A DNA stretch of 64,000 nucleotides from Bacillus sp. FJAT-29937 (GTDB lineage: Bacteria > Bacillota > Bacilli > Bacillales > Cytobacillaceae). Positions 1 to 64,000 of this stretch are shown here, piece after piece. A model generated the notes under the pieces. It saw only the letters and a program-made list of their open reading frames with translations. It did no database searches and was not told the DNA's origin. Location of the stretch: the NCBI RefSeq assembly GCF_001509555.1, contig NZ_LMAS01000002.1:248001-312000 (forward strand). Direction: 5' to 3'. The translations under genes and the position numbers were made by a program. How positions within the stretch are numbered: position 1 is the first letter of the stretch; each line of letters starts with the position of its first letter.

Positions 1-265
1 TCCGATTGGATCCATTCAAGTGCCTGATGGGGTAGAGCCGATCGCTCTCTTAAACGATGCCGTGACAGGCGGAGGATACGCGACGATTTGTACCATTATT
101 AGTACAGATTTAAATAAAATGGCCCAAATCAAGACCAATGAAAAAGTTCGGTTTGTGGCAGTTGATATCCACGAAGCACTTGAGATCCGCAAAGATTATC
201 AGAATAAAATCAATCAAATGAAGCAGCAAGTATTAGCTCAAGTAGGAGGATTAAAAAATGGCTGA
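1..265 (+). CDS. 5-oxoprolinase subunit C-like / AHS2 carboxyltransferase, 5' truncated
   Basis: Only the last ~87 residues are in the window; the reading frame is open from base 2, so the apparent GTG at 20 is internal. The visible part (PIGS..., then NDAVTGGGYATI) aligns by eye with the C-terminus of the complete PxpC-like protein at 11945-12922 (PIGS..., NDATTGGGFITI), at roughly 40% identity. Members of this family (allophanate hydrolase subunit 2, KipA, PxpC) form the carboxyltransferase or hydrolase core together with PxpB. The stop overlaps the start of the biotin carrier gene by 8 nt, so it is translated with the biotin carrier and biotin carboxylase. A PxpB partner probably lies just upstream, outside the window. 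It is a paralogue of the 11945 gene, not a recent copy. Confidence 0.85.
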   Translation, partial: PIGSIQVPDGVEPIALLNDAVTGGGYATICTIISTDLNKMAQIKTNEKVRFVAVDIHEALEIRKDYQNKINQMKQQVLAQVGGLKNG

Positions 266-506
266 ACAAAAAACAGTACTAACACCAATCCCAGGAGTTT
301 TCTATCGCAAACCAGCTCCAGATAAGGATGTGTATATAAAAGAAGGAGCCCTTGTAAAAGTGGGCGATGTGATCGGCCTTGTCGAGGTTATGAAAAACTT
401 TTACGAAATTAAAGCGGAGAATGAGGGAGTTCTAGCGCAATTCTTTGTTGAAGACGAGGACCTTCTCGATGCAGGCCAGGAAATAGCAGTCATCATTGAA
501 CAGTAA
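258..506 (+). CDS. Biotin carboxyl carrier protein (short, biotinyl-lipoyl domain only)
   Basis: An 82-residue protein that consists of little more than a biotinyl domain. The segment IPGVFYRKPAPD (residues 11-22) resembles the start of AccB carrier domains. The biotinylation site is EVMKNF with Lys46 as the acceptor; the usual motif is AMKM, so the residue before Met is Val and the one after Lys is Asn. It lacks the Ala/Pro-rich linker and N-terminal region of the housekeeping AccB (~150-160 residues). This points to a dedicated carrier for the neighbouring carboxylase rather than for acetyl-CoA carboxylase. It starts inside the preceding AHS2 gene and ends 28 nt before the biotin carboxylase start. 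Confidence 0.88.
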   Translation: MAEQKTVLTPIPGVFYRKPAPDKDVYIKEGALVKVGDVIGLVEVMKNFYEIKAENEGVLAQFFVEDEDLLDAGQEIAVIIEQ

Positions 507-534
507 AATTTTTCTGAAGAGGAGGGAAATGCGG

Positions 535-1890
535 ATGGCTTATTTTAAAAAGGTGCTGATTGCAAACAGAGGGGAAATTGCGAGGAGAATTATTCGCACC
601 TGTAAGAAGCTTGGCATCGATACAGTTGCAGTCTATTCCGAGGCTGATGCAGAGGCGCCTCATGTTAGTGAGGCTACTGAGGCTGTTTGCATCGGTCCAG
701 CCCAAGCGAAAAAAAGCTATCTTAATGTAGAAAAAGTTATTCAGGTAGCAAAAGAGACGAAATCGGATGCGATTCATCCGGGCTATGGATTTTTATCGGA
801 AAATCCGGAATTTGTTCGGCGCTGTGAGGAGGAAAATATTGTTTTTATCGGTCCTTCCGCAGAAACGATTCGCCTGATGGGAAGCAAGCTTGAAGCACGC
901 ATTCAAATGCAAAAAGCAGGCGTAAGCGTTGTACCGGGTACGGATAAAAGCATTGAATCGATAGAGGAAGCTATTCAGATTGCCAATGATCTTGGCTATC
1001 CGCTTATGCTAAAAGCAAGTGCGGGCGGCGGCGGTATCGGGATGCAGCTCGTGCATAATGAAGACGAGTTACAAAAGGTGTTTGATTCGACAAAACAGAA
1101 GGCAAATTCATTCTTCAATGATGGCACTGTTTTTCTGGAAAAATGGATTTCAACACCTCGCCATATTGAGGTGCAAGTCGTTGCAGATGCCTACGGAAAC
1201 GTCATGCATTTATTTGAAAGAGAATGCTCCGTCCAACGGCGAAATCAAAAGGTAATCGAGGAAAGTCCTTCGCCGTTTCTAGATGAAGCCCTTCGAAATG
1301 AGCTGTTGGAAGCGGCCATTCGTGGCGTTAAGCAAATCGATTATACAAATGTTGGCACAATGGAATTTATTTTTGACGGAAATAAAAATTTCTATTTCCT
1401 TGAGATGAATACCCGCTTGCAGGTCGAACATCCGGTAACGGAAGAAATAACAGGATTGGATTTAGTGGAGCTGCAGCTAAAGATAGCTGCAAAAGAACGA
1501 TTGACTTTTACCCAGGATGATATTACAAAAACAGGCCATGCAATTGAATGCAGGCTTTATGCAGAGGATCCAGTAACGTTCTTCCCTAGTCCGGGGGTTA
1601 TTTCTAGCTTGGAGCTGCCGGGAGATGATGTCAGGTATGATTTTGGCTTCATTAACGGAAGTGCGGTTACCCCTTTTTATGATCCGATGATTGGAAAAAT
1701 TATCGTTCACGGCATATCCCGTGATGACGCAATTTGTAAAATGCAAAAAGTTCTTGAAGAAATGGATATTCAGGGAGTAAAAACGAATCTGCCGCTCCTC
1801 GAAAAGATAATGAAAAACGAGCAATTTATAAGCGGAAATTATACGACTGAATTTCTGGCAGAGCATAAAGCAGAACTGCAAAAGAGGTGA
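535..1890 (+). CDS. Biotin carboxylase (AccC-like, ATP-grasp)
   Basis: A 451-residue biotin carboxylase of usual family length, catalysing ATP- and bicarbonate-dependent carboxylation of carrier-bound biotin. Visible features are the N-terminal biotin-carboxylase domain (FKKVLIANRGEIARR), the glycine-rich ATP-grasp loop KASAGGGGIGM, and the signature EMNTRLQVEHPVTE. I chose ATG 535 because GGAGGG at 521-526 is 8 nt upstream; the ATG at 529 is too close, and the TTG at 496 lies inside the previous gene. Its place between the biotin carrier and PxpA, beside AHS2, makes a discrete-subunit version of a urea-carboxylase-like architecture more likely than a fatty-acid role. Confidence 0.92.
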   Translation: MAYFKKVLIANRGEIARRIIRTCKKLGIDTVAVYSEADAEAPHVSEATEAVCIGPAQAKKSYLNVEKVIQVAKETKSDAIHPGYGFLSENPEFVRRCEEENIVFIGPSAETIRLMGSKLEARIQMQKAGVSVVPGTDKSIESIEEAIQIANDLGYPLMLKASAGGGGIGMQLVHNEDELQKVFDSTKQKANSFFNDGTVFLEKWISTPRHIEVQVVADAYGNVMHLFERECSVQRRNQKVIEESPSPFLDEALRNELLEAAIRGVKQIDYTNVGTMEFIFDGNKNFYFLEMNTRLQVEHPVTEEITGLDLVELQLKIAAKERLTFTQDDITKTGHAIECRLYAEDPVTFFPSPGVISSLELPGDDVRYDFGFINGSAVTPFYDPMIGKIIVHGISRDDAICKMQKVLEEMDIQGVKTNLPLLEKIMKNEQFISGNYTTEFLAEHKAELQKR

Positions 1891-1895
1891 AATAA

Positions 1896-2660
1896 ATGCT
1901 TAAAGTAGATTTGAACTGTGATATGGGGGAAAGCTTTGGCCTCTATGAATTAGGCAATGATGAAGAAATGATGCAGTACATTACCTCCGCCAACATCGCT
2001 TGTGGTTTTCATGCTGGTGATCCGCATGTAATGAGGAAGACAGTAGAGCTTGCGAAGAAATACGAAGTTGGAATTGGCGCGCATCCCGGATTTCCTGATC
2101 TATTGGGCTTTGGCCGCCGATTCATGACTTGTACGCCAGCAGAAGTTAAAGATTATGTCATGTACCAGGTTGGTGCTTTAAGAGAATTCTGTGCTTCAGC
2201 CAAAGTGAATATCCAGCATTGTAAGCCGCATGGAGCTTTATTTATGAAAGCGGCGGAGGATAAGGCATTAGCACGTGCCATTTTAGAGACGCTTCATAAT
2301 ATCGATCCGGAAATGATTATTTTCGCTCTTAATCAGTCCGAATTGTTTGAGGAAGCAATTAAAATGGGCGTTCCAGTTGCGAAAGAAGCTTATTCGGATC
2401 GTGAGCATACTGAAAGCGGCTCGATTGTTTTGACGAGGAAAGGGACGGCAATCACCGATTATGAGGCCATGGCGCAACGGGTTGTTCAAATGGTGAAAGA
2501 AGAACGGGTGATCACTCATGATGGGAAGGATGCTCCGATCAAAGCTGAAACCATTTGCATACACGGCGATACACCAGGTGCACCTATTTTAGCCAAGACA
2601 ATAGTTGAGGCCTTAAAGATGAGCGGAGTGGAGATTGTTCCAATTAGGAAAATAATTTAA
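1896..2660 (+). CDS. pxpA: LamB/YcsF family protein, 5-oxoprolinase subunit A
   Basis: A 254-residue protein with the family's N-terminal signature DLNCDMGESFG (residues 5-15) and the conserved HCKPHGALF and HGDTPGAP segments. PxpA acts with PxpB and PxpC to open 5-oxoproline in an ATP-dependent way; relatives may act on other lactams. It starts 5 nt after the biotin carboxylase stop with a GAGGTGA site, so it is co-translated. Association with a biotin carboxylase and carrier suggests a biotin-dependent variant of the Pxp reaction. Whether the substrate is 5-oxoproline or the product of the molybdenum hydroxylase downstream cannot be read from the sequence. Confidence 0.9.
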   Translation: MLKVDLNCDMGESFGLYELGNDEEMMQYITSANIACGFHAGDPHVMRKTVELAKKYEVGIGAHPGFPDLLGFGRRFMTCTPAEVKDYVMYQVGALREFCASAKVNIQHCKPHGALFMKAAEDKALARAILETLHNIDPEMIIFALNQSELFEEAIKMGVPVAKEAYSDREHTESGSIVLTRKGTAITDYEAMAQRVVQMVKEERVITHDGKDAPIKAETICIHGDTPGAPILAKTIVEALKMSGVEIVPIRKII

Positions 2661-2665
2661 ATATA

Positions 2666-2697
2666 GGAGCCATCGCTCCCTTCCTTTATAGGAAGGG
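2666..2697 (+). other. Overlapping stem-loops between pxpA and coxG
   Basis: GGAGC (2666-2670) pairs with GCTCC (2675-2679), and CCCTTCC (2678-2684) pairs with GGAAGGG (2691-2697) around a TTTATA loop. The stems share two bases, so they compete. No T-run follows, so this is not a convincing terminator; it may be a processing or mRNA-stability element in the intergenic gap. Confidence 0.4.
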
Positions 2698-2790
2698 ATA
2701 AGGCTGTGATTAGCAAAGTTTTAAAATGGAATTATTCGAATTTTGGAAATAAACAACAAGATGTCAAAACTGTTATAAGGAGAGGTCGCT

Positions 2791-3237
2791 TTGAAAATTG
2801 AGCATTCATATACTTTCAAGGGTATCCCAAGAGAAGTGCTATGGAGAACCATTCAAGATAAGGAGGTGTTGAAAAGGTCGTTACCAGGATGTAAGTCATT
2901 TGTTGAGGTAGAGGACAATGTTTTTGAGTCTGAGCTAGGCATTAGTATTGGTCCTGTAAAGGGAGTTTTTACAGGGGGTGTCCGGCAGGTTGATCAAAAG
3001 GATCCTGAATTTTACCGTCTGCTTGTTACCGGAAAGGGCAAGCCAGGTGAAATTGATGCGGATGCTGAAATGGCTTTAATTGAAACAGAAGAAGGAACTG
3101 TACTTGAATGCAAGGCAGATGTGAAATTGACAGGTATTCTCGCTTCGGTTGGCCAGAGAGTCATGAGTGGAGTTGCGAAGGTCGTCATTGGTCAATTTTT
3201 TAAAGATATAGATAAAGAGGCGAAACAGCTCGTCTAA
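2791..3237 (+). CDS. CoxG-like SRPBCC protein (carbon monoxide dehydrogenase subunit G family)
   Basis: A 148-residue protein resembling the CoxG/SRPBCC fold: the N-terminal strand HSYTFKGIPREVLWR, then LPGCKSF, and a C-terminal amphipathic helix. CoxG proteins accompany molybdenum hydroxylases of the CO dehydrogenase/xanthine dehydrogenase family and have been linked to maturation or membrane recruitment. The start is TTG 2791, set by AAGGAGAGG at 2777-2785. It precedes the 2Fe-2S subunit by 70 nt. The name does not imply CO oxidation here (see the large subunit). Confidence 0.8.
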   Translation: MKIEHSYTFKGIPREVLWRTIQDKEVLKRSLPGCKSFVEVEDNVFESELGISIGPVKGVFTGGVRQVDQKDPEFYRLLVTGKGKPGEIDADAEMALIETEEGTVLECKADVKLTGILASVGQRVMSGVAKVVIGQFFKDIDKEAKQLV

Positions 3238-3307
3238 CGTAATTTAATTATTTCTGTAGCGAGCCAAGGTAAATGTAATTAAAGGTACTAATTGGGAGGT
3301 GCAGTGA

Positions 3308-3820
3308 ATGGCAATCGAAAATGTAAATGTAAAGGTGAAAATCAACGGAAAAGAAAAATGCGCGGATGTAGAGCCGCGAACGCTGCTTGTTCACTATATT
3401 CGTGATGATCTTGGTTTGACAGGTACTCATATTGGCTGTGATACAAGTCAGTGTGGAGCATGTTCGGTTATGGTGGATGGAGAAGTAGTGAAATCGTGTA
3501 CAATGTTGGCTGTTCAAGCAGACGGATCAGAAATTACAACAGTAGAAGGCCTAGGGCAAGTAGGGAATTTGCATCCAATCCAGCAAAGTTTTTGGGAAAA
3601 GCATGGGCTGCAATGCGGATACTGTACACCTGGGGTGATGATTGCAGCGGTTGGTCTGCTGAAGCAAAATCCAAATCCAACTGATGAGGAAATTCGTGAA
3701 GGACTTGAAGGGGTTATTTGCCGCTGTACTGGCTATCAATTTATTGTTGAAGCAGTCAAACATGCAGCGCAGCTTATGAGAGAAACGGAAGTTCAATTAG
3801 TAGGAGAGGAGCGCTCATAA
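3308..3820 (+). CDS. Molybdenum hydroxylase small subunit, two [2Fe-2S] clusters (CoxS/XdhC-type)
   Basis: A 170-residue iron-sulfur subunit that passes electrons from the Mo centre to FAD. The plant-type cluster ligands are Cys44, Cys49, Cys52 and Cys64. The second cluster uses Cys103 and Cys106 (QCGYCTPG) with Cys138 and Cys140 (CRCTGY). Gln102 is the residue that in relatives contacts the molybdopterin cofactor. Length and motif order match CoxS and aldehyde/nicotinate dehydrogenase small subunits. Its last base is the first base of the next start codon (TAATG), so it is translationally coupled to the large subunit. Confidence 0.93.
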   Translation: MAIENVNVKVKINGKEKCADVEPRTLLVHYIRDDLGLTGTHIGCDTSQCGACSVMVDGEVVKSCTMLAVQADGSEITTVEGLGQVGNLHPIQQSFWEKHGLQCGYCTPGVMIAAVGLLKQNPNPTDEEIREGLEGVICRCTGYQFIVEAVKHAAQLMRETEVQLVGEERS

Positions 3821-6165
3821 TGACAAAGGTTGTTGGTGCTCGGCTGAAGAGGAAAGAAGATCCTAAGCTGATTACAGGTAATGGTAATTTTTCAGATGAC
3901 ATTGTACTCCCAGGAATGCTGCATGCCGCTATTTTGCGGAGCCCGCATGCTCATGCCATGATCAAAAGCATTAATGTGGAGGAAGCATTAAAGGCACCAG
4001 GGGTTGTAGCGATTTATACCGGGAAAGATTTAGAAGGCAAAATTGGCCGGATCCCTTCATCATGGCTTGTCCCGGGATGTGATTTGAAGGAAGCCCCGCA
4101 ATATCCACTGGCGATTGATCGAGTTCGCTATGTGGGAGATGGTGTTGCACTAGTCATTGCGGAAGGCCGCTATGCGGTTCGTGATGCCATGTACTTAATC
4201 GATGTTGAGTATGAAACGCTTGCACCTGCAGTAGGGCAGAAGAAATCGATGCAAGACAATGCTCCACTTGTTCATGACGATATTGAAAACAATATTGCGT
4301 TCCATTGGAAGGCGGGAGCAGTGCCTGAAGAGGTTTGTGAAAATGCAGAGGTATCTATTAAGCAAAGCTTTTATGTACAGCGGGTAGCGCCAAGTCCGAT
4401 TGAAACACGTGCAGCTATTGGCCAGTACAATCCTGGAAGCGGAGACTTGACACTTTGGTGCACCTCCCAAAATCCTCATATTCATCGGATGGTTTTAAGC
4501 GAAGTGCTCGGAATCTCAGAAGCTAAATTACAGGTAATTGCTCCAGATATGGGCGGTGGCTTTGGCGGAAAAATCGGCGTCTATCCTGATGAAGCACTTG
4601 TTGGCTATGCAGCACGGGATTTAGGCCGTCCTGTGAAATGGATTGAGGAAAGAAATGAACACTTTACTGCCTCTAACTATGGACGTGATGAAGTCCTTGA
4701 TGTCGAGTTATATGGGAAAAGGGATGGAACGCTAAGTGCCATTCGGGTGAAAAATACCCATAACGTCGGCGCATATTTATCGACAATGGGTCCAGGTGTT
4801 TCCACAATTGATTTTGGACTTATGATTACCGGGGCTTATAAAATCCCTCATGCATCATGTGAAACGTTTGGCGTTTATACGAATACAACACCAACTGACG
4901 CCTATCGTGGGGCAGGTAAGCCGGAATCAACTTATCAAATTGAGCGTGCAATTGAGTTATTCGCAAAAGAGATCGGGATGGATCCTATAGAGCTTCGAAG
5001 GAAAAATTTTGCCCAGAAAGAAGAGTTTCCTTTTACGAATGCACAGGGCTTAGTGTATGACAGCGGGGATTATGAAAAGCCGCTGGCAAAGGCTCTTGAG
5101 ATGCTAGATTATAATAAATTCCGGGAAGAACAGAAGGAACTGCGCAAGCAAGGAAAACTTGTCGGCATTGGGTTCTCCACATATGTGGAATTATGCGGAT
5201 TTGGACCATCTAAAGTTGCTGGTGCAATTGGATTCCAAGGGGGAGTTTGGGAAAACTCAACCGTTCGGGTCCATCCATCTGGAAAGGTGACAGTCTATTC
5301 TGGAACCTCTCCGCATGGTCAAGGACATGCGACAACTTTTGGTCAAGTCGTATCGGAAAAGCTTGGCATTCCAATGGATGACATTGAACTCGTGTTTAGC
5401 GATACAAAGTCAATCTCGATGGGGTGGGGAACATATGGATCCCGTTCAGTAGCCGTAGGGGGCGCTGCAGTTTCCTTTGCGACAGACCGCGTTATTGAAA
5501 AGGCAAAGAAAATTGCTGCCCATGAGCTTGAAGCTTCTGTAGAAGACATTGCATTTGAAAATGGAATCTTTTCAGTGAATGGCCAACCAGGCTTTGTACG
5601 CACATTCCAAGAAATAGCCAAATCAGCCAATATGGCATGGAATTTGCCGGAAGGATTAGAACCATCCTTAGAAGCTCAGGCCTTTTTCGACCCGGAAAAC
5701 TTTGTGTATCCGTTTGGCACACATATTGCGGTTGTTGAAATTGATAAGGCAACTGGACAAATCGAAATCAAACGATATATAGCAGTTGATGATGTTGGGC
5801 GTGTTATCAACCCATTAACCGCAGAAGGCCAAGTGCATGGCGGTATTGCTCAGGGAATCGGTCAGGCACTTTGGGAGGGAGCAGTTTATAACGAAGATGG
5901 GCAGCTGTTAACCGGAACATTTATGGATTATGTGCTGCCAAAAGCTCGCTTTTTCCCTAAGATCGAAACGGCTTTTACTGAAACCTTATCCCCAGTTAAC
6001 CCACTTGGTGCAAAAGGGATTGGAGAAACAGGGACGACTGCATCAACTCCAGCGATCATGAACGCGGTTATGGATGCGCTTGAGCAATACGGAATTAAAG
6101 ATATTGAAATGCCGCTTACACCTGAAAAAGTATGGCGGGCTATTTCAGAAAGTGAGGGCAAGTAA
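3820..6165 (+). CDS. Molybdenum hydroxylase large (molybdopterin-binding) subunit
   Basis: A 781-residue Mo-cofactor subunit of the xanthine dehydrogenase/CoxL family that hydroxylates its substrate with water-derived oxygen. The N-terminal a/b hammerhead domain is followed by MGGGFGGK (cofactor loop). The active-site loop AYRGAGK is at residues 361-367, and the catalytic glutamate is Glu736 in GIGETG. The loop lacks the cysteine of true (form I) CO dehydrogenase (AYRCSFR), so CO is not the expected substrate; an aldehyde or N-heterocycle is. Neighbouring biotin-dependent lactam-hydrolase genes favour an N-heterocycle (inference). Confidence 0.93.
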   Translation: MTKVVGARLKRKEDPKLITGNGNFSDDIVLPGMLHAAILRSPHAHAMIKSINVEEALKAPGVVAIYTGKDLEGKIGRIPSSWLVPGCDLKEAPQYPLAIDRVRYVGDGVALVIAEGRYAVRDAMYLIDVEYETLAPAVGQKKSMQDNAPLVHDDIENNIAFHWKAGAVPEEVCENAEVSIKQSFYVQRVAPSPIETRAAIGQYNPGSGDLTLWCTSQNPHIHRMVLSEVLGISEAKLQVIAPDMGGGFGGKIGVYPDEALVGYAARDLGRPVKWIEERNEHFTASNYGRDEVLDVELYGKRDGTLSAIRVKNTHNVGAYLSTMGPGVSTIDFGLMITGAYKIPHASCETFGVYTNTTPTDAYRGAGKPESTYQIERAIELFAKEIGMDPIELRRKNFAQKEEFPFTNAQGLVYDSGDYEKPLAKALEMLDYNKFREEQKELRKQGKLVGIGFSTYVELCGFGPSKVAGAIGFQGGVWENSTVRVHPSGKVTVYSGTSPHGQGHATTFGQVVSEKLGIPMDDIELVFSDTKSISMGWGTYGSRSVAVGGAAVSFATDRVIEKAKKIAAHELEASVEDIAFENGIFSVNGQPGFVRTFQEIAKSANMAWNLPEGLEPSLEAQAFFDPENFVYPFGTHIAVVEIDKATGQIEIKRYIAVDDVGRVINPLTAEGQVHGGIAQGIGQALWEGAVYNEDGQLLTGTFMDYVLPKARFFPKIETAFTETLSPVNPLGAKGIGETGTTASTPAIMNAVMDALEQYGIKDIEMPLTPEKVWRAISESEGK

Positions 6166-6166
6166 T

Positions 6167-7024
6167 TTGATACCTTCTAAATTTGATTATGTTCGCGTAA
6201 ATTCCATTGATGAGGCCATTCAGCAATTACAGCAATGTAATGGCGAAGGAAAGCTGATTGCTGGAGGGCATAGCTTAGTTCCACTTTTGAAATTCAGATT
6301 ATCGGAGCCAGGCGCTCTGATAGATATTAGCCGCATTGCCGAGCTAAAAGGGGTTCAAAAGGATGGAGATCGCATCGTTATTGGTGCACTCACGACCCAT
6401 TTCCAAGTTGCGAATGATCCAATTGTAAAAGAACATATTCCTGTTTTATCTGAAACCGTCAGTCAAATTGGCGATTTGCAGGTGCGCAACCGGGGAACGA
6501 TTGGCGGGAATATTGCTCATGCGGATCCAGCTGCAGACTTACCGGCCGCCGCTTACGTCCTTGATGCGGAAATTGCCTTTCATGGAGAAGCTGGCCCTGA
6601 GAAGATGGATATAGACAGCTTCATCGTAGGACCGCTTATTACGATGCTCCCTGAAAATAGTGTGTTAACGAGCGTTTCGTTTGCCATTCCACCAACGCAT
6701 ACGAAATCTACTTATCTTAAATTTTTCCACCCGGCTTCTGGTTATCCTGTCATCGGAGTCGCTGTTGTTGCTGGGGTTGGGGAAAATGATGTCATTGATT
6801 ACATTAAAATTGCCATTACAGGTGTCGGGGATGTTCCATACCGTGCGACCTCTGTAGAGGATAAGCTTCTTGGCCAAACCTTGTCTGAATCGGTGATTAA
6901 AGAAGCTGCACAATTGGCAGCCGATGAAGGGGAAATGGCATCTGATCTATACACTTCTGAGGAGTATAGAAGAAACCTTTGCAAGGTGTATACGGAGAGG
7001 GCATTGCATTCTGTCTTTTATTAA
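6167..7024 (+). CDS. Molybdenum hydroxylase FAD-binding subunit (CoxM-like)
   Basis: A 285-residue flavoprotein with the family's FAD-pyrophosphate motif AGGHSLVPLLK and the second motif TIGGNIAHADPAADLP, followed by the CO_deh_flav C-terminal domain. It completes a small-large-medium set of subunits and hands electrons to the final acceptor. The start is TTG 6167, two bases after the large-subunit stop, with GAGGG at 6154-6158 inside that gene; the frame is open further upstream only within the large-subunit gene. A terminator-like hairpin follows. Confidence 0.9.
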   Translation: MIPSKFDYVRVNSIDEAIQQLQQCNGEGKLIAGGHSLVPLLKFRLSEPGALIDISRIAELKGVQKDGDRIVIGALTTHFQVANDPIVKEHIPVLSETVSQIGDLQVRNRGTIGGNIAHADPAADLPAAAYVLDAEIAFHGEAGPEKMDIDSFIVGPLITMLPENSVLTSVSFAIPPTHTKSTYLKFFHPASGYPVIGVAVVAGVGENDVIDYIKIAITGVGDVPYRATSVEDKLLGQTLSESVIKEAAQLAADEGEMASDLYTSEEYRRNLCKVYTERALHSVFY

Positions 7025-7044
7025 AAAAATAGTTAAATAGAATA

Positions 7045-7079
7045 GGGGGCGCATCTTAACTAGAGAGACGCCCCTTTTT
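7045..7079 (+). terminator. Intra-cluster intrinsic terminator
   Basis: GGGGCG (7046-7051) pairs with CGCCCC (7069-7074), followed by TTTTT. It lies between the FAD subunit and the maturation genes and would lower expression of xdhC/mocA relative to the enzyme subunits. Confidence 0.65.
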
Positions 7080-7107
7080 AAATTTATTATTTTAAGGAGG
7101 TAAAAGG

Positions 7108-7434
7108 ATGACTGACAATGAATTAATAATTGAAGCTATAAATAACACAAGAAAATTAGGTCGAAAATCGGCATTAGCCACTGTAGTAAGTGTTGCGGGT
7201 TCAGCTTATAAAAGAGAAGGGGCGAAAATGCTGGTTGATGAGGAAGAGAATAGGATCGGGATGATTTCAGGAGGATGTCTGGAGTCGGATGTTGCTGAAG
7301 TGGCAAAATCTGTAATGGCGTCAGGCGCCCCTATTTTAAAGACATACGATTTAGATGAGGATCTAGTTTGGGGACTTGGACTTGGCTGCCCAGGCACGGT
7401 GAAAATTTACATCGAACCTGTCGAGCCTTATTAA
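7108..7434 (+). CDS. XdhC/CoxI family, N-terminal domain as a separate protein
   Basis: A 108-residue protein carrying only the XdhC_CoxI domain: LATVVSVAGSAYKREGAKM and GMISGGCLESDVAE (conserved Cys), ending at GLGLGCPGTVKIYIEP. XdhC proteins bind the Mo cofactor, promote its sulfuration and insert it into the apoenzyme. In most relatives this domain is fused to a C-terminal Rossmann domain; here that half is the next gene. Both halves have their own ribosome binding sites (TTAAGGAGG before this one), so this is a real split, not a sequencing frameshift. Confidence 0.88.
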   Translation: MTDNELIIEAINNTRKLGRKSALATVVSVAGSAYKREGAKMLVDEEENRIGMISGGCLESDVAEVAKSVMASGAPILKTYDLDEDLVWGLGLGCPGTVKIYIEPVEPY

Positions 7435-7454
7435 ATAATTGATGGAGGGGTAAT

Positions 7455-8276
7455 ATGTTAAATCTATCACCATTTGAAGCATGGTTAACTAGTTTCAAAG
7501 AAGAGCGGGAGTGTGTCCTGGCAACAATTCTGCCAATCAATCCATCACATCAATCTAAAGAGCCTTACCGTTTGTTTGTTTCTGGAAGCCGCGAAACGAT
7601 TGGCGACCTTGGCGATGAGGACATCAATCTAAGGGTAACAGAGCTGGCAAGTAGAAAATTAAATGAAACAAATCCAAAGTCGGAGACACGTGTGTTCACA
7701 ATGCCGGACGGCAATGAGATTCATGTTTTTATAGATGTATATATTCCACCGGTAGAATTGATGATTTTCGGTGCCGGACATGATGCCATTCCAGTGGCAA
7801 AATATGCGGTTTCATTAGGATTCAAAACAACTGTTGTAGACCAAAGGGAATTTTACAATAATGAGGAGCGTTTTCCGGGAACGAACAGGCTGATCGTCAA
7901 AACGAGTGAATTTCAGGAGAAAATTAAGATTGGCAGGAGAACCTATATCGTTGTGATGAATCATCATATTGAGAGAGACCAGGAAACATTAAAGTTTGTT
8001 TTGCGCTCCCCATCGCCATATATTGGTGTCCTTGGCCCGCGCTCCCGCCGCATTCGAATGATAGAGGGTCTGGGGGAAGACGGAGTCTTTTTCGATGAAA
8101 ATGAACTGAATAGAATGTACAGTCCAATTGGTTTAGATATTGGAGCTGTATCACCAGAAGAAATCGCCCTTAGTATTCTAGCAGAGGTAGTTGCGAAAAA
8201 GAATGGCCATTCGGGAGGATTTTTACAAGGATCTGATTATATTCACCGGGCATCGAGCACGAAGGAGCCCGTATGA
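7455..8276 (+). CDS. XdhC/CoxI family, C-terminal Rossmann domain protein
   Basis: A 273-residue protein. Its second half is the XdhC C-terminal Rossmann domain: MIFGAGHDAIPVAKYA (GxGxD-type nucleotide loop), VVDQREFYN, VVMNHH and YIGVLGPRSRR. About 95 residues before this (WLTSFKEERECVLATI) look like a degenerate N-terminal XdhC domain. It starts at ATG 7455 with GGAGGGG and ends in a 4-nt ATGA overlap with the nucleotidyltransferase gene. It probably works with the 108-residue protein in Mo-cofactor insertion. Confidence 0.88.
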   Translation: MLNLSPFEAWLTSFKEERECVLATILPINPSHQSKEPYRLFVSGSRETIGDLGDEDINLRVTELASRKLNETNPKSETRVFTMPDGNEIHVFIDVYIPPVELMIFGAGHDAIPVAKYAVSLGFKTTVVDQREFYNNEERFPGTNRLIVKTSEFQEKIKIGRRTYIVVMNHHIERDQETLKFVLRSPSPYIGVLGPRSRRIRMIEGLGEDGVFFDENELNRMYSPIGLDIGAVSPEEIALSILAEVVAKKNGHSGGFLQGSDYIHRASSTKEPV

Positions 8277-8902
8277 ACGGACATACAATAAACCCATCTA
8301 TTTGTGCTGTTATTCTTGCAGCTGGCACGTCATCCCGAATGGGGCGGCCAAAGCAGTTGCTTGAATTGAATGGACTGCCGCTTCTAGAGCATGTCATTCG
8401 TGCAGCACTTTCAGGAAACTTTTCCGAAATTATTACGGTTATAGGCTGTGAAGCTGATAAAATTCAAAAAGCTATTTCAATAGAGGACCCGCGCTTTCGC
8501 TGGGTAATCAATGAAGATTATTTATCTGGGCAAGGCTCTTCTTTTAAAACAGGGATTTTAAACGCAGGAGATACCCATTCCGGAGTGATGGTATTCCTCG
8601 GCGATCTTCCTTTTATTTCAGAAAGCACTGTTCAATCCATTTATCAAACCGGGAAAGGCATGTTTAAAGTTCAACATGAAAGCTTCGTTATTCAGCCTGA
8701 GTATAGCGGCATAACAGGTCATCCCGTATTTTTCGGTCATCCAGATCGAAATTTATTTATGGAGATTCAAGGTGACCGCGGTGCAAAAGCAATAATGAAC
8801 AAAATCCCTCATCGAAAGTCCATCACTGTGGATGATCGCGGCATTTTATTCGATATTGATACTCCTGAAGCATATGAAGAAGCGATAAATCAGAATGGAT
8901 AG
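8273..8902 (+). CDS. Molybdenum cofactor cytidylyltransferase-like (MocA/MobA family)
   Basis: A 209-residue NTP transferase with the N-terminal signature VILAAGTSSRMGRPKQLL and a GDLPF metal-binding aspartate segment. MocA converts Mo-molybdopterin to the cytosine dinucleotide form used by this class of hydroxylase. That agrees with the neighbouring enzyme and XdhC proteins. It is translationally coupled to the preceding gene. GTP-specific MobA is the alternative; context favours CTP. Confidence 0.87.
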   Translation: MNGHTINPSICAVILAAGTSSRMGRPKQLLELNGLPLLEHVIRAALSGNFSEIITVIGCEADKIQKAISIEDPRFRWVINEDYLSGQGSSFKTGILNAGDTHSGVMVFLGDLPFISESTVQSIYQTGKGMFKVQHESFVIQPEYSGITGHPVFFGHPDRNLFMEIQGDRGAKAIMNKIPHRKSITVDDRGILFDIDTPEAYEEAINQNG

Positions 8903-9001
8903 AAATATCTTTATATTCGGTCTATTAATTTCCAATTTATTCATTGAAAAAGTATAATAACCTTATATGAGATTCGTGCTAAACAGGAGGGGTCGGATAG
9001 G

Positions 9002-11041
9002 GTGATTATTTGGAAGGATATTCTGAAGCCGATTTCAAACTTTATTGATGTTCAGAGTTCGATTGAGGATGTTATTCACCATTTTTCCAATCAAAATGCG
9101 GAAATTGTTTTAGTAACAGATCAAGGTTCTCTAGTAGGTTATTGTACGAAGGAGCTTCTATTGAATCAAATTGCCCAATCCTCGGACTTAACACAGCTTA
9201 TTACATATAGAAATGATATTTTAAAAGTTCCGCAGTTTTCTCCAGTTGAATTTTATCATAACGCTTCTTTAATGATTGGAGTGAATGATAAGGGAGAATT
9301 CGTCGGTTATACGACTATTGAACAGGCGCGGCATCAAATGAGTGAACTGCGTTTAAAAGATATAAATCTTTTGCTGCACGGTGCTGGAGTGGGAATTGTT
9401 AGAACGAATATTAATTATCAAATTGAGTTCATTAATGAAACAGCAGAAAATATACTCGGAATCCCTAGCTCATTTCTCATGTTTCGAAACTATAAAACGC
9501 TTTTAACGAATGATAAAAATTTAGAAAAGGTCATGGACGGAGAAACGCTTGTCACTGTAAACTCTTCCATTAACTTTAAACAAATTAGCGGAAACTTTTA
9601 TCCTTTACAGATTGATGGGAACATTACAGGACTTGTCCATGTTTTTTTCTCTAAAGAAGTTTTCGAGGAAGCTGTACATGAGCTAGACTTTGTTCGAAAT
9701 TTAAATTCGGATTTACAGGCTGTTTATGCATCTTCTCAAGAACAAATACTCGTGATTGACGGAAGTGGAAAAATCATTCGTGTCGCGGGCATGTTTCTAG
9801 AAGACTTTTGGAAGGTGGAAAAGCCGGAGAATATCATCGGGAAAAATATCGATGAATTCTCGAAAAGGAATATATTTCAGCCGAATGTGTTTGATTTGTG
9901 CAAGAAGCAAAAGAAAAAGGTGACAGCCATTCAAGATTCCGCTGGAAACAGTAGAGTTTGGTCGGTTGCCACACCCGTTTACCACGAAGGAAAATTAGAG
10001 AAAGTCGTTATTCTTTCAAGGGATATTACCCAGCAAAGCACCTCCCTTAAAGAAGAAGAAACGGATCCATCTTTACATAATAGACAGGAAAAAAATCATA
10101 ATGAAAAAAGGCTTGTGTACCGTTCGAAAAAAATTGAGCAATTAGTTGCAGAGATTAAAAGAGTGGCCCAATTTAATTCAACCATTTTACTAGAAGGTGA
10201 TTCTGGAGTCGGGAAAGAAGTATTTGCCCAGCAAATCCATACAGCAAGTCCTAGAAGCAATCAGCCGTTTGTTCGAATTAACTGTGGGGCGATACCGGAA
10301 AACTTGATCGAAAGTGAACTATTTGGATACGAGAAGGGTTCCTTTACTGGCGCAGACAAAAATGGGAAAGCGGGTCTATTTGAGATGGCTAACAATGGCA
10401 CGCTATTTCTTGATGAAATTGGCGAATTGCCTTTAAATATGCAAGTAAAGCTATTGCGTGTATTGCAGGAACGGGAAGTGACAAGGATAGGCGGAGTAAG
10501 GCCGGTTGCTGTAAATGTTCGGATTATTACAGCCACAAATAAGGACTTGCAGGAAATGGTCAATAAGGGCGAGTTTAGGGAAGATTTATACTACCGATTA
10601 TATGTCATTCCTTTTCGTATTCCTTCTTTACGTGAGCGGAAAGAAGATATTCTGCCTTTGTCGATTTACTTTTTGGAGAAATTTAAACAAATGTATGATA
10701 TAAAAAAAAGCTTCACCCCAGAAGCTATTGAAGTATTGGAGACGTATGCATGGCCTGGAAATGTAAGGGAGCTCCAAAATATTGTGGAACGGTTAATTCT
10801 GCTGACTGACGGTGAATGGATTCAGCGGGAACACGCATTAAAATATCTGTACGGTGAAGTGGAAAAGAAGAAAAAGCAGCTATTTGTTTTGGAACTGATG
10901 CCATTGAAAGAAGCTGTTGAAGAATTAGAAACCCAATTAATTGAGCGGGGAATGCAAAAATATCGGACTGCTGATAAATTATCCAAGGTGCTAGGAGTAA
11001 GTCCAGCAACGATCAGCAGGAGGATCAAAAAGCTGAAATAA
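9002..11041 (+). CDS. Sigma-54-dependent transcriptional activator with N-terminal sensor domains
   Basis: A 679-residue enhancer-binding protein. Residues ~1-120 look like a CBS-type pair (DVQSSIEDVIHHF, LVGYCT, FVGYTT). They are followed by two PAS-like segments (~125-220 and ~235-345), then the AAA+ domain with Walker A GDSGVGKE (399-406). The sigma-54 contact loop is GSFTGA (446-451), Ser in place of the usual first Ala. The C-terminus is a Fis-type HTH (LGVSPATISRRIKKLK). GTG 9002 has AGGAGGGG upstream. It probably activates the Mo-hydroxylase/Pxp cluster; no -24/-12 site is visible for it in the window, so the target promoter is likely upstream of base 1. Confidence 0.92.
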   Translation: MIIWKDILKPISNFIDVQSSIEDVIHHFSNQNAEIVLVTDQGSLVGYCTKELLLNQIAQSSDLTQLITYRNDILKVPQFSPVEFYHNASLMIGVNDKGEFVGYTTIEQARHQMSELRLKDINLLLHGAGVGIVRTNINYQIEFINETAENILGIPSSFLMFRNYKTLLTNDKNLEKVMDGETLVTVNSSINFKQISGNFYPLQIDGNITGLVHVFFSKEVFEEAVHELDFVRNLNSDLQAVYASSQEQILVIDGSGKIIRVAGMFLEDFWKVEKPENIIGKNIDEFSKRNIFQPNVFDLCKKQKKKVTAIQDSAGNSRVWSVATPVYHEGKLEKVVILSRDITQQSTSLKEEETDPSLHNRQEKNHNEKRLVYRSKKIEQLVAEIKRVAQFNSTILLEGDSGVGKEVFAQQIHTASPRSNQPFVRINCGAIPENLIESELFGYEKGSFTGADKNGKAGLFEMANNGTLFLDEIGELPLNMQVKLLRVLQEREVTRIGGVRPVAVNVRIITATNKDLQEMVNKGEFREDLYYRLYVIPFRIPSLRERKEDILPLSIYFLEKFKQMYDIKKSFTPEAIEVLETYAWPGNVRELQNIVERLILLTDGEWIQREHALKYLYGEVEKKKKQLFVLELMPLKEAVEELETQLIERGMQKYRTADKLSKVLGVSPATISRRIKKLK

Positions 11042-11059
11042 TAAGAGGAGTGACACCAA

Positions 11060-11944
11060 ATGTTTAACTTGCCTGAAACTCATTTTAATTTCGGCGGGGA
11101 TGAATATATTTATGCTGAGATATCCCGTGATATGAGGATTGAAAGTAACTTTAAGGCGTTGGCTGTAACGGACGAGCTTAGAAAAAGAGAAATCCCGGGA
11201 ATTATTGATATCGTTCCATCCAATTCATCCTATTTAGTCCGCTACAATCCAGATATCATCCCAGCAAGAGATTTACTCGATTTATTAAAGGAGATTGACT
11301 TAACGAAAAGCAATCCAACGAAGCTCCATTTTTCAGTCCGTATAGTGGAAATTCCAGCATGGTATGATGACCCCGTGTCAAAGGAATTTTCTTTCCGTTA
11401 TCGAAATAGACATCCTTCACCCGATTTATCTGATTTCGAATTTGTCATGAAAGTAAATGGATTCACAGATAAGGAAGCATTTATTAAAGCCCATTCAGAC
11501 ACTCCCTATTTAATTACGATGGTCGGTTTTCTTCCGGGAACGGCCTGGCATTTCCCCCTTGGATTACAGCCGAACGAAATTATTCAAGCACCAAAATACA
11601 ATAGTCCCCGGGCAGAAACACCGGAAAGGGGCATGGGCCTTGGCGGGGCGTTCAATGTGATTTACCCTGTAAGCGGACCAGGAACCTACCAGCTTATCGG
11701 CCGGTCAGCGGTTTCTGTAGTCGATCAGCATAATCACTCAGATGATCTCGAGGAGACATCTTTTTTGGCGAGGCCAGGTGATATTTGGAAGTATCGTCCA
11801 ATCAATGAATCTGAATATCATAAGATTACGAATGAAGAGAGGACCGGTAAGCATACCCTTAAAATGAAAGAAATTGACCTATCTCCACTTGAATATGCTG
11901 AGAAGGGCAAACAATATATCCAAGAGCTAATGGAGGATTTTTAA
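11060..11944 (+). CDS. 5-oxoprolinase subunit B-like / AHS1 (KipI family)
   Basis: A 294-residue protein of the allophanate hydrolase subunit 1 family. Recognisable parts are the N-terminal GGDEYIYAEISRDM, FLPGTAWHFPLGLQ in place of the usual GFxPGFxYL segment, and LIGRSAVSVVD. It is longer than KipI/PxpB (~240 residues) because of the central and C-terminal extensions. It starts 18 nt after the sigma-54 activator stop (GAGGAGTGA site) and ends directly at the next gene's ATG, so activator and AHS1/AHS2 form one transcript. Confidence 0.85.
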   Translation: MFNLPETHFNFGGDEYIYAEISRDMRIESNFKALAVTDELRKREIPGIIDIVPSNSSYLVRYNPDIIPARDLLDLLKEIDLTKSNPTKLHFSVRIVEIPAWYDDPVSKEFSFRYRNRHPSPDLSDFEFVMKVNGFTDKEAFIKAHSDTPYLITMVGFLPGTAWHFPLGLQPNEIIQAPKYNSPRAETPERGMGLGGAFNVIYPVSGPGTYQLIGRSAVSVVDQHNHSDDLEETSFLARPGDIWKYRPINESEYHKITNEERTGKHTLKMKEIDLSPLEYAEKGKQYIQELMEDF

Positions 11945-12922
11945 ATGATAGAGGTAAGGGAACCTGGGCTATGGACAACCGTACAGGATATGGGACGGAT
12001 CGGAAAATATCATTTAGGTGTTCCGCCATCTGGAGCGGCAGATAAATACTCTTTTATAATCGGAAACCTGCTAGTCGGAAATCCCGAAAATTCAGCAGCC
12101 CTTGAAATGACTTTAATCGGCGGAGAGCTTGAGTTTCATAAAAATTGCATAATCGCCTTGACAGGTGCCCCGATGGAAACCTATTTAAATAACAAGCCAA
12201 TCTCCTTCTGGGAAACCCACCAAGTAAAAGAAGGAGATGTTTTGCAAATAAAGGCATGCCCTAAAGGGGTAAAAAGTTATTTATGCATGTCAGGCGGTAT
12301 TAATGTTCCAGAAGTTATGGGCAGTAAATCTACCTATGAATTAAGCCGTATAGGCGGTTATCAAGGCAGAAAATTAGCCGCCGGAGACAGAATCCAAATA
12401 AATGAGCCATTACCTGAAGCCTTCAAGCAAATCGGCAAAACAATCCCAATTGAATTTATTCCGTCTTTTAGCGACTTTCAAGAATTACGGGTCATGATGG
12501 GGATTACCGGTTATTTAATGAATGACCTTGCACTGAAAACCTTTCTTAATTCAGAATGGACGGTATCACATGAATCGAATCGCGTTGCTTACCGTTATAA
12601 AGGGCCAAAGGTGTCATTTACCGAGCAGAATCCTCCATTCGGTGCAGGGAATAGTTTTTCCAATGTAGTTGATATCGCTTATCCGATTGGTTCTGTATTA
12701 TTTACAAATGAGGAAGAACTGATTGTTCTGCAAAATGACGCTACAACGGGCGGAGGGTTTATTACAATTGGCACTGTCATTAGCCAGGATCTTGATTTAA
12801 TTGCCCAATCGAGACCACTATCCAAATGCCGCTTTATCGCCGTCACGATTGATCAGGCGATGCTGGCACGTGAGGAGAGGAGGAAGAAGATAGAAACGTT
12901 GGTACAAATGATGAAAGGGTAG
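11945..12922 (+). CDS. 5-oxoprolinase subunit C-like / AHS2 carboxyltransferase (KipA family)
   Basis: A complete 325-residue member of the biotin-dependent carboxyltransferase family. It has the N-terminal EPGLWTTVQDMGRIG, then LGVPPSGAAD, and the C-terminal NDATTGGGF. It forms the usual AHS1-AHS2 pair with the preceding gene (stop and start abut at 11944/11945). It is a second copy of the type cut off at the left window edge. No additional biotin carboxylase, carrier or PxpA follows, so this pair either shares those of the upstream cluster or works without biotin. Confidence 0.9.
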   Translation: MIEVREPGLWTTVQDMGRIGKYHLGVPPSGAADKYSFIIGNLLVGNPENSAALEMTLIGGELEFHKNCIIALTGAPMETYLNNKPISFWETHQVKEGDVLQIKACPKGVKSYLCMSGGINVPEVMGSKSTYELSRIGGYQGRKLAAGDRIQINEPLPEAFKQIGKTIPIEFIPSFSDFQELRVMMGITGYLMNDLALKTFLNSEWTVSHESNRVAYRYKGPKVSFTEQNPPFGAGNSFSNVVDIAYPIGSVLFTNEEELIVLQNDATTGGGFITIGTVISQDLDLIAQSRPLSKCRFIAVTIDQAMLAREERRKKIETLVQMMKG

Positions 12923-12968
12923 GATAACGAAAACCCACAATGCAATAATTTTTAAAATTAATTCATAC

Positions 12969-13023
12969 TTTACATTTTAATCCAATAAGTGTAGAATCTC
13001 TATATACCTAAAATAACTAGGTA
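12969..13023 (+). promoter_or_regulatory. padR promoter with downstream palindrome
   Basis: TTTACA (12969-12974), a 17-bp spacer and TAGAAT (12992-12997) form a sigma-A-type promoter. TACCTA (13005-13010) and TAGGTA (13018-13023) form an exact inverted repeat at the start of the transcript, just before the ribosome binding site. It is a candidate autoregulatory operator for the PadR protein. Confidence 0.55.
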
Positions 13024-13032
13024 GGTGATAAA

Positions 13033-13380
13033 ATGTTCAATCGTGAATTAGTTAAAGGAAGTTCATCCCTATTGCTTCTTCAAATGCTAGGCGAGCGGGA
13101 TATGTATGGGTATGAAATTGTTAAGGAGCTGGAGAAGCGCAGCGAAAATGAGTTCTCTTTTAAAGAGGGCACATTGTATCCGGCTCTTCATAAGCTCGAA
13201 AAGCAGGAATACATTGAATGCTATTGGCAGGAGCAGGAGAAGGGACCAGCCAGGAAGTATTATCGTATTACAGAGGCAGGAAAAGAAATGCTTCTTGAGA
13301 AAACCCGTGAATGGAATGACTTTGTTTCCGTAATGAACAAGGTGATGGGGAGAAAAAAGCATGGATCGGCTGAAGGATGA
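13033..13380 (+). CDS. PadR family transcriptional regulator
   Basis: A 115-residue PadR-type winged helix: [22 protein letters not shown], then the wing region [19 protein letters not shown] and [14 protein letters not shown]. Proteins of this size (PadR subfamily 2) are usually repressors responding to small molecules or envelope stress. It overlaps the next gene by 20 nt, a common pairing of PadR with a HAAS/DUF1700-type membrane protein. Confidence 0.9.
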
Positions 13381-13999
13381 GTTTTTAGAAGAGCTTGCAA
13401 AGCATCTCGCAAATCATAGCGAAAAAGAATTGATTTTAAAGGAATATGATGATCACCTTAATGAACTCCTTGTAGAGCTTTTCAGGCTAGAGGATGAATC
13501 CGAGGTGCGCAATCAAATCTATTCAAGGCTAGGAGCGCCCGAGGAGATTGCGGCCATGTGGAGAGAAGAACTTTCCGTTACACCCAGCAAAATGAAATGG
13601 CTGTTCATTGCCGTTAATATTCTTTTTTTTGCAGGCGGGTCTGTCCTTACGCTCGCACATAATCTGCTAAATTGGAGCTGGCTTACAAGCCTATGGGTTC
13701 AATTAACTTCTTTTCCGATATTAATTGCATTTATTTATCTGTTTTTCTGGGCGCTGCTTGGCTATGAAATTGGCAGAGGCTTTGGCCATAAAGGCAGAAA
13801 GTTGATGAAAACGACCTTTTTCTTGGCATCAATTCCAAATGTAACGCTAATGGCTCTGACGGTTTTCCGAATCATTCCCCATGAATGGTTTAGCCCGTTG
13901 CTGACTGAAACATTTATCGGGATCTGCATTTTGATGACACTACTTTTATACCCTGTGTGCCTGATTAGCTACAGGTGGGGGAAAAAAGCTTCTGTATGA
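13361..13999 (+). CDS. HAAS/DUF1700-type membrane protein
   Basis: A 212-residue protein. Residues 1-75 are a soluble helical domain ([37 protein letters not shown]) like the HAAS domain found next to PadR regulators. Four hydrophobic segments follow (about 80-105, 110-135, 155-175 and 180-205). Translation is coupled to padR by overlap. Such pairs are thought to sense and control an envelope or transport function, which may be the DUF4173 gene downstream (inference). The stop codon lies in the loop of a terminator. Confidence 0.72.
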
Positions 14000-14008
14000 G
14001 CTTTTTTT
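13982..14008 (+). terminator. Intrinsic terminator after the PadR module
   Basis: AAAAAAGCT and AGCTTTTTTT form a short stem that overlaps the end of the coding sequence and is followed by T residues. Confidence 0.6.
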
Positions 14009-14187
14009 GCCTATATACATAGAATGTCTACTTATATAGAAATTCTATATATTAAACATACTGCTCACAACTAAGAATGTAAATGTCGTGGCTTCATTAC
14101 ACTGCGCTGGTGATTACTCCGTACATCAAGGCTTGTTCAATAAATCCAATGATAATTTAGTTTTAATTCGAAAAAGGAGGCTTTATT

Positions 14188-15663
14188 ATGGAAGTCAAAC
14201 TCGAAAGGAAAGATTGGATTTTCTTTTTCTTATGTTTTTTACTGGGGATTGTGGCTGAGGAAGCATTCTTCAGAAATCAAATTGGCATCTCCTATTTTGT
14301 TTTCATTGTTGCATTTTATACGCTGTTCTTCTGGAGGTTTCGGTCGTTTTCCTTTTCACACCAGCGGTTCGGTTATCTAGTATTAATCGCAATATGGCTA
14401 TTAGCAGCAAGCTATTATCTGTATGATACAGCCCTTTTTTATGGGTTGAACATTCTTGTGATACCGGCCCTTGTTATCTTTCATCTTGCATTAATTACTT
14501 CACCGAAAAAAATAGAATGGAGTAATTTGTATTTCGTCATTTACGCCTTACAACGACTGATTGACGGAATTCGGTATAGTGCTCTATTCACTAAATATGC
14601 TGCCAAGCTGACAAGACGAGAAAGCAGCGAAAAACAAAATGATGTGTGGAAAAAGGTTCTGATTGGTGTCGCAATCTCTTTCCCCTTTTTGTTTATCATA
14701 CTGAATTTGCTTATGTCCGCAGATACTCAATTTGAAAGGCTTTTAAATAATATCCCTGGTCTGTTCAACTTCAATGGTGAATATGTTTTCCGCTTGGTTA
14801 TTATTCTAATCTATACATTTGGTTTCTTCGGATTTCTTCAATCTCTTTTGCAAAAGAATATCCATATTATCCAGAAAGAAGGCACCCCTAAGCCATTTGG
14901 AGTGGATGGAATTATTACACTGACCGTTTTGCTGCTTCTAGATTTAGTCTATGTATTATTCGTTGCCGTTCAATTCAAGTACTTTTTCAGTGGGACTCTT
15001 GATGAAGGCTACACATACGCAGAATATGCACGCCGCGGATTTTTTGAACTGCTCTTTGTCACATTGATCAATCTAACTGTTACGACCGGGGTCATTAATC
15101 TAACTAAAAATGTTCCTGGCATGTTGAAGACAACAATCAAGTTTGCTTTAACCATTCTTGTGCTATCGAGCGGGGTCCTTCTTATATCTGCTTTCATGCG
15201 ATTAACGATGTATGAGGATGCTTATGGATTCACATTAACTCGGGTTCTCGCTCATTCCTTTATGATTTTCCTTATGGTCATCTTTGCCTATACGCTTGTG
15301 AAAATCTGGATTGAGAGGCTATCGTTATTCCGCTTTTATTTCATTGCCGCACTTATTTATTATGCAGGGCTTAATATCGTCAATATCGATAGAATCGTTG
15401 TGGATCAAAATATGGCTCGCTTTGAGACTACCGGGAAAATAGATATTCAGTATTTGAATAGTCTATCCGCAACGGGAATCATGGGATTAATGGAGCTTTA
15501 TGATAAGCAGCCTGACGTTCAAGGATTAGAAACTTTGCTAATGCAGCGTAAAGCTGAAAGAGAATATTTAAGAAGTAAATCCTGGCAGTCGCATAATCTT
15601 GCTCGGGACAGAGCTTATGAAATGCTGGGGGAGTTGGACTTATATAAAAATAAAGGTTCTTAA
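14188..15663 (+). CDS. DUF4173 domain-containing integral membrane protein
   Basis: A 491-residue protein with about ten to twelve hydrophobic segments and a charged C-terminal tail of ~80 residues ending in helical, Arg/Lys/Glu-rich sequence. The overall pattern, including YEDAYGFTLTRVLAHSFM and LNIVNIDRIVVDQNMARF, matches DUF4173 proteins of Bacillus. Function is unknown. The start ATG has AAAAAGGAGG. A 188-bp gap with an AT-rich palindrome (TATATAGAAATTCTATATA near 14035) separates it from the PadR pair. Confidence 0.78.
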   Translation: MEVKLERKDWIFFFLCFLLGIVAEEAFFRNQIGISYFVFIVAFYTLFFWRFRSFSFSHQRFGYLVLIAIWLLAASYYLYDTALFYGLNILVIPALVIFHLALITSPKKIEWSNLYFVIYALQRLIDGIRYSALFTKYAAKLTRRESSEKQNDVWKKVLIGVAISFPFLFIILNLLMSADTQFERLLNNIPGLFNFNGEYVFRLVIILIYTFGFFGFLQSLLQKNIHIIQKEGTPKPFGVDGIITLTVLLLLDLVYVLFVAVQFKYFFSGTLDEGYTYAEYARRGFFELLFVTLINLTVTTGVINLTKNVPGMLKTTIKFALTILVLSSGVLLISAFMRLTMYEDAYGFTLTRVLAHSFMIFLMVIFAYTLVKIWIERLSLFRFYFIAALIYYAGLNIVNIDRIVVDQNMARFETTGKIDIQYLNSLSATGIMGLMELYDKQPDVQGLETLLMQRKAEREYLRSKSWQSHNLARDRAYEMLGELDLYKNKGS

Positions 15664-15670
15664 ATCAAAA

Positions 15671-16046
15671 TCATAGTTGGCGATTTGACTGAAGATCCTC
15701 TTAAAAGCGAGCCATGAGTCATCCATAGTAAGCGTTTTAGCCAGGGATTTTCCCAAACGCGAACTATGAGCTATTCATAGTAATCGTTTTGATGAGAGAT
15801 CCTCCCAAACGCGAGCCATGAACCATTCATAGTAATCGTTTTAGCCAGGGATTCACCCAAACGCGAGCCATGAACCACTCATAGTAATCGTTTTGCCGAG
15901 GATCCTCCCAAACGCGAGCCATGAACCACTCATAGTAATCGTTTTGATGAGAGATCCTCCTAAATGCGAACCATGAACTATTCATAGTAAGCGTTTTAGC
16001 TAGGGATTCTCTCAAATGCGAACCATGGAGATATTTATCAATCGCT
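15671..16046. repeat. Tandem array of 52-bp palindromic units
   Basis: Six well-conserved units follow each other at 15707, 15759, 15811, 15863, 15914 and 15966 (period 52, once 51), flanked by a degenerate copy on each side (CATAGTTGG at 15672; GCGAACCATGG at 16018). Each unit reads AAACGCGAgCCATGAA, then TTCATAGTAATCGTTTT, then a ~15-nt linker. ATGAA/TTCAT and AAACG/CGTTT nest as an imperfect hairpin. The linkers come in two types, GATGAGAGATCCTCC and AGCCAGGGATTCACC, partly alternating. The period rules out a continuous reading frame. It lies between the DUF4173 gene and the AI-2E-type permease gene. Confidence 0.9.
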
Positions 16047-16106
16047 GGATGGTGCAAATACTTGGAATCACGTAGTTAAAGAAGGAAAAAAACAATAAGA
16101 ATCAAC

Positions 16107-16135
16107 GAAAGGGAGCAGAATTCTGCTCCCTTTTG
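16107..16135. terminator. Bidirectional terminator
   Basis: GGGAGCAGAA/TTCTGCTCCC (16111-16130) is a perfect 20-bp palindrome flanked by AAA and TTTT. It lies between the + strand DUF4173/repeat region and the 3' end of the - strand permease gene. Confidence 0.8.
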
Positions 16136-16169
16136 ATATTGGAATAATGTATGGTGAATATTAAGGGTA

Positions 16170-17258
16170 CTAGTTGCTATTAAGCTTTAAAATCTTAACA
16201 ATATTGACGACTAGTACTTTCACTATGGAGTAAGCTGGTATGACAAAAATGACCCCGATAATCCCCATAAGGTTTCCAGCTGTTAAAATCAGCACAATGA
16301 TTGTTAATGGATGGATGTTCAGTGTTTTTCCCATGATATTCGGTGAAATGATATTGCCTTCAATTTGTTGAGCAACAAGCATGATTATTGCTACATAGAG
16401 AGCCATGATTGGATCTTGGAATAATGCTACTAGGAATGCAGGAATAACGGCAATATAAGGACCTAAAAACGGAATAACGTTAGTAAACATTCCGAACATC
16501 GCTAAAACAAGTGAGTAGTTTAGACCAATAATTAAGTAGCCTATGAACAATAGGGCCCCGACAATGACACTGACGAGCATTTGACCTTGAATATAGGTAG
16601 AAATGGTCTTGTCCATTTCTTTTAATATGTTTTTCACATGTTCTTTTTTAGACTGTGGGAACAGAACAGCCACACTTGGTGCAAATCGGTGACTATCTTT
16701 TAACATATAAAATAATATAAATGGAACAAGTACAAGGTAGAAAATCGTATTGATAAAACCGCCGATCAATCCGAATACGCCAAGAATGCCATTGGCAATA
16801 TTCCCTACATTGGATTCAATTCTAGATTCTACATCTGCACTCGCATTTAGTAATGCTTCTTGTACAAAGTCTGGAAACGTACTCCGGTTTTCTTGAACAT
16901 ACTTAATCCAATCCGCTACTGTGGAAACCATAGCTGGCAAATTATCAACAAATCGTTCTAATTGGTCATTGATAACTGGACCAACCAATTTGACCACGCC
17001 ATAAACAAACAAAATGATGGCAAAATAAGCAGCTAAAATGGCAATCCATCGCGGTGCTTTCTTTTTTTCCAGCCAAACTACTAAAGGCCGGCATAAATAA
17101 AACAAAATACCTGCCACAACAAAAGGCAAAAAAATCGTTTTTATCAAAACAACGATTGGAGTTAAAATAAACTGATTCTTATTTAATAAAAACACAATTA
17201 ATAAAAATAAGATGATGGCAATCATACTTCTAAACCATCTTTTTTCAAACAACGACAT
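16170..17258 (-). CDS. AI-2E family transporter (YubA/YueF-like permease)
   Basis: A 362-residue polytopic membrane protein of the AI-2E exporter superfamily. Two N-terminal membrane segments precede PLVVWLEKKKAPRWIA, a long extracytoplasmic loop (~90-150) follows, and the conserved C-terminal part holds GLNYSLVLAMFGMFTNVIPFLGP and QQIEGNIISPNIMG. Members export signalling molecules or act as ion antiporters; the substrate cannot be told here. ATG 17258 is preferred over TTG 17264 because GGGAGTGAG is better spaced. The gene is monocistronic and convergent with the repeat array. Confidence 0.85.
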   Translation of the reverse strand: MSLFEKRWFRSMIAIILFLLIVFLLNKNQFILTPIVVLIKTIFLPFVVAGILFYLCRPLVVWLEKKKAPRWIAILAAYFAIILFVYGVVKLVGPVINDQLERFVDNLPAMVSTVADWIKYVQENRSTFPDFVQEALLNASADVESRIESNVGNIANGILGVFGLIGGFINTIFYLVLVPFILFYMLKDSHRFAPSVAVLFPQSKKEHVKNILKEMDKTISTYIQGQMLVSVIVGALLFIGYLIIGLNYSLVLAMFGMFTNVIPFLGPYIAVIPAFLVALFQDPIMALYVAIIMLVAQQIEGNIISPNIMGKTLNIHPLTIIVLILTAGNLMGIIGVIFVIPAYSIVKVLVVNIVKILKLNSN

Positions 17259-17440
17259 ATACAACGCTCACTCCCTATAGGCGGCTAAAAACCCTTAACT
17301 TGAATATTACAACTAAATTGGAAAAAAAACCAATAATTTGATGTCTTTAGAGAAAAGGTATGTTGTAAGAAAGGGTAAATAACATAAAATATTTGAAGGA
17401 TCAGGTTTAGAAGGGAACTTTTAACAAATTGAAATCCTTC

Positions 17441-17470
17441 TTTACATACCGTACAGGGGTATAATATAAT
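17441..17470 (+). promoter_or_regulatory. csoR-copZ promoter with CsoR operator in the spacer
   Basis: TTTACA (17441-17446) and TATAAT (17465-17470) are 18 bp apart. Between and overlapping them lies ATACC...GGGGTAT (17446-17462), the G-tract inverted repeat typical of CsoR operators. Apo-CsoR would block RNA polymerase, and Cu(I) would release it. Confidence 0.8.
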
Positions 17471-17491
17471 GTGATTAAGGGAGGGGACCGA

Positions 17492-17842
17492 ATGAATTCC
17501 AATCTAGAAAATAAATCGTTACTGGCAGATGAGGAAGAGTTTTGCTGTGGGCAGATGAGTGAGAGAAAGAGCCATCATTCTGATAAGGTAAAGAAAAACC
17601 TTGTGACACGGTTGAACCGGATCGAAGGGCAAATTCGTGGGATCAAGGGGTTAATCGAAAAAGACACTTATTGTGATGATGTCATTACACAAATTTCTGC
17701 TACTCAATCTGCATTAAATAGTGTCGCTCGAATTCTGTTGGAAGGGCATTTAAAAACATGTGTCGTTGACAGGCTTAATGAAGGAGACACAGAAGTATTA
17801 GACGAGGTTCTAATTACTATCCAAAAATTAATGAAAAAATAA
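17492..17842 (+). CDS. csoR: Copper-sensing transcriptional repressor CsoR
   Basis: A 116-residue DUF156/CsoR protein. The Cu(I) ligands are all present with standard spacing: Cys61 (TYCDD), His86 and Cys90 (GHLKTC). The N-terminal tail adds a CCGQM motif and HH, not part of the usual core, that could bind additional metal. ATG 17492 follows GGAGGGG; the GTG at 17471 is upstream of that site. It is the first gene of a csoR-copZ operon with its own operator, so it is autoregulated. No copA P-type ATPase follows, unlike B. subtilis copZA. Confidence 0.93.
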   Translation: MNSNLENKSLLADEEEFCCGQMSERKSHHSDKVKKNLVTRLNRIEGQIRGIKGLIEKDTYCDDVITQISATQSALNSVARILLEGHLKTCVVDRLNEGDTEVLDEVLITIQKLMKK

Positions 17843-17856
17843 GGAGAGGTTTATCC

Positions 17857-18063
17857 ATGGGAAAAATCACTTTAAATGTTGCTGGTATGTCTTGCGGACA
17901 TTGTGTGAAAGCAGTTGAAGGCAGTGTGGGAGAATTAGCTGGTGTGGAAAGCGTAAAAGTTGATTTAAAAAATGGAAAAGTAGATGTCGAATTTAATACT
18001 TCAGAAGTAACTGTTGATAAAATCAAAGAAACGATTGATGATCAAGGATACGATGTTAATTAA
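17857..18063 (+). CDS. copZ: Copper chaperone CopZ
   Basis: A 68-residue heavy-metal-associated domain with the metal site GMSCGHC (Cys13, Cys16) and the full beta-alpha-beta-beta-alpha-beta length. It shuttles Cu(I) in the cytosol to CopA and to CsoR. It starts 14 nt after csoR with AAGGAGAGG, so the two are co-transcribed. Confidence 0.95.
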   Translation: MGKITLNVAGMSCGHCVKAVEGSVGELAGVESVKVDLKNGKVDVEFNTSEVTVDKIKETIDDQGYDVN

Positions 18064-18159
18064 TATAATTTAACGAGGGTTCTCATAAGAGATGCAACAC
18101 AGTTTAATCGCAATGCAAATAGGCAACTGAATGTCGATTTCACTGTGTTTGAAAAATAA

Positions 18160-18342
18160 GCGGAAAAATTCCGTCTATTTAGGGGAATACCCATATTTCC
18201 CTATAAATAAAGGTACTTTTTCCGTTTATATGTTCCAAATCGATGGATTTTGACTTGTTTTGAGAGGTTAGTCGGAATTACTCCGCTTATATCTGCCTTT
18301 TAAGCCTTCCCCAAATACATTAGCCGGAAATTCTCCGCCTAT
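18160..18342. repeat. Cluster of short palindromic CGGAAnnnnTCCG repeats
   Basis: The 330-bp gap 18064-18393 has no gene. It holds CGGAAAAATTCCG (18161-18173), a variant ACTTTTTCCGTTTATA near 18213, GTCGGAATTACTCCGCTTAT (18271-18290) and CCGGAAATTCTCCGCCTAT (18324-18342). Each is a small palindrome followed by a similar TAT tail. A separate hairpin, AGGGGAATA/TATTTCCCT (18181-18202), lies between the copies. They resemble intergenic REP-like elements. Confidence 0.65.
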
Positions 18343-18393
18343 GAATTCTCATACCTCCATAAGAATAAGGAATGAAAAAGGCGTCCACCAAAT

Positions 18394-18945
18394 TTACCGC
18401 TTCATTTTCCTAAAAAGAAAATAAATGCTTGTTAAAATAAAAAATAGAATAAAAGCCACCTGCCATTCTATTTTCAAGGATAATACCTGATCAATAGAAC
18501 AAGCTTCTATAAATAGGGATGGAATTTTCCCTACAGTACTTGCAACACTAAACGATAACAGCCCCATTTTACTGAATGCTGCTGCAAGTGTAACAGCGCC
18601 TGAAGGAATGAATGGGAGAACTCTAAGGGTAAGGACAAGAATTACAGCTTCTGCACCGGCTGTGTTTTTCAACATTAATAAAAGCTTAGAATTTGATTTA
18701 TTTATTTTGGGCGAGAGCTTGATTAAACCTTTTCTGTATAAAATAAAACTAACAATAGCCCCAGCTGCTTCTCCTGCAATTGAGACCATAAGCCCTGTTT
18801 CAAAGCCAAAAAAGGCAATATTTCCTGCAGTGATAAAAGCGCTGGGCAAAATGCCAGATATCGCAACAACGATATTAACAATTAAACTAAAGAGGACAGC
18901 GAGTATTGGATTACCAGGAAACCATTCTAACAAATAATCTCTCAT
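18394..18945 (-). CDS. VTT-domain membrane protein (TVP38/TMEM64 family)
   Basis: A 183-residue protein with five to six membrane segments. The family core is visible: GILPSAFITAGNIAFFGFETG, then GEAAGAIVSFILYRKG, and LTLRVLPFIPSGAVTLAAAFSKM, the re-entrant-loop motif of SNARE-associated/DedA-like proteins. Relatives include lipid scramblases and undecaprenyl-phosphate transporters; the substrate here is unknown. It is monocistronic. A second VTT protein lies at 22064-22690. Confidence 0.82.
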   Translation of the reverse strand: MRDYLLEWFPGNPILAVLFSLIVNIVVAISGILPSAFITAGNIAFFGFETGLMVSIAGEAAGAIVSFILYRKGLIKLSPKINKSNSKLLLMLKNTAGAEAVILVLTLRVLPFIPSGAVTLAAAFSKMGLLSFSVASTVGKIPSLFIEACSIDQVLSLKIEWQVAFILFFILTSIYFLFRKMKR

Positions 18946-19224
18946 ATTTTCTCCCTAACCAGTCTCTTCAACCCTAGATTCATCACCAAAAAAGCCCCGG
19001 ATTCTGTTACATACACGAAATAATAATGTCATATATCATCCAAGTTATGTAATTGGTGCACTTCCTAATATATTTCAACATTTTACCACTGAATAGCTCG
19101 CATTAGTAGCCACAGGCACAAATCAGCCGTTTCCTTAGCTTCCACATTTTGGGCGGGGATTCATTATGTTACATATGCTAGCCTTTTATTAGAGATTCTT
19201 TACGGGAGTAGGAGGAAAACTAGC

Positions 19225-19821
19225 ATGAAAAAAATAAAGAAACTAATAATCACGGGAGCACTTTCATTATCACTTTTTGGATTTGCAGCTGAGTCGAATG
19301 CAGCGACGAATACCCATCTTGTACATAAAGGAGAAACCTATTGGACAATTGCGAATCAATATGGGATTTCCGTGCCTCACTTGAAAAAAGTAAATAACAG
19401 GACGAGTGATTTCCTTTATGCCGGGGAGAAAATCATAATCCCTAATTCAAAAATTACTGCTGCTGAAAAAGAACTAATCGCTCGTCTTGTCCATGCCGAA
19501 GCTAAGGGTGAGCCATACGCAGGAAAAGTGGCAGTGGCAACAGTTGTTTTAAATCGTCTTGATAGTTCACTTTTCCCAAATACGGTTTCAGGTGTTATCT
19601 ATGAAAAAGTAAGCGGGCACTATGCCTTTACACCTGTTCAAAATGGAACGATTAATCAACCCGCTGATCTGAGCTCAAGGAGAGCAGTGGATGAGGCTTT
19701 AGCATTTAGAGGGCAAGGAAGAGGATCGTTATATTTCTTTAATCCAGCAACATCAACAAGCAAATGGGTTTTTTCAAGACAAGTAACTGTCACGATTGGA
19801 AAACATCGTTTTGCAAAATAA
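19225..19821 (+). CDS. Secreted LysM cell-wall hydrolase, SleB/CwlJ (Hydrolase_2) family
   Basis: A 198-residue exported protein: a signal peptide (cleavage likely after Ala26), one LysM domain (residues ~31-74, HKGETYWTIANQYG to AGEKIIIPN), and a Hydrolase_2 catalytic domain from ~78 with the glutamate Glu92 in HAEAKGEPYAGKVAVA. It resembles B. subtilis YkvT. SleB/CwlJ relatives cleave cortex peptidoglycan in germination; the LysM-bearing types may act on vegetative wall. ATG 19225 has AGGAGG. A terminator follows. Confidence 0.9.
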   Translation: MKKIKKLIITGALSLSLFGFAAESNAATNTHLVHKGETYWTIANQYGISVPHLKKVNNRTSDFLYAGEKIIIPNSKITAAEKELIARLVHAEAKGEPYAGKVAVATVVLNRLDSSLFPNTVSGVIYEKVSGHYAFTPVQNGTINQPADLSSRRAVDEALAFRGQGRGSLYFFNPATSTSKWVFSRQVTVTIGKHRFAK

Positions 19822-19828
19822 GGAATTA

Positions 19829-19865
19829 GAACACCAATCATTGTTAAGCTGATTGGTGTTTTCTA
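19829..19865 (+). terminator. Terminator after the LysM hydrolase
   Basis: AACACCAATCA and TGATTGGTGTT pair across a 10-nt loop and are followed by TTTT. Confidence 0.8.
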
Positions 19866-20005
19866 ATTGGTTGATCTTTTCCAAATAATACGCTTTTACG
19901 GATACTCACGAAAACACTCCCGTTCGAATAGTTATGATATAAGCCCGTTGATGGGAGTGGATAAAGCTGAACGGTAAAAACACAAAAGCTGAAAATCAAA
20001 CAAAA

Positions 20006-20392
20006 GTGGAAAAGCAAACAAATTTAGATATTGAGAGTTTAAAGCTTCAGCTGGAAGAGCAAATTGAGGCAGTCTGTTGGTTTCAAGCAATGGCAGCATT
20101 TAGTAAAGCCATTTTGGTATCGAAGCTATATAGTATATCTGACGACAAACAGGATTCAGAACCGGAGAAAAAAATCCTGTTTGGTTTATGGGTGCAGGCT
20201 ATCGGACAATTGATAGAAGCATTAGGGGTGACAAAAGAATTGTCAGCGCTAGATCAAGAACAGTTTCTGAATTCACAAAGAATAGCTGTGGCAGGGGATT
20301 TTTTTCAATCATTTGGTGCGCAAGTAGAAGTAATAGGCGGAATTGGAATTATTAAGGATGAACTAACAGGGGTTACAGAATTTGTCCCTTGA
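20006..20392 (+). CDS. Hypothetical protein, start uncertain
   Basis: At least 128 residues, with no family I recognise. The predicted secondary structure is mainly helical (IESLKLQLEEQIEAVCWFQAMAAFSKAIL), with Cys and Trp in the first third and a Gly-rich IGGIGII near the end; no signal peptide. GTG 20006 has no ribosome binding site. The frame stays open back to a stop at 19949, and GGGAGTGG (19953-19960) sits just ahead of in-frame ATA 19961 and CTG 19967. Translation may therefore begin at a non-standard codon and add about 13 residues. It lies ~100 nt before the YkoP-like gene and may be co-transcribed with it. Confidence 0.6.
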   Translation: MEKQTNLDIESLKLQLEEQIEAVCWFQAMAAFSKAILVSKLYSISDDKQDSEPEKKILFGLWVQAIGQLIEALGVTKELSALDQEQFLNSQRIAVAGDFFQSFGAQVEVIGGIGIIKDELTGVTEFVP

Positions 20393-20493
20393 TTTCTTGC
20401 CTCCTTCTTAGCGATATTTTTCCACAAATAATATTTGACTTATCGAAGAAAAATAAGTGGGAAAAGGAAATAGATGAAGGAGAGACAGGAAGT

Positions 20494-21051
20494 ATGAGAG
20501 GATATGTTCTTTCGATTTGGAACTGGTTTGATCCGATTTATTATTTCTTTTCACGTCTAACTTTACTTCCATGTGAAGGGGCAAAAAGCAATATTTTCAG
20601 GATTCGAATAACAAAATACAGAGGGAGAAATGTGGTCCTTTCAGACGGAACCCGAATCAATAAAAATGACACGCTTGTCAAAATTCATCTCCACAATGCC
20701 AAGTTATTAAAAGAACTGAAAGACATAAAGGGTGATTTGAAGAAGGCGAAATTTATTTATCAATATGTCCAAAAATCTCTTCCTGAGGTAGAGAATTATA
20801 TTCGGGAATGCCGCCAAAGGTACATGGTTAAAGGGATTGTCGGCATTACGATGCTGAATAAAGGCTGTGAAAGGCTCGGTTTTGAAGTTGTAGATATTTA
20901 CAGCCCCATTTATAAATGGTTTAAATGGTTTGCCTTTATGCCGATCGAGCTTCTATCCAACAAACATACTTCCTGGGAGTCCCTTAAAAGCCAAAAGCCA
21001 AATTACTTATTTATGTCCACAAATAAACTATCCGAAATGTATAGAAATTAA
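20494..21051 (+). CDS. YkoP-like protein
   Basis: 185 residues from ATG 20494 (AAGGAGAG upstream); the frame is open from 20389, but that start has no ribosome binding site. The N-terminus MRGYVLSIWNWFDPIYYFFSRL, the IFRIRITKYRGR block, and LSDGTRINKNDTLVKIHLHN resemble the B. subtilis YkoP family, whose function is unknown. In B. subtilis ykoP lies next to ykoQ, a metallophosphoesterase gene; here a metallophosphoesterase gene is the convergent neighbour, sharing a terminator. That supports the assignment. Confidence 0.7.
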   Translation: MRGYVLSIWNWFDPIYYFFSRLTLLPCEGAKSNIFRIRITKYRGRNVVLSDGTRINKNDTLVKIHLHNAKLLKELKDIKGDLKKAKFIYQYVQKSLPEVENYIRECRQRYMVKGIVGITMLNKGCERLGFEVVDIYSPIYKWFKWFAFMPIELLSNKHTSWESLKSQKPNYLFMSTNKLSEMYRN

Positions 21052-21060
21052 TAAGGATAT

Positions 21061-21094
21061 AAGAAAAAGCTGTTATAAAAAACAGCTTTTTCTT
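21061..21094. terminator. Bidirectional terminator shared by convergent genes
   Basis: AAGAAAAAGCTGTT pairs perfectly with AACAGCTTTTTCTT around ATAAAA. It ends the YkoP-like gene on the + strand and overlaps the stop codon of the - strand phosphoesterase gene. Confidence 0.9.
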
Positions 21095-21941
21095 ATATAG
21101 CAGCTGCAGTCCTTCCATTGCTTGCAGCTAAAGTTAGCTCATGAAACGTTATTTCTGGTCGGCTTCCGACACGGATGTTCACGCCAGTTTGACCAAGCCC
21201 TTCGCTAATATAATAAGGCTTCCCATCCTGGGTATGAAATCCTTTTGTAATATTCATCCTTGCGAGCTTCCCCATTTTCACAAGATGGTAGGCTTTCGGA
21301 TAGCAAATTTGCCCTCCGTGGAAATGACCGGCTAACAAATAATCAAAATGATAATTCTTCATATGCAGAACAATATTAGGATCATGTGTTAAAACTAAAT
21401 TGGTCCCATCGTTAATTCCTTTGTATGAGCCTTCAAGGTCGCTTCGTTTTGTACTAAAGTCATCAATGCCAATAATATTGACTGGACATCCATCAACCAT
21501 GATTACATTGTGTTCATTTTTCAATACTTTGCAGTTATAGGTTTTGAGTGTATCTACTAATGCTTGCAAGTTTTGCTTGCGCAGAACATAGTCATGGTTC
21601 CCCAATACAGCATAAATGCCATGTTTAGGTTGTAATTGATTAAGAATTTTTAAATAAGGCGCTAACTTAGGTATCGTACGTTTACGGTCGAGGAAATCTC
21701 CAGTAAGAGCAATGAGATCAATGGATTCGTCTTTCAGCTTTTCGAAAAGCTCGTCAGGGGAAATTGAAATATTTTCGAGATGCAGGTCGGATAGGTGAAG
21801 AATGTTTATCTTTGGAGCATGTCTATTTGTTGATTCATTATGAACTTTAACTTTATTAATCATGATATCTTTCGTGTTTCTATTAGCCATTCTTAGAAGG
21901 TAAGTAAGAAAACCCGCCAATACAGCGAAAAGTAAAATCAT
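21093..21941 (-). CDS. Membrane-anchored metallophosphoesterase (YkoQ-like)
   Basis: 282 residues from ATG 21941. An N-terminal membrane anchor (MILLFAVLAGFLTYLLRM) precedes a calcineurin-like phosphoesterase domain with all five blocks: LHLSDLHLE, GDFLDR, GNHDY, LTHDP and GHFHGGQ. These bind a di-metal centre. Relatives include YkoQ, YkuE and UDP-diacylglucosamine hydrolase-like proteins, so a lipid or nucleotide-sugar substrate is possible. AAGGAGTGA upstream supports ATG 21941 or TTG 21944; the longer frame to 22094 would overlap the next gene and lacks a site. Confidence 0.85.
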   Translation of the reverse strand: MILLFAVLAGFLTYLLRMANRNTKDIMINKVKVHNESTNRHAPKINILHLSDLHLENISISPDELFEKLKDESIDLIALTGDFLDRKRTIPKLAPYLKILNQLQPKHGIYAVLGNHDYVLRKQNLQALVDTLKTYNCKVLKNEHNVIMVDGCPVNIIGIDDFSTKRSDLEGSYKGINDGTNLVLTHDPNIVLHMKNYHFDYLLAGHFHGGQICYPKAYHLVKMGKLARMNITKGFHTQDGKPYYISEGLGQTGVNIRVGSRPEITFHELTLAASNGRTAAAI

Positions 21942-22063
21942 CAAAATTGAATCACTCCTTCCATATCCCCGATTATACAGGAAAAATACCGCCATTATTA
22001 CATGCAATTGATGGCAGCGGCACCATGGCGGAAATTCCCATATACAAGGGATCAAAGGATGAC

Positions 22064-22690
22064 CTAATTTATTTTCGAAGTCTGCATAGACCAATATCTA
22101 TAAACTAAAAAAATGCAAAGCAAAAATAATACGTAAATACATAATCCGATTGAAAGAAACAGGAATGATGAGAAAATTTGCTTCCCGCTGAAGGCCACCA
22201 TAAACATGGGAGGGATGAGCCCAAATGCAGTGGCTATAAAATAAGTGCCAAAGGAAATATTGCTCACGCCTGTATAAATATTAACAACTGGCGGAGGCAA
22301 AATAGCCGACAGCCGAACAAGGAGGATGGCGATAAAAGCATTTTTCTCAAGCATAAGCTGAAATCGTTGAATTCTATTAATCCGCTTTAAATAATGACTG
22401 AAATGGCTTCGAAAGAAAATGCGTGCTAAGAAAAAATAGAGAATAGCTGCTAAAAATCCACCAGTCCAATTGATTAAAGTTCCTATTAGCACTCCATATT
22501 TTGCTCCCATTATACCAGCAAATAAGGTAAAGGGAATAAACGGGATGGCCGCTGTTATGACAGATAGGAAAAACATGAGGGGGAGGTCACTTGGATCACT
22601 ATTTTGAATCCATGCAAAAATCAAATCTTTATTGAAAAAACCGATGATTAAGATCAATAAATAAAACGAAAGAACCCACCATTTTTTCAT
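22064..22690 (-). CDS. VTT-domain membrane protein (TVP38/DedA-like)
   Basis: A 208-residue membrane protein with a signal-like first helix (WWVLSFYLLILIIGFF). The VTT core is FIPFTLFAGIMGAKYGVLIG, then GGFLAAILYFFLARIFF and LLVRLSAILPPPVVNIYTGVSNI. It is transcribed toward, and 122 nt upstream of, the metallophosphoesterase gene, probably in one operon; a VTT protein with a lipid-type phosphatase suggests envelope lipid handling (inference). Confidence 0.82.
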   Translation of the reverse strand: MKKWWVLSFYLLILIIGFFNKDLIFAWIQNSDPSDLPLMFFLSVITAAIPFIPFTLFAGIMGAKYGVLIGTLINWTGGFLAAILYFFLARIFFRSHFSHYLKRINRIQRFQLMLEKNAFIAILLVRLSAILPPPVVNIYTGVSNISFGTYFIATAFGLIPPMFMVAFSGKQIFSSFLFLSIGLCIYVLFLLCIFLVYRYWSMQTSKIN

Positions 22691-22782
22691 TAGTTAGCTC
22701 CGTCCTATGGATTTACATTTTATTTTCCGCACAAAGGACGATGAAATTCCTATGAATTTTAATGTGAAAAAATTGGCATAGA

Positions 22783-22820
22783 AAAGCCGGCATCTGCTTT
22801 CAGCTGTCGATACCGGCTTT
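22783..22820 (-). terminator. Terminator of the MMPL gene
   Basis: AAAGCCGG and CCGGCTTT pair across a long loop just beyond the MMPL stop. On the - strand the stem is followed by TTTTC. Confidence 0.7.
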
Positions 22821-22826
22821 GAAAAA

Positions 22827-24938
22827 TTAATTCGCTTTACTCTTACTTGCTTTTTCTTTTTCAAATAAAACAATTAATCCAGGCAGCAATATACCTCTGA
22901 TCAAAAACGTATCTAATAAAATGCCGACAGCGACAATAAATCCAAAGACAAATAATAATTCAACCGGCTGGGTCATTAGGACGGCAAAGGTTGCCGCTAG
23001 AATGATGCCTGCTGAAGATATGACGCCTCCAGTATTCGCAACGGCAATTTCAACTGCTTCCTTCACGGAATGCTTTCTTCTTTCCTCTTGATACCTTGAG
23101 ATTAGAATAATATTGTAATCGATTCCGAGCGCGACTAAGAAAACAAAGGAGTATAGCGGAACACGGTCACTTATTGTATGAATATCAAAGAAAAGATTGG
23201 TTAGAAACATTCCTAAACCTAAAGCAGCCAGGAAGGAGATTAAGATGGTCCCCATCATATAAATGGGCATTTTAACTGATCTTGTTAAAAGGATAAGCAA
23301 GCCAAAGATGAGAATTGTTTCTAATACGACAATTACAATCAAATCCCGATCATTAATGGCACGCTCATCAACTTTTGATGCTGTTTCCCCAGCAAAATAC
23401 AGGTTTCCTGTCATTTGGCTATTCGCCACAATTTCCTCAGCGTCATCTCTAATTTTCTCTAAGGCGTCCATTGTTACAATAGCATACGGGCTTTCATTGA
23501 AAGTCAGGCTATAATTAATTACCTTTTGGTTATCTGATATTCCATTTATACGGACATTATTAACTAACGGCTGATCTTCTAACGCTTTTTTCAATGCCTC
23601 CTGATGCTCTTCTGCTACGATGTCAGGTGACTCAAATAATACAGTCGTAGGCGCGAGATCTCCTTTATGGAAGTTTTCCTCAAGAATATCATAGCCTACC
23701 CTTGATGGCATATCGTCTGGGAAGGACTTCATTGTGTCAAATTCGTATTGCATATTGAACATATTGCTTGCTGAAACAAGGAGAATGATCCCAATGACGG
23801 CAACAGAAAGTCCTGGTTTTTGGACAACAAATCGGCCAGTCCGGCTCCAAAAGGAATGCTTTGGAATAAAAGTTTCTCCGACACGAGGAATCTTTGGCCA
23901 AAATGATTTTCTTCCGAAAAGTGTAAATAACGCTGGAATGAGCGTAACGGATGCGAGCATAATTATGACCATCGTTGTTCCAAAGGTAGGAGCGAAATTC
24001 TTATAATCGCCGAATTGAGCAAAGAATAGTACGAGCATGGCAGCTAATACCGTTCCCCCCGAAAAGAAAACAGGCATTCCAGTTTCTCGCATTGCGGCTT
24101 GCATCGCATCATACTTACTTTCAAAATTCTTTAACTCTTCACGGTATCTTGAAAATACGAATAGGGAATAATCAATAACCGCAGCAAATAAAAGGATGGT
24201 CATAATCGAAAGTGTTTGATTACTCATTATGAGCCCAGCTGCACCCATTAATCCCAGCGTTTGCATGACCACTTCATAGACGAAGGCCGCTGCAAGAAGG
24301 GGAATTAGAGCCAGCAATGGAGAACGATAAATAATAACCAAAAGCACTAAAATCAATCCAACTGTTGATAAAATAAGCACGACATCGGCCCTTGAGAATA
24401 AATCCAGCGTATCAATACCAATACCAGCAGGGCCTGTGACATATAAAGTTAAATCCGAATGATCTTTAACAAGCTGCTCGACTTTTTCCTTTGATTGTTT
24501 AATTTCATTAATTTCAAACGAAGAATCGAATATTAACGGAACAACAGCTGTCTGTCTATCATCCGAGAAAAATCCGCCCGCTGCTTGTGGAGGGATGGAG
24601 GATAAAGGAATAACTTGTTGGACACCTTTAATATTTTCCCCAGCAATCCTGTCAAAAAGATCCGCAAGCTGCTGATATTCAATTTCCCCATCATTAGATT
24701 GGAAGACTAATATAGCAGGAAGGCCATCATTGTCTTTAAAATATGTGTCCAATTTATTTTGGGCAATAACCGATTGTGCATCCTTTGGCAGTGTATCTAT
24801 AGATGAAACTTGGTAATCTTTTGCGCTAGGAGCAAATAGAGCTAAGCCCATTGTCAATACAAGCCATATGGCAAGGGTAATCCACATGCCTTTTCTTGTT
24901 GTGACTCGGTCGGTAATGAAATGCAGGAAGGTTTTCAT
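22827..24938 (-). CDS. MMPL/RND family transporter
   Basis: A 703-residue RND-type transporter: TM1 near residues 18-36, an extracytoplasmic domain to ~180, TM2-6 (with VIDYSLFVFSRYREEL, the conserved Asp-Tyr pair), a second outer domain (~395-535), and TM7-12 with GIDYNIILISRYQEERR. MMPL proteins export lipids or drugs using proton motive force. The gene lies directly downstream of a TetR gene with three operator palindromes in its promoter region, so drug- or lipid-inducible export is likely. Confidence 0.92.
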   Translation of the reverse strand: MKTFLHFITDRVTTRKGMWITLAIWLVLTMGLALFAPSAKDYQVSSIDTLPKDAQSVIAQNKLDTYFKDNDGLPAILVFQSNDGEIEYQQLADLFDRIAGENIKGVQQVIPLSSIPPQAAGGFFSDDRQTAVVPLIFDSSFEINEIKQSKEKVEQLVKDHSDLTLYVTGPAGIGIDTLDLFSRADVVLILSTVGLILVLLVIIYRSPLLALIPLLAAAFVYEVVMQTLGLMGAAGLIMSNQTLSIMTILLFAAVIDYSLFVFSRYREELKNFESKYDAMQAAMRETGMPVFFSGGTVLAAMLVLFFAQFGDYKNFAPTFGTTMVIIMLASVTLIPALFTLFGRKSFWPKIPRVGETFIPKHSFWSRTGRFVVQKPGLSVAVIGIILLVSASNMFNMQYEFDTMKSFPDDMPSRVGYDILEENFHKGDLAPTTVLFESPDIVAEEHQEALKKALEDQPLVNNVRINGISDNQKVINYSLTFNESPYAIVTMDALEKIRDDAEEIVANSQMTGNLYFAGETASKVDERAINDRDLIVIVVLETILIFGLLILLTRSVKMPIYMMGTILISFLAALGLGMFLTNLFFDIHTISDRVPLYSFVFLVALGIDYNIILISRYQEERRKHSVKEAVEIAVANTGGVISSAGIILAATFAVLMTQPVELLFVFGFIVAVGILLDTFLIRGILLPGLIVLFEKEKASKSKAN

Positions 24939-24964
24939 TTATTCAACCCTTTCTTATTAAATTG

Positions 24965-25045
24965 GTGACACAACTGTCACTTTCGAGAAAAATAAAAGAC
25001 ACTATTGTCATCAATATTATCTTTTAAAGGTGACAGTAGTGTCAA
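24965..25045 (-). promoter_or_regulatory. mmpL promoter with three TetR operator palindromes
   Basis: On the - strand TTGACA (25045-25040), 18 bp, GATAAT (25021-25016) form a promoter. Three copies of TGACA-N4-TGTCA lie at 25031-25044 (over the -35), 24997-25010 (near the start point, first base A) and 24966-24979 (downstream; extended to GTGACA/TGTCAC). The half-sites are conserved and the central four bases differ, as expected for a TetR-type dimer site. Confidence 0.8.
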
Positions 25046-25620
25046 TTGTTTTTTGTAAACATTCCGTGACAAATAATCTCTTTAATCGAGCTCACCCATT
25101 CCTCTGCGGGTACTCTTGTGTGATTCGGAATTGCAATGGTTTGAAAAATAAAGCCTAGGATAAGACCATCCGGAATTTGAGGCTTTAATATTTTTTCCGC
25201 TCTCCCTAAATCAATAAAAGTTTGTAAATGTTTATACATATCAAGATGCTGTACATCCAGTTTTGCTTTATTCAATGTTACTTTTTTAGATATATTTGCT
25301 GGTATCTGCAGTGCAATGATAATAATTTGATGGATTTCCGAATGCTCAAAAATAAGCGCAAGGAGTTCATTGAATTGGGCTTCAAAGCCATCGAATTCCG
25401 TAATCTTCTGCAACTTTAAAAGAAACTTTTCCATTTCATCGAGCATGTAATCGGTAATTAGCTCTTCCTTATTATCGTAGTATTTATACAATGTGCCTCT
25501 AGAGATCTCTAGGCGATCTGCTAGAAGACTAAAGGTAAACCCTTCATATCCATGAAGAAGCAATAACTCCTTCGTTGTTCTAAAAAGTTCATCAATCGAA
25601 AATTTCCGTTCCCTTGCCAT
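25042..25620 (-). CDS. TetR/AcrR family transcriptional repressor
   Basis: 192 residues from ATG 25620 (GAGGTGAG upstream). The N-terminal HTH is clear: FSIDELFRTTKELLLLHGYEG, then FSLLADRLEISRGTLYKYYDNKEEL. The C-terminal ligand domain is unassigned. The gene is followed at once by the MMPL gene on the same strand, and its last codons overlap the first operator, so it very likely represses the exporter. The longer frame to 25752 runs through a repeated hairpin region and is not used. Confidence 0.92.
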   Translation of the reverse strand: MARERKFSIDELFRTTKELLLLHGYEGFTFSLLADRLEISRGTLYKYYDNKEELITDYMLDEMEKFLLKLQKITEFDGFEAQFNELLALIFEHSEIHQIIIIALQIPANISKKVTLNKAKLDVQHLDMYKHLQTFIDLGRAEKILKPQIPDGLILGFIFQTIAIPNHTRVPAEEWVSSIKEIICHGMFTKNN

Positions 25621-25687
25621 GCTGCTCACCTCACTTTTATTATAGAACAAAAAGTTAGATTCACAACTGAACCTCATCAAAACAATC

Positions 25688-25790
25688 CTGTTAAAGGACA
25701 TAGAATCAAGAATTCTCTTTTTGTTGTCCTTTAAATCACTGTTAAAGGACATGGTATCAAGAAATCATCCATTGCATGTCCCTTAAAATT
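25688..25790. repeat. Tandem pair of 51-bp inverted-repeat units
   Basis: CTGTTAAAGGACAT (25688 and 25739) followed by TATCAAGAA-like sequence recurs with a 51-bp period. Each is matched downstream by an inverted TGTCCTTTAA (25725) or TGTCCCTTAA (25777). Two successive stem-loops can form. They lie between the LysR stop and the TetR start. Confidence 0.65.
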
Positions 25791-25793
25791 TTT

Positions 25794-26681
25794 CTATTTT
25801 ATTTTCGTATTCTCTTTAATAATTTCCAGGAAGACCTTCAATGCTTTTGTCTCAAAGGGAGACCTTAACACAGTTGAAAAGTCACGAGTAATGGAAAGGT
25901 CTTTCACCTTTAATACTTTTAATGTCCCAAGAGAAACTTCTTTCCGAATCGTCCAATCAGATAATAAGCTTATGCCTAAACCCGCTTCAACCGATTCCTT
26001 GATTATTTGTGTACTGCCAAATTCCAAGAGTTTTTTAGGAGTGATCCCATATTTAGAAAACATTTTTTCTGCGGCTTCTCTCGTACCTGAACCGATTTCT
26101 CGGCAAATCCACGTTTCACTTTCTAGCTCAGAGAAGGATAAATCCCCCTCCATTTGTGCCGGTCTATTATGAGGGGAAGCAACAATGCTCATCGTATCTA
26201 CAGCAAATGGCTCTACGACTAAGTGGTTATTTTTGTATTCCCCTTCTACAATCCCAATATCTAATTGGTGTCCAAGTACCAATTCAGCAATTTCCTTTGT
26301 ATTCCCAATCGTAATGGAAGGGTTGATTAGAGGGTACTTTTTTTGCATTTTTGCAATCAAGTGAGGCAAGATATACTCACCGTAAGAATAGCTTGCTCCG
26401 ATTGAAAGTGCCCCACTCGGTTTATTCGTTAAATCATCAATAAGAAAGTTCATTTTTGAATAGAGCCCGATAATTTCCTTTGCATGATGGTAAACAATTT
26501 CCCCTGCTTTATTTAAGCGGACATATTTATTGCTGCGTTCTAAAAGAATCGTGCCCATTGTTCGTTCTAATGCTTGAATATATTGACTGACTGCCGGCTG
26601 TGTCATATGTAATTCTTCCGCTGCACGAGAGAAATTCTGCTTTTCCGCAACCATCACAAAAACCGCTAACTGCTGATCCAT
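25794..26681 (-). CDS. LysR family transcriptional regulator (YeiE/CysL-like)
   Basis: A 295-residue LysR protein: the N-terminal HTH (FVMVAEKQNFSRAAEELHMTQPAVSQYIQ) and a substrate-binding domain from ~90 (LSIGASYSYGEYILPHLIA). It is divergent from a YeiH-type exporter gene, the arrangement of E. coli yeiE-yeiH, so it probably activates that gene in response to a sulfur-related or anionic effector (inference). A LysR box lies in the shared intergenic region. Confidence 0.9.
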   Translation of the reverse strand: MDQQLAVFVMVAEKQNFSRAAEELHMTQPAVSQYIQALERTMGTILLERSNKYVRLNKAGEIVYHHAKEIIGLYSKMNFLIDDLTNKPSGALSIGASYSYGEYILPHLIAKMQKKYPLINPSITIGNTKEIAELVLGHQLDIGIVEGEYKNNHLVVEPFAVDTMSIVASPHNRPAQMEGDLSFSELESETWICREIGSGTREAAEKMFSKYGITPKKLLEFGSTQIIKESVEAGLGISLLSDWTIRKEVSLGTLKVLKVKDLSITRDFSTVLRSPFETKALKVFLEIIKENTKIK

Positions 26682-26702
26682 ACGTTACACCACCTTTTTA
26701 AT

Positions 26703-26718
26703 ATAAGAATTTACTTAT
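26703..26718. promoter_or_regulatory. LysR-type box between the divergent genes
   Basis: ATAAG-N6-CTTAT is an inverted repeat of LTTR type (T-N11-A core) in the 122-bp LysR/yeiH intergenic region. It is close to the LysR start, consistent with autorepression and activation of yeiH. Confidence 0.45.
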
Positions 26719-26803
26719 CATCACCATTATAAATTATTATTTCTCTTATTGTAAAAAAAGTATTATGCTGAATGCACAAATGATATTTTGGTGGTGAAAA
26801 AGT

Positions 26804-27850
26804 ATGGAAGCACAAGCAAGAGCACTTGCAACTAGTAAGGAGCCAATTCAGCCAGAAAAAAAACGAGCCCCGTTGGGAAAATGGGCAGGCGGCATCGCTT
26901 TTACATTTTTTATTGCATTTTTAGGTTTTTTATTAGCTAAAGCACCTGGATTCGATCATGTTGGGCAGCTGGCATCTGCCATTGTAATTGCCGTTTTGTA
27001 CAGAAATATTTTAGGATATCCGGAGATTTTGCGTGCAGGTATAACATTTTCTTCAAAAAAGTTATTACGTTTTGCGATTATTCTATATGGGCTCAAGCTA
27101 AATATTGGTACTGTGCTTAGTGATGGTTTAGGCTTGCTCATTCGAGATGCGGGTGTCATTGTTTTTGCGATTCTCTTAACAGTTTGGCTCGCTCGTTTAT
27201 TGAAAGCGGATAAAAACATTTCCCTTCTGGTTGGGGTAGGGACGGGGGTATGTGGAGCTGCTGCCATTGCTGCCATTGCGCCGATTATTAAATCAAAGGA
27301 TGAGGAAACAGCTATTGGTGTAGGAATTATCGCTCTGGTTGGTACGATATTTGCGATTGTCTATACAATTTTACGTCCGATTTTGCCTTTGACAGATGTA
27401 GAGTATGGCATTTGGTCAGGCATAAGTTTACATGAAATTGCTCATGTTGCGCTGGCAGCAGCGCCTGGGGGACAGGATGCCCTGGCAATTGGCCTGCTGG
27501 CAAAGCTAGGTAGGGTATTTTTACTAGTTCCACTTTGCTTTATTTTTATGTATATCATGAAAAACAAAAATTCCGAAGAGAACAATGCGAAAATAGAATT
27601 CCCTTGGTTCTTAATCGGTTTTATCATCATGAGTGTAATTGGCAGCTATGTACTCGGTCCGAAAATTCCTGTTTCAGAGGGCTTTATGAACGGAGTCGCC
27701 AATTTAACTACATGGTGTTTAACAGCAGCCATGGTCGGACTGGGGCTAAATGTCAGCCTTCGCGATCTGCGTACGAAAGCACTAAAGCCATTAATTGCGA
27801 TGGGGATTACGTCTATTGTTCTATCTGTATTAGCTTATTTTATTATTTAG
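26804..27850 (+). CDS. YeiH family putative sulfate exporter
   Basis: A 348-residue protein with about ten membrane segments. Family blocks are visible: SAIVIAVLYRNILG, LRFAIILYGLKLNIG, GVGTGVCGAAAIAAIAPIIK, GISLHEIAHVALAA and the final MVGLGLNVSLRDL. The UPF0324/YeiH proteins are annotated as sulfate exporters, mostly by homology. It is divergent from its LysR gene; GGTGGTG precedes ATG 26804. Confidence 0.88.
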   Translation: MEAQARALATSKEPIQPEKKRAPLGKWAGGIAFTFFIAFLGFLLAKAPGFDHVGQLASAIVIAVLYRNILGYPEILRAGITFSSKKLLRFAIILYGLKLNIGTVLSDGLGLLIRDAGVIVFAILLTVWLARLLKADKNISLLVGVGTGVCGAAAIAAIAPIIKSKDEETAIGVGIIALVGTIFAIVYTILRPILPLTDVEYGIWSGISLHEIAHVALAAAPGGQDALAIGLLAKLGRVFLLVPLCFIFMYIMKNKNSEENNAKIEFPWFLIGFIIMSVIGSYVLGPKIPVSEGFMNGVANLTTWCLTAAMVGLGLNVSLRDLRTKALKPLIAMGITSIVLSVLAYFII

Positions 27851-28011
27851 CCTTGTTTAGATTAGTTTTTTAGATCGGAAGGTAGTTTAGGAGAGTTTTA
27901 AATGACCTTCAGGGAAGTTTTTCAGACCTCAAGGTAAATTAGTTCTATGAGACAAGAAAGTGAACCTTCATTGAAAAATTGCATAATAATCTAGCAAATA
28001 GTGATTAGCCA

Positions 28012-28045
28012 AATACCGGTTGCAATATGACCGGTATTTTTTTTT
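28012..28045 (+). terminator. Terminator in the 488-bp gap after yeiH
   Basis: AATACCGGT and ACCGGTATT pair across a 9-nt loop and are followed by at least eight T residues. It is the only firm element in 27851-28338. A 21-codon frame at 28105-28170 with a GGGGAG site is too short to call. Confidence 0.85.
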
Positions 28046-28338
28046 ATGATCTTCCTGTCTATGTCTTATTTAATTTAAGTTAATTCATTCTTGTGGGGAG
28101 CAACATGAATATACCTCATGGCTTGAAGGATAATGACGGCAGGAATTCATACATACAAAGAAAAGATTAAAATAAAGTTTCAGGGAATTTTCTTATAGGC
28201 ATTTTTTTCTGTTCGTGCTATTATTTTAATATTCAAATTTATTCCCCTCATCCCTTTTTCCTATGTCAGATTGGTCTGTTCTTGTAAGTCGCAGCAGGAA
28301 AGTGAGTTGGAATTTAAATCTTTGGGGGAGGAATTAGC

Positions 28339-29640
28339 GTGATGATTGATGGAAGCAGCAATTTACTCTTAAACTTATTAGTTATTCTTATTACAATGAC
28401 TGTTCATCAATTTTGGGTAGAAAGTAAACCAAACTGTTCTTTTGTCCAAAAATATGCCATCTTATTTACATCCGCTGTAGCCATTCTTCTATGTATGGTC
28501 TTTTCCTTTTATATGGAAGGGGGCATCCAATTTGATCTGAGAAGAGTACCCCTTTGGTTCGGAACTATTTATGGCGGTCCAATGGTAGGGATTATTCTTA
28601 CAGTGGAAACGATTCTCGTACGCCTTTTTACCGGAGGTGCTGGTGGAGCCACCGGTGTGATTATTACTTTCATCACCTCTGTTCTTTTTACTGCGATTAC
28701 GATCTTAATTAGGCCCTTTTATTTTCGTTTAAGAACTTTTTATAAGGTACTGCTCGCTTCAATGATGATTACAATGTTTTCCATTATCATTTTAGTGACG
28801 GTTTCATTTAATAATAATGAACTGTTTTCATTTAAACTTTGGTCGGGCTTCTTGCTTACCAATCTGATAGGAATTATTTTTGTCCATCTATCATTAGAAG
28901 CAATTAGGAGGAACTATTTACTTCGGATGAAGCTTCTACATTCAGCTAAGATAGATGTTGTCGGGCATTTAGCTGCTGCTGTTAATCATGAAGTGAAGAA
29001 TCCCCTCACTACAGTTCGCGGAATGATGCATTTACTGAAAGAAGATCAGTCTCTTCCGACTGAAAAAAGGGAAGCTTTTTTTGAAATTGCATCGCAGGAG
29101 ATTGATAGAATTGATAAGGTTGTATCTGACTATTTAACGTTTGCAAGGCCATATCCTGATAAAATTGAGCAGATATCATTACAAAAGGTTTTATCTGAAT
29201 CTGTTGATATTGTAAAACCTTTGGCAGAACAGGCAAAAATTCAACTTGATATATCCAGCTGTTGCCCTTGTCACGTTTCTGGAGATCATTCTAAATTTGT
29301 ACAAGCCTTAGTAAATATTTTAAAAAACAGCATAGATGCCTCGACTATTGGAGGACAAATAAAGGTAAGAACTGAAATAAAAGAAGAATTATGCATAATT
29401 TCAATAAAAGATAACGGTGCTGGAATGAGTGAAAACATCCTTGGCAAATTAGGAGAACCTTATTTTACGATGACAGGCAATGGTACTGGTCTCGGTATGA
29501 TGGTCGTTTTTAGAATAATTGAAAGCATGAACGGAAAAATAAATATAAAAAGTAAATTAGGTATAGGAACGGAAGTCATCCTTGAAATCCCAACTTCCAC
29601 ATGTGAAGAAATGAAGAAAATGGTCCCTAATGTTGGTTAA
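28339..29640 (+). CDS. Membrane sensor histidine kinase, KinB-like (5TM-LYT input)
   Basis: A 433-residue kinase. Residues ~1-195 hold about six membrane segments of the 5TMR-LYT type (RVPLWFGTIYGGPMVGIIL). Then come HisKA with His217 in NHEVKNPL and an HATPase domain (N box ILKNSIDAS, G boxes DNGAGMSE and GTGLGM). Size and layout match B. subtilis KinB. No response regulator gene is near, so it is an orphan that could feed the Spo0F phosphorelay (inference). GGGGGAGGA supports GTG 28339 or ATG 28342. Confidence 0.87.
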   Translation: MMIDGSSNLLLNLLVILITMTVHQFWVESKPNCSFVQKYAILFTSAVAILLCMVFSFYMEGGIQFDLRRVPLWFGTIYGGPMVGIILTVETILVRLFTGGAGGATGVIITFITSVLFTAITILIRPFYFRLRTFYKVLLASMMITMFSIIILVTVSFNNNELFSFKLWSGFLLTNLIGIIFVHLSLEAIRRNYLLRMKLLHSAKIDVVGHLAAAVNHEVKNPLTTVRGMMHLLKEDQSLPTEKREAFFEIASQEIDRIDKVVSDYLTFARPYPDKIEQISLQKVLSESVDIVKPLAEQAKIQLDISSCCPCHVSGDHSKFVQALVNILKNSIDASTIGGQIKVRTEIKEELCIISIKDNGAGMSENILGKLGEPYFTMTGNGTGLGMMVVFRIIESMNGKINIKSKLGIGTEVILEIPTSTCEEMKKMVPNVG

Positions 29641-29658
29641 TATCATTTAATATTTAAT

Positions 29659-29701
29659 GTGAGTTCGCTAATGATTGTGTAATAGCGAACTCACTTTTTT
29701 T
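29659..29701 (+). terminator. Terminator after the histidine kinase
   Basis: GTGAGTTCGCTA and TAGCGAACTCAC form a 12-bp perfect stem followed by seven T residues. Confidence 0.92.
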
Positions 29702-29738
29702 GTATTTCGCCATCTGTTTATAGATGTTAGGGAAAATA

Positions 29739-29787
29739 TTGACTCATCAGTCAATTGATATTAAAATTAAATTGACTATTCAGTCAA
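29739..29787 (+). promoter_or_regulatory. ABC-tetR operon promoter with twin operators
   Basis: TTGACT (29739-29744), 17 bp, TAAAAT (29762-29767) form a sigma-A promoter. TTGACT-N4-AGTCAA occurs twice (29739-29754 over the -35, 29772-29787 at the start point), 33 bp or three helical turns apart. This is a natural operator pair for the TetR encoded as the third gene. Confidence 0.82.
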
Positions 29788-29819
29788 TACTTGTTTGCAC
29801 TCAATAGGAGGGGTTAGAT

Positions 29820-30692
29820 GTGGGTATTGTAGAGCTTAAGAATTTAACGAAATCCTATAAACAGAATCGAGGAATTATGGATGTTTCTTTTTCCATTGAA
29901 GAAGCTGAGATTTTTGGGTTTATCGGTCCGAATGGTGCAGGGAAAAGTACAACAATTAGAACCCTGTTGAATTTCATCTATCCGACGAGCGGCAGTGCAA
30001 CAATTTTTGGCAAGGATATTATTCAACATTCAAAGGAAATTAGGCAAAATGTTGGTTATTTGCCATCTGAGGTTCATTATTATGATGATATGAAGGTTGT
30101 TGATTTATTAAAATACTCGGCACGTTTTCATGGGAATTTAAACAGCACTAGAATGAAGGATTTGGCTGCTAGACTTGACCTTGATATCAATCGGAAAATT
30201 GAAGACCTATCCTTTGGAAATCGCAAAAAAGTAGGAATAGTGCAAGCCTTGCTTCATGAACCAAAGCTGATCATTTTAGATGAACCAACGAGCGGCCTTG
30301 ATCCTTTAATTCAGAATCACTTTTTCGAGCTCCTTGCTGAAGAGAGGGATAAGGGGGCGACCATCTTTTTCTCCTCCCATATTTTAAGTGAAGTTCAGAA
30401 AATGTGTGATCGAGTGGCGATTATTAAAGAAGGTAAGCTCGTGGCAGTTGAAACGATTGAACATCTGACGAAAAATAAAGTAAAAAATATTACGATTACA
30501 TTTGAACAGCCTGAACAGTTTACTTTTACAGTGGATGGGATATTAAAACGAGAAGTAAATGGAAAAGAAGTAACTCTGCTTTATAGCGGGGAGATTAAAG
30601 CACTTCTTCAGCATCTTATTGATTTACCTGTTCAAGATGTGCTTATAGAAGAGCCGACTTTGGAAGAAATATTCATGCACTATTATGAATAG
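29820..30692 (+). CDS. ABC transporter ATP-binding protein
   Basis: A 290-residue ABC ATPase: Walker A GPNGAGKST, signature LSFGNRKK (divergent from LSGGQ), Walker B LIILDEPTSGLD, and H-loop SSHIL. A ~80-residue C-terminal extension is typical of DrrA/CcmA-type drug or lantibiotic exporters. GTG 29820 has AGGAGGGG. It forms an operon with an ABC-2 permease and a TetR regulator. Confidence 0.92.
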   Translation: MGIVELKNLTKSYKQNRGIMDVSFSIEEAEIFGFIGPNGAGKSTTIRTLLNFIYPTSGSATIFGKDIIQHSKEIRQNVGYLPSEVHYYDDMKVVDLLKYSARFHGNLNSTRMKDLAARLDLDINRKIEDLSFGNRKKVGIVQALLHEPKLIILDEPTSGLDPLIQNHFFELLAEERDKGATIFFSSHILSEVQKMCDRVAIIKEGKLVAVETIEHLTKNKVKNITITFEQPEQFTFTVDGILKREVNGKEVTLLYSGEIKALLQHLIDLPVQDVLIEEPTLEEIFMHYYE

Positions 30693-30706
30693 AGGGAGGG
30701 AGATCA

Positions 30707-31504
30707 ATGATTTTTAAAAGGGAGTTTAGACGCGGGCAAAAGTCACTTATCATTTGGAGCTTGGTGCTTGCGGGATTAATTATCTGGCTATTAAGCATTT
30801 TTCCTCAGTTTGCCGAGGGGCAGAAGTCAATTCAGACTTTGTTTGATGCCTATCCAGAATCCATGAAGCAAATGTTTGGGATGGACCGGCTTAATCTGGG
30901 AACATTAATTGGTTTTTACGGCATTGAGGTCTACATGATGACCACTCTTTTAGGAAGTATTTATGCAGCTATGCTCGCCTCAAACATTCTTGCCAAAGAA
31001 GAAAATGAAAAAACGATTGAATTTTTACTATCTAAGCCTGTGTCAAGAAGCCAAATTGTAGCGAAGAAGCTTATGGCTGTGATTGTCAATATCGTAATCT
31101 TAAACATCGTATCCACGATATCGAGTATCATTGGCTTTCAGTTTGCTAAAGAAGAAGCGATTCAGTGGAGCACTTTTGCGTTGCTGGCCATAGCGACGCT
31201 GTTATTGCATGTAACTTTTGCTGCAATAGCCTTTATGTTCTCTTCGATTTTGAGAAAAACAAGGAACGTTCTATCGATATCACTAGCGGTTGTGATTGTT
31301 TCTTACTTTATCAGTATCATGTCAGGATTATCCGAGGATTTGGATATCCTAAAATATTTTAGCCCGTTTAAATATGTTGAGGCAGCCAATATAATTAATG
31401 AACAAATAATTGAATCAATTTTTTTGCTGCTAATGGGAGCAATTATCCTTATTAGTTTCATCGTCTCATTTATGATATATAAAAAGAAGGACATTTCAGT
31501 CTAA
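30707..31504 (+). CDS. ABC-2 type transporter permease
   Basis: A 265-residue permease with six membrane segments and the ABC-2 landmarks EEENEKTIEFLLSKPVSRSQ (cytoplasmic loop facing the ATPase) and LGSIYAAMLASNILAKE. It starts 14 nt after the ATPase gene with GGGAGGGAG. Together they probably export a hydrophobic compound or antibiotic. The substrate is unknown; the TetR partner implies inducibility. Confidence 0.88.
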   Translation: MIFKREFRRGQKSLIIWSLVLAGLIIWLLSIFPQFAEGQKSIQTLFDAYPESMKQMFGMDRLNLGTLIGFYGIEVYMMTTLLGSIYAAMLASNILAKEENEKTIEFLLSKPVSRSQIVAKKLMAVIVNIVILNIVSTISSIIGFQFAKEEAIQWSTFALLAIATLLLHVTFAAIAFMFSSILRKTRNVLSISLAVVIVSYFISIMSGLSEDLDILKYFSPFKYVEAANIINEQIIESIFLLLMGAIILISFIVSFMIYKKKDISV

Positions 31505-31522
31505 AAAAGTAGGTGCGCATTC

Positions 31523-32173
31523 TTGTATTCAGTTTTTGAAAAGCAGCCACAGGAGAAAAAGGATCTAATTATTAAAGTGGCGATTGAGGAATTTGTGAAA
31601 AATGGCTTTGAAAAAGCGTCTACCGATACGATTACGAGCCGAGCAGGCATTTCAAAGGGGATTCTTTTTCATTATTTTAAAAGCAAGAAAAATTTATATA
31701 TTTATCTAGTAAGTTATTGTGTCGATCTCCTTACCGAAACAACAATGGAAGCACTAAGAAAGGTAAAGTCAGATGACTTTTTTGAAAGGATAAAAGAAAT
31801 TTATCTATTGAAGCATGAAATTATTGCGCACTTTATGCAGGAAACGCTGCTTATCACTGATGCCTTATTTAATCCCCCTGTTGCAGTGAGTAAGGATATG
31901 CAGGACATTCTTAATAAACATTTTGAAACTTATCAAAAGGAATTCATGCTGGAGCATATTTATCTTAAAGAGCTTATTCAAATAGATAAGTTAAGAGAAG
32001 GAATTTCTGTTGATACAGTTATTAATATGACGATGTTTATTGGTGATCAATTAGGAAATAAGTATCAAACACTCTATAAAAATAAGCTTTATGACTTTTT
32101 CACAAAGCCAGACCCTCTTGCTCAGGAGTTAAATGATTACCTGGATATTGTGAAAAATGGGGTATATAAATAA
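31523..32173 (+). CDS. TetR/AcrR family regulator of the ABC operon
   Basis: A 216-residue TetR protein: the HTH spans KKDLIIKVAIEEFVKNGFEKAST and ITSRAGISKGILFHYFKSKKNLY. The C-terminal part is ligand-binding and unassigned. TTG 31523 has AGGTG nearby. Being third in the operon, it is placed to autoregulate through the twin TTGACT/AGTCAA sites ~1.8 kb upstream. Confidence 0.9.
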   Translation: MYSVFEKQPQEKKDLIIKVAIEEFVKNGFEKASTDTITSRAGISKGILFHYFKSKKNLYIYLVSYCVDLLTETTMEALRKVKSDDFFERIKEIYLLKHEIIAHFMQETLLITDALFNPPVAVSKDMQDILNKHFETYQKEFMLEHIYLKELIQIDKLREGISVDTVINMTMFIGDQLGNKYQTLYKNKLYDFFTKPDPLAQELNDYLDIVKNGVYK

Positions 32174-32241
32174 TTGGTCCAGCAGTTCTGTATAAATAGA
32201 CTATTTATAAGGCATTAATAGATCCAGAGGGGGTATGTTCT

Positions 32242-33531
32242 ATGAAGATGCAGAATATCATAAAGCTCACAGTATATTTATCTTTACTCTTTCTAATATC
32301 CGCTTGTAATTTTGTAAAGAACCCCCCACCTGAAAATATCCATCAAAAAGAGAATGCCTTACAGCCAAAAGAGGTAAAGCCTTCCGCAATAAATTTGGAT
32401 GAGGTGCTGGAAAAGGCCCAAACCGGGATGATCATTGATAGTCCATTTAATGTATTGAATAGCAATTTAGAGCAGGTTAAAGCCCAGTGGGGAGAACCTG
32501 ACAAAGTGGACAAAGCAGGCTACGGTTCCTATGCTTCCTATCATAATAAAAATGTCGTTTTAGGGTTTAATATGGAGGATGAAATCTTTGATGCCCGTTC
32601 CTATAGGGAGAATTTAAATGAAGTTACACTAGAACTTATCGAAGAAGCATTTGGCGAGCCATCGGATATAAGAGAGCTTAGCCATGAGAAAATTTATGTT
32701 TACATTTTAAAAGAAAACATTGAATTAAAATTTGTGATTCCTAAAAATAAAACTGGAGTCAATCACATATCTGTTTTTAATCCGCAAAGGGCTATGGAAA
32801 AAAGTCAAGCAGATAATGAGTATTCTCTCGATATTAGAGGGGTATCGAATCAATTGACGGCTGCAGCTTGGAGAAAAATGCAAAATTGGCGAGAGCAAAT
32901 CGTCCTTTTTTCGCACGAGCAGAAAAATGTCTATATAAATGGCCCCAATAGGAAAATGGTTGCGCTAACATTCGATGACGGGCCTGATGTAACTGTCACT
33001 CCAGCCATTGTTGATATATTAGATGAATATCAGGTACCAGGCAGCTTCTTCTTTTTAGGGAAAGAAGTTGTGAAACACCCAGATGTGGTAAAGGATGCTT
33101 TTGAGAAAGGAAACTTGATCTTAAGCCATAGCTATAATCATATAGACTTAACTCAGCTGAATATTGAAGAGATTCGAATGGAAATAGATAAAGCAGGAGA
33201 AGCGATTAAGTCGGTAATTGGCAGAGAACCGGCAATTCTCCGGTCACCATATGGGGAAACGAATGACCAGGTTGCTGCTGTTGCGCAAGAAGAAGGCTAT
33301 TCGATTATACTTTGGTCCATTGATACGCTTGATTGGTCACAAATGGAAGCCGAAAACATTACTAACAATGTGGTGGAAAATGTGAGAAATGGCGATATTA
33401 TTCTCATGCACTCTGATTCTGATAAGACGGAGACACAAAGAGCTCTTCCTCATATTATTGAAGCATTGCAGGAACAGGGCTTTGAAATGGTTGACTTGGA
33501 AACATTATTACATGTAAAAGCTTATAAATAG
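32242..33531 (+). CDS. Lipoprotein with DUF4309 and polysaccharide deacetylase domains
   Basis: A 429-residue protein: a lipoprotein signal with lipobox LISAC, a DUF4309/YjgB-like domain (~55-185; LEQVKAQWGEPDKVDKAGYG), then a NodB deacetylase domain. The catalytic motifs are TFDDGP (243-248), HSYNH with metal ligands His296 and His300, RSPYGETN, LDW and ILMHS. All catalytic residues are present, so it is probably active on peptidoglycan or another surface glycan outside the membrane. The joining of DUF4309 with NodB is uncommon. It is monocistronic. Confidence 0.88.
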   Translation: MKMQNIIKLTVYLSLLFLISACNFVKNPPPENIHQKENALQPKEVKPSAINLDEVLEKAQTGMIIDSPFNVLNSNLEQVKAQWGEPDKVDKAGYGSYASYHNKNVVLGFNMEDEIFDARSYRENLNEVTLELIEEAFGEPSDIRELSHEKIYVYILKENIELKFVIPKNKTGVNHISVFNPQRAMEKSQADNEYSLDIRGVSNQLTAAAWRKMQNWREQIVLFSHEQKNVYINGPNRKMVALTFDDGPDVTVTPAIVDILDEYQVPGSFFFLGKEVVKHPDVVKDAFEKGNLILSHSYNHIDLTQLNIEEIRMEIDKAGEAIKSVIGREPAILRSPYGETNDQVAAVAQEEGYSIILWSIDTLDWSQMEAENITNNVVENVRNGDIILMHSDSDKTETQRALPHIIEALQEQGFEMVDLETLLHVKAYK

Positions 33532-33544
33532 AAACAGTGATATT

Positions 33545-33574
33545 CCTTTACCTGTTGAGAGGTAAAGGTTTTTT
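33545..33574 (+). terminator. Terminator after the deacetylase lipoprotein
   Basis: CCTTTACC and GGTAAAGG pair across an 8-nt loop and are followed by TTTTTT. Confidence 0.9.
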
Positions 33575-33703
33575 AATTTTAAAAGTATAGTAAAAATGAT
33601 CGGTTTGCATTATAATGGCAAAAAATAAACATTTGTTGGAAATATATAATGCCTTTGGACACGAATATACAGGGAGCAACAAAAATCTGAAGGGAGAGCG
33701 TAT

Positions 33704-35218
33704 ATGATATCAAAAGAAAGCAATATTAAATTAGTAGTTGCAGGTTTGTTGCTTGGGATTCTAATGTCCGCGATGGATAATACGATTGTTGCGACGGCAA
33801 TGGGAACGATTGTTTCAGATCTTGGTGACTTTGATAAGTTTGTATGGGTAACGTCTGCTTACATGGTAGCGGTTATGGCAGGAATGCCGATCTTCGGGAA
33901 ATTATCTGACATGTTTGGACGAAAACGATTTTTTATTTTTGGTTTAATTGTTTTTTTAATTGGGTCTTCCCTTTGCGGAATTGCCGGGAGTATGGTGCAG
34001 CTGAGTGTTTTTCGGGCAATTCAAGGAATCGGGGGAGGCGCTTTAATGCCGATCGCCTTTACGATCGTTTTCGATATTTTTCCTCCAGAAAAGCGAGGAA
34101 AAATGACCGGGTTACTAGGTGCCGTATTTGGGGCATCGAGTGTGCTTGGCCCTTTATTAGGAGCTTATATTACAGAATATATTAGTTGGCATTGGGTTTT
34201 TTATGTGAATATTCCCATCGGAATTGTTTCATTATGGCTGATCGTTCGCTACTACAAGGAAACCTCCCAGTTAAAAGAACAAAAAATTGATTGGGGAGGG
34301 GCTATAACCCTAATAATCGCTATCATTTGCCTAATGTTTGCATTGGAGCTAGGCGGAAAGAAATATGCATGGGATTCTGTTCAAGTAATTAGTTTATTTA
34401 TTGGTTTCGCTCTATGTTTTATTGCTTTTTTCATTATAGAATTGAAAGCAAAGGAGCCAATTTTGCCATTTTGGTTATTCAAAAGACGATTATTTGCCAC
34501 TTCGCAAATTTTAGCGTTTTTATATGGGGGCACCTTTATCATATTAACGGTCTTTATCCCTATTTTTGTTCAAGCTGTTTATGGAGGATCAGCTACAAAT
34601 GCAGGATTAATTTTGATGCCGATGATGCTTGGATCAGTAGCAGGAAGTGCCGGTGGAGGGATTTTTCAAACGAAAACAAGCTTCCGCAATTTAATGATGA
34701 TTTCTATCATTTCGTATTTTGCTGGCATGTATTTCTTGAGCACTTTGACACCAGACACATCTAGAGCTTTAATGACTATGTATATGATTATCGTCGGTTT
34801 TGGAATGGGCTTCTCCTTTTCATTATTGCCAACAGCTTCTGTTCACAATTTGGAACCGCATTTTCGGGGAACGGCCAATTCAACGAACTCCTTTTTACGT
34901 TCGTTTGGCATGACGATAGGGATCACTGTTTTTGGTACAATTCAAAATAAGGTTTTTACACAAAATATGGCGGATGCGTTTAAGGGAATGGATGGTGGTC
35001 AGTCTTTTGGAAACTTAGACAACTCCCGTCAGATTTTTGAGGCAAGTGAACGTGCAAAAATTCCAAGCTTTGTTTTAGATAAAATTGTTGATTCACTTTC
35101 AACCTCTATTACATTTACCTTTTTCATTGCCTTAATACCGATTTTACTTTCGGCTATTGTTGTCTTCATGATGGGTAAGGACCGAGTGGTAGTAGCAAAG
35201 GAAGTTAAAAATCAATAG
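33704..35218 (+). CDS. MFS drug exporter, DHA2 (EmrB/QacA) family, 14 TM
   Basis: A 504-residue major facilitator with fourteen hydrophobic segments. DHA2 motifs are seen: MSAMDNTIVATAMGTI (motif D1), GKLSDMFGRKRFF (motif A), RAIQGIGGGALMP (motif B) and GASSVLGPLLGAYI (motif C). It probably expels drugs or dyes using protons. A terminator separates it from the MerR/TipAS gene, which could still control it in trans (inference). Confidence 0.93.
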   Translation: MISKESNIKLVVAGLLLGILMSAMDNTIVATAMGTIVSDLGDFDKFVWVTSAYMVAVMAGMPIFGKLSDMFGRKRFFIFGLIVFLIGSSLCGIAGSMVQLSVFRAIQGIGGGALMPIAFTIVFDIFPPEKRGKMTGLLGAVFGASSVLGPLLGAYITEYISWHWVFYVNIPIGIVSLWLIVRYYKETSQLKEQKIDWGGAITLIIAIICLMFALELGGKKYAWDSVQVISLFIGFALCFIAFFIIELKAKEPILPFWLFKRRLFATSQILAFLYGGTFIILTVFIPIFVQAVYGGSATNAGLILMPMMLGSVAGSAGGGIFQTKTSFRNLMMISIISYFAGMYFLSTLTPDTSRALMTMYMIIVGFGMGFSFSLLPTASVHNLEPHFRGTANSTNSFLRSFGMTIGITVFGTIQNKVFTQNMADAFKGMDGGQSFGNLDNSRQIFEASERAKIPSFVLDKIVDSLSTSITFTFFIALIPILLSAIVVFMMGKDRVVVAKEVKNQ

Positions 35219-35224
35219 TTTGTT

Positions 35225-35256
35225 AAACCCTGCAGCCTTTAGCTCCAGGGTTTTTA
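35225..35256 (+). terminator. Terminator after the DHA2 exporter
   Basis: AACCCTG and CAGGGTT pair around a 13-nt loop, with TTTTT following. Confidence 0.8.
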
Positions 35257-35285
35257 TGTTTATAAAACAATATTATAAAAACCTA

Positions 35286-35316
35286 TTGACCTTAACGTAG
35301 CGTCAAGGTGTAGATT
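35286..35316 (+). promoter_or_regulatory. MerR-type promoter with 19-bp spacer
   Basis: TTGACC (35286-35291) and TAGATT (35311-35316) are separated by 19 bp. The spacer carries ACCTTAACG-TAG-CGTCAAGGT (35289-35309), a 9-3-9 inverted repeat with one mismatch. This is the classic layout for activation by DNA distortion by a MerR protein, here acting on its own gene. Confidence 0.88.
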
Positions 35317-35339
35317 TAATTTAAGAGGAGGTTTTGCGA

Positions 35340-36107
35340 ATGGAATATACGGTGCAGGGGTTGGCAAAGTTAGCTGGGGTCAGTACCCGGACCTTACGAT
35401 ATTATGATGAAATTGGCATTCTAAAGCCGGCAAGAATGAATTCATCAGGATATCGGATTTATGGGAAGTCAGAGGTTGATAGATTGCAGCAGATACTTTT
35501 TTACAGGGAATTAGATGTGAGTTTAGACGATATAAAAAACATCATTACATCACCGGGCTTTGATGGGGCCCATGCACTCCTAGAGCATCGCGAAAAGCTC
35601 CTGGAAAAAAGAAAACAGCTTGATGCCTTAATTGCCAATGTGGAGAAAACCATCGAACAAACAGAAGGGAGAATTCAAATGACGGATAAAGAAAAATTTA
35701 ATGGATTTAAGAAGAAAATGATAGAGGATAACGAGAAGAAATATGGGAAGGAAATACGAGAAATGTATGGCAATGATACAATCGATCAATCTAATGCAAA
35801 GCTCATGAATATGACAGAAGAGGACTATGAAAAGGTAACAAGTCTGGCAAATGAGGTTACCGCTACTTTGGCGGCAGCATTTGTCACTGGAGATCCAGCA
35901 GGTGAATTAGCACAAAAAGCGGCAGATCTCCATAAACAATGGCTTTTTTACTATTGGAAAGAGTACAGCAAGGAAGCACACGCGGGCCTCGCGCAAATGT
36001 ATGTGGATGATGAGAGGTTTACGGCCTATTACGATAAAGTGCAGCCAGGTACGGCGGAGTTTTTGAGAGATGCAATCCATATTTACACAGGGACGAAAAA
36101 GAATTAG
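35340..36107 (+). CDS. MerR family regulator with TipAS antibiotic-binding domain
   Basis: 255 residues from ATG 35340 (AGGAGG). The N-terminal MerR HTH (VQGLAKLAGVSTRTLRYYDEIGILKPAR) leads through a coiled-coil helix (~75-110) to a TipAS domain (residues ~120-253). Mta/TipAL proteins bind drugs there and activate efflux genes and themselves. The 19-bp-spacer promoter in front supports autoactivation. The adjacent DHA2 pump is a natural candidate target. Confidence 0.92.
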   Translation: MEYTVQGLAKLAGVSTRTLRYYDEIGILKPARMNSSGYRIYGKSEVDRLQQILFYRELDVSLDDIKNIITSPGFDGAHALLEHREKLLEKRKQLDALIANVEKTIEQTEGRIQMTDKEKFNGFKKKMIEDNEKKYGKEIREMYGNDTIDQSNAKLMNMTEEDYEKVTSLANEVTATLAAAFVTGDPAGELAQKAADLHKQWLFYYWKEYSKEAHAGLAQMYVDDERFTAYYDKVQPGTAEFLRDAIHIYTGTKKN

Positions 36108-36166
36108 TATGGTTCCTAGCCCATTGGGTATTTTGCAAGGCAATGACTTCCGTTTTCAAAAGGGAA

Positions 36167-36195
36167 AATGTCCGTTATGAGGTATAACGGACATT
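36167..36195. other. Perfect 12-bp hairpin between convergent genes
   Basis: AATGTCCGTTAT and ATAACGGACATT pair around GAGGT. There is no T-run on either side, so it is either a weak terminator for the convergent merR and arsR genes or another small palindromic repeat. Confidence 0.5.
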
Positions 36196-36213
36196 CCTAG
36201 CGAGAAAAATTCC

Positions 36214-36537
36214 CTAACCTTCTTGCTTTTCCACCATATGCTTCAGCATCGAAAGCTTATTCTCCCAGAACTGATCGAAGTAGGCGAGCCATTGTTTTAA
36301 TTCTGTGAATGTTTCTGGCTGCAGACTATATCGCTTTTCTCGGCCAACTTTTTGTCCGCTTACAAGTTCTGCTTCTGACAACACGTGAAGATGCTTAGCA
36401 ATAGCTGTCCGGCTCATTGAAAAGTGAGCCGTTATTTCGGAAATCGGCCGTTCTTTTTCAGCTAATAATTTAAGCACTTCTCTGCGAGTGGGATCGGCAA
36501 TGGCCTGGAAAACATCATATTTTTGTAAGGCTGACAT
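36214..36537 (-). CDS. ArsR family repressor paired with SRPBCC protein
   Basis: A 107-residue winged-helix protein with AIADPTRREVLKLLAEKERPISEI, the recognition helix MSRTAIAKHLHVL, and the wing GREKRYSL. No metal-binding cysteines are seen, as is usual for the subgroup associated with AHSA1-type proteins. Its start overlaps the SRPBCC stop (TAATG), so it is the second gene of the operon. Two AAACCATTTGGTTT palindromes in the operon promoter are the likely operator. Confidence 0.9.
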   Translation of the reverse strand: MSALQKYDVFQAIADPTRREVLKLLAEKERPISEITAHFSMSRTAIAKHLHVLSEAELVSGQKVGREKRYSLQPETFTELKQWLAYFDQFWENKLSMLKHMVEKQEG

Positions 36538-36965
36538 TACCCTTCCACAACTTTGCGAAGTTTTTGTTTAACAAGCGCCTCCCAGCCGCCATTCATTGTT
36601 TCGCGGATTTCTGCTGCACTTCTTCCTGGTTTCGGCAAAATTTCATCTGCTTGTTTCCAGCCGCCATGAATCATCGTAAATTCTGTTTTATCTCCCATTT
36701 CTTTTAAATCAAAAGAAACAAACCAGCCATCTGTATCCCATGAGAAAGTTAAATGATTAGGTGCATCAATTTCTAATACTTTACACGGAGATGGACCGAA
36801 TGGAGATTGTATATGAAATTCATGGCCAACCTCTAGCCGGAAATCATTTGGCATGAACCAAGAAGAAATGCCTTCCGCTGTTGATACGGCCTCCCATACT
36901 TTTTGAATGGGTGCTTCAAATACAATAGTCTTCTTAATATCCGCTACATTAGTTTGCATAGTCAT
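36537..36965 (-). CDS. SRPBCC (AHSA1-like) domain protein
   Basis: A 142-residue START/AHSA1-fold protein: KKTIVFEAPIQKVWEAVSTAEGISSWFMPND, then LTFSWDTDGWFVSFDL, and the C-terminal helix GWEALVKQKL. The fold makes a hydrophobic ligand cavity; the ligand is unknown. It is coupled to the following ArsR gene. A second, similar module lies at 41136-41852 in reverse gene order. Confidence 0.88.
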   Translation of the reverse strand: MTMQTNVADIKKTIVFEAPIQKVWEAVSTAEGISSWFMPNDFRLEVGHEFHIQSPFGPSPCKVLEIDAPNHLTFSWDTDGWFVSFDLKEMGDKTEFTMIHGGWKQADEILPKPGRSAAEIRETMNGGWEALVKQKLRKVVEG

Positions 36966-36991
36966 AATCCTTCTTTCAAGTTAATAATATA

Positions 36992-37045
36992 AAACCATTT
37001 GGTTTCTCTTTTTAGATTATATAAAACCATTTGGTTTCATGTCAA
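36992..37045 (-). promoter_or_regulatory. SRPBCC-arsR promoter with twin operators
   Basis: On the - strand TTGACA (37045-37040), 18 bp, TATAAT (37021-37016). AAACCATTTGGTTT, a 14-bp palindrome, fills the spacer (37024-37037) and recurs downstream (36992-37005), 32 bp apart. Confidence 0.85.
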
Positions 37046-37101
37046 GGGGCCGCCAATTGTAAATAATTTACCCTTTTTTTGTAAAAAAATTAAAATAGTG
37101 C

Positions 37102-37130
37102 TTGAAACGCAGATTGAAATTGTGTACGAT
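37102..37130 (+). promoter_or_regulatory. Promoter of the MFS leader transcript
   Basis: TTGAAA (37102-37107), 17 bp, TACGAT (37125-37130). A start near 37137 would give a ~275-nt 5' leader ahead of the MFS gene. Confidence 0.5.
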
Positions 37131-37136
37131 ATTAAC

Positions 37137-37412
37137 ACATTATACGAGAGGGTGACCATAGGGCGATGATCTACTAATCCTGTTTTCAAACGTACATTCG
37201 TAAATTGCGAAGTCATATTTGAATGGGATTAGTCTATACTTTTATAGAAAAAAGATGATCGTTGCAGTAGTACAGCCGTACTATGCCTTTTTCTATGGTT
37301 TTAGATAAACTCCTATCCAAACATGACGGATGGGAGTTTTTGTGTCTTTAAGTAAATGTTAAAAAAGAGGAGGTGTCAATCCTGCCTCTCACTTCAAGAA
37401 ATGAGGAATGTT
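37137..37412 (+). ncRNA. Structured 5' leader, candidate riboswitch or attenuator
   Basis: Three successive structures can form. First, ACTAATCC (37173-37180) pairs with GGATTAGT (37226-37233), with inner stems TTCAAA/TTTGAA and TTCG/CGAA. Second, ATAGAAAAA (37244) pairs with TTTTTCTAT (37288-37296), enclosing GCAGTAGTAC/GTACTATGC. Third is a terminator at 37307-37341. I do not recognise the class (no T-box or known riboswitch consensus). Ligand- or ribosome-controlled termination ahead of a drug-type pump is the natural reading (inference). Confidence 0.55.
37307..37341 (+). terminator. Leader terminator upstream of the MFS gene
   Basis: AACTCCTATCC and GGATGGGAGTT pair (one mismatch/wobble) and are followed by TTTT, about 70 nt before the MFS start codon. 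It is therefore an attenuator rather than the end of a gene. Confidence 0.75.
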
Positions 37413-38636
37413 ATGTCACAATTATTTAAAAATCGTTTTGTTCAGGCTATTTTTCTATCCTCCTTGTTCCTGCAAATCGGAATTTGGGTTCGAAATTTTG
37501 CTGTTCTTCTATTCGTCATGGAAAAAACAAATGGAGATGCTTTTGCCGTTTCGATGATATCTGTTGCGGAGTTTGCTCCAATCTTTATTTTCTCCTTTAT
37601 TGGCGGGACATTCGCCGATCGCTGGCGGCCAAAGAGAACGATGATTTGGTGTGATATATTAAGTGCGGTTTCCGTATTTGCTGTATTAATCACCCTTGTG
37701 ATCGGCTCCTGGAAAATCATTTTCTTCGCCACATTAATTTCAGCCATACTATCACAATTTTCCCAGCCATCAGGAATGAAATTATTTAAAATGCACTTGG
37801 ATGAAAAATTGATTCAATCAGCGATGTCTATTTATCAAACGATTTTTGCTGTTTTTATGGTTTTTGGTCCTGTGCTTGGAACATTTGTATTCCAGCAATT
37901 TGGAATAGATGTGTCCATTGCCATTACTGGTGTTGCGTTCCTCCTTTCCGCAGTTATGTTAGCCTTTATTCCAGCTGACCATTCGATGGAAAGCGAAAAG
38001 AAAGAGTCGTCTTTGCTTGAAGAAATGAAAAGCGGAGTTCGCTATGTTCTTGGAAAAAAAGAGCTGAAGCTTCTTGGTCTATGCTTTATGGCTGCAGGGC
38101 TTGCGATTGGGTTGATCCATCCTTTATCTATTTTTCTCGTGACAGAACGCTTGGAATTAGCAAAAGAAAGCTTGCAATGGCTATTAATGGCAAACGGAAT
38201 CGGGATGATCGTAGGTGGAGCGATCTCAGTTATGTTTTCTAAGTCAGTTCCGCCGCAAAAGCTATTAATTATTGGTATGCTGGCAAATGCAATAGGGATG
38301 AGCGTGATTGGTTTCTCTACTAATTTGTCGCTTACGCTTGGTGCAGAATTTGTGAACGGATTATTTTTTCCATGCATCCAAATTGGGATTAATACGCTGA
38401 TCCTTCAAAATACACAATCTGAATTCATTGGAAGAGTTAATGGAACATTAAGTCCACTTTTCAGTGGGGCTATGGTAATAACGATGAGTTTAGCAGGTAT
38501 CCTCAAAGAAATGACATCAATTGTTTCGATGTTCGAGTTTGCAGCTGTTCTATTTGTTATTGGCCTTCTCGTCATTTTGCCGATATACAATATGAAAGCA
38601 CCGACACAAGGAGAAGGTATGCTAGCAAAGGAATAG
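37413..38636 (+). CDS. MFS transporter (MFS_3-like exporter)
   Basis: 407 residues from ATG 37413 (GAGGA nearby); in-frame ATG 37401 and 37356 are alternatives. Twelve hydrophobic segments, with motif A as GGTFADRWRPKRTMIW and FSQPSGMKLFK in the central region, resemble macrolide/siderophore-type MFS_3 exporters. It is preceded by a structured leader and terminator, suggesting inducible expression. The substrate is unknown. Confidence 0.87.
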   Translation: MSQLFKNRFVQAIFLSSLFLQIGIWVRNFAVLLFVMEKTNGDAFAVSMISVAEFAPIFIFSFIGGTFADRWRPKRTMIWCDILSAVSVFAVLITLVIGSWKIIFFATLISAILSQFSQPSGMKLFKMHLDEKLIQSAMSIYQTIFAVFMVFGPVLGTFVFQQFGIDVSIAITGVAFLLSAVMLAFIPADHSMESEKKESSLLEEMKSGVRYVLGKKELKLLGLCFMAAGLAIGLIHPLSIFLVTERLELAKESLQWLLMANGIGMIVGGAISVMFSKSVPPQKLLIIGMLANAIGMSVIGFSTNLSLTLGAEFVNGLFFPCIQIGINTLILQNTQSEFIGRVNGTLSPLFSGAMVITMSLAGILKEMTSIVSMFEFAAVLFVIGLLVILPIYNMKAPTQGEGMLAKE

Positions 38637-38860
38637 ACGAAGATAGAAAGAACGCTTCAAATTTGAAGCGTTCCTTCAATTTATCCAGTACAATTTGGCT
38701 TAAATCAATGTGAAAAGTTTAGTGAAAGTTTGATGAGTAAAATTACCAGTAGTAAATTAGATGATTTTTAATTAATCGTACACATTGTGGAGCAAAATAC
38801 ATTTGAGGGATGTGTTTAAGTGTGGTAGCAATTACACTTCCCAAACATGGAGGTGAAATA

Positions 38861-39067
38861 ATGGCAGACGAAAAGCGAAATCGTGATGATATCGATGCTG
38901 GTGAGGCACTTGGAACAGGAGCTGGTGCTGCTGCTGGTGCTGTAGTAGGTTCCGTGTTAGGTCCGCTTGGCACAATTGCGGGCGCTGTTGCTGGTGGTGC
39001 ACTGGGTAATAAGGCAGGCGAAGGTGCTGAAGATGCTATGGATCGGACGGCGAATCGAGAGGATTAA
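38861..39067 (+). CDS. Glycine-zipper domain small protein
   Basis: 68 residues from ATG 38861, chosen for GGAGGTG at 38850-38856; the longer frame from 38810 has no site. A charged N-terminus (ADEKRNRDDIDAGEALG) leads into a Gly/Ala-rich zipper (GAGAAAGAVVGSVLGPLGT) and an acidic tail. Such zippers can insert in or associate with membranes; no precise role is known. Confidence 0.8.
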   Translation: MADEKRNRDDIDAGEALGTGAGAAAGAVVGSVLGPLGTIAGAVAGGALGNKAGEGAEDAMDRTANRED

Positions 39068-39087
39068 AGCTAAGTAATGAAAAAATT

Positions 39088-39117
39088 AACGCTCAGGCAC
39101 AAATCTGAGCGTTTTTG
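39088..39117 (+). terminator. Terminator after the glycine-zipper gene
   Basis: AACGCTCAG and CTGAGCGTT pair across an 8-nt loop, followed by TTTT. Confidence 0.85.
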
Positions 39118-39302
39118 TTTGTAAATTGGTATGCTATTTTCACTGTTTATCAAAGTTCCCTATTAGCGGTACGACTTTCTACTCGGATGGGTTTCTTTCT
39201 AAATTGTTTCTAATATTTATTGTGCATTTTGAGAATAAAAGGATATTCATCGTCATTTGTAGAATTGGAAGTAGTTATTAATGATTAGAAGAGGAGAAAC
39301 CT

Positions 39303-39578
39303 ATGTGCAGAAATATTAAAACCTTATTTAATTTTGATCCCCCTGCTACCGAAGAAGAAATTCATGCAGCAGCTCTTCAGTATGTAAGAAAGATAACGGG
39401 TTTTAACAAGCCTTCAATGGCGAACGATGAAGCGTTTAATCGTGCGGTTAATGAGGTAGCAAGAGTTTCTAGGGAATTATTTTGCTCGCTTGAAACGAGT
39501 GCCGAGCCGCGCAATCGTGAAATCGAAGCGGAACGTGCTCGAGTAAGAAACGCTAAACGATTTGGAACAACAAGCTAG
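39303..39578 (+). CDS. DUF2277 domain-containing protein
   Basis: A 91-residue protein that matches the DUF2277 family along its whole length: the N-terminal MCRNIKTLFNFDPPATEEEI, the central FNRAVNEVARVSREL, and the C-terminal basic RARVRNAKRFG. The family occurs widely in bacteria; its function is unknown. It appears to be monocistronic, with GAGGAG ahead of ATG 39303. Confidence 0.9.
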   Translation: MCRNIKTLFNFDPPATEEEIHAAALQYVRKITGFNKPSMANDEAFNRAVNEVARVSRELFCSLETSAEPRNREIEAERARVRNAKRFGTTS

Positions 39579-39738
39579 TTGGTCTTATCGTGAGTATTGA
39601 CAATTGCCTAGTATTTATGTGAAAATAATTATTTGTCTTGAATAGTAGAAAAGTCCTTTCCAAGGGGAATCTGCCCGAATAAAGAGAGAAGTTAATCAAT
39701 TAGATTGACATGAAATAGAGAATGAGAGGGTAACAATC

Positions 39739-40932
39739 ATGAATGCAGAACAACGGAAAAAAATATTGATTTTGATGATAAATATGTTCATTGCCATAGG
39801 AAGTTTTGGAATTATTATCCCAATTTTGCCTGCGTATTTGGAATCCATTAATCAAGGGGGGACAGCTGCGGGTTTAATGATTGCTCTTTTTGCAGGCGCG
39901 CAATTAATCTTTTCTCCCATTGCAGGGAAATGGGCCGATCAATACGGGCGTAGAAAGATGATTATTTATGGTTTGATAGGGCTGACGCTTTCTATGTTTG
40001 TATTTTATGGCTTTGACTCTGTTTGGTGGCTATATACTTCGCGTATTATTGGAGGCATTGGCGCGGCATTGCTTATACCGGCTATCTTTGCATATGTGGC
40101 GGATATTACTACAATGGACCAGCGAGCAAAAGGAAATAGCTTATTATCCGCATCTATGTCACTAGGTATTGTGATTGGCCCGGGCATTGGCGGTTTTTTG
40201 GCGGACTTTGGATTAAAGGTTCCGCTTTTAATTTCTGCACTTGTATCGCTTGTTGCCGTATTATTTTCCGTTTATATCCTAGAGGAAAGTAAAACAGCGG
40301 AAGTAATGGATGTTTCTGAAGATGAAGAATCCATGGCTAGAAAAATGATTCGATCTGTGAAGATGCCTTACTTTATTCCGTTGATTATAACCCTCGTCAT
40401 GAGTTTTGGATTAATGGCATTTGAATCAGTTCTTGGTCTATTTGTTGATAATCAATTTGGTGCAACCCCGCAGCAAATTGCGTTGATGGTAACATCTACG
40501 GGTATTGTAAGCGTCATTGTGCAGCTTTTCGTAGTGGATCGAATTGTTCGCCTTTATGGGGAAGGCGTTGTCCTACAGATCTTTTTAGGAGTTGCCGCAA
40601 TTGGTTTCTTTCTTTCGCTGCTTGCGTCCTCATATGCACTTTTCTTTTGGATTACTCTGTTAATCTTCCTTGCCACATCTATACTTCGACCTGTCCTAAA
40701 TACCCTTATCTCCAAAATGGCCGGGAATGAACAAGGCTTCGCCATGGGAATGAATAATGCTTATATGAGTATTGGGAATGTTCTTGGACCAACACTGGCT
40801 GGGGTGTTATATGATGTTAATATCATCTATCCATTCATAATGGGGCTATTTTTCTTGGTTATAACACTGTTAGTAACAATTGTTTGGCAGAAACGTTTAG
40901 CTAAAAAAAATATTCTGCTAAGTCATAGATAG
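39739..40932 (+). CDS. MFS multidrug exporter, 12 TM (Bmr/Blt/NorA-like)
   Basis: A 397-residue transporter of the DHA1/TetA-Bmr type: motif A GKWADQYGRRKMI, motif B SRIIGGIGAALLIP, motif C SLGIVIGPGIGGFLADFG. Twelve membrane segments; an acidic cytoplasmic loop (EDEESM) joins the halves. Substrates in the family include fluoroquinolones and dyes. It is monocistronic with its own terminator; no regulator gene is directly attached. Confidence 0.9.
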   Translation: MNAEQRKKILILMINMFIAIGSFGIIIPILPAYLESINQGGTAAGLMIALFAGAQLIFSPIAGKWADQYGRRKMIIYGLIGLTLSMFVFYGFDSVWWLYTSRIIGGIGAALLIPAIFAYVADITTMDQRAKGNSLLSASMSLGIVIGPGIGGFLADFGLKVPLLISALVSLVAVLFSVYILEESKTAEVMDVSEDEESMARKMIRSVKMPYFIPLIITLVMSFGLMAFESVLGLFVDNQFGATPQQIALMVTSTGIVSVIVQLFVVDRIVRLYGEGVVLQIFLGVAAIGFFLSLLASSYALFFWITLLIFLATSILRPVLNTLISKMAGNEQGFAMGMNNAYMSIGNVLGPTLAGVLYDVNIIYPFIMGLFFLVITLLVTIVWQKRLAKKNILLSHR

Positions 40933-40963
40933 ATTTAGGAAATAATAATCCTAATATAAAAAG

Positions 40964-40997
40964 CCTAATTTCTCAAAGTGAGAAATTGGGTTTTTTT
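40964..40997 (+). terminator. Terminator after the Bmr-like exporter
   Basis: CCTAATTTCTCA and TGAGAAATTGGG form a 12-bp stem (one wobble) followed by seven T residues. Confidence 0.92.
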
Positions 40998-41061
40998 ATT
41001 ATTACATCAATACATCTATTGAGTAAATCATAAAACTAATGTCATTATGTCAAAAAAAACA

Positions 41062-41111
41062 TTGACTGGACACCAATTGGTGTCATATAATTAGGACACT
41101 AATTGGTGTCC
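41062..41111 (+). promoter_or_regulatory. arsR-SRPBCC promoter with twin operators
   Basis: TTGACT (41062-41067), 18 bp, TATAAT (41086-41091). GACACCAATTGGTGTC (41069-41084) is a perfect palindrome filling the spacer. A second site, GGACACTAATTGGTGTCC (41094-41111), lies at the transcript start. The layout mirrors that at 36992-37045. Confidence 0.88.
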
Positions 41112-41135
41112 AATTTATAAGGGGGGAGGGGGCTA

Positions 41136-41459
41136 TTGACTGATAAAAATCAAGAGCGTGATGTTTATGTAGCCATCGCAGACCCTACAAGACGTAAATT
41201 GCTGCGTTTGTTAGCAGATGCGGAAGAGTTACCGCTTTACGAATTAACCGCTCAATTTCAAATGGGCCGTACCGCTGTTTCAAAACATTTGGCTATCCTT
41301 AAAGAAGCTGGCTTAGTAGTTGATCGAAAGGTTGGCAGAGAAACAAGGTATCGAATAAATGCAACTCCATTAAGGGAGATTAAGGATTGGGTATCCTTTT
41401 ATGAAAAGTTTTGGACCGGCAATGTGTCACTTTTAAAAAGTTTATTAGGGGAGGAATAA
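41136..41459 (+). CDS. ArsR family repressor paired with SRPBCC protein
   Basis: A 107-residue protein, paralogous to 36214-36537: AIADPTRRKLLRLLADAEELPLYEL, recognition helix MGRTAVSKHLAIL, wing GRETRYRI. The start is TTG 41136 after GGGGGGAGG. It precedes the SRPBCC gene by 3 nt and should repress this operon through the paired GACACCAATTGGTGTC sites. Confidence 0.9.
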   Translation: MTDKNQERDVYVAIADPTRRKLLRLLADAEELPLYELTAQFQMGRTAVSKHLAILKEAGLVVDRKVGRETRYRINATPLREIKDWVSFYEKFWTGNVSLLKSLLGEE

Positions 41460-41462
41460 CTA

Positions 41463-41852
41463 ATGGCAGAGGTTTCATTAGATTTTCAGTTTAAAAGTTC
41501 AATCAATAAGGTGTGGAACTCGTTAACGGATTCAGACACCCTTGCAAAATGGATTATGGAAAATGACTTTAAACCTATCGTAGGACATAAATGTCAATTC
41601 CGAAATCCGCAATGGAATTTAATTGTAGATTGTGAAGTATTAGTGGTGGACGAGCCTTATAAATTATCTTATACATGGGTGGGCGGCCCTATAGATACTA
41701 TAGTCACATGGACATTGAAGGAAGAGGATGGAACAACTCACTTACACCTTGAACAAACTGGTTTCGAAAAAGAAGATCAAGCGTTTAACGGTGCGAAGTA
41801 TGGTTGGGCAGGCATGGTCGATGAACTTAAAAAGGCGTTAGGGGAATTATAG
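41463..41852 (+). CDS. SRPBCC (AHSA1-like) domain protein
   Basis: A 129-residue AHSA1-fold protein: LDFQFKSSINKVWNSLTDSDTLAKWIM, then KLSYTWVGGPIDTIVTWTL, and the C-terminal helix GWAGMVDELKKAL. It is coupled to the ArsR gene (3-nt gap). The ligand is unknown; a small-molecule sensor/carrier role is possible. Confidence 0.88.
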   Translation: MAEVSLDFQFKSSINKVWNSLTDSDTLAKWIMENDFKPIVGHKCQFRNPQWNLIVDCEVLVVDEPYKLSYTWVGGPIDTIVTWTLKEEDGTTHLHLEQTGFEKEDQAFNGAKYGWAGMVDELKKALGEL

Positions 41853-41903
41853 GACTAGACCTGAACCAGTTATTTTAATTTACCAAGCTAATAAATTGGC
41901 AGA

Positions 41904-41938
41904 AACAACGGCTCGATATACTGAGCCGTTGTTTTATT
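41904..41938 (+). terminator. Terminator after arsR-SRPBCC
   Basis: AACAACGGCTC and GAGCCGTTGTT form an 11-bp stem followed by TT and ATT. Confidence 0.85.
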
Positions 41939-41970
41939 AGAACAAATATTATAAAAAGGGAGATTAGGAA

Positions 41971-42696
41971 ATGAGTTTTTTTCAAGATACATTATCAATA
42001 TTTAAAAAGAGGGAATTATTATTTTTAGAAAGCTATAAAGAATCAGAAGATGTATATACCTTTTTATTTGAAAAAGAGCAAGATTTAACTTGGAAAGCTG
42101 GGCAGCATGGTTTGTTTACTATTACTCATAAGAAAATAAAAAATCCGATACGACCATTCACTGTGGCATCCGCTCCTACAGAGAATATTGTAAGAATAAC
42201 CATGCGCATTAATGAAAACCCAAGTGATTTTAAGAAAGCAATGCTAGAACTAAAACAGGGAATGAGAGTTAAAATGAGTGGGCCTGTTGGGGGCTTTTAT
42301 TTAAAAGATGACAGTCCTTCACTCTTGATTGCAGGCGGAATTGGAATTACTCCATTTCGGGCGATATTAAAACAAATAGATTCAGAAGGGGATGGAGTTG
42401 AGAAACAAATACACCTACTCTATTTGGATAGCCAAAAGTCATTTATATATAAAGATGAACTTGATGAATTAGCTAAAAATACTTCAATAAGTATAACTTA
42501 CTTAGATTCAAGGGATGACTTACATCAGGAGATAGATAAGTTTTCCACATTATATGAGAATAATGGTAACTACTTTGTTGCTGGACCGAAGTCAATAGTA
42601 GAATCAATTTCTACTTATTTACAAAATAATTATGTATCAAAAAAGAATATCAAAAAGGATGCCTTTTTTGGGTACAAAAAAGACCGCCTCAATTAA
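41971..42696 (+). CDS. FAD/NAD-binding oxidoreductase (ferredoxin reductase-like)
   Basis: A 241-residue FNR-fold protein: an FAD domain with RPFTVASAP (RxYS/T-type motif), an NAD(P) domain with IAGGIGITPFRAILKQI, and the C-terminal FFGY. It lacks the extra [2Fe-2S] ferredoxin domain of CntB or VanB. It might supply electrons to a separate ferredoxin or Rieske protein, for example the oxygenase 3 kb downstream, but it has its own gap and regulatory setting. A weak hairpin (AGACCG/CGGTCT, 42681-42709) covers its stop codon. Confidence 0.82.
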   Translation: MSFFQDTLSIFKKRELLFLESYKESEDVYTFLFEKEQDLTWKAGQHGLFTITHKKIKNPIRPFTVASAPTENIVRITMRINENPSDFKKAMLELKQGMRVKMSGPVGGFYLKDDSPSLLIAGGIGITPFRAILKQIDSEGDGVEKQIHLLYLDSQKSFIYKDELDELAKNTSISITYLDSRDDLHQEIDKFSTLYENNGNYFVAGPKSIVESISTYLQNNYVSKKNIKKDAFFGYKKDRLN

Positions 42697-42733
42697 ATAT
42701 GGTCGGTCTCTATTATTATTGATGAACATTATA

Positions 42734-43669
42734 TTATACTTTTTCCATTACCTGCACGGACCGTTTTTCTCTCTTAACCGACAGCAGCACAATCGTACTT
42801 AAAATACAAATAGTTCCGAGCCATTCGGCATAGCCGAATGTAACATGAAGCCAAACGATGGCCAAGAATGCGGCTGCTAATGGCTCTGCGCAGGCAAGTA
42901 AGCTAGTCTCTGAAGCACTTATATACTTTAAACTTTCTAAATAGCAATAAAAAGCAATAATTGTTCCGAAAGCCACAATAAATACAACTCCAAAAATAGA
43001 CGGCATCGACCATTCTCCCTCGAAAACCCAAGGGGGATGGATGAAGCTAAAGAAAATGCCCCCAATTAACATTCCCCAGCCTACCACAATGGTGGATCCC
43101 CAATTAGCAAGAAGCTTAAGTGGCTTAAGTGTGTAATAGGCCAAGGCAACCGCAGAGGTTAGACCCCAGAAAAGGGCTAGACCAGATATAGAAAGTGTGT
43201 GGAGACTCCCCTTCGTAACAAGCAAAAACGTGCCGGCGATGGCGAGTATTAACGCAAATCCTTCTATTATAGTAGGCACTCGTTTTGAACGAAAAGCAGA
43301 ATAGCACATAATCAAAACTGGAGCTAAATATTGAAGAACCGTAGCGGTCGCTGCATTCCCGTGGTGAATAGCCGCGAAAAATGTGTACTGAGCAGCCAGC
43401 ATTCCAAGGATCCCAAAGAGAGTAATGCTGAATGCATCATGTTTGATCTTCCATATAGCCCAAATTCTATGTTTCTCTTTTTTATAGGCGATGCCTAATA
43501 GGATAGTTCCCGAGATTAATAGTCTCACAACAACTACCCATTCTGGACTAAATCCTTGGTGCTGAAAAAGGAATTGAGCAACGGTACCGGAAACTCCCCA
43601 AAGAATAGCTCCGATTAGCACAAGGATAATCCCCTTTTTTCTTAAAGCAGAACTATCGGAATTCATCAT
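42734..43669 (-). CDS. EamA/DMT family transporter
   Basis: A 311-residue protein with ten membrane segments in two EamA repeats: GAILWGVSGTVAQFLF (first), and AFGTIIAFYCYLESLKYISASETSLLACAEPLAAAFLA (end of second), the conserved end of each half. Such proteins export amino acids or metabolites. It is monocistronic on the - strand, convergent with the flavin reductase gene. Confidence 0.88.
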   Translation of the reverse strand: MMNSDSSALRKKGIILVLIGAILWGVSGTVAQFLFQHQGFSPEWVVVVRLLISGTILLGIAYKKEKHRIWAIWKIKHDAFSITLFGILGMLAAQYTFFAAIHHGNAATATVLQYLAPVLIMCYSAFRSKRVPTIIEGFALILAIAGTFLLVTKGSLHTLSISGLALFWGLTSAVALAYYTLKPLKLLANWGSTIVVGWGMLIGGIFFSFIHPPWVFEGEWSMPSIFGVVFIVAFGTIIAFYCYLESLKYISASETSLLACAEPLAAAFLAIVWLHVTFGYAEWLGTICILSTIVLLSVKREKRSVQVMEKV

Positions 43670-43997
43670 ATATCCCCGCGATCTTGTAAGTAGTCATAAA
43701 TTAGTTTTGTGAATTTGTAATAAAATAGATTGGATTTTTAGATGTATCTTACAGTGTGCTCTGATTTTAGTCAATAAGGATTAATCTACACTAAAAATGA
43801 AAGCCCTCCTGTTTAATTTTAACCTTAAATAATTTTTGAGGACCAAGTGTCCGCCAAATACGGTCCCAAAAAAATAATAAGATTTGGGGGGAGGGTCTGA
43901 TCCATTCCCATTGGCCCAATGTTAAAATATTGAATCTAGTGAGGATTCCTGTCCTGATGCTCTAAGTGCTTCATAATTGATTGCCAATCTTGTAATT
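43670..43997. other. 328-bp gap without a gene
   Basis: It lies between the eamA start and the stop of the sigma-54 regulator. GGACC (43840) and GGTCC (43862) can pair around GTGTCCGCC. A T-rich tract on the - strand adjoins this. Otherwise I see no gene, promoter with good spacing, or repeat here. Confidence 0.4.
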
Positions 43998-45347
43998 TCA
44001 AGGCTTACAATATTGATTTATTAGGGTTACTGCCCTTGTTTGACTAATATTTAAATCCTTTGCGACTTTTCTGGAGCTTTTATGCTTTTGATAGGACTTT
44101 GTGACTAACGTTTGTTTTACATAATCGATAGCCTCGTCTAGGTCTGCAGATAGAATCGAATGGTCATGTAGGGTGACGTTTTCTGAAATTAATTCCGGCA
44201 AGTCTGTGTGCTGAATAACTGAATCACTTGTAACGACTAGCCTCTCAATTAAGTTTTCCAACTGACGGATATTACCTGGCCAAGAATAGCGGTTAAATAT
44301 ATCTAGACATTCTTGGGATATTAATTTATTCATTTGATATTCTTTGTTAAATTTATATAAATAATGGTAGGTTAACGGAATAATATCTTCCCTTCGTTCG
44401 CGAAGGGAGGGAATTTTAACATCAATTATGTTTAATCGATAGTATAAATCCTCTCTAAACTGTCCGTTCTTGACCATCTCAACTAAGTTCCGGTTTGTTG
44501 CAGCAATAATACGGATATCTACTTTTTTCGTCACATGACCGCCAATGGGAATAAATCGTTTTTCTTGAATGACTTGAAGGAGTTTTGCTTGCACAGATAA
44601 TGGCACCTCTCCTATTTCATCCAGGAATAATGTGCCACCATCTGAAGCTTCAATTAATCCAATCTTGCCAGCTTTTCTTGCTCCTGTAAAAGCTCCATCT
44701 AAATAGCCGAAAAGTTCCGATTCTAGCAGGTCTTCCGGAAGGGCGGCACAGTTAATTTTCATGAATGTGTTATTTTTTCTGTTACTAATTTGGTGAATAT
44801 AATGGGCAAGTACGCCTTTACCAGTTCCAGATTCCCCATGAATTAAAATGGTTGAATCTACTTTGGCGATTTTTTGGCACATTTTCAATATATCTTTCAT
44901 TTCTTTGCAGTTCGTTATCAAATTCCACTCAGCGTCATTCTGACCTTCAACATCTTTTTCGTATTTAACACTTTGATAATTTTGTAATTCTTGTGAAGTA
45001 ATCACAACAAGTTCAATATCATTTTGTGCATTTAAAATAGGAACGGCAGTTGTTAAAAGTTCTGCACCGATATAAGTAGTCTGTTTAATGGTTACAGGTT
45101 TTTTCTCCCTAAAGACAATAGGAACAATCGAGGGTTTCCAGTATCCCTTTTCGAATAATTCCACATTATACTTCCCCATAACCTCATGCGGTTTTAGTCC
45201 ATAATGTTTTTCACACACACTATTGACAAATACAATTCGCATTTCACTATCCAAAACAAAAATTTCATCAGATGAATAATCTAGAATTTTCTTTAAGGTT
45301 TCCCCTGTGATCTCAAAGGGCTCAGACATTTCTGATAACTTTAACAA
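43998..45347 (-). CDS. Sigma-54-dependent activator with PAS domain
   Basis: 449 residues from TTG 45347, set by GGAGGAGGG; the longer frame to 45386 has no site. One PAS domain (~15-120; ILDYSSDEIFVLDSEMRIVFVN), the AAA+ domain with Walker A GESGTGKG (171-178) and the sigma-54 contact loop GAFTGA (218-223), then a Fis-type HTH at the end (VAKDLNISQTRAVTLINQY). It is divergent from the Rieske oxygenase operon and faces its -24/-12 promoter. It is therefore the probable substrate-responsive activator of that operon. Confidence 0.93.
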   Translation of the reverse strand: MLKLSEMSEPFEITGETLKKILDYSSDEIFVLDSEMRIVFVNSVCEKHYGLKPHEVMGKYNVELFEKGYWKPSIVPIVFREKKPVTIKQTTYIGAELLTTAVPILNAQNDIELVVITSQELQNYQSVKYEKDVEGQNDAEWNLITNCKEMKDILKMCQKIAKVDSTILIHGESGTGKGVLAHYIHQISNRKNNTFMKINCAALPEDLLESELFGYLDGAFTGARKAGKIGLIEASDGGTLFLDEIGEVPLSVQAKLLQVIQEKRFIPIGGHVTKKVDIRIIAATNRNLVEMVKNGQFREDLYYRLNIIDVKIPSLRERREDIIPLTYHYLYKFNKEYQMNKLISQECLDIFNRYSWPGNIRQLENLIERLVVTSDSVIQHTDLPELISENVTLHDHSILSADLDEAIDYVKQTLVTKSYQKHKSSRKVAKDLNISQTRAVTLINQYCKP

Positions 45348-45472
45348 TTTTACCCTCCTCCTATCTATATAATGAGTTGAAACCAACTCAGATGAATTGA
45401 AATCCGTTCATTTTTCCTCAGTTTTGAACAAAGTATGATATAAATCACTTATATTCTGAACACTTCTACTAT

Positions 45473-45488
45473 TGGCACAGTAATTGCA
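45473..45488 (+). promoter_or_regulatory. Sigma-54 (-24/-12) promoter
   Basis: TTGGCACAGTAATTGCA matches the sigma-54 consensus TGGCAC-N5-TTGCA. GG is at 45474-45475 and GC at 45486-45487, exactly 10 nt between them. It sits between the activator gene and the catabolic operon. Upstream, TTTTGAACA (near 45422) and TTCTGAACA (near 45455) are candidate activator sites, and TGAA...TTCA near 45396 another. Confidence 0.92.
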
Positions 45489-45499
45489 TTAGATAATGT

Positions 45500-45709
45500 A
45501 AATAGTTTTAATATAATGAATCTTTATGCTTTTAAAAAGGAGTGATTATGCTTATTTAACAATAGAATGTATTCTGTGTAAACCTGTTAATAAATGTAAT
45601 CGTTTTAATATTGATATTAATAAACGGTTAGCAGATTGATAGAGTTGAAAATATTCATTTGGAAAAATGATCATCTTGGTCAAAAAAATAATAATTGGGG
45701 GAATTAATA
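45500..45709 (+). other. ~210-nt 5' leader of the oxygenase operon
   Basis: Transcription from the sigma-54 promoter would start near 45499. The leader has AAGGAGTG (45537) directly before ATG-CTT-ATT-TAA (45548-45559), a three-codon frame. It also has a hairpin, CGTTTTAATA/TATTAATAAACG (45601-45626). No T-run follows. It could influence translation or mRNA stability. Confidence 0.4.
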
Positions 45710-46792
45710 ATGGCTTATAGACCAGTCTTAAACGAAGCGAGCAGAACTTACGAAAGAACGTTAACTTATGATTTATATACAGATCCTAAAGTGTTTGAAT
45801 TAGAAAAGGAGCAAATTTTCTCAAAATCATGGCAGCTTGTGGGCCATATTAGTCAAGTACAAAACGTTGGTCAATTCTTCACGACTGAAGTAAATGGGGA
45901 ACCGATTATTGTCACGAAAGGAAAAGACGAAGTCATTCGCGCGTTCTATAATGTTTGTCCTCACCGTGCAACAGTGCTTGAAAAAAGCGAAGCAGGTCAG
46001 AAGAAAATTTTCCAATGTGGGTATCATGGATGGACATTCCATTTGGATGGCCAGTTAAACAAAGCGCCAAACTTTAGAGGCGAAGATGCTCATTGTGTGA
46101 GCGACCGTTGTTTAAGAGGGGTTAGAATGGAAATTATGGAATCTTTCATTTTCGTAAATTTAGACGATAATTGTAAGTCTCTAAATGAATCTTACGGTGA
46201 TTTCGCAGAAAGATTGAAGAAGTTCCCATTCTTAAAAGAACTAAAAAGAATCAACTCCAAAACACGTGTAATCAAAGCGAACTGGAAAGCGTTTATTGAT
46301 AATTATTTAGAGTGTGACCACTGCTATGTCGCTCACCCTAGCTTTGTTGGAACATTAGATATGGAGAATTATCAAATCATCACATGCGAAAATTACTCCC
46401 TGCAATTCAGTGATATAAAGCCAGATAAGATGATGGGTGAAACGGATTTAAATCAAGCTGAAGTTAAAGGTGGAGAATTCTACTGGTTATGGCCTAACCT
46501 TATGATGACCATATACCCTGGTCCAGGAAATATTGCAACGATCCAAATGATTCCGATTGACCATGAAACGACTCTAGGCGTCTATACTTACTATTTCAGA
46601 GATGAAAACTTATCACAGGAAGAAAAAGATCTTGTTACTTTTGCTGAACAGGTTCGTCAAGAGGATGTCGAGTTAGTTGAACTAGAGCAAATTGGTTTCC
46701 GTTCACGTGCCTTTAACAAAGGCGTATATTCCTCATCTGAAAAGGCCATTGTTCAATTCCATGATTTAGTATTGGAGGCTCTGGATAAATAA
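45710..46792 (+). CDS. cntA: Rieske-type oxygenase, CntA (carnitine monooxygenase)-like
   Basis: 360 residues from ATG 45710 (GGGGGAA site). The Rieske cluster ligands are Cys83/His85 (CPH) and Cys103/His106 (CGYH). The mononuclear iron site has His204, His209 and Asp319. The residue bridging the two centres is Glu201, where most ring-hydroxylating oxygenases have Asp. From memory CntA uses Glu205, His208, His213 and Asp323, the same spacing with a constant offset of 4. Operon partners fit carnitine to trimethylamine and malic semialdehyde. A betaine or stachydrine demethylase is the alternative. Confidence 0.82.
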   Translation: MAYRPVLNEASRTYERTLTYDLYTDPKVFELEKEQIFSKSWQLVGHISQVQNVGQFFTTEVNGEPIIVTKGKDEVIRAFYNVCPHRATVLEKSEAGQKKIFQCGYHGWTFHLDGQLNKAPNFRGEDAHCVSDRCLRGVRMEIMESFIFVNLDDNCKSLNESYGDFAERLKKFPFLKELKRINSKTRVIKANWKAFIDNYLECDHCYVAHPSFVGTLDMENYQIITCENYSLQFSDIKPDKMMGETDLNQAEVKGGEFYWLWPNLMMTIYPGPGNIATIQMIPIDHETTLGVYTYYFRDENLSQEEKDLVTFAEQVRQEDVELVELEQIGFRSRAFNKGVYSSSEKAIVQFHDLVLEALDK

Positions 46793-48234
46793 TGAATAAA
46801 ACAATTGAAACATCTAAAAAGTATTTATTGATCAATGGAAAAAAGGTTGAAACAGCTAACTATTCTTCTCTGTATTCTCCATATTCAGGAGAAATGATAG
46901 CGGAAATTGCGCTTGCAGATGAAAAGCTTACGAAAGATGCAATCACTTCCGCTTCAGAAGCCTTTAAAGTGATTTCCGCTATGCCTGCTTATCAACGGGC
47001 AGAAATTTTAGAAAAAGTAGTGGAGCTTTTGAAAGAAAGAGCGGAAGAAGCGGCTGAAGTCATTTCTTTAGAGTCTGCTAAGCCTATTACATTTGCGAAA
47101 GCAGAAGTAGCTAGAACAATTGAAACATATAAATTCGCTGCTGAAGAGGCAAAAAGAATTCATGGTGAAACGATTCCTTTTGATGCGGCTGTCGGCGGGG
47201 TGGGAAAAATCGGCTTTACTGTTCGCAAACCGATTGGCGTAATCGGGGCTATTACCCCTTTTAACTTCCCAATGAATCTAGTTGCTCATAAAGTAGGACC
47301 AGCGATTGCATCAGGGAATTCAATTGTGCTAAAGCCAGCTTCTCAAACACCACTATCTGCTTTATATATTGCCGAGCTCTTTCAAGAAGCCGGTTTGCCT
47401 GATGGTGTTTTAAATGTTGTAACAGGGCCCGGTGGCGTTGTCGGTGAGGCCATTATTAAAGATGATCGTGTCAAAATGATTACCTTCACTGGCAGCCCAG
47501 CAGTTGGAATTGGCATCCGTAACCGTGCAGGATTGAAGAAAACAACGTTAGAGCTCGGTTCTAACGCAGCTGTAATCGTTGATAAAGGAATCAAGATCGA
47601 TAAAATTGTTGACCGTCTCGTCACTGGGGCTTTCTCAAATCAAGGTCAAGTATGTATTTCATTGCAGCGGATTTATGCCCATAATGAGGTTTATGATGAG
47701 CTTGTAGAAAAGCTTACAGCAGCGGCACAAAAATTAACAATCGGAGATCCATTAGATCCTGAAACGTACATTTCTTCTTTAATATCAAAAAGTGAGACAG
47801 ATCGTGCTTTAGGATGGATTGAGGAATCTAAGCAAAATCACGCTAAGATTCTAGCTGGCGGAGAAACTGAAAACGGCATTCTTGCTCCTACTGTTATTGT
47901 GGATGTAGACCCGAAACAAAAGGTTTCCTGTCAAGAGGTTTTTGCACCTGTTGTCATCATAAACAAGGTTAATTCTATTGAGGAAGCGATTGCTTATGTG
48001 AATGATTCACAGTTCGGGCTTCAAGCTGGAATTTACACGGAAAATATCCATGAAGCTTTTAAAGCGGCGGATCATCTAGAAGTCGGGGCTGTCATGATCA
48101 ATGATGTTCCAACGTTCCGTGTTGACCAAATGCCATATGGCGGGATTAAAAATAGCGGTACAGGCAGAGAAGGACTTAAGTACGCAGTAGAAGAAATGAC
48201 TGAAATGAAACTAATTGTAGTGAACCAAGCCTAA
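46792..48234 (+). CDS. Aldehyde dehydrogenase (probable malic semialdehyde dehydrogenase)
   Basis: A 480-residue NAD(P)-dependent ALDH with ITPFNFPMNLVAHK (nucleotide region), FTGSPAVG, the general base Glu254 (LELGSN) and the nucleophile Cys288 (NQGQVCIS). The length is standard. Its ATG overlaps the oxygenase stop by one base (TAATG), so the two are co-translated. In a carnitine pathway it would oxidise malic semialdehyde to malate; the substrate is inferred from the operon. Confidence 0.88.
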   Translation: MNKTIETSKKYLLINGKKVETANYSSLYSPYSGEMIAEIALADEKLTKDAITSASEAFKVISAMPAYQRAEILEKVVELLKERAEEAAEVISLESAKPITFAKAEVARTIETYKFAAEEAKRIHGETIPFDAAVGGVGKIGFTVRKPIGVIGAITPFNFPMNLVAHKVGPAIASGNSIVLKPASQTPLSALYIAELFQEAGLPDGVLNVVTGPGGVVGEAIIKDDRVKMITFTGSPAVGIGIRNRAGLKKTTLELGSNAAVIVDKGIKIDKIVDRLVTGAFSNQGQVCISLQRIYAHNEVYDELVEKLTAAAQKLTIGDPLDPETYISSLISKSETDRALGWIEESKQNHAKILAGGETENGILAPTVIVDVDPKQKVSCQEVFAPVVIINKVNSIEEAIAYVNDSQFGLQAGIYTENIHEAFKAADHLEVGAVMINDVPTFRVDQMPYGGIKNSGTGREGLKYAVEEMTEMKLIVVNQA

Positions 48235-48253
48235 GGATGCGAGGAGATTAAGA

Positions 48254-49333
48254 ATGAAACATTATAAAATTGCTGTTATTCCAGGCGATGGAATCGGCCC
48301 TGAAGTCATACAAGAAGGAGTCAAAATTCTTAATACGATCGCTGAACAAGATTCATCCTTTCAATTCGATTTCTCTTATTTTCCATGGGGATGCGAGTAC
48401 TATGCAAAGCATGGTGTCATGATGGACGAAAATGGATTGGAAATCTTAAAAGAATTCGATGCGATTTTCCTAGGGGCTGTCGGTTACCCCGGTGTTCCAG
48501 ATCATATTTCACTTTGGGATTTATTGCTAAGAATTCGCAAGGGCTTTGATCAATATGTAAATATTCGACCGATTAAGCTGTTAAAAGGAGCTCCACATAT
48601 TTTAACAGATGTGGAGCGAGAAGATATTGACATGCTTTTCATTCGTGAAAATACAGAGGGGGAATATGCTGGAGCTGGAGATTGGCTGTTTGAAGGCCAA
48701 GAAAATGAAGTTGTGCTCCAAAACGCTGTATTTTCTAGAAAAGGAACAGAACGAATTATCCGTTATGCCTTTGAAGTGGCCAAAAAAGAGGGCAAAACCT
48801 TAACGAGTATTAGCAAAGCCAATGCTTTAAATTATTCGATGGTGTTCTGGGATCAAGTTTTTGAAGAAGTAAGCAAGGACTATCCTGAAGTGAAGACTGC
48901 ATCCTATCTTGTTGATGCTGCTGCTATGCTAATGGTTAAAGACCCTAAGCGGTTTGAAGTGGTGGTTACTTCTAATTTATTTGGAGATATTTTGACAGAT
49001 TTAGGAGCTGCACTAGCCGGTGGAATTGGATTAGCTGCAGGTGCTAACGTAAATCCAGAGAGAAACTATCCGTCTATGTTTGAACCTATTCACGGATCTG
49101 CCCCTGATATTGCAGGTAAGGGTTTGGCTAATCCGTTGGCAACGATTTGGTCTGCCAGTCAAATAATGGATTTTCTTGGTCACGAAAATTATGGTAGCCT
49201 AATAATAGAAGCTATTGAACGGATCCTAATTGAGGGAAAAAGCCTTACGCCTGATATGGGTGGAACGGCTACTACGGAGGAAGTTGGAACTTTTGTTGCT
49301 GAACAAATTACAGCTTTAATTGGCTCTAAATAG
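48254..49333 (+). CDS. D-malate/tartrate dehydrogenase (decarboxylating)
   Basis: A 359-residue beta-decarboxylating dehydrogenase (isocitrate/isopropylmalate family): IAVIPGDGIGPEVIQEG, LFIRENTEGEYAGAG, LTSISKANALNYSMVFW and FEPIHGSAPDIAGKG. The family length and EGEYAGAG-type loop match tartrate dehydrogenase/D-malate dehydrogenase rather than LeuB. It would convert D-malate to pyruvate, CO2 and NADH, closing the proposed carnitine route. It lies 19 nt after the ALDH gene. Confidence 0.87.
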   Translation: MKHYKIAVIPGDGIGPEVIQEGVKILNTIAEQDSSFQFDFSYFPWGCEYYAKHGVMMDENGLEILKEFDAIFLGAVGYPGVPDHISLWDLLLRIRKGFDQYVNIRPIKLLKGAPHILTDVEREDIDMLFIRENTEGEYAGAGDWLFEGQENEVVLQNAVFSRKGTERIIRYAFEVAKKEGKTLTSISKANALNYSMVFWDQVFEEVSKDYPEVKTASYLVDAAAMLMVKDPKRFEVVVTSNLFGDILTDLGAALAGGIGLAAGANVNPERNYPSMFEPIHGSAPDIAGKGLANPLATIWSASQIMDFLGHENYGSLIIEAIERILIEGKSLTPDMGGTATTEEVGTFVAEQITALIGSK

Positions 49334-49364
49334 CAGGGAAGAACATATGTCTTGAAAGAATGAG

Positions 49365-49400
49365 GCTGTCCTACAAGGTGCCTAGGCATTATAGGACAGC
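49365..49400 (+). other. Hairpin between the dehydrogenase and BCCT genes
   Basis: GCTGTCCTA (49365-49373) pairs with TAGGACAGC (49392-49400). The tail is AT-rich but has no clear T-run, so it may only attenuate read-through to the transporter gene. Confidence 0.55.
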
Positions 49401-49467
49401 GCTATTATTAAATTAATTTACTGAAAATTGCCAATCTTTAATCCTGTAGATGGATAAGGGGGATTTT

Positions 49468-51012
49468 ATGAAAAAGGGAAAAATTGATTTTCAAATTTTA
49501 GGAATGGCTTTAGTTCTAATTGCTATTATTACGGTTCCCATTATGCTTAACCCTGAAAAGGGCACTGCTTTTTTATCTGGCGTATTAAACTTTATTACTG
49601 GTAAGTTTGGGCCGTTTTATTTATGGGCTTGTATTGGAATATTTGGATTTCTACTTTGGCTTAGCTTTAGTAAATATGGAAAAATTAAGTTTGGCAGTGA
49701 GAAACCAGAGTTTTCAACATTTAGCTGGCTTGCCCTCATTTTTACAGCTGGGATTGGATCAGGAATCATGTATTGGGGGATTATTGAATGGGCCTATTAT
49801 TATGATAGTCCGCCATTCGGATTAGAGTCTAAAAGTGTCGATGCTGCTGCCTTTGCTTCCACTTATGGAATGTTTCACTGGGGATTTTCGGCTTGGGCTA
49901 TCTATTGTGTTCCTTCTATTCCAATCGCTTATGCCCTCTATGTTAAGAAATATAATACAGTTAGATTAAGTACTGCTTGTCGAGGGATTATCGGTGACCG
50001 CGCAGATGGTTTGCTTGGAAAAGTAATCGATGTATGCTTCATGTTTGGATTAATGGGTGGGATCGGAACATCACTAGCTTTAGGAACTCCGTTAATTGCA
50101 GAAGGGATCTATACATGGTTTGGAGTCGAAAAAACTACGGGCTTAAATTTAAGTATCGTACTAGGCTTAACAATCTTCTTCTGTATTTGTCTGTATTTTG
50201 GTCTGAAAAAAGGCTTAAAACTATTGAGCGATTGGAATCTATACCTATATTTTGCACTTGCTATTTTTGTTCTAGTCTTTGGTCCGACAGCTTTTATCTT
50301 TTCTACATTTACTGATAGTGTAGGTGTTTTATTTCAAAATTTCTTCAGAATGAGTTTTTATACGGATTCTGTAGGGAAATCCGGTTTTAGTGAAGCATGG
50401 ACAATCTTTTATTGGGGCTGGTGGTTCTCCTATGCTCCATTCACGGGAATGTTTGCTGCTCGTATCTCGAAAGGGAGAACCATTAGGGAGCTTATTTTTG
50501 GGCAACTAATTGGCGGAACGTTAGGCTGCTGGGTTTCGTTTGCTATTTTCGGGAATACAAGTATGTTTTTTGAGATTACGAATACGGTTCCGGTCATTGA
50601 AACATTAAATAATGCAGGTGCCACGGCAGCAATTCTCGCGACTTTGCAGGCACTTCCATTAGGTGGCATCGTCACTGTAATATATGTACTTGTTGCAGCG
50701 ATTTTCCTAGCAACTACTGTTAACTCAGGTGCCTATACACTTGCAGATGTTGCTTCAAAAAATTTAAAAGAAGGTGAAGAGCCTGTAAGGTGGTATCGTG
50801 TATTCTGGGGTATTTTATTAACTAGCATTGCCATTGTATTAATGTATGGAGATGCATTAAATGCCTTACAAACACTTACCATTATTACCGCACTGCCTCT
50901 TGTGTTCATTATGATCTTAATGATTGCATCCTTCGTTAAATGGTTAAAGGAGGATGAGCATATACACACAAATGAAAAAACAGATATAAAGGAACCTAAT
51001 CGAGCTAGTTAA
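49468..51012 (+). CDS. BCCT family transporter (betaine/carnitine/choline type)
   Basis: 514 residues from ATG 49468 (AAGGGGG); ATG 49450 has no site. Twelve membrane segments. The BCCT core includes GIGSGIMYWGIIEWAYYY, the TM4 region AFASTYGMFHWGFSAWAIY, and the tryptophan box TIFYWGWWFSYAPFTGMF in TM8. It resembles CaiT/BetT-type carriers of quaternary amines. Following the CntA-like operon, carnitine or a related betaine is the likely substrate. Confidence 0.92.
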   Translation: MKKGKIDFQILGMALVLIAIITVPIMLNPEKGTAFLSGVLNFITGKFGPFYLWACIGIFGFLLWLSFSKYGKIKFGSEKPEFSTFSWLALIFTAGIGSGIMYWGIIEWAYYYDSPPFGLESKSVDAAAFASTYGMFHWGFSAWAIYCVPSIPIAYALYVKKYNTVRLSTACRGIIGDRADGLLGKVIDVCFMFGLMGGIGTSLALGTPLIAEGIYTWFGVEKTTGLNLSIVLGLTIFFCICLYFGLKKGLKLLSDWNLYLYFALAIFVLVFGPTAFIFSTFTDSVGVLFQNFFRMSFYTDSVGKSGFSEAWTIFYWGWWFSYAPFTGMFAARISKGRTIRELIFGQLIGGTLGCWVSFAIFGNTSMFFEITNTVPVIETLNNAGATAAILATLQALPLGGIVTVIYVLVAAIFLATTVNSGAYTLADVASKNLKEGEEPVRWYRVFWGILLTSIAIVLMYGDALNALQTLTIITALPLVFIMILMIASFVKWLKEDEHIHTNEKTDIKEPNRAS

Positions 51013-51029
51013 TAATAGTGGAAGTGAAG

Positions 51030-51102
51030 AAAGAGCATCGAATTTTGATGCTCTTTGTTCAATATGCGCTTATCCTATAACAAGGATAAGCGCTTGTTTT
51101 TT
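51030..51102 (+). terminator. Double terminator after the BCCT gene
   Basis: AAAGAGCATC/GATGCTCTTT (51030-51056) is followed by a stronger GCGCTTATCCT/AGGATAAGCGC stem (51066-51093) and TTGTTTTTT. Confidence 0.9.
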
Positions 51103-51142
51103 GACCTATTAATTATCAGATTGATTCCCGCACATCTTCTGC

Positions 51143-51211
51143 TTGACATTCACAAAACAGGACATTAAAGTTAATTACATTAATAGTTAAACAGTTGAAT
51201 AATTAAACAGT
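51143..51211 (+). promoter_or_regulatory. marR-mmpL promoter and direct repeats
   Basis: TTGACA (51143-51148), 17 bp, TAAAGT (51166-51171). TTAAACAGT occurs twice (51187-51195 and 51203-51211), 16 bp apart, downstream of the promoter. These are candidate MarR binding sites. Confidence 0.5.
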
Positions 51212-51244
51212 AGAATTAAAATAGTATGGAGGTGAAGCAAATCC

Positions 51245-51706
51245 ATGTCGGATAACGTGATCAAAGACCTGATTGATAAGTATATAGAGCTGTCTTTTTC
51301 CGTCCAACGCAAGGCGGAGTGCTTAGTGAAGGAGCAAATTGGCAGTGATTTAACGAATGACCAGCATTATACATTAAGGTATATCCGCAAGGTTGGATCA
51401 TGCACGTCCTCTGAATTAGCCGAGAAATTTTATGTGCAAAAAAGTGCAATCACAGCGATCATTTCCCGTCTTTGGGAAAAGGGGCTGATTCAACGCACCC
51501 GCGATGAAAATGATCGGCGTGTCGTTTACTTGACGCTAACAGATAAAGGAAACGAGCTGTTCACACAAACAGAGGAACGTGTTTATAACCTTGTTGAGTC
51601 CTTCATTACCCAGTTTGATCAAGCGGAAATTACTCAGTTTATGAAAACATATGAAAAGCTGAACCAAATTTTGATAGACAGTAAGAATTCACAAGTGGGG
51701 GAATAA
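51245..51706 (+). CDS. MarR family transcriptional regulator (YdgG-like)
   Basis: A 153-residue winged-helix protein: LTNDQHYTLRYIRKVGSCTSSELAEKFYVQKSAITAIISRLWEKGLI (HTH), wing RTRDENDRRVVYLTLTDKG. It lies 3 nt ahead of a large MMPL transporter gene, the arrangement of B. subtilis ydgG-ydgH. It therefore probably represses the operon until an exporter substrate is bound. Confidence 0.9.
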   Translation: MSDNVIKDLIDKYIELSFSVQRKAECLVKEQIGSDLTNDQHYTLRYIRKVGSCTSSELAEKFYVQKSAITAIISRLWEKGLIQRTRDENDRRVVYLTLTDKGNELFTQTEERVYNLVESFITQFDQAEITQFMKTYEKLNQILIDSKNSQVGE

Positions 51707-51709
51707 AAC

Positions 51710-54700
51710 GTGAATGGAATAATAAAAAATAAATGGCTTGTGATGATCGCCTGGATTGCAATCGTTGTCGGCCTGCTAATGTCAGCTCCCAATATGGCCG
51801 ATTTAGTCCGAGAAAAAGGGCAAATTAAAGTCCCTGATGAGTACTCATCCTCTCTCGCTGGAAAAATGATGGATGATGTCCGAAAGCAGGAGGGCGGCGG
51901 TGATGAAACGAGTGTGGCTCTCGTTTTCCATAATGATAAAAAGCTTTCTAAAGAAGATATAAAGGAAGCTGAAAAAGCTATTAATCTTTTAAAAGATAAT
52001 GAGAAGGAGCTTGGCATCACTGACATACTTACCCACTTTAATGAGGAAAGTTTAAAGAATCAGCTCTTTTCAAAGGATGGGAAATCGATTCTGGCATCCG
52101 TTACAATCAACTGGAATGACCGTGAACCAAAAGAGCTCCGGGATGCCCTTTACGGTACATTAGAAAATATTAAAGTGGAACATTATTACACGAGTGAGTG
52201 GCTTATCAGTGAGGATTTAATTACAAGCTCCCAAGAAGGATTAAAGAAGACTGAAGGGATTACGGTCGCCTTTATCTTGATTGTGCTTCTACTAGTATTT
52301 AGATCGATTGTTGCGCCAATCATTCCACTGCTAACAGTTGGATTTACTTATCTTGCCTCACAATCCATTGTCGGATTTTTGGTGGACAAATTTGATTTTC
52401 CGTTATCGAGTTACACACAAATTTTCTTAGTGGCCGTTCTATTTGGGATTGGCACAGACTACTGTATTTTACTTTTAAGCCGATTTAAAGAGGAGCTTTC
52501 GCAAAAGGAAAGTATTGCAGAGGCCATTATAGAAACGTACCGCAATGCGGGACGCACTGTATTTTTTAGCGGTGTTGCCGTCATGATTGGTTTTGCTGCG
52601 ATCGGATTTTCGCAATTTATTCTTTATCAGTCCGCAGCAGCTGTTGCAATTGGTGTTGCTATACTTCTAATTGCTTTATTTACGATTGTTCCGTTTTTCA
52701 TGGCTGTGCTGGGACGGAAAGTTTTCTGGCCTTCCAAGAAAACAGCTGACCATGGGGAAAGCAAGCTTTGGGGAGCGGTTGGGAAATTTTCATTGGCACG
52801 CCCGCTTCTAGCCTTAATGATTGTCGCGGCAATCTGTGTGCCCTTCCTCATAACGTATGACGGGGAATTATCCTACAACTCGTTAGAGGAAATTAGCGGA
52901 GATGTGAACTCAATCAAGGCATTCAATGCCATTGCAGATAGCTTTGGCCCTGGAGAATCGATGCCTACCAAAATCGTGCTGAAAAATGATGAAAAAATGG
53001 ATTCCCCTGAATATATCAGTCTAGCAGAACAAATCAGCAAGGAGCTAGAGAAGGTTGATCTAGTGGACACCGTCCGTTCCGTTACGCGTCCGACTGGCGA
53101 GCCTTTGGAAGACTTCTTTGTCGCCAAACAAGCAGAAACTCTTGAAGAGGGGCTTGGCGAAGGAAAAGAAGGGATTGATAAAATTAGTTCAGGCCTAAAT
53201 GAAGCAGGGACTGAATTATCAAAATCTGAGCCGAAACTAAAAGAAGCGACAAATGGCATTGAAGGGTTAATTTCTGGGACAAATGAATTACAAACAGGGC
53301 TTCAAGCGGTACAAACAAACCTTGCCAAAATTGAAAATGGTATCAGACAAGGCTCCGCCGGCTCTGATCAAATCAAAGCGGGCTTAGAAAAATCAAAAGC
53401 GGGTGCTGAGGAGTTATTAACAGGTTATCAACAGTTGCTTGGAGACTATCAAGAATTACAAGGAAACTTAAACGTCCTAACGGAGAATTATCAAAAGGTT
53501 GGCACCGGATTAGCCGGTTTATCTGATGGAATTTCCCAAGCAAACGGTGCGATGTTTGGCTATATAGAAAACAAGTATTCAGATCTTGGAGCAGACCAGC
53601 AGTATCAGGTGATGAAGCAAACGATTAATGGGCTGCAGCAGCAATTAACTGGCCTTTCTGCGAATGTACAGGAGTTAAATACCGGCTTAGCAAAAATAAA
53701 TGGCGGAATGGCTGGAGCCAATGCCGGCTTTGAAAAAGCAATCGCTGGGCAAAGCGGTCTTGCTGATGGCCTTCAGCAATTAATCGCAGGAATTGAAGCT
53801 CAAGCTTCAGGTCTAAATCAATTGGCGGATGGGCAAGGACAGATTGTCAGCAATATTCCAAAGCTAGCAAATGGATTAGGAAGCCTAAATGAAGGCCAGA
53901 AGCAGCTGCTTGCTGGATTTGGCGATTTAGGCGGGCAGATTGGTCAGCTAACAGAGGGCTTAAGTCAAAGTACAGAAGGATTAAATCAAGTATCTGAAGG
54001 ACTTGGCTCTGCACAGAACTATTTATCGGGTTTATCTGGCATTGGCACACGTGATGGTTTTTACCTGCCTGATGATGTACTGGAAAATGAAGATTTTGCC
54101 CGGGTTTTAGATGTTTATATGTCTGAAGACCGGAAAGTCATGACAATGGATGTTATCTTTGAGGCGAATCCTTATTCTAATGACGCAATAGATCAGGTAG
54201 ATGAAATTAAGTCAGCAGTTAAAAGGGCAACGAAAGATACAAAGCTTGAAAATGCAGTGGTGGCAGTCGGCGGGGTAACGAGCACGAATGCTGATCTAGG
54301 CCAATTGTCTGATCAAGATTATTCGCGCACCGTCATTCTAATGCTTACAGGAATTTCGATTATTCTTGTCTTTTTATTCCGGTCAATCATCATGCCTGCC
54401 TATATTATTGGTTCATTAATTTTAACGTATTTTACAACAATGGCTATTAATGAAGCGGTATTTGTCAATATTCTAGGCTATACCGGCATCAGCTGGGCAG
54501 TTCCTTTCTTCGGTTTTGTGATACTGATCGCCCTTGGAGTAGATTACAGTATTTTCTTAATGGATCGTTTCAATGAATATAAGAATCTATCTGTTACTGA
54601 GGCCATGCTGCTCTCAATGAAGAAAATGGGGACGGTTATTATTTCTGCCGCCATCATTTTAGGTGGAACTTTTGCCGCGATGATGCCTTCTGGAATGCTG

Positions 54701-54838
54701 TCATTAGTCCAGATTGCAGCGATTGTCATATGCGGATTATTCTTATTCGCGGTTATCATGCTGCCATTGTTTATCCCAGTTATGGTCAAAAACTTTGGTG
54801 AAGCAAATTGGTGGCCATTTAAAAGAAGTACAAATTAA
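51710..54838 (+). CDS. MMPL family transporter with large extracytoplasmic repeat domain (YdgH-like)
   Basis: A 1042-residue RND/MMPL transporter. TM1 (residues ~7-25), a first outer domain, TM2-6 (FGIGTDYCILLLSRFKEEL), a very long outer region (~380-845), then TM7-12 (LIALGVDYSIFLMDRFNEY). Within the outer region, ~480-770 is a helical, Gly/Leu/Gln-rich repeat (units like LAxGLxxLxxGQ) of the type seen in YhgE/Pip-like proteins. GTG 51710 lies 3 nt after marR. Export of lipid, toxin or drug is likely; the substrate is unknown. Confidence 0.92.
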   Translation: MNGIIKNKWLVMIAWIAIVVGLLMSAPNMADLVREKGQIKVPDEYSSSLAGKMMDDVRKQEGGGDETSVALVFHNDKKLSKEDIKEAEKAINLLKDNEKELGITDILTHFNEESLKNQLFSKDGKSILASVTINWNDREPKELRDALYGTLENIKVEHYYTSEWLISEDLITSSQEGLKKTEGITVAFILIVLLLVFRSIVAPIIPLLTVGFTYLASQSIVGFLVDKFDFPLSSYTQIFLVAVLFGIGTDYCILLLSRFKEELSQKESIAEAIIETYRNAGRTVFFSGVAVMIGFAAIGFSQFILYQSAAAVAIGVAILLIALFTIVPFFMAVLGRKVFWPSKKTADHGESKLWGAVGKFSLARPLLALMIVAAICVPFLITYDGELSYNSLEEISGDVNSIKAFNAIADSFGPGESMPTKIVLKNDEKMDSPEYISLAEQISKELEKVDLVDTVRSVTRPTGEPLEDFFVAKQAETLEEGLGEGKEGIDKISSGLNEAGTELSKSEPKLKEATNGIEGLISGTNELQTGLQAVQTNLAKIENGIRQGSAGSDQIKAGLEKSKAGAEELLTGYQQLLGDYQELQGNLNVLTENYQKVGTGLAGLSDGISQANGAMFGYIENKYSDLGADQQYQVMKQTINGLQQQLTGLSANVQELNTGLAKINGGMAGANAGFEKAIAGQSGLADGLQQLIAGIEAQASGLNQLADGQGQIVSNIPKLANGLGSLNEGQKQLLAGFGDLGGQIGQLTEGLSQSTEGLNQVSEGLGSAQNYLSGLSGIGTRDGFYLPDDVLENEDFARVLDVYMSEDRKVMTMDVIFEANPYSNDAIDQVDEIKSAVKRATKDTKLENAVVAVGGVTSTNADLGQLSDQDYSRTVILMLTGISIILVFLFRSIIMPAYIIGSLILTYFTTMAINEAVFVNILGYTGISWAVPFFGFVILIALGVDYSIFLMDRFNEYKNLSVTEAMLLSMKKMGTVIISAAIILGGTFAAMMPSGMLSLVQIAAIVICGLFLFAVIMLPLFIPVMVKNFGEANWWPFKRSTN

Positions 54839-54845
54839 GTAATGT

Positions 54846-54878
54846 GAAGCAGTCAGTTGCGGGCTGCTTCTTTTTTTT
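54846..54878 (+). terminator. Terminator after the MMPL gene
   Basis: GAAGCAG and CTGCTTC pair, with eight T residues following. Confidence 0.9.
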
Positions 54879-54931
54879 CACAATTTCTTCAAAGTGTTTA
54901 GAAACACTCATTGAAATTTTTAAAATAATGG

Positions 54932-54994
54932 TTGACTCATCATGGAATGAAAAGTAGAATAAAAACAGACGAGTGATAATAATTATCATTATCA
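54932..54994 (+). promoter_or_regulatory. Promoter and Fur box of the iron ABC operon
   Basis: TTGACT (54932-54937), 17 bp, TAGAAT (54955-54960). TGATAATAATTATCA (54974-54988) is a perfect 7-1-7 Fur box just downstream of the -10; overlapping TTATCATTATCA extends it. Expression should be repressed by Fur-Fe2+. Confidence 0.93.
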
Positions 54995-55025
54995 CAGATT
55001 AATAAATTAAAAGGTGGACTCATAC

Positions 55026-56108
55026 ATGAAACTTTCAAAATTATTAAAGCCTTTCCTAGCAAGTGCTTTATTAACAGTTGGGTTAGCAGGCTGTGGAGCA
55101 GCTGAAAACAGCTCTGAAGGTCAGAAACCGGCTGACGAACCAAAAAAAGCCGAAAATCAAGAAGTGAATGTTTATACAGCAAGACATTATGAGGCCGATG
55201 AAGAAGTGTATAAGAAATTTACAGAAGAAACAGGCATTAAAGTAAATGTCGTTAAAGGGGAAGCAGAAGAGCTTATTGAGCGTTTAAAGCGTGAAGGCGA
55301 AAGCACACAAGCAGACCTATTTATTACTGTTGATGGCGGAGTTCTCGCTAATGCAAAAAATAATGATGTCCTTCAGCCTGTTCAATCTGATATTATTAAT
55401 GAGAATGTCCCAGCCCACTTTAGGGATAAAGATAATAATTGGGTAGGAATGTCAACTAGGGCACGTGTGATTGTGTACTCTAAGGATCGTGTAAAACCTG
55501 AAGACCTTTCCACATATGAAGCTTTAACGGAAGATAAATGGAAAGGGAAAGTATTGGCTCGTTCATCAACAAGTCTATACAACCAATCTTTATTAGCTTC
55601 TTTCATTGAATTAAATGGTGAAGAAAAAGCTGAACAATGGGCGCAAGGGATTGTGAATAACTTTGCTCGACAGCCGGATGGCGGTGACCGTGACCAAGCA
55701 AAAGCGATTGCAGCTGGAACTGGTGATGTTGCGATTATGAACACATACTATGTTGGATTGCTTGTGAATTCTTCAGACCCAGAAGAGGCAAAAGTCGGCG
55801 AAAGCATTGGTGTCTTCTTCCCGAACCAAGAAACAAATGGAACACATGTGAATATTAGCGGAATTGGTTTAACAAAGCATAGCAAAAACCCTGAAAATGC
55901 AACAAAGTTAATAGAGTACATGACAGGTGTTGAAGCACAGGAATATTTATCTGCCAATAACTATGAATTCCCAGTTAATCCTGAAGCAAAGAAACCAGAA
56001 CTATTACAAACTTGGGGCGATTTTAAAATGCAAGAGCTTAATTTCGATACTTTAGGGCAACATAACCATAAAGCGATTGAGATTTTTAATAAAACAGGTT
56101 GGAAGTAA
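55026..56108 (+). CDS. fbpA: Ferric iron ABC transporter, substrate-binding lipoprotein
   Basis: 360 residues from ATG 55026 (AAGGTGG site). Lipobox VGLAGC gives a lipidated Cys23, then an acidic linker. The binding domain begins VNVYTARHYEADEEVYKKF and matches the FbpA/FutA class, with Tyr residues near the C-terminal lobe (NTYYVGLLV) suited to Fe3+ binding. It is the first gene of an iron-regulated operon with a Fur box. Family and regulator agree. Confidence 0.9.
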   Translation: MKLSKLLKPFLASALLTVGLAGCGAAENSSEGQKPADEPKKAENQEVNVYTARHYEADEEVYKKFTEETGIKVNVVKGEAEELIERLKREGESTQADLFITVDGGVLANAKNNDVLQPVQSDIINENVPAHFRDKDNNWVGMSTRARVIVYSKDRVKPEDLSTYEALTEDKWKGKVLARSSTSLYNQSLLASFIELNGEEKAEQWAQGIVNNFARQPDGGDRDQAKAIAAGTGDVAIMNTYYVGLLVNSSDPEEAKVGESIGVFFPNQETNGTHVNISGIGLTKHSKNPENATKLIEYMTGVEAQEYLSANNYEFPVNPEAKKPELLQTWGDFKMQELNFDTLGQHNHKAIEIFNKTGWK

Positions 56109-56110
56109 AA

Positions 56111-57757
56111 ATGGGTATAAACCAAATCAAACAATTCTTTAAAAAAGATTTTAATAGCTGGTGGGTCATCAGCCTAATGGGGGCGGCGGTTATACTGCTG
56201 CCCATCCTGTTTATCTTTTTCTCGCTATTTCAGGAGCCAAATGATAATTGGTTTCAAATTCGCCAGTATTTATTAAAAACATATGTAGCAAACACGGTAA
56301 TCCTTGTCGTATTAACAGGGATTTTTACTGCGTTATTGGGGGTTACGCTTGCATGGCTTACCTCAGCATATGATTTTCCGCTTAAGCGCTTCTTTCGCTG
56401 GGGATTATTATTGCCGCTCGCTATTCCACCCTATATCGCTGCTTATACGTATCGGACGATGTTCAGCTATACAGGAGTGATCCAATCAACATTCCGTAAC
56501 CAATTTAATTATCAAATTGACCCGGAGCTGCTGTCGATTTCATCCTTACGCGGGGCCATCTTTATTTTTACATTATTTCTTTTTCCTTATGTGTATATAA
56601 TGACGAGGGCCTTTCTGGAAAGCCAAAGCTCTTCGTTTTTCGAGAATGCTAGGCTGCTTGGAAGGAAGCCGCTTGCGATTTTTATCCAGGTCGTATTGCC
56701 GCTGTCAAGACCGGCAATTGTGGCGGGCGCTGTATTGGTCATTTATGAAGTGTTAAGTGATTATGGGGTGACAAGCTATTTTGGCATCCACACGATATCA
56801 ACTGCGATTTTTCAGACATGGTTTGGGATGTATGATATTGATTCAGCTATGAGGCTCGCGGCATGGCTAATGGTCGTTATTGTTGGATTGTTTTTCTTAG
56901 AAAGACTGTTGAGGCAAAGACGCCGATATAATTTAAATAATAAATCAAGACCGCTTGTTCCCATGAAGCTGAAGGGAATAAAGGCGGCTGCTGCTTTTGC
57001 CTATTGCGGTATCGTGTTTTTGCTGGGATTTCTCATTCCATTGATACAGTTATTAGCATGGGCAAAGCTGACATTCAGTAAGGTTTGGAGCGATACCTTT
57101 TATACATTATTATTTCAAACGGTTTATGTGGCGGCCATATCAACCTTTATTATTCTCATTCTTTCAGTGATCGTTGCTAATGTAAGCCGAAAACACACGG
57201 CGGGTTCCTATATTCTAGCAAAATTAACAACAACAGGATACTCCATTCCGGGTGCAATTATCGCGATTGGCGTCCTGGCCATGTTTATTACACTTGATAA
57301 ATGGCTTGCTCCTGTTTACTCCTTAATAGGATTAGGAAAGGCACCATTGATCTTGAGTCTCTCGTTAGTTATGCTGATTGTCGGCTATGCGATTCGTTTT
57401 ATGGCGACAGGATTTAATGCGGTTGAAGTAGGATTTGAGAAAATCGGCACAAAGTATTCTGAAGCGTCTAGAATGCTTGGACTTAGCATGACGAAGACAT
57501 TTTTTAAAGTAGATTTACCGTTAATAAAGGGAGCATTAGTGAGCGGATTTATTTTAACATTTGTTGAAATTTGCAAAGAACTTCCGCTAGCCTTATTGTT
57601 AAGGCCGTTTAATTTTGATACGCTGGCAACGAAGACTTTTCAGTATGCAAAAGATGAACAAATCTATGAGGCATCGATTTCATCTTTGATGATTATTGGC
57701 ATAAGTGTATTGTCGGTTGTAGTATTTCAAATGATTGATAAGAAGGTGCAGCGATGA
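56111..57757 (+). CDS. fbpB: Ferric iron ABC transporter permease (two fused halves)
   Basis: 548 residues from ATG 56111, two bases after the binding-protein stop; TTG 56099 would overlap. Two six-TM halves of the binding-protein-dependent permease type: ENARLLGRKPLAIFIQVVLPLSRPA and EASRMLGLSMTKTFFKVDLPLIKG are the two EAA loops that contact the ATPase. This is the FbpB/SfuB layout for Fe3+ uptake. It overlaps the ATPase gene by 4 nt (ATGA). Confidence 0.92.
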   Translation: MGINQIKQFFKKDFNSWWVISLMGAAVILLPILFIFFSLFQEPNDNWFQIRQYLLKTYVANTVILVVLTGIFTALLGVTLAWLTSAYDFPLKRFFRWGLLLPLAIPPYIAAYTYRTMFSYTGVIQSTFRNQFNYQIDPELLSISSLRGAIFIFTLFLFPYVYIMTRAFLESQSSSFFENARLLGRKPLAIFIQVVLPLSRPAIVAGAVLVIYEVLSDYGVTSYFGIHTISTAIFQTWFGMYDIDSAMRLAAWLMVVIVGLFFLERLLRQRRRYNLNNKSRPLVPMKLKGIKAAAAFAYCGIVFLLGFLIPLIQLLAWAKLTFSKVWSDTFYTLLFQTVYVAAISTFIILILSVIVANVSRKHTAGSYILAKLTTTGYSIPGAIIAIGVLAMFITLDKWLAPVYSLIGLGKAPLILSLSLVMLIVGYAIRFMATGFNAVEVGFEKIGTKYSEASRMLGLSMTKTFFKVDLPLIKGALVSGFILTFVEICKELPLALLLRPFNFDTLATKTFQYAKDEQIYEASISSLMIIGISVLSVVVFQMIDKKVQR

Positions 57758-58440
57758 AAGTAGTGGACATAAAGAATCTTGAATTTGGCTATACGCGAAC
57801 AGGAACACCGATTATTGATGATTTTTCTTTTACGATGGATACGGGAGAAATTGTTGGTATATTAGGTCAGAGCGGAAGCGGGAAAAGTACATTACTGCGC
57901 TTAATATCGGGTTTAGAGATGCCTACAAAAGGGACGATTACCGTTGGAGGCAAAACAGTTGTCGATGATCGTATATTTGTTCAGCCAGAGGACAGAGGGG
58001 TAGGAATGGTTTTTCAAGATTATGCCTTATTTCCTCATATGTCTGTGAAAGAAAACATCCTATTCGGCTTATCGCGAATGGCTAGAAAGGATCGAAAGCC
58101 GCGTGTTCAGGAAATGCTTGAGCTTGTCCATTTAGAGGATTTCGGAGATCGCTATCCTCATGAGCTAAGCGGTGGCCAGCAGCAGAGGGTGGCTTTGGCG
58201 AGGGCACTTGCCCCAAAACCAAAATTATTATTAATGGATGAACCATTTAGTAATTTAGATGCTGATTTGAAGGAATCCATCCGTGAAGACTTACTCTTAA
58301 TCTTAAGAAAAGCAAATATGACCTGTATGATCGTGACCCATGACCGCCAAGATGTTGAGGCGATTTGCAACTACAGCATCACCATGTGCCCTCTTGTAGT
58401 CGAACAAGGAGCAGCAGGTGAGAAATTTCAAACCTTATAA
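57754..58440 (+). CDS. fbpC: Ferric iron ABC transporter ATP-binding protein (short FbpC)
   Basis: A 228-residue ATPase: Walker A GQSGSGKST, signature LSGGQQQR, Walker B LLLMDEPFSNLD, H-loop VTHDRQD. Typical FbpC proteins have ~340-350 residues with a C-terminal TOBE regulatory domain; this one ends right after the ATPase core, so that control is absent. It is coupled to the permease by ATGA. A terminator follows. Confidence 0.9.
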   Translation: MKVVDIKNLEFGYTRTGTPIIDDFSFTMDTGEIVGILGQSGSGKSTLLRLISGLEMPTKGTITVGGKTVVDDRIFVQPEDRGVGMVFQDYALFPHMSVKENILFGLSRMARKDRKPRVQEMLELVHLEDFGDRYPHELSGGQQQRVALARALAPKPKLLLMDEPFSNLDADLKESIREDLLLILRKANMTCMIVTHDRQDVEAICNYSITMCPLVVEQGAAGEKFQTL

Positions 58441-58533
58441 TATTCGAAACTATTTAGCGGACTTGCTCGAGGGCGGGTTCGTTTTTTGTTTTTACATTCT
58501 AGGTTGGGGGCACGCTCTTTGTTTTTAAAATGA

Positions 58534-58561
58534 AAAAACTGGATATGGCTACCCAGTTTTT
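58534..58561. terminator. Bidirectional terminator between fbpC and the DUF4097 gene
   Basis: AAAAACTGG and CCAGTTTTT pair across a 10-nt loop; A-rich and T-rich flanks let it work in both directions. Confidence 0.8.
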
Positions 58562-58572
58562 AAAGGTTTCTA

Positions 58573-59430
58573 TTAATAAATATTCACAAGCCCACTTGAT
58601 ACAGAGACATTCAATTGATATTTTCCATTACCTGATTTCCCGCTGATTTTGTTTTTATCTTGGATTTTATCGGTAAGGGAAATGTCTGATTTAATGATTC
58701 CGCTGCTTACCTTGCCATTTAGTGTAAAGTCAGCATTCTCCGGAAGATCAAGCTTTAAATGTCCTGAGCTAACCTCGACATCAATATCGTCCGTAACTTT
58801 ATCCATTTGGATATCTAATTGTCCTGATGAAACATCGGCATTTAGCAATCCTTCATACTGTCGGATTTTAACAATTCCAGAATTCACTTCTACAGTTCCA
58901 TCCTTCGTTGTTAAAGAATTGATTGTAATCATGCCAGAGGAAACATCATTGCGGAATTCATCCACGTTCAAATGTTTAAGATCTATTTTTCCTGAACCGA
59001 GGTCTATATCAAGCTCTTTAAGATTCATTGGCTGATTTTTCGATTTGCCTTCAAACACTAAATACCCAGAGCCGACATCAATATCCATGCTGCGGTCATA
59101 GCTTTCAGGGATATAGATATATAAAACTGAATTATTATTAAAAAAGCTAAAACTGTTAAACCAGCTTTTTTTATAGTTAACCTGAATACTGTCCCCGCTT
59201 TTCTTAATGGACACTTCTCCTTTACCATCAAGCTCCGCCTTAATATCGCTTCTCTTCTCTGGAATGATCACCGTTTTAATTGAAGAAGCATCAATTTCTA
59301 ATAGATCAATATTTTTCGTCACCTTAGCCTCTGCTTCACTCTTTCCAAAAGAAAAGAGGCTTGCTACATTCGATGTCACCAATAAATATAGTCCAATCAA
59401 AATGATGAAAATGATTAATATTCTTTTCAA
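58573..59430 (-). CDS. DUF4097 (LiaG-like) membrane-anchored protein
   Basis: 285 residues from TTG 59430 (AGCAGGGA upstream); a longer frame reaches 59499 without a good site. An N-terminal membrane anchor (ILIIFIILIGLYLLV) precedes a beta-helix of DUF4097 type with recurring LDIDLGSGKI, DVSSGMIT, EVNSGIVKI, DVSSGQLDI, EVSSGHLKL and KVSSGIIKS strands, each about 21-22 residues. Such proteins face outward; the related LiaG gene is part of an envelope-stress operon. No kinase or regulator is adjacent. Confidence 0.85.
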   Translation of the reverse strand: MKRILIIFIILIGLYLLVTSNVASLFSFGKSEAEAKVTKNIDLLEIDASSIKTVIIPEKRSDIKAELDGKGEVSIKKSGDSIQVNYKKSWFNSFSFFNNNSVLYIYIPESYDRSMDIDVGSGYLVFEGKSKNQPMNLKELDIDLGSGKIDLKHLNVDEFRNDVSSGMITINSLTTKDGTVEVNSGIVKIRQYEGLLNADVSSGQLDIQMDKVTDDIDVEVSSGHLKLDLPENADFTLNGKVSSGIIKSDISLTDKIQDKNKISGKSGNGKYQLNVSVSSGLVNIY

Positions 59431-59574
59431 AAAAATCCCTGCTTTCTGATTAATTCCTTTTCTTATCCTCATTTTATAAAATAATAAGCAAGAAATCATT
59501 GAGCCTTAGATTTAATTATATATAAGTCTTGAGGCTGATTGTTAGGAAAACAGGGAAGTATTTGTATGTAAAAG

Positions 59575-59605
59575 AAAAGCTCCCCTTTATGGAAGGAGAG
59601 CTTTT
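59575..59605 (-). terminator. Terminator of the 42-residue protein gene
   Basis: AAAAGCTCCCCTT and AAGGAGAGCTTTT pair (one mismatch) around TATGG; it lies just beyond the stop codon on the - strand. Confidence 0.8.
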
Positions 59606-59607
59606 CG

Positions 59608-59736
59608 TTATTCTGTCTTACTTCTCTGGTCCTTATTGCGCTTATTTCCTTTGCTGTTATCTCCACTCACAATATTTGCCTGATTAGCGGCAGGTGAGTT
59701 TTGATTTTTGCTTCCTTTGTTGTACTTTTTCGTCAT
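59608..59736 (-). CDS. Small hydrophilic protein, 42 residues
   Basis: ATG 59736 has a good AAAGGAGCTC site, and the stop is directly followed by a terminator, so this short frame looks like a real gene. The product is very rich in Lys, Asn, Ser and Gln (starting MTKKYNKGSKNQNS and ending RNKDQRSKTE), with no hydrophobic core or Cys. This is the composition of small unstructured spore or stress proteins. I do not recognise a named family. Confidence 0.6.
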   Translation of the reverse strand: MTKKYNKGSKNQNSPAANQANIVSGDNSKGNKRNKDQRSKTE

Positions 59737-59909
59737 AATAGAGCTCCTTTATGAATTGATATGTTCAGTCTATTTTTTCCATAAGGCTCCAATTTATGTA
59801 TCAAATATTATAAAATAGCAAAAAAAATGCCTCCAGCCGGAAGCACTAAAATAAGGGGGAAATACACTTTGTAGTAAATATTGTTCCCATTAGAAATTCT
59901 TTTATACAT

Positions 59910-60656
59910 CTAAATTAACTCGTTTACACGATAAATTTTCCCGCTTTCTATTTGAGCCTCCAAAAGCAAGTTTACTAATGCATCCGCCACTACATGAGCA
60001 GGGCGAAGCATGCCCTGTTCTTTATACTCCTTGAATTTTTCAAGATCATTAAATGCCTCTTTAGAAGAGGAACGGATGGTGCCCTGCATATCTGTGTCCA
60101 TAATTCCTGGGCTGAAGGCGATGATTTCATGTGATGCCCCTGCTGTTTTTTGTTCGGCAGCGACTGTTTCTGTGAACATATTCAGCCCTGCTTTCGTACT
60201 GCAGTAGGCACTCCATCCTTGAATAGCCCTTTCGGCAGCGCCAGATGATACATTTGCAATTTTAAGAGGTGCAGATGCATATTTTAAGAGAATATTCGTG
60301 ATCATCACGGGTGCAATTAAGTTAATCTGGACATTTGCAATCAATGCTTGATGATCAAGTGTGCCGGTTGTTGCAATCGGGTCAATCACACCAGCATTAT
60401 TTATTACATAAATGCCTTCTGCTTTTTTCGAATCTAGAAAAGAAAGGATTTCTTGAAAGCTTTTCTCTATTTCCGCGGGTACTGCAAGATTGCATGAGAA
60501 ATGTTGATAGAAAACGTTGTTTACGGAGGCTTTCTCTCGTAACTCTGCATTTTCAGTTCTGGAAACAGCGATCACACCAACTTTTTCATTAATCATTCGT
60601 TCCGCAATCGCGGCTCCAAGACCTTTTGATGCTCCAGTAATAATGGCGAACTTCAT
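59910..60656 (-). CDS. (S)-benzoin-forming benzil reductase (YueD-like SDR)
   Basis: A 248-residue short-chain dehydrogenase: nucleotide loop TGASKGLG (residues 8-15), NNAG, catalytic Ser/Tyr/Lys in SSGAAERAIQGWSAYCSTKAG, then SPGIMDTDMQ. Overall sequence and size resemble YueD/sepiapterin-reductase-type enzymes that reduce benzil with NADPH; the physiological substrate is unknown. GGAGTG precedes ATG 60656. The gene is monocistronic. Confidence 0.88.
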   Translation of the reverse strand: MKFAIITGASKGLGAAIAERMINEKVGVIAVSRTENAELREKASVNNVFYQHFSCNLAVPAEIEKSFQEILSFLDSKKAEGIYVINNAGVIDPIATTGTLDHQALIANVQINLIAPVMITNILLKYASAPLKIANVSSGAAERAIQGWSAYCSTKAGLNMFTETVAAEQKTAGASHEIIAFSPGIMDTDMQGTIRSSSKEAFNDLEKFKEYKEQGMLRPAHVVADALVNLLLEAQIESGKIYRVNELI

Positions 60657-60978
60657 CTAATCACTCCAATATAGGTTTCTACTACCTATTAAAGCAGAAT
60701 AAGAGCCCTGAATACCACTTATTCCCCCTTTTTCCGCTCATGTTTTTTCATTACAACCCCCAACTGTTATATGTAGTCCCCGTACGATTCAGAACAGACG
60801 TTTAGGAAATTCCATCAGGGGAAAACTATTGAAGGCCCATAATCATTTATTTTGTTATGATAACAATAGTCTAATAAAAGAAGAGTTCCTTTTAAATACG
60901 AGAAAACTTCATTTTTTTATCACAATTAACATCTATAGTTTATTTAGAAGATATTAATTTATGGAAGAGGGAAAATAC
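60657..60978. other. 322-bp divergent intergenic region
   Basis: It separates the YueD-like gene (-) from the lipoprotein gene (+). TTGTTATGATAACAA (60852-60866) is a near-perfect palindrome with a central mismatch and could be an operator. No coding sequence or clear promoter pair was found. Confidence 0.4.
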
Positions 60979-61716
60979 GTGAAAAAGTGGATGACCATTA
61001 TATGTACAAGTTTCTTATTATTAGCTGGCTGCGGTAAAACAGGGCAACAGGAAGAGGCAGCGTTGCCTGAAATTATTGAAGCAGATTTAGCTGTACCCGA
61101 AAAAGCAGAGGTAGGGGAAGAGGTAACCTTAGCTGTTACAGTTTCGCAAGGTAATGAAGCGGTTGAAGATGCAAATGAGGTTAAGTTCGAAATTTGGAAA
61201 GAAGGACAAAAAGATGCTAGTGAGCTTGTTGTAGCAGAGCATACGGAAAAAGGAAAATATGAGGCTGCCTATACATTCTCAGAAAATGGTCTATTTAATG
61301 TTCAATCTCATGTAACAGCAAGGGATATGCATACTATGCCAACAAAAACAATCCAGGTTGGTGAAGTGGAGGCTGAGCATCATGAACATCAAGAAGAAAG
61401 CGGTGATGATCACCATCATCATGATAGTGACGTTTCCATCGAACTGCAGAAACCAGATGAATTAAAAGCAGCGGAGCAAACAGCCTTAGCTGTTCATTTG
61501 CAAAAATCCAATGAGCCCCTATTAAAGGCGAAGGTAAGACTTGAAATATTTCAAAAAGGTCAAAATCCGGCTTGGGTGAATATGACGGAAGGCACCAATG
61601 GGGAATATAAAACTGATTATAGTTTTCCTGCAAGCGGTGAGTTTATCATAAGAATTCATGTAGAAAATGATGAAGGACTCCATGAACATACTGAGGTTGA
61701 AGTAACGGTAGAATAA
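60979..61716 (+). CDS. Lipoprotein with two YtkA/FixH-like domains and a His-rich linker
   Basis: 245 residues from GTG 60979 (GAGGG site); ATG 60961 lacks one. Lipobox LLAGC gives Cys18. Two similar Ig-like domains follow (~residues 30-130, LAVPEKAEVGEEVTLAVTV; and ~150-245, TALAVHLQKSNEPLLKAKV), each with a HxxH-containing end (HVTARDMHTM; HVENDEGLHEH). The linker between them (~134-153) is His/Glu/Asp-rich, with four consecutive His, suggesting binding of copper or another metal outside the cell (inference). A strong terminator follows. Confidence 0.83.
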   Translation: MKKWMTIICTSFLLLAGCGKTGQQEEAALPEIIEADLAVPEKAEVGEEVTLAVTVSQGNEAVEDANEVKFEIWKEGQKDASELVVAEHTEKGKYEAAYTFSENGLFNVQSHVTARDMHTMPTKTIQVGEVEAEHHEHQEESGDDHHHHDSDVSIELQKPDELKAAEQTALAVHLQKSNEPLLKAKVRLEIFQKGQNPAWVNMTEGTNGEYKTDYSFPASGEFIIRIHVENDEGLHEHTEVEVTVE

Positions 61717-61718
61717 GG

Positions 61719-61751
61719 AAAAAAGCGCAGTCCATGAACTGCGCTTTTTTG
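61719..61751 (+). terminator. Terminator after the YtkA-like lipoprotein
   Basis: AAAAAGCGCAGT and ACTGCGCTTTTT form a 12-bp perfect stem with a T-run. Confidence 0.92.
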
Positions 61752-61840
61752 TAAAATTTTCATAATAGCTTCCCCTCGCTAAAAAGTAAAAATATCAATA
61801 AAATAGAGAGTAGATAGATAGAAAAGCAGGTGCAAACAAA

Positions 61841-62602
61841 ATGAGAGATACTCATCTATTTTTTAACACAGGGATTGGGAGGCAAAAGCCTAATAGCATT
61901 CGTAATAAAGAGCAGAGCTGTCCGTTTTGCGAAAGGGATAAGCTGACAGATATTCTAGCGACAGACAGTTCGATTATCTTATTAAAAAATAAATTTCCTG
62001 TTCTAGAACATACGTATCAAACAGTCTTAATTGAAACGGATGATTGCCATAGTGAGCTATCCGTCTATCCGGAAGATCACTTAAATAAGCTAATTCGATT
62101 TGGCTTAACCCATTGGCTGGAAATGATCGGGACAAAGAAATATAAGTCTGTGATCTTTTTTAAGAATCATGGCCCATTATCAGGCGGAACGATTGCTCAT
62201 CCACATATGCAGATTATTGGGTTAGAGGATATTGATTACAGCGAAAAGGTGCAAGCAAGCGATTTCGAAGGGATAACCATTCATGAGAAAAAGGGGACGG
62301 TTTTTTCCATCTCAATAGCACCAAGAGTTGGATTTTATGAGTTCAATGTGAAGTTAGGCGATAGTCAGGATATTACGGCATTTGCGAAATATATTCAGAC
62401 GGCAGCCCATTATATTTTGAATCATTTTCCGTTTCCTTGTACGAGCTATAATTTATTCTTTTACGAGTTTGCTGGAGATATCTATGCCAAAGTAGTGCCG
62501 CGCTCAGTCACGACACCATTATTTATTGGGTATTTTATTCCTCAAGTTCCAAATAATATAGAGTGGATGAAGGATGATGTACAGGAGCGTTATTTTGGAT
62601 AA
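61841..62602 (+). CDS. DUF4931 protein (GalT/HIT-like)
   Basis: A 253-residue protein of the DUF4931 family. It has an N-terminal zinc-type CPFCERDK and the galactose-1-phosphate uridylyltransferase-like histidine motif HPHMQI (in GTIAHPHMQIIG), with NHGPLSGG before it. These suggest a nucleotidyl transfer or hydrolysis activity through a His nucleophile, but no reaction is known for the family. No RBS is strong (AGCAGGTG). No sugar genes adjoin it. Confidence 0.8.
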   Translation: MRDTHLFFNTGIGRQKPNSIRNKEQSCPFCERDKLTDILATDSSIILLKNKFPVLEHTYQTVLIETDDCHSELSVYPEDHLNKLIRFGLTHWLEMIGTKKYKSVIFFKNHGPLSGGTIAHPHMQIIGLEDIDYSEKVQASDFEGITIHEKKGTVFSISIAPRVGFYEFNVKLGDSQDITAFAKYIQTAAHYILNHFPFPCTSYNLFFYEFAGDIYAKVVPRSVTTPLFIGYFIPQVPNNIEWMKDDVQERYFG

Positions 62603-62699
62603 AGGGAAATAAACCCATTCGGCGTTCTGAAGTTGTTATTTGGCCGATAAAAAAATATAATGAAGTGTTGTACTGAATAACCTTTTTAGAGTTTGAGAA

Positions 62700-62738
62700 A
62701 TGTCTAGCTCCAGCGCCTAGGGGCTTCCGCTTTTCGAT
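62700..62738 (+). repeat. Short form of a Bacillaceae dispersed repeat
   Basis: TGTCTAGCTCCAGCGCCTAG (62701-62720) followed by GGGCTTCCGCTTTTCG. I recall these as the two ends of a repeat scattered through many Bacillaceae genomes; the usual middle part is missing here. It sits just before the rodA ribosome binding site. Confidence 0.55.
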
Positions 62739-62756
62739 TAAGGAGATTGTCTTGCT

Positions 62757-63932
62757 ATGTCTACAAATAAAACTACAACCCCTCCTAGAATTGATTTAAA
62801 CTTAGTTTTAATTTTGTTTTTATTGTTTTTGGTAAGCTGCATTTCGATTTATAGCGCCCAGACGACAGGGCAATATAAAGAGAATTTTCTTCTCAAGCAG
62901 ATTGTTTGGTATATGGTTGGAACGGGGATTATCGCAGCAGTGATTTCCCTTGATTCAGAGCAGCTAAGGAAGATTTCTTGGTATGCCTATAGCTTTGGAT
63001 TATTTTTGCTGGCCTTTCTAATCGTGGCTCCCAGCAGTATTGCACCCGTTATTAATGGCGCAAAGGCATGGTACAGAGTGCCAGGGATGGGGTCGTTACA
63101 GCCTTCTGAGCTTGTAAAGGTTTTTCTCATTCTTGTTCTGGCAAGAGTGATTGATGAACATCATCAGAAGAACCCAATCAAAACGATCCAAACGGACTTC
63201 ATGCTCTTAATTAAGCTGGGCGTATTTACGGGAATCCCTTTATTGCTAGTCATGCAGCAGCCCGACCTTGGGACAGGCCTTGTTTTTATCTCCATTTTGC
63301 TCGGAATGATTTTTATCTCGGGAATTACTTGGAAGCTGCTTGCACCTATTTTTGGAACGGGTCTTACGTTGATTGCAATTGTTTTTTACTTCGTCCTTTG
63401 GCATCCTGAAATTTTGGAGAAGTATTTAGGTGTGAAGGAGTATCAATTTGGCCGGATTTATTCATGGCTCGATCCGTATAATTACCAGAGCTCGACAGGC
63501 TTTCAATTAACGAGGTCGCTGCTTGCTATTGGGTCGGGAGAAACGAGCGGGAAAGGGTATGGCACGCGAGAAGTTTATTTGCCTGAAAGTCACACAGATT
63601 TCATCTTTAGTATCGTGGGTGAAGAGTTTGGCTTTATTGGGGCAAGTGTTTTAGTCAGTTTATTCTTCCTGCTTATATATCAGATTACCAAGATAGGAAT
63701 GGAAACGAAAAATGACTTTTATTCGTATATTTGTGTAGGGGTCATTAGTATGATCACTTTTCACGTCTTCCAGAATATTGGCATGACAATCGGGCTTCTT
63801 CCGATTACGGGAATCCCGCTGCCGTTTATTAGCTATGGAGGCAGCTCATTAATGGGAAATATGCTCGGGCTTAGCTTAATTTTCTCCATTCGCTACCATT
63901 ATAAAAAGTATATGTTTTCAAATAGTGATTAG
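62757..63932 (+). CDS. rodA: FtsW/RodA/SpoVE family peptidoglycan polymerase, RodA-like
   Basis: A 391-residue SEDS protein with ten membrane segments: SIYSAQTTGQY (after TM1), GAKAWYRVPGMGSLQPSELVK, QQPDLGTGLVFI (with the catalytic-type Asp loop), FQLTRSLLAIGSGETSGKGYG and TGIPLPFISYGGSSL. Length matches RodA of Bacillus (~393), and loops resemble RodA more than FtsW/SpoVE. It polymerises glycan strands for cell elongation with a class B PBP. It is monocistronic, ended by a strong terminator. Confidence 0.9.
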   Translation: MSTNKTTTPPRIDLNLVLILFLLFLVSCISIYSAQTTGQYKENFLLKQIVWYMVGTGIIAAVISLDSEQLRKISWYAYSFGLFLLAFLIVAPSSIAPVINGAKAWYRVPGMGSLQPSELVKVFLILVLARVIDEHHQKNPIKTIQTDFMLLIKLGVFTGIPLLLVMQQPDLGTGLVFISILLGMIFISGITWKLLAPIFGTGLTLIAIVFYFVLWHPEILEKYLGVKEYQFGRIYSWLDPYNYQSSTGFQLTRSLLAIGSGETSGKGYGTREVYLPESHTDFIFSIVGEEFGFIGASVLVSLFFLLIYQITKIGMETKNDFYSYICVGVISMITFHVFQNIGMTIGLLPITGIPLPFISYGGSSLMGNMLGLSLIFSIRYHYKKYMFSNSD

Positions 63933-63962
63933 AAAAGCGGGGCGTTATTCGCCCCGCTTTTA
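63933..63962 (+). terminator. Terminator of rodA
   Basis: AAAAGCGGGGCG and CGCCCCGCTTTT pair perfectly around TTATT, with T residues at the end. Confidence 0.95.
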
Positions 63963-64000
63963 ATCGATTACCCCCGTTTCAGCGATCCTCACTTTCGTGT

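Follow-up and report, generated by a model that had tools for sequence, protein, structure and literature searches.

To our knowledge, the opening of unactivated lactams by bacteria is poorly known beyond 5-oxoproline and caprolactam. The fungal lactam protein LamA is annotated as urea-carboxylase-like, and the PxpA family bears the name of LamB (Pfam LamB_YcsF). Urea carboxylase (TIGR02712, PDB 3va7) has biotin carboxylase (BC), biotin carrier (BCCP) and carboxyltransferase domains of the CT_A_B and CT_C_D types; prokaryotic 5-oxoprolinase, PxpABC, combines PxpA with two carboxyltransferase halves; and aerobic CO dehydrogenase and other xanthine-oxidase-family hydroxylases have CoxS, CoxL and CoxM subunits together with CoxG. 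In Aspergillus nidulans, lamA/lamB and the GABA transaminase gene gatA are described as being under a common regulator, AmdR (PMC8016842). Caprolactamase CapAB opens its lactam at the expense of ATP and needs bicarbonate, and a carboxy-lactim route is discussed for it, but its HyuA/HyuB-type proteins are stated to be unlike PxpABC (PMC8453981). Adjacent bacterial genes for the two halves of a urea-carboxylase-like transferase were termed unstudied in 2011 (PMC3199775), and section 8 of that paper presents them without a link to BC/BCCP, a molybdenum hydroxylase or GABA.

Here, we describe a gene cluster of Bacillus sp. FJAT-29937 that we favor, by analogy, as the bacterial equivalent, in split form, of the lactam genes lamA/lamB of Aspergillus. 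Compared by description rather than by fungal sequence, the bacterial system differs in that the enzyme is split (AHS1a, AHS2a, BCCP, BC), that a molybdenum hydroxylase follows, and that control is by sigma-54.

Results

The window, that is, the whole 64,000-nt stretch analyzed (NZ_LMAS01000002.1, positions 248,001-312,000; GCF_001509555.1), carries within its positions 1-12922 plus-strand open reading frames for all the genes of the original prediction, with families as named there, as seen in the list of reading frames and in profile searches. The assembly has a contamination rating of 9.28%; the cluster is nonetheless found again in relatives. The AHS2 gene predicted at 1-265 is present, but the window includes just the 3' end of the complete AHS2a gene, and the leftward extension suggested along with it located the first gene, AHS1a, and a perfect sigma-54 promoter: the cluster begins 1.6 kb left of the window, its left part being L005 2344-4265 (window about -1656 to 265). 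Because the partner of AHS2a lies outside the window, the cluster has two complete carboxyltransferase pairs rather than one and a half. The predicted XdhC is likewise there, but as two separate reading frames (PF02625 and PF13478) rather than one gene, a split that is also seen in 7 loci of the same genus (L036-L042). The gene order is AHS1a-AHS2a-BCCP-BC-PxpA-CoxG-CoxS-CoxL-CoxM-XdhC(N)-XdhC(C)-MocA-sigma-54 activator-AHS1b-AHS2b, with the following features:

L005 2344-2360 (outside the window, starting 57 bp before AHS1a), + strand: sigma-54 promoter, from a -24/-12 scan
L005 2401-3270 (window -1599 to -730, outside the window), + strand: AHS1a (CT_C_D), profile search
L005 3267-4265 (window -733 to 265; 3' end at 1..265), + strand: AHS2a (CT_A_B), profile search
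258..506, + strand: BCCP, biotin carrier; NF005457 105.1 bits (cut-off 87), PF00364, EVMKN biotinyl-lysine motif
529..1890, + strand: BC, biotin carboxylase (ATP-grasp); NF006367 637.8 bits (cut-off 597), EMNTRLQVEH intact
1896..2660, + strand: PxpA/LamB-type hydrolase; PF03746 318.4 bits, NF003814 334.5 bits (cut-off 226), motifs
2791..3237, + strand: CoxG, molybdenum-hydroxylase-associated; PF06240 84.5 bits
3308..3820, + strand: CoxS, 2Fe-2S subunit; profile search
3820..6165, + strand: CoxL, molybdenum-binding subunit; loop AYRGAGKP, GAKGIGETGT, profile search
6167..7024 (start TTG 6167 or earlier), + strand: CoxM, FAD subunit; profile search
7108..7434, + strand: XdhC N-terminal half (molybdenum cofactor insertion); PF02625
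7455..8276, + strand: XdhC C-terminal Rossmann half; PF13478
8273..8902, + strand: MocA-like molybdenum cofactor cytidylyltransferase; best match TIGR03310 149.5 bits, cut-off of 186.45 not reached
9002..11041, + strand: sigma-54 activator (PAS, AAA+ with GSFTGA loop, Fis-type HTH); Pfam domains
11060..11944, + strand: AHS1b, second carboxyltransferase half (CT_C_D); profile search, position comparison
11945..12922, + strand: AHS2b, second carboxyltransferase half (CT_A_B); profile search, tree, position comparison

A TTG start at 6167 is more likely for CoxM than ATG 6074, and a single transcript likely runs across the 130-bp PxpA-CoxG gap, which contains a weak hairpin. A urease-like operon, read from translations, lies ∼9 kb left of the cluster.

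Both the biotinyl lysine of BCCP and the catalytic motif of BC are intact, as in a biotin-dependent carboxylase, and the LamA/LamB-type set of BC, carboxyltransferase, BCCP and LamB/PxpA is complete, as split genes. Among homologues from the best 80 of 148 loci, the MK lysine is kept in 77 of 77 BCCPs (70 by pattern, 7 by eye) and EMNTR-QVEH in 64 of 66 BCs; in these counts, as in the trees and position comparisons below, up to 15 residues may precede a homologue's true start.

The conserved carboxyltransferase positions are mixed, some agreeing with urea carboxylase against canonical PxpB/C and others with PxpB/C against urea carboxylase; the GF-PG loop is PxpB-like. AHS1a finds its best NCBIfam match in urea carboxylase (TIGR02712, 127 bits versus 70.5 for the PxpB model TIGR00370), and PDB 3va7/5i8i align to it over residues 3-274. 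The TIGR02712 cut-off (1303.85) is reached neither by AHS1a nor by AHS2a (263.2), BC (573.2) or BCCP (19.7), and the PxpB cut-off (145.55) neither by AHS1a nor by AHS1b (73 bits), whereas the canonical PxpB of the same genome scores 238.8. On the PxpC model NF045499 (cut-off 500), AHS2a and AHS2b score 240.2 and 196.5 bits, and the canonical PxpC of this genome is also below at 293.2. In the AHS2 tree, AHS2a and AHS2b stand apart from the canonical PxpC rows and from urea carboxylase, from which the cluster further differs by its separate subunits and its PxpA. Urea carboxylation is not favored as the function of the module, given the presence of PxpA and the neighboring urease-like operon. 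The commonest residue in AHS1b is unchanged at 15 of the 17 positions common to AHS1a, urea carboxylase and canonical PxpB, and that in AHS2b at 45 of the 49 common to AHS2a, urea carboxylase and canonical PxpC; a dead sensor is not favored by this conservation, and the second pair is probably a catalytically competent carboxyltransferase for another lactam, using the same BC/BCCP.

Form I CO dehydrogenases have the active-site loop AYRCSFR. The AYRGAGKP loop of CoxL and its score of 731.7 bits on the form I model TIGR02416, below the cut-off of 991.15, led us to reject a CO dehydrogenase. CoxD/E-like partners are found in some loci. Relatives in the PDB include quinoline 2-oxidoreductase and 6-hydroxypseudooxynicotine dehydrogenase.

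To see how far the arrangement is conserved, gene content was read by tblastn (40% query coverage required; pieces at locus ends are missed) in 80 named loci, the best 80 of 148, from Bacilli, Rubrobacterales and Prauserella; the reference proteins covered the window, GABA genes and a small number of others. AHS2a is found in 80 of these, BCCP and PxpA in 77 each, BC in 66, CoxL in 45 and any of CoxS/L/M in 47, compared with CoxL in 0, gabT in 0, gabD in 1, BCCP in 2 and BC in 2 of 20 canonical pxp control loci drawn from the window's family only. The biotin carrier, together with the low PxpB score of AHS1a, thus distinguishes the module from PxpABC, and the conserved neighborhood proposed earlier as a check is borne out, with CoxL near AHS1a in the 45 loci and near none of the controls. 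Within the same best 80 of 148, 58 loci have flanks of at least 8 kb on each side, and Cox genes occur in 41 of them; among the 43 Bacilli loci with such flanks, 11 have no Cox match. BC is absent from 10 of 52 Bacilli loci.

A survey of 193 genomes of the family, scoring at most 5 candidates per genome, found the CoxL subfamily (at least 65% identity; next best 43%) in 14, every one of which belongs to the 15 that carry AHS1a (at least 67% identity); the Fisher p of 2e-20 is descriptive, because the species are related and P-values treat relatives as independent. The linkage is not due to chance. In these genomes, with the same five candidates at most, no CoxL of this subfamily was found without the ring-opening module, while the module occurs without CoxL (G090, and the 11 Bacilli loci above), which lends indirect support to the earlier idea that oxidation comes first and opening second. 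Close examination of 8 loci from Rubrobacterales and Prauserella, one of them truncated by a contig end, detected no CoxS or CoxM beside CoxL, and CoxL relatives on Halococcus and Azospirillum plasmids (49-50% identity) lack an annotated module within 8 kb. A single clade of module-associated CoxL is not borne out by the CoxL tree, where the association amounts to 2 changes with an unresolved fork, and the association may therefore have arisen twice.

Regulation by sigma-54 is apparent from the Sigma54_activat domain of the activator (whose CBS match, 16.9 bits, is under the Pfam cut-off of 24), the presence of rpoN in the genome and the -24/-12 promoter on the operon; perfect sites of this kind number 39 in a genome scan and 0 in the backward control. 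Two TTTCA-N4-TGAAA palindromes sit 96 and 75 bp ahead of the AHS1a promoter site. Across loci, 27 of 29 AHS1a promoters have an upstream palindrome (0.1 expected), and 26 of 55 loci lack such a promoter ahead of AHS1a. The 34 palindrome-promoter pairs in the best 80 of 148 loci lie before AHS1a (25), before CoxG (8) or without a reference gene downstream (1), and where the two halves form separate operons with readable promoters (L062, L071), each operon has both elements. The activator is presumed to bind these palindromes, a pairing that we infer solely from co-occurrence. Co-occurrence, neighborhood and the promoter with its palindrome, all read directly from the sequences, support the original prediction that a molybdenum hydroxylase and a biotin-dependent enzyme of the Pxp/urea-carboxylase kind belong together and are controlled by sigma-54.

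Genes for GABA use are found beside homologous clusters. The GABA transaminase gene gabT (at least 45% identity) is found close to the module in 14 of the best 80 of 148 loci, against 0 of the 20 control loci (p 0.066, not significant). The argument rests on the rarity of gabT in the genome: of the 12 gabT-locus genomes searched among these 14, 11 have the locus copy as their sole over-cut-off gabT, and in the twelfth it is one of two. In L060 and L073, gabR-gabT-gabD adjoin the module, with GabR and the GABA transaminase over curated cut-offs. In the window's genome, all genes fall short of the GABA-transaminase cut-off of 506.65 bits, the highest score being 444.6; the aminotransferase adjoining the cluster scores 206.4 on that model and best on the NCBIfam model PRK07480 (444.5 of 510). 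In the promoter scan, its operon with an aldehyde dehydrogenase (ALDH) has a sigma-54 promoter and no palindrome; control by the same activator is accordingly unsupported. The recurrence of GABA transaminase, succinate-semialdehyde dehydrogenase and GabR points to a gamma- (or delta-) lactam, and the nicotinate, purines and hydantoins suggested at the outset are not favored.

Discussion

We propose, with a probability of roughly 0.6, that the cluster is a sigma-54 catabolic operon in which a cyclic amine is converted to a lactam by the molybdenum hydroxylase and the lactam to GABA by biotin-dependent opening. We infer the reactions, substrate and order as follows. CoxSLM, matured by CoxG, XdhC and MocA, would hydroxylate a cyclic imine at the carbon adjoining the nitrogen; the most likely imine is 1-pyrroline (cyclized 4-aminobutanal), which would give 2-pyrrolidone, a conversion stated in PMC3432380. 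BC would then use ATP and bicarbonate to form carboxybiotin on BCCP, AHS1a/AHS2a would transfer the carboxyl group to the lactam in the manner of urea carboxylase acting on urea, and hydrolysis of the activated ring by PxpA would yield GABA and CO2. GABA would go on to succinate via an aminotransferase and an aldehyde dehydrogenase. The PAS/sigma-54 activator, acting on the palindromes, would turn the operon on, and AHS1b/AHS2b would serve as the extra carboxyltransferase.

The same two stages acting on a six-membered ring, from 1-piperideine through 2-piperidone and 5-aminovalerate to glutarate as a side route of lysine/cadaverine, are an unlikely alternative. GABA transaminases often accept 5-aminovalerate too, and in Neobacillus mesonae (L045/L079) the region of the module includes an aminotransferase that shares 64% identity with the window's neighbor, a CoA-transferase that reaches 470.1 of 750 bits as the succinate-glutarate type, and an acyl-CoA dehydrogenase with best matches to acryloyl-CoA reductase (400.5 of 640) and glutaryl-CoA dehydrogenase (367.8 of 470), a set for which 5-aminovalerate is the better fit. 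These glutarate-type genes are all below cut-off, however, and lie beyond two other genes, a separate one resembling sigma-54 activators and one weakly resembling symporters, whereas in other genera an over-cut-off GABA transaminase and GabR adjoin the module. We consider it quite unlikely that the substrate is some other cyclic amide (a hydantoin, dihydropyrimidine or nucleobase-derived lactam) made from an aromatic N-heterocycle, for example a purine, a pyrimidine or a pyridine. Hydroxylases of this family, among them the PDB relatives named above, do act on such rings, and among the best 80 of 148 loci 7 have an NCS1 permease, which could indicate a nucleobase-like substrate, and 3 have the hydantoinase/oxoprolinase HyuA or HyuB; but it is gabT/gabD that recur. 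Of the 9 unassigned neighbor families present in at least 4 Bacilli loci, the placeable ones (ABC and molybdate transporters, MoxR, CoxE, NCS1; three placed by Pfam, the others by reading) include no carbamoylases or pyridine-pathway genes.

That the two halves are unrelated nitrogen-scavenging pathways with merely a common regulator and locus is very unlikely: the full-flank Bacilli loci without Cox genes would fit it, but the CoxL subfamily was never seen without the module in the survey, the association extends to Actinomycetota, and in L062 and L071 both operons have the identical palindrome and promoter type. Least credible is a second 5-oxoprolinase recycling pyroglutamate. The homology to PxpABC and the PxpA score over a PxpA subfamily cut-off speak for it, but 5-oxoproline is an improbable substrate because the genome has a separate canonical pxpA-pxpB-pxpC locus (L052), whose PxpB is the one over cut-off; the low PxpB scores of AHS1a and AHS1b and the position of AHS2a and AHS2b in the tree also argue against it, and no GABA transaminase is needed for glutamate.

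The cluster thus most likely serves feeding on the ring-opening product, GABA or a close relative; a delta-lactam/5-aminovalerate version of the same pathway is less likely. More tentatively, it may represent a class of bacterial enzymes that open lactams in a biotin-dependent way, in which a split transferase N- (or O-)carboxylates an unactivated lactam for a PxpA-type hydrolase and a dedicated molybdenum hydroxylase is coupled to it, so that imine, lactam and omega-amino acid would be linked in one regulon in Bacillota and Actinomycetota, with a second transferase pair widening the substrate range. We found no account of this cluster in searches of open-access papers, most subscription papers being outside their scope. 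For 2-pyrrolidone or a closely related compound, the proposal offers a route that can be tested, names the enzymes and predicts dependence on ATP, bicarbonate and biotin. If true, it would explain why BC genes adjoin PxpABC homologues annotated as 5-oxoprolinase and acetyl-CoA carboxylase, as on a Rubrobacter plasmid, and would assign a physiological function to CoxL proteins now annotated unspecifically.

Organization of the Cluster

The original prediction joined a molybdenum hydroxylase to a biotin-dependent ring-opening enzyme, and open reading frames and family searches find its gene set present and intact. Of what it had looked for beyond the left edge of the window, the first gene and a sigma-54 promoter were recovered, and the operon begins in L005, a stretch spanning that edge:

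L005 2401-3270: AHS1a, first gene of the operon, outside the window
L005 3267-4265 (end = window 265): AHS2a, completing the carboxyltransferase with AHS1a

There follow BCCP (biotin carrier), BC (biotin carboxylase), PxpA (a LamB-type hydrolase), CoxG, the hydroxylase subunits CoxS, CoxL and CoxM, XdhC (in two pieces) and MocA, and the last part comprises the sigma-54 activator and a second carboxyltransferase pair, AHS1b-AHS2b. Left of the cluster, a class III aminotransferase and an aldehyde dehydrogenase have their own perfect sigma-54 site; a hairpin and T run after these genes, found by reading, are absent from the list of the hairpin scan. A urease-like operon, read from translations, lies ∼9 kb left of the cluster (L004 4330-9316, - strand). 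The window is C12:248001-312000 of a genome of 4.55 Mb, in an assembly rated 9.28% contaminated.

Conservation and Linkage

The cluster is real and conserved. Among 193 family genomes, 15 carry AHS1a relatives (at least 67% identity) and 14 of these same genomes carry CoxL relatives (at least 65% identity, with at most five candidates scored per genome), the next CoxL lying across a clean gap at 43%. In the best 80 of 148 AHS1a relatives from named genomes, several at contig edges, AHS2a was found in 80 loci, BCCP and PxpA in 77 each, BC in 66, CoxL in 45 and any of CoxS/L/M in 47; Cox genes occur in 41 of the 58 loci flanked by 8 kb or more on either side. By our own grouping, CoxL is present in 33 of 52 loci from Bacilli (Bacillales in the wide sense), 6 of 14 from Rubrobacterales or unplaced actinobacterial bins, 6 of 13 from Pseudonocardiaceae and an Actinomadura, and 0 of 1 other. 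As a control, 20 of 97 canonical PxpB matches, picked for safe contig positions and covered over 20 kb each, yielded no CoxL, CoxS, CoxM, gabT or AHS1b, one gabD, two BC, two BCCP and 20 PxpA. The expected neighbourhood thus recurs in other genomes (CoxL in 45/80 loci versus 0/20 controls), and because gene order varies, with Cox before or after the module (AHS1a, AHS2a, BCCP, BC, PxpA) depending on genus, an inherited frozen neighbourhood is a weak explanation.

In a number of loci (L059, L063, L067, L096 and L100) the module stands without detected CoxL, yet its promoter, palindrome and activator are the same, whereas in the 193 family genomes no member of the CoxL subfamily was found apart from the module. 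This is the pattern expected if the molybdenum enzyme contributes an additional step ahead of ring opening, in keeping with the predicted order of oxidation first and opening second. In eight Rubrobacterales/Prauserella loci, CoxL follows BCCP or BC or, in L103, an amidase-family gene (13016-14530; PF01425, 333 bits) between BCCP and CoxL; CoxS and CoxM were not detected in the stretches of L120, L121, L124 and L130 (Prauserella) or L103, L107, L110 and L114 (Rubrobacterales group). Three of 1143 plasmid matches were looked at, among them L188, a 52-kb plasmid of Rubrobacter indicoceani (NZ_CP031117.1) with a divergent accC and AHS1-AHS2-PxpA-BCCP-CoxL; a second molybdenum hydroxylase and an integrase gene lie nearby. 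No module is annotated within 8 kb of the CoxL relatives in Halococcus and Azospirillum (49-50% identity). The tree is compatible with either one or two recruitments of the module-associated CoxL. Molybdate-transporter-like genes lie near the cluster in L062, L068, L070 and L072; in L062 and L037 the cluster itself contains genes for molybdopterin synthesis.

A Shared Promoter and Palindrome

The genome encodes rpoN and holds 39 perfect TTGGCAY-N5-TTGCW sites, versus 0 for the backward control pattern. One starts 57 bp 5' of AHS1a, with two TTTCA-N4-TGAAA palindromes, 21 bp apart, upstream; of the 30 of 39 promoters examined as loci, no other carries the palindrome. Across 55 loci (our own, one same-genus and 53 named), the promoter precedes AHS1a in 29, 27 of them with the palindrome (0.1 expected from shuffles); in the remaining 26, MocA or XdhC lies directly 5' of AHS1a in 17 and a gab gene in 3. 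In the 80 named loci, promoters matching at least 10/12 positions pair with an exact palindrome 34 times: 25 before AHS1a, 8 before CoxG and 1 in L065, where no reference gene lies downstream and the next large ORF has 402 residues. In L062 and L071 both halves are transcribed apart, each with its own pair. The activator gene is directly 5' of AHS1b in 19/20 cases. We infer that the cluster's activator binds the palindrome; judged by its promoters, the cluster appears to be regulated as a unit.

The Proposed Ring-Opening Enzyme

AHS1a and AHS1b fall below the PxpB profile cut-off, and the genome's own canonical PxpB lies above it. A tree of 40 rows places AHS2b (10 rows, support 100/100) and AHS2a (20 rows, 89/92) each in a group of its own, apart from urea carboxylase and from four canonical PxpC rows, which are scattered, one on a long branch. 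At some conserved positions both pairs have the residue of urea carboxylase rather than that of canonical PxpB/C (AHS1a D98, P99, K172, T180, G188 and Y203; AHS2a D242 and Y245), and at others they have the PxpB/C residue instead (I136, M148, F151, P153, I168 and P176; AHS2a W89, Y131 and D281). From this split we take the enzyme to be, probably, a biotin-dependent transferase whose pocket is of the lactam type. The Aspergillus protein LamA is urea-carboxylase-like. The biotin lysine is preserved, as are the BC motifs; BC was not detected in 10 Bacilli loci that carry BCCP, where it would come from elsewhere. Some canonical 5-oxoprolinases may involve biotin as well.

L050 and L051 hold a sigma-54 activator with AHS1b-AHS2b alone; these 20-kb stretches yielded no AHS1a, BC, BCCP or PxpA, at an ORF size limit that could miss BCCP. 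L052 (contig C7:15000-30000) has a canonical pxpA-transporter, divergent pxpB-pxpC, and then its own BCCP and BC.

Probable Substrate and Product

The neighbourhood of homologous clusters is the strongest lead to the substrate. A gabT (at least 45% identity to the gene in L060) is present in 14/80 loci, 7 from Bacilli and 7 from the Rubrobacterales group, and a complete gabR-gabT-gabD adjoins the module in L060 (Sporosarcina) and L073 (Pseudogracilibacillus). In both, GABA transaminase exceeds its cut-off, as does GabR (723 and 682.2 bits versus 600), and SSADH falls just under (643.8 and 643.9 versus 646.35). Twelve of the 14 gabT genomes were searched whole: in 11 the sole gabT over the cut-off is the locus copy, and the twelfth (L078) carries two such genes, with one in the locus. 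If the product is GABA, it would follow that the substrate is 2-pyrrolidone, which a molybdenum hydroxylase could make from the imine 1-pyrroline; a passage of PMC3432380 states this conversion with the enzyme not named. The Aspergillus AmdR regulon, which includes gatA, lamA and lamB (PMC8016842), similarly brings lactam genes together with a GABA transaminase gene.

The case for the last steps is weaker in the window organism, where no gene exceeds the GABA-transaminase cut-off. Among PDB entries, an amine transaminase matches the neighbouring aminotransferase best, and a putrescine aminotransferase is one of those that follow; the enzyme might either supply 4-aminobutanal/1-pyrroline or use up GABA. 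A six-ring version of the route is a less likely alternative, given that in Neobacillus a related aminotransferase lies close to genes of glutarate type. A second sigma-54 operon in the window, catabolic and resembling a carnitine/betaine route, encodes an aldehyde dehydrogenase with 67% identity to the one left of the window:

Window 43998-49333: second sigma-54 operon, with divergent activator
Window 45472: its perfect -24/-12 site
Within it: Rieske-type oxygenase, by reading
Within it: tartrate dehydrogenase family gene (499.5 bits > 470.4)

Because that operon pairs the relative with the latter two genes, the neighbouring aldehyde dehydrogenase is suggested to act on C4 semialdehydes.

As far as sequence comparison can tell, the chemistry originally proposed looks right in outline; we refine it to the probable opening of a lactam that would give an omega-amino acid, most likely GABA. 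A split LamA/LamB-like lactam opening with a molybdenum hydroxylase is a combination of known kinds, not a new category.
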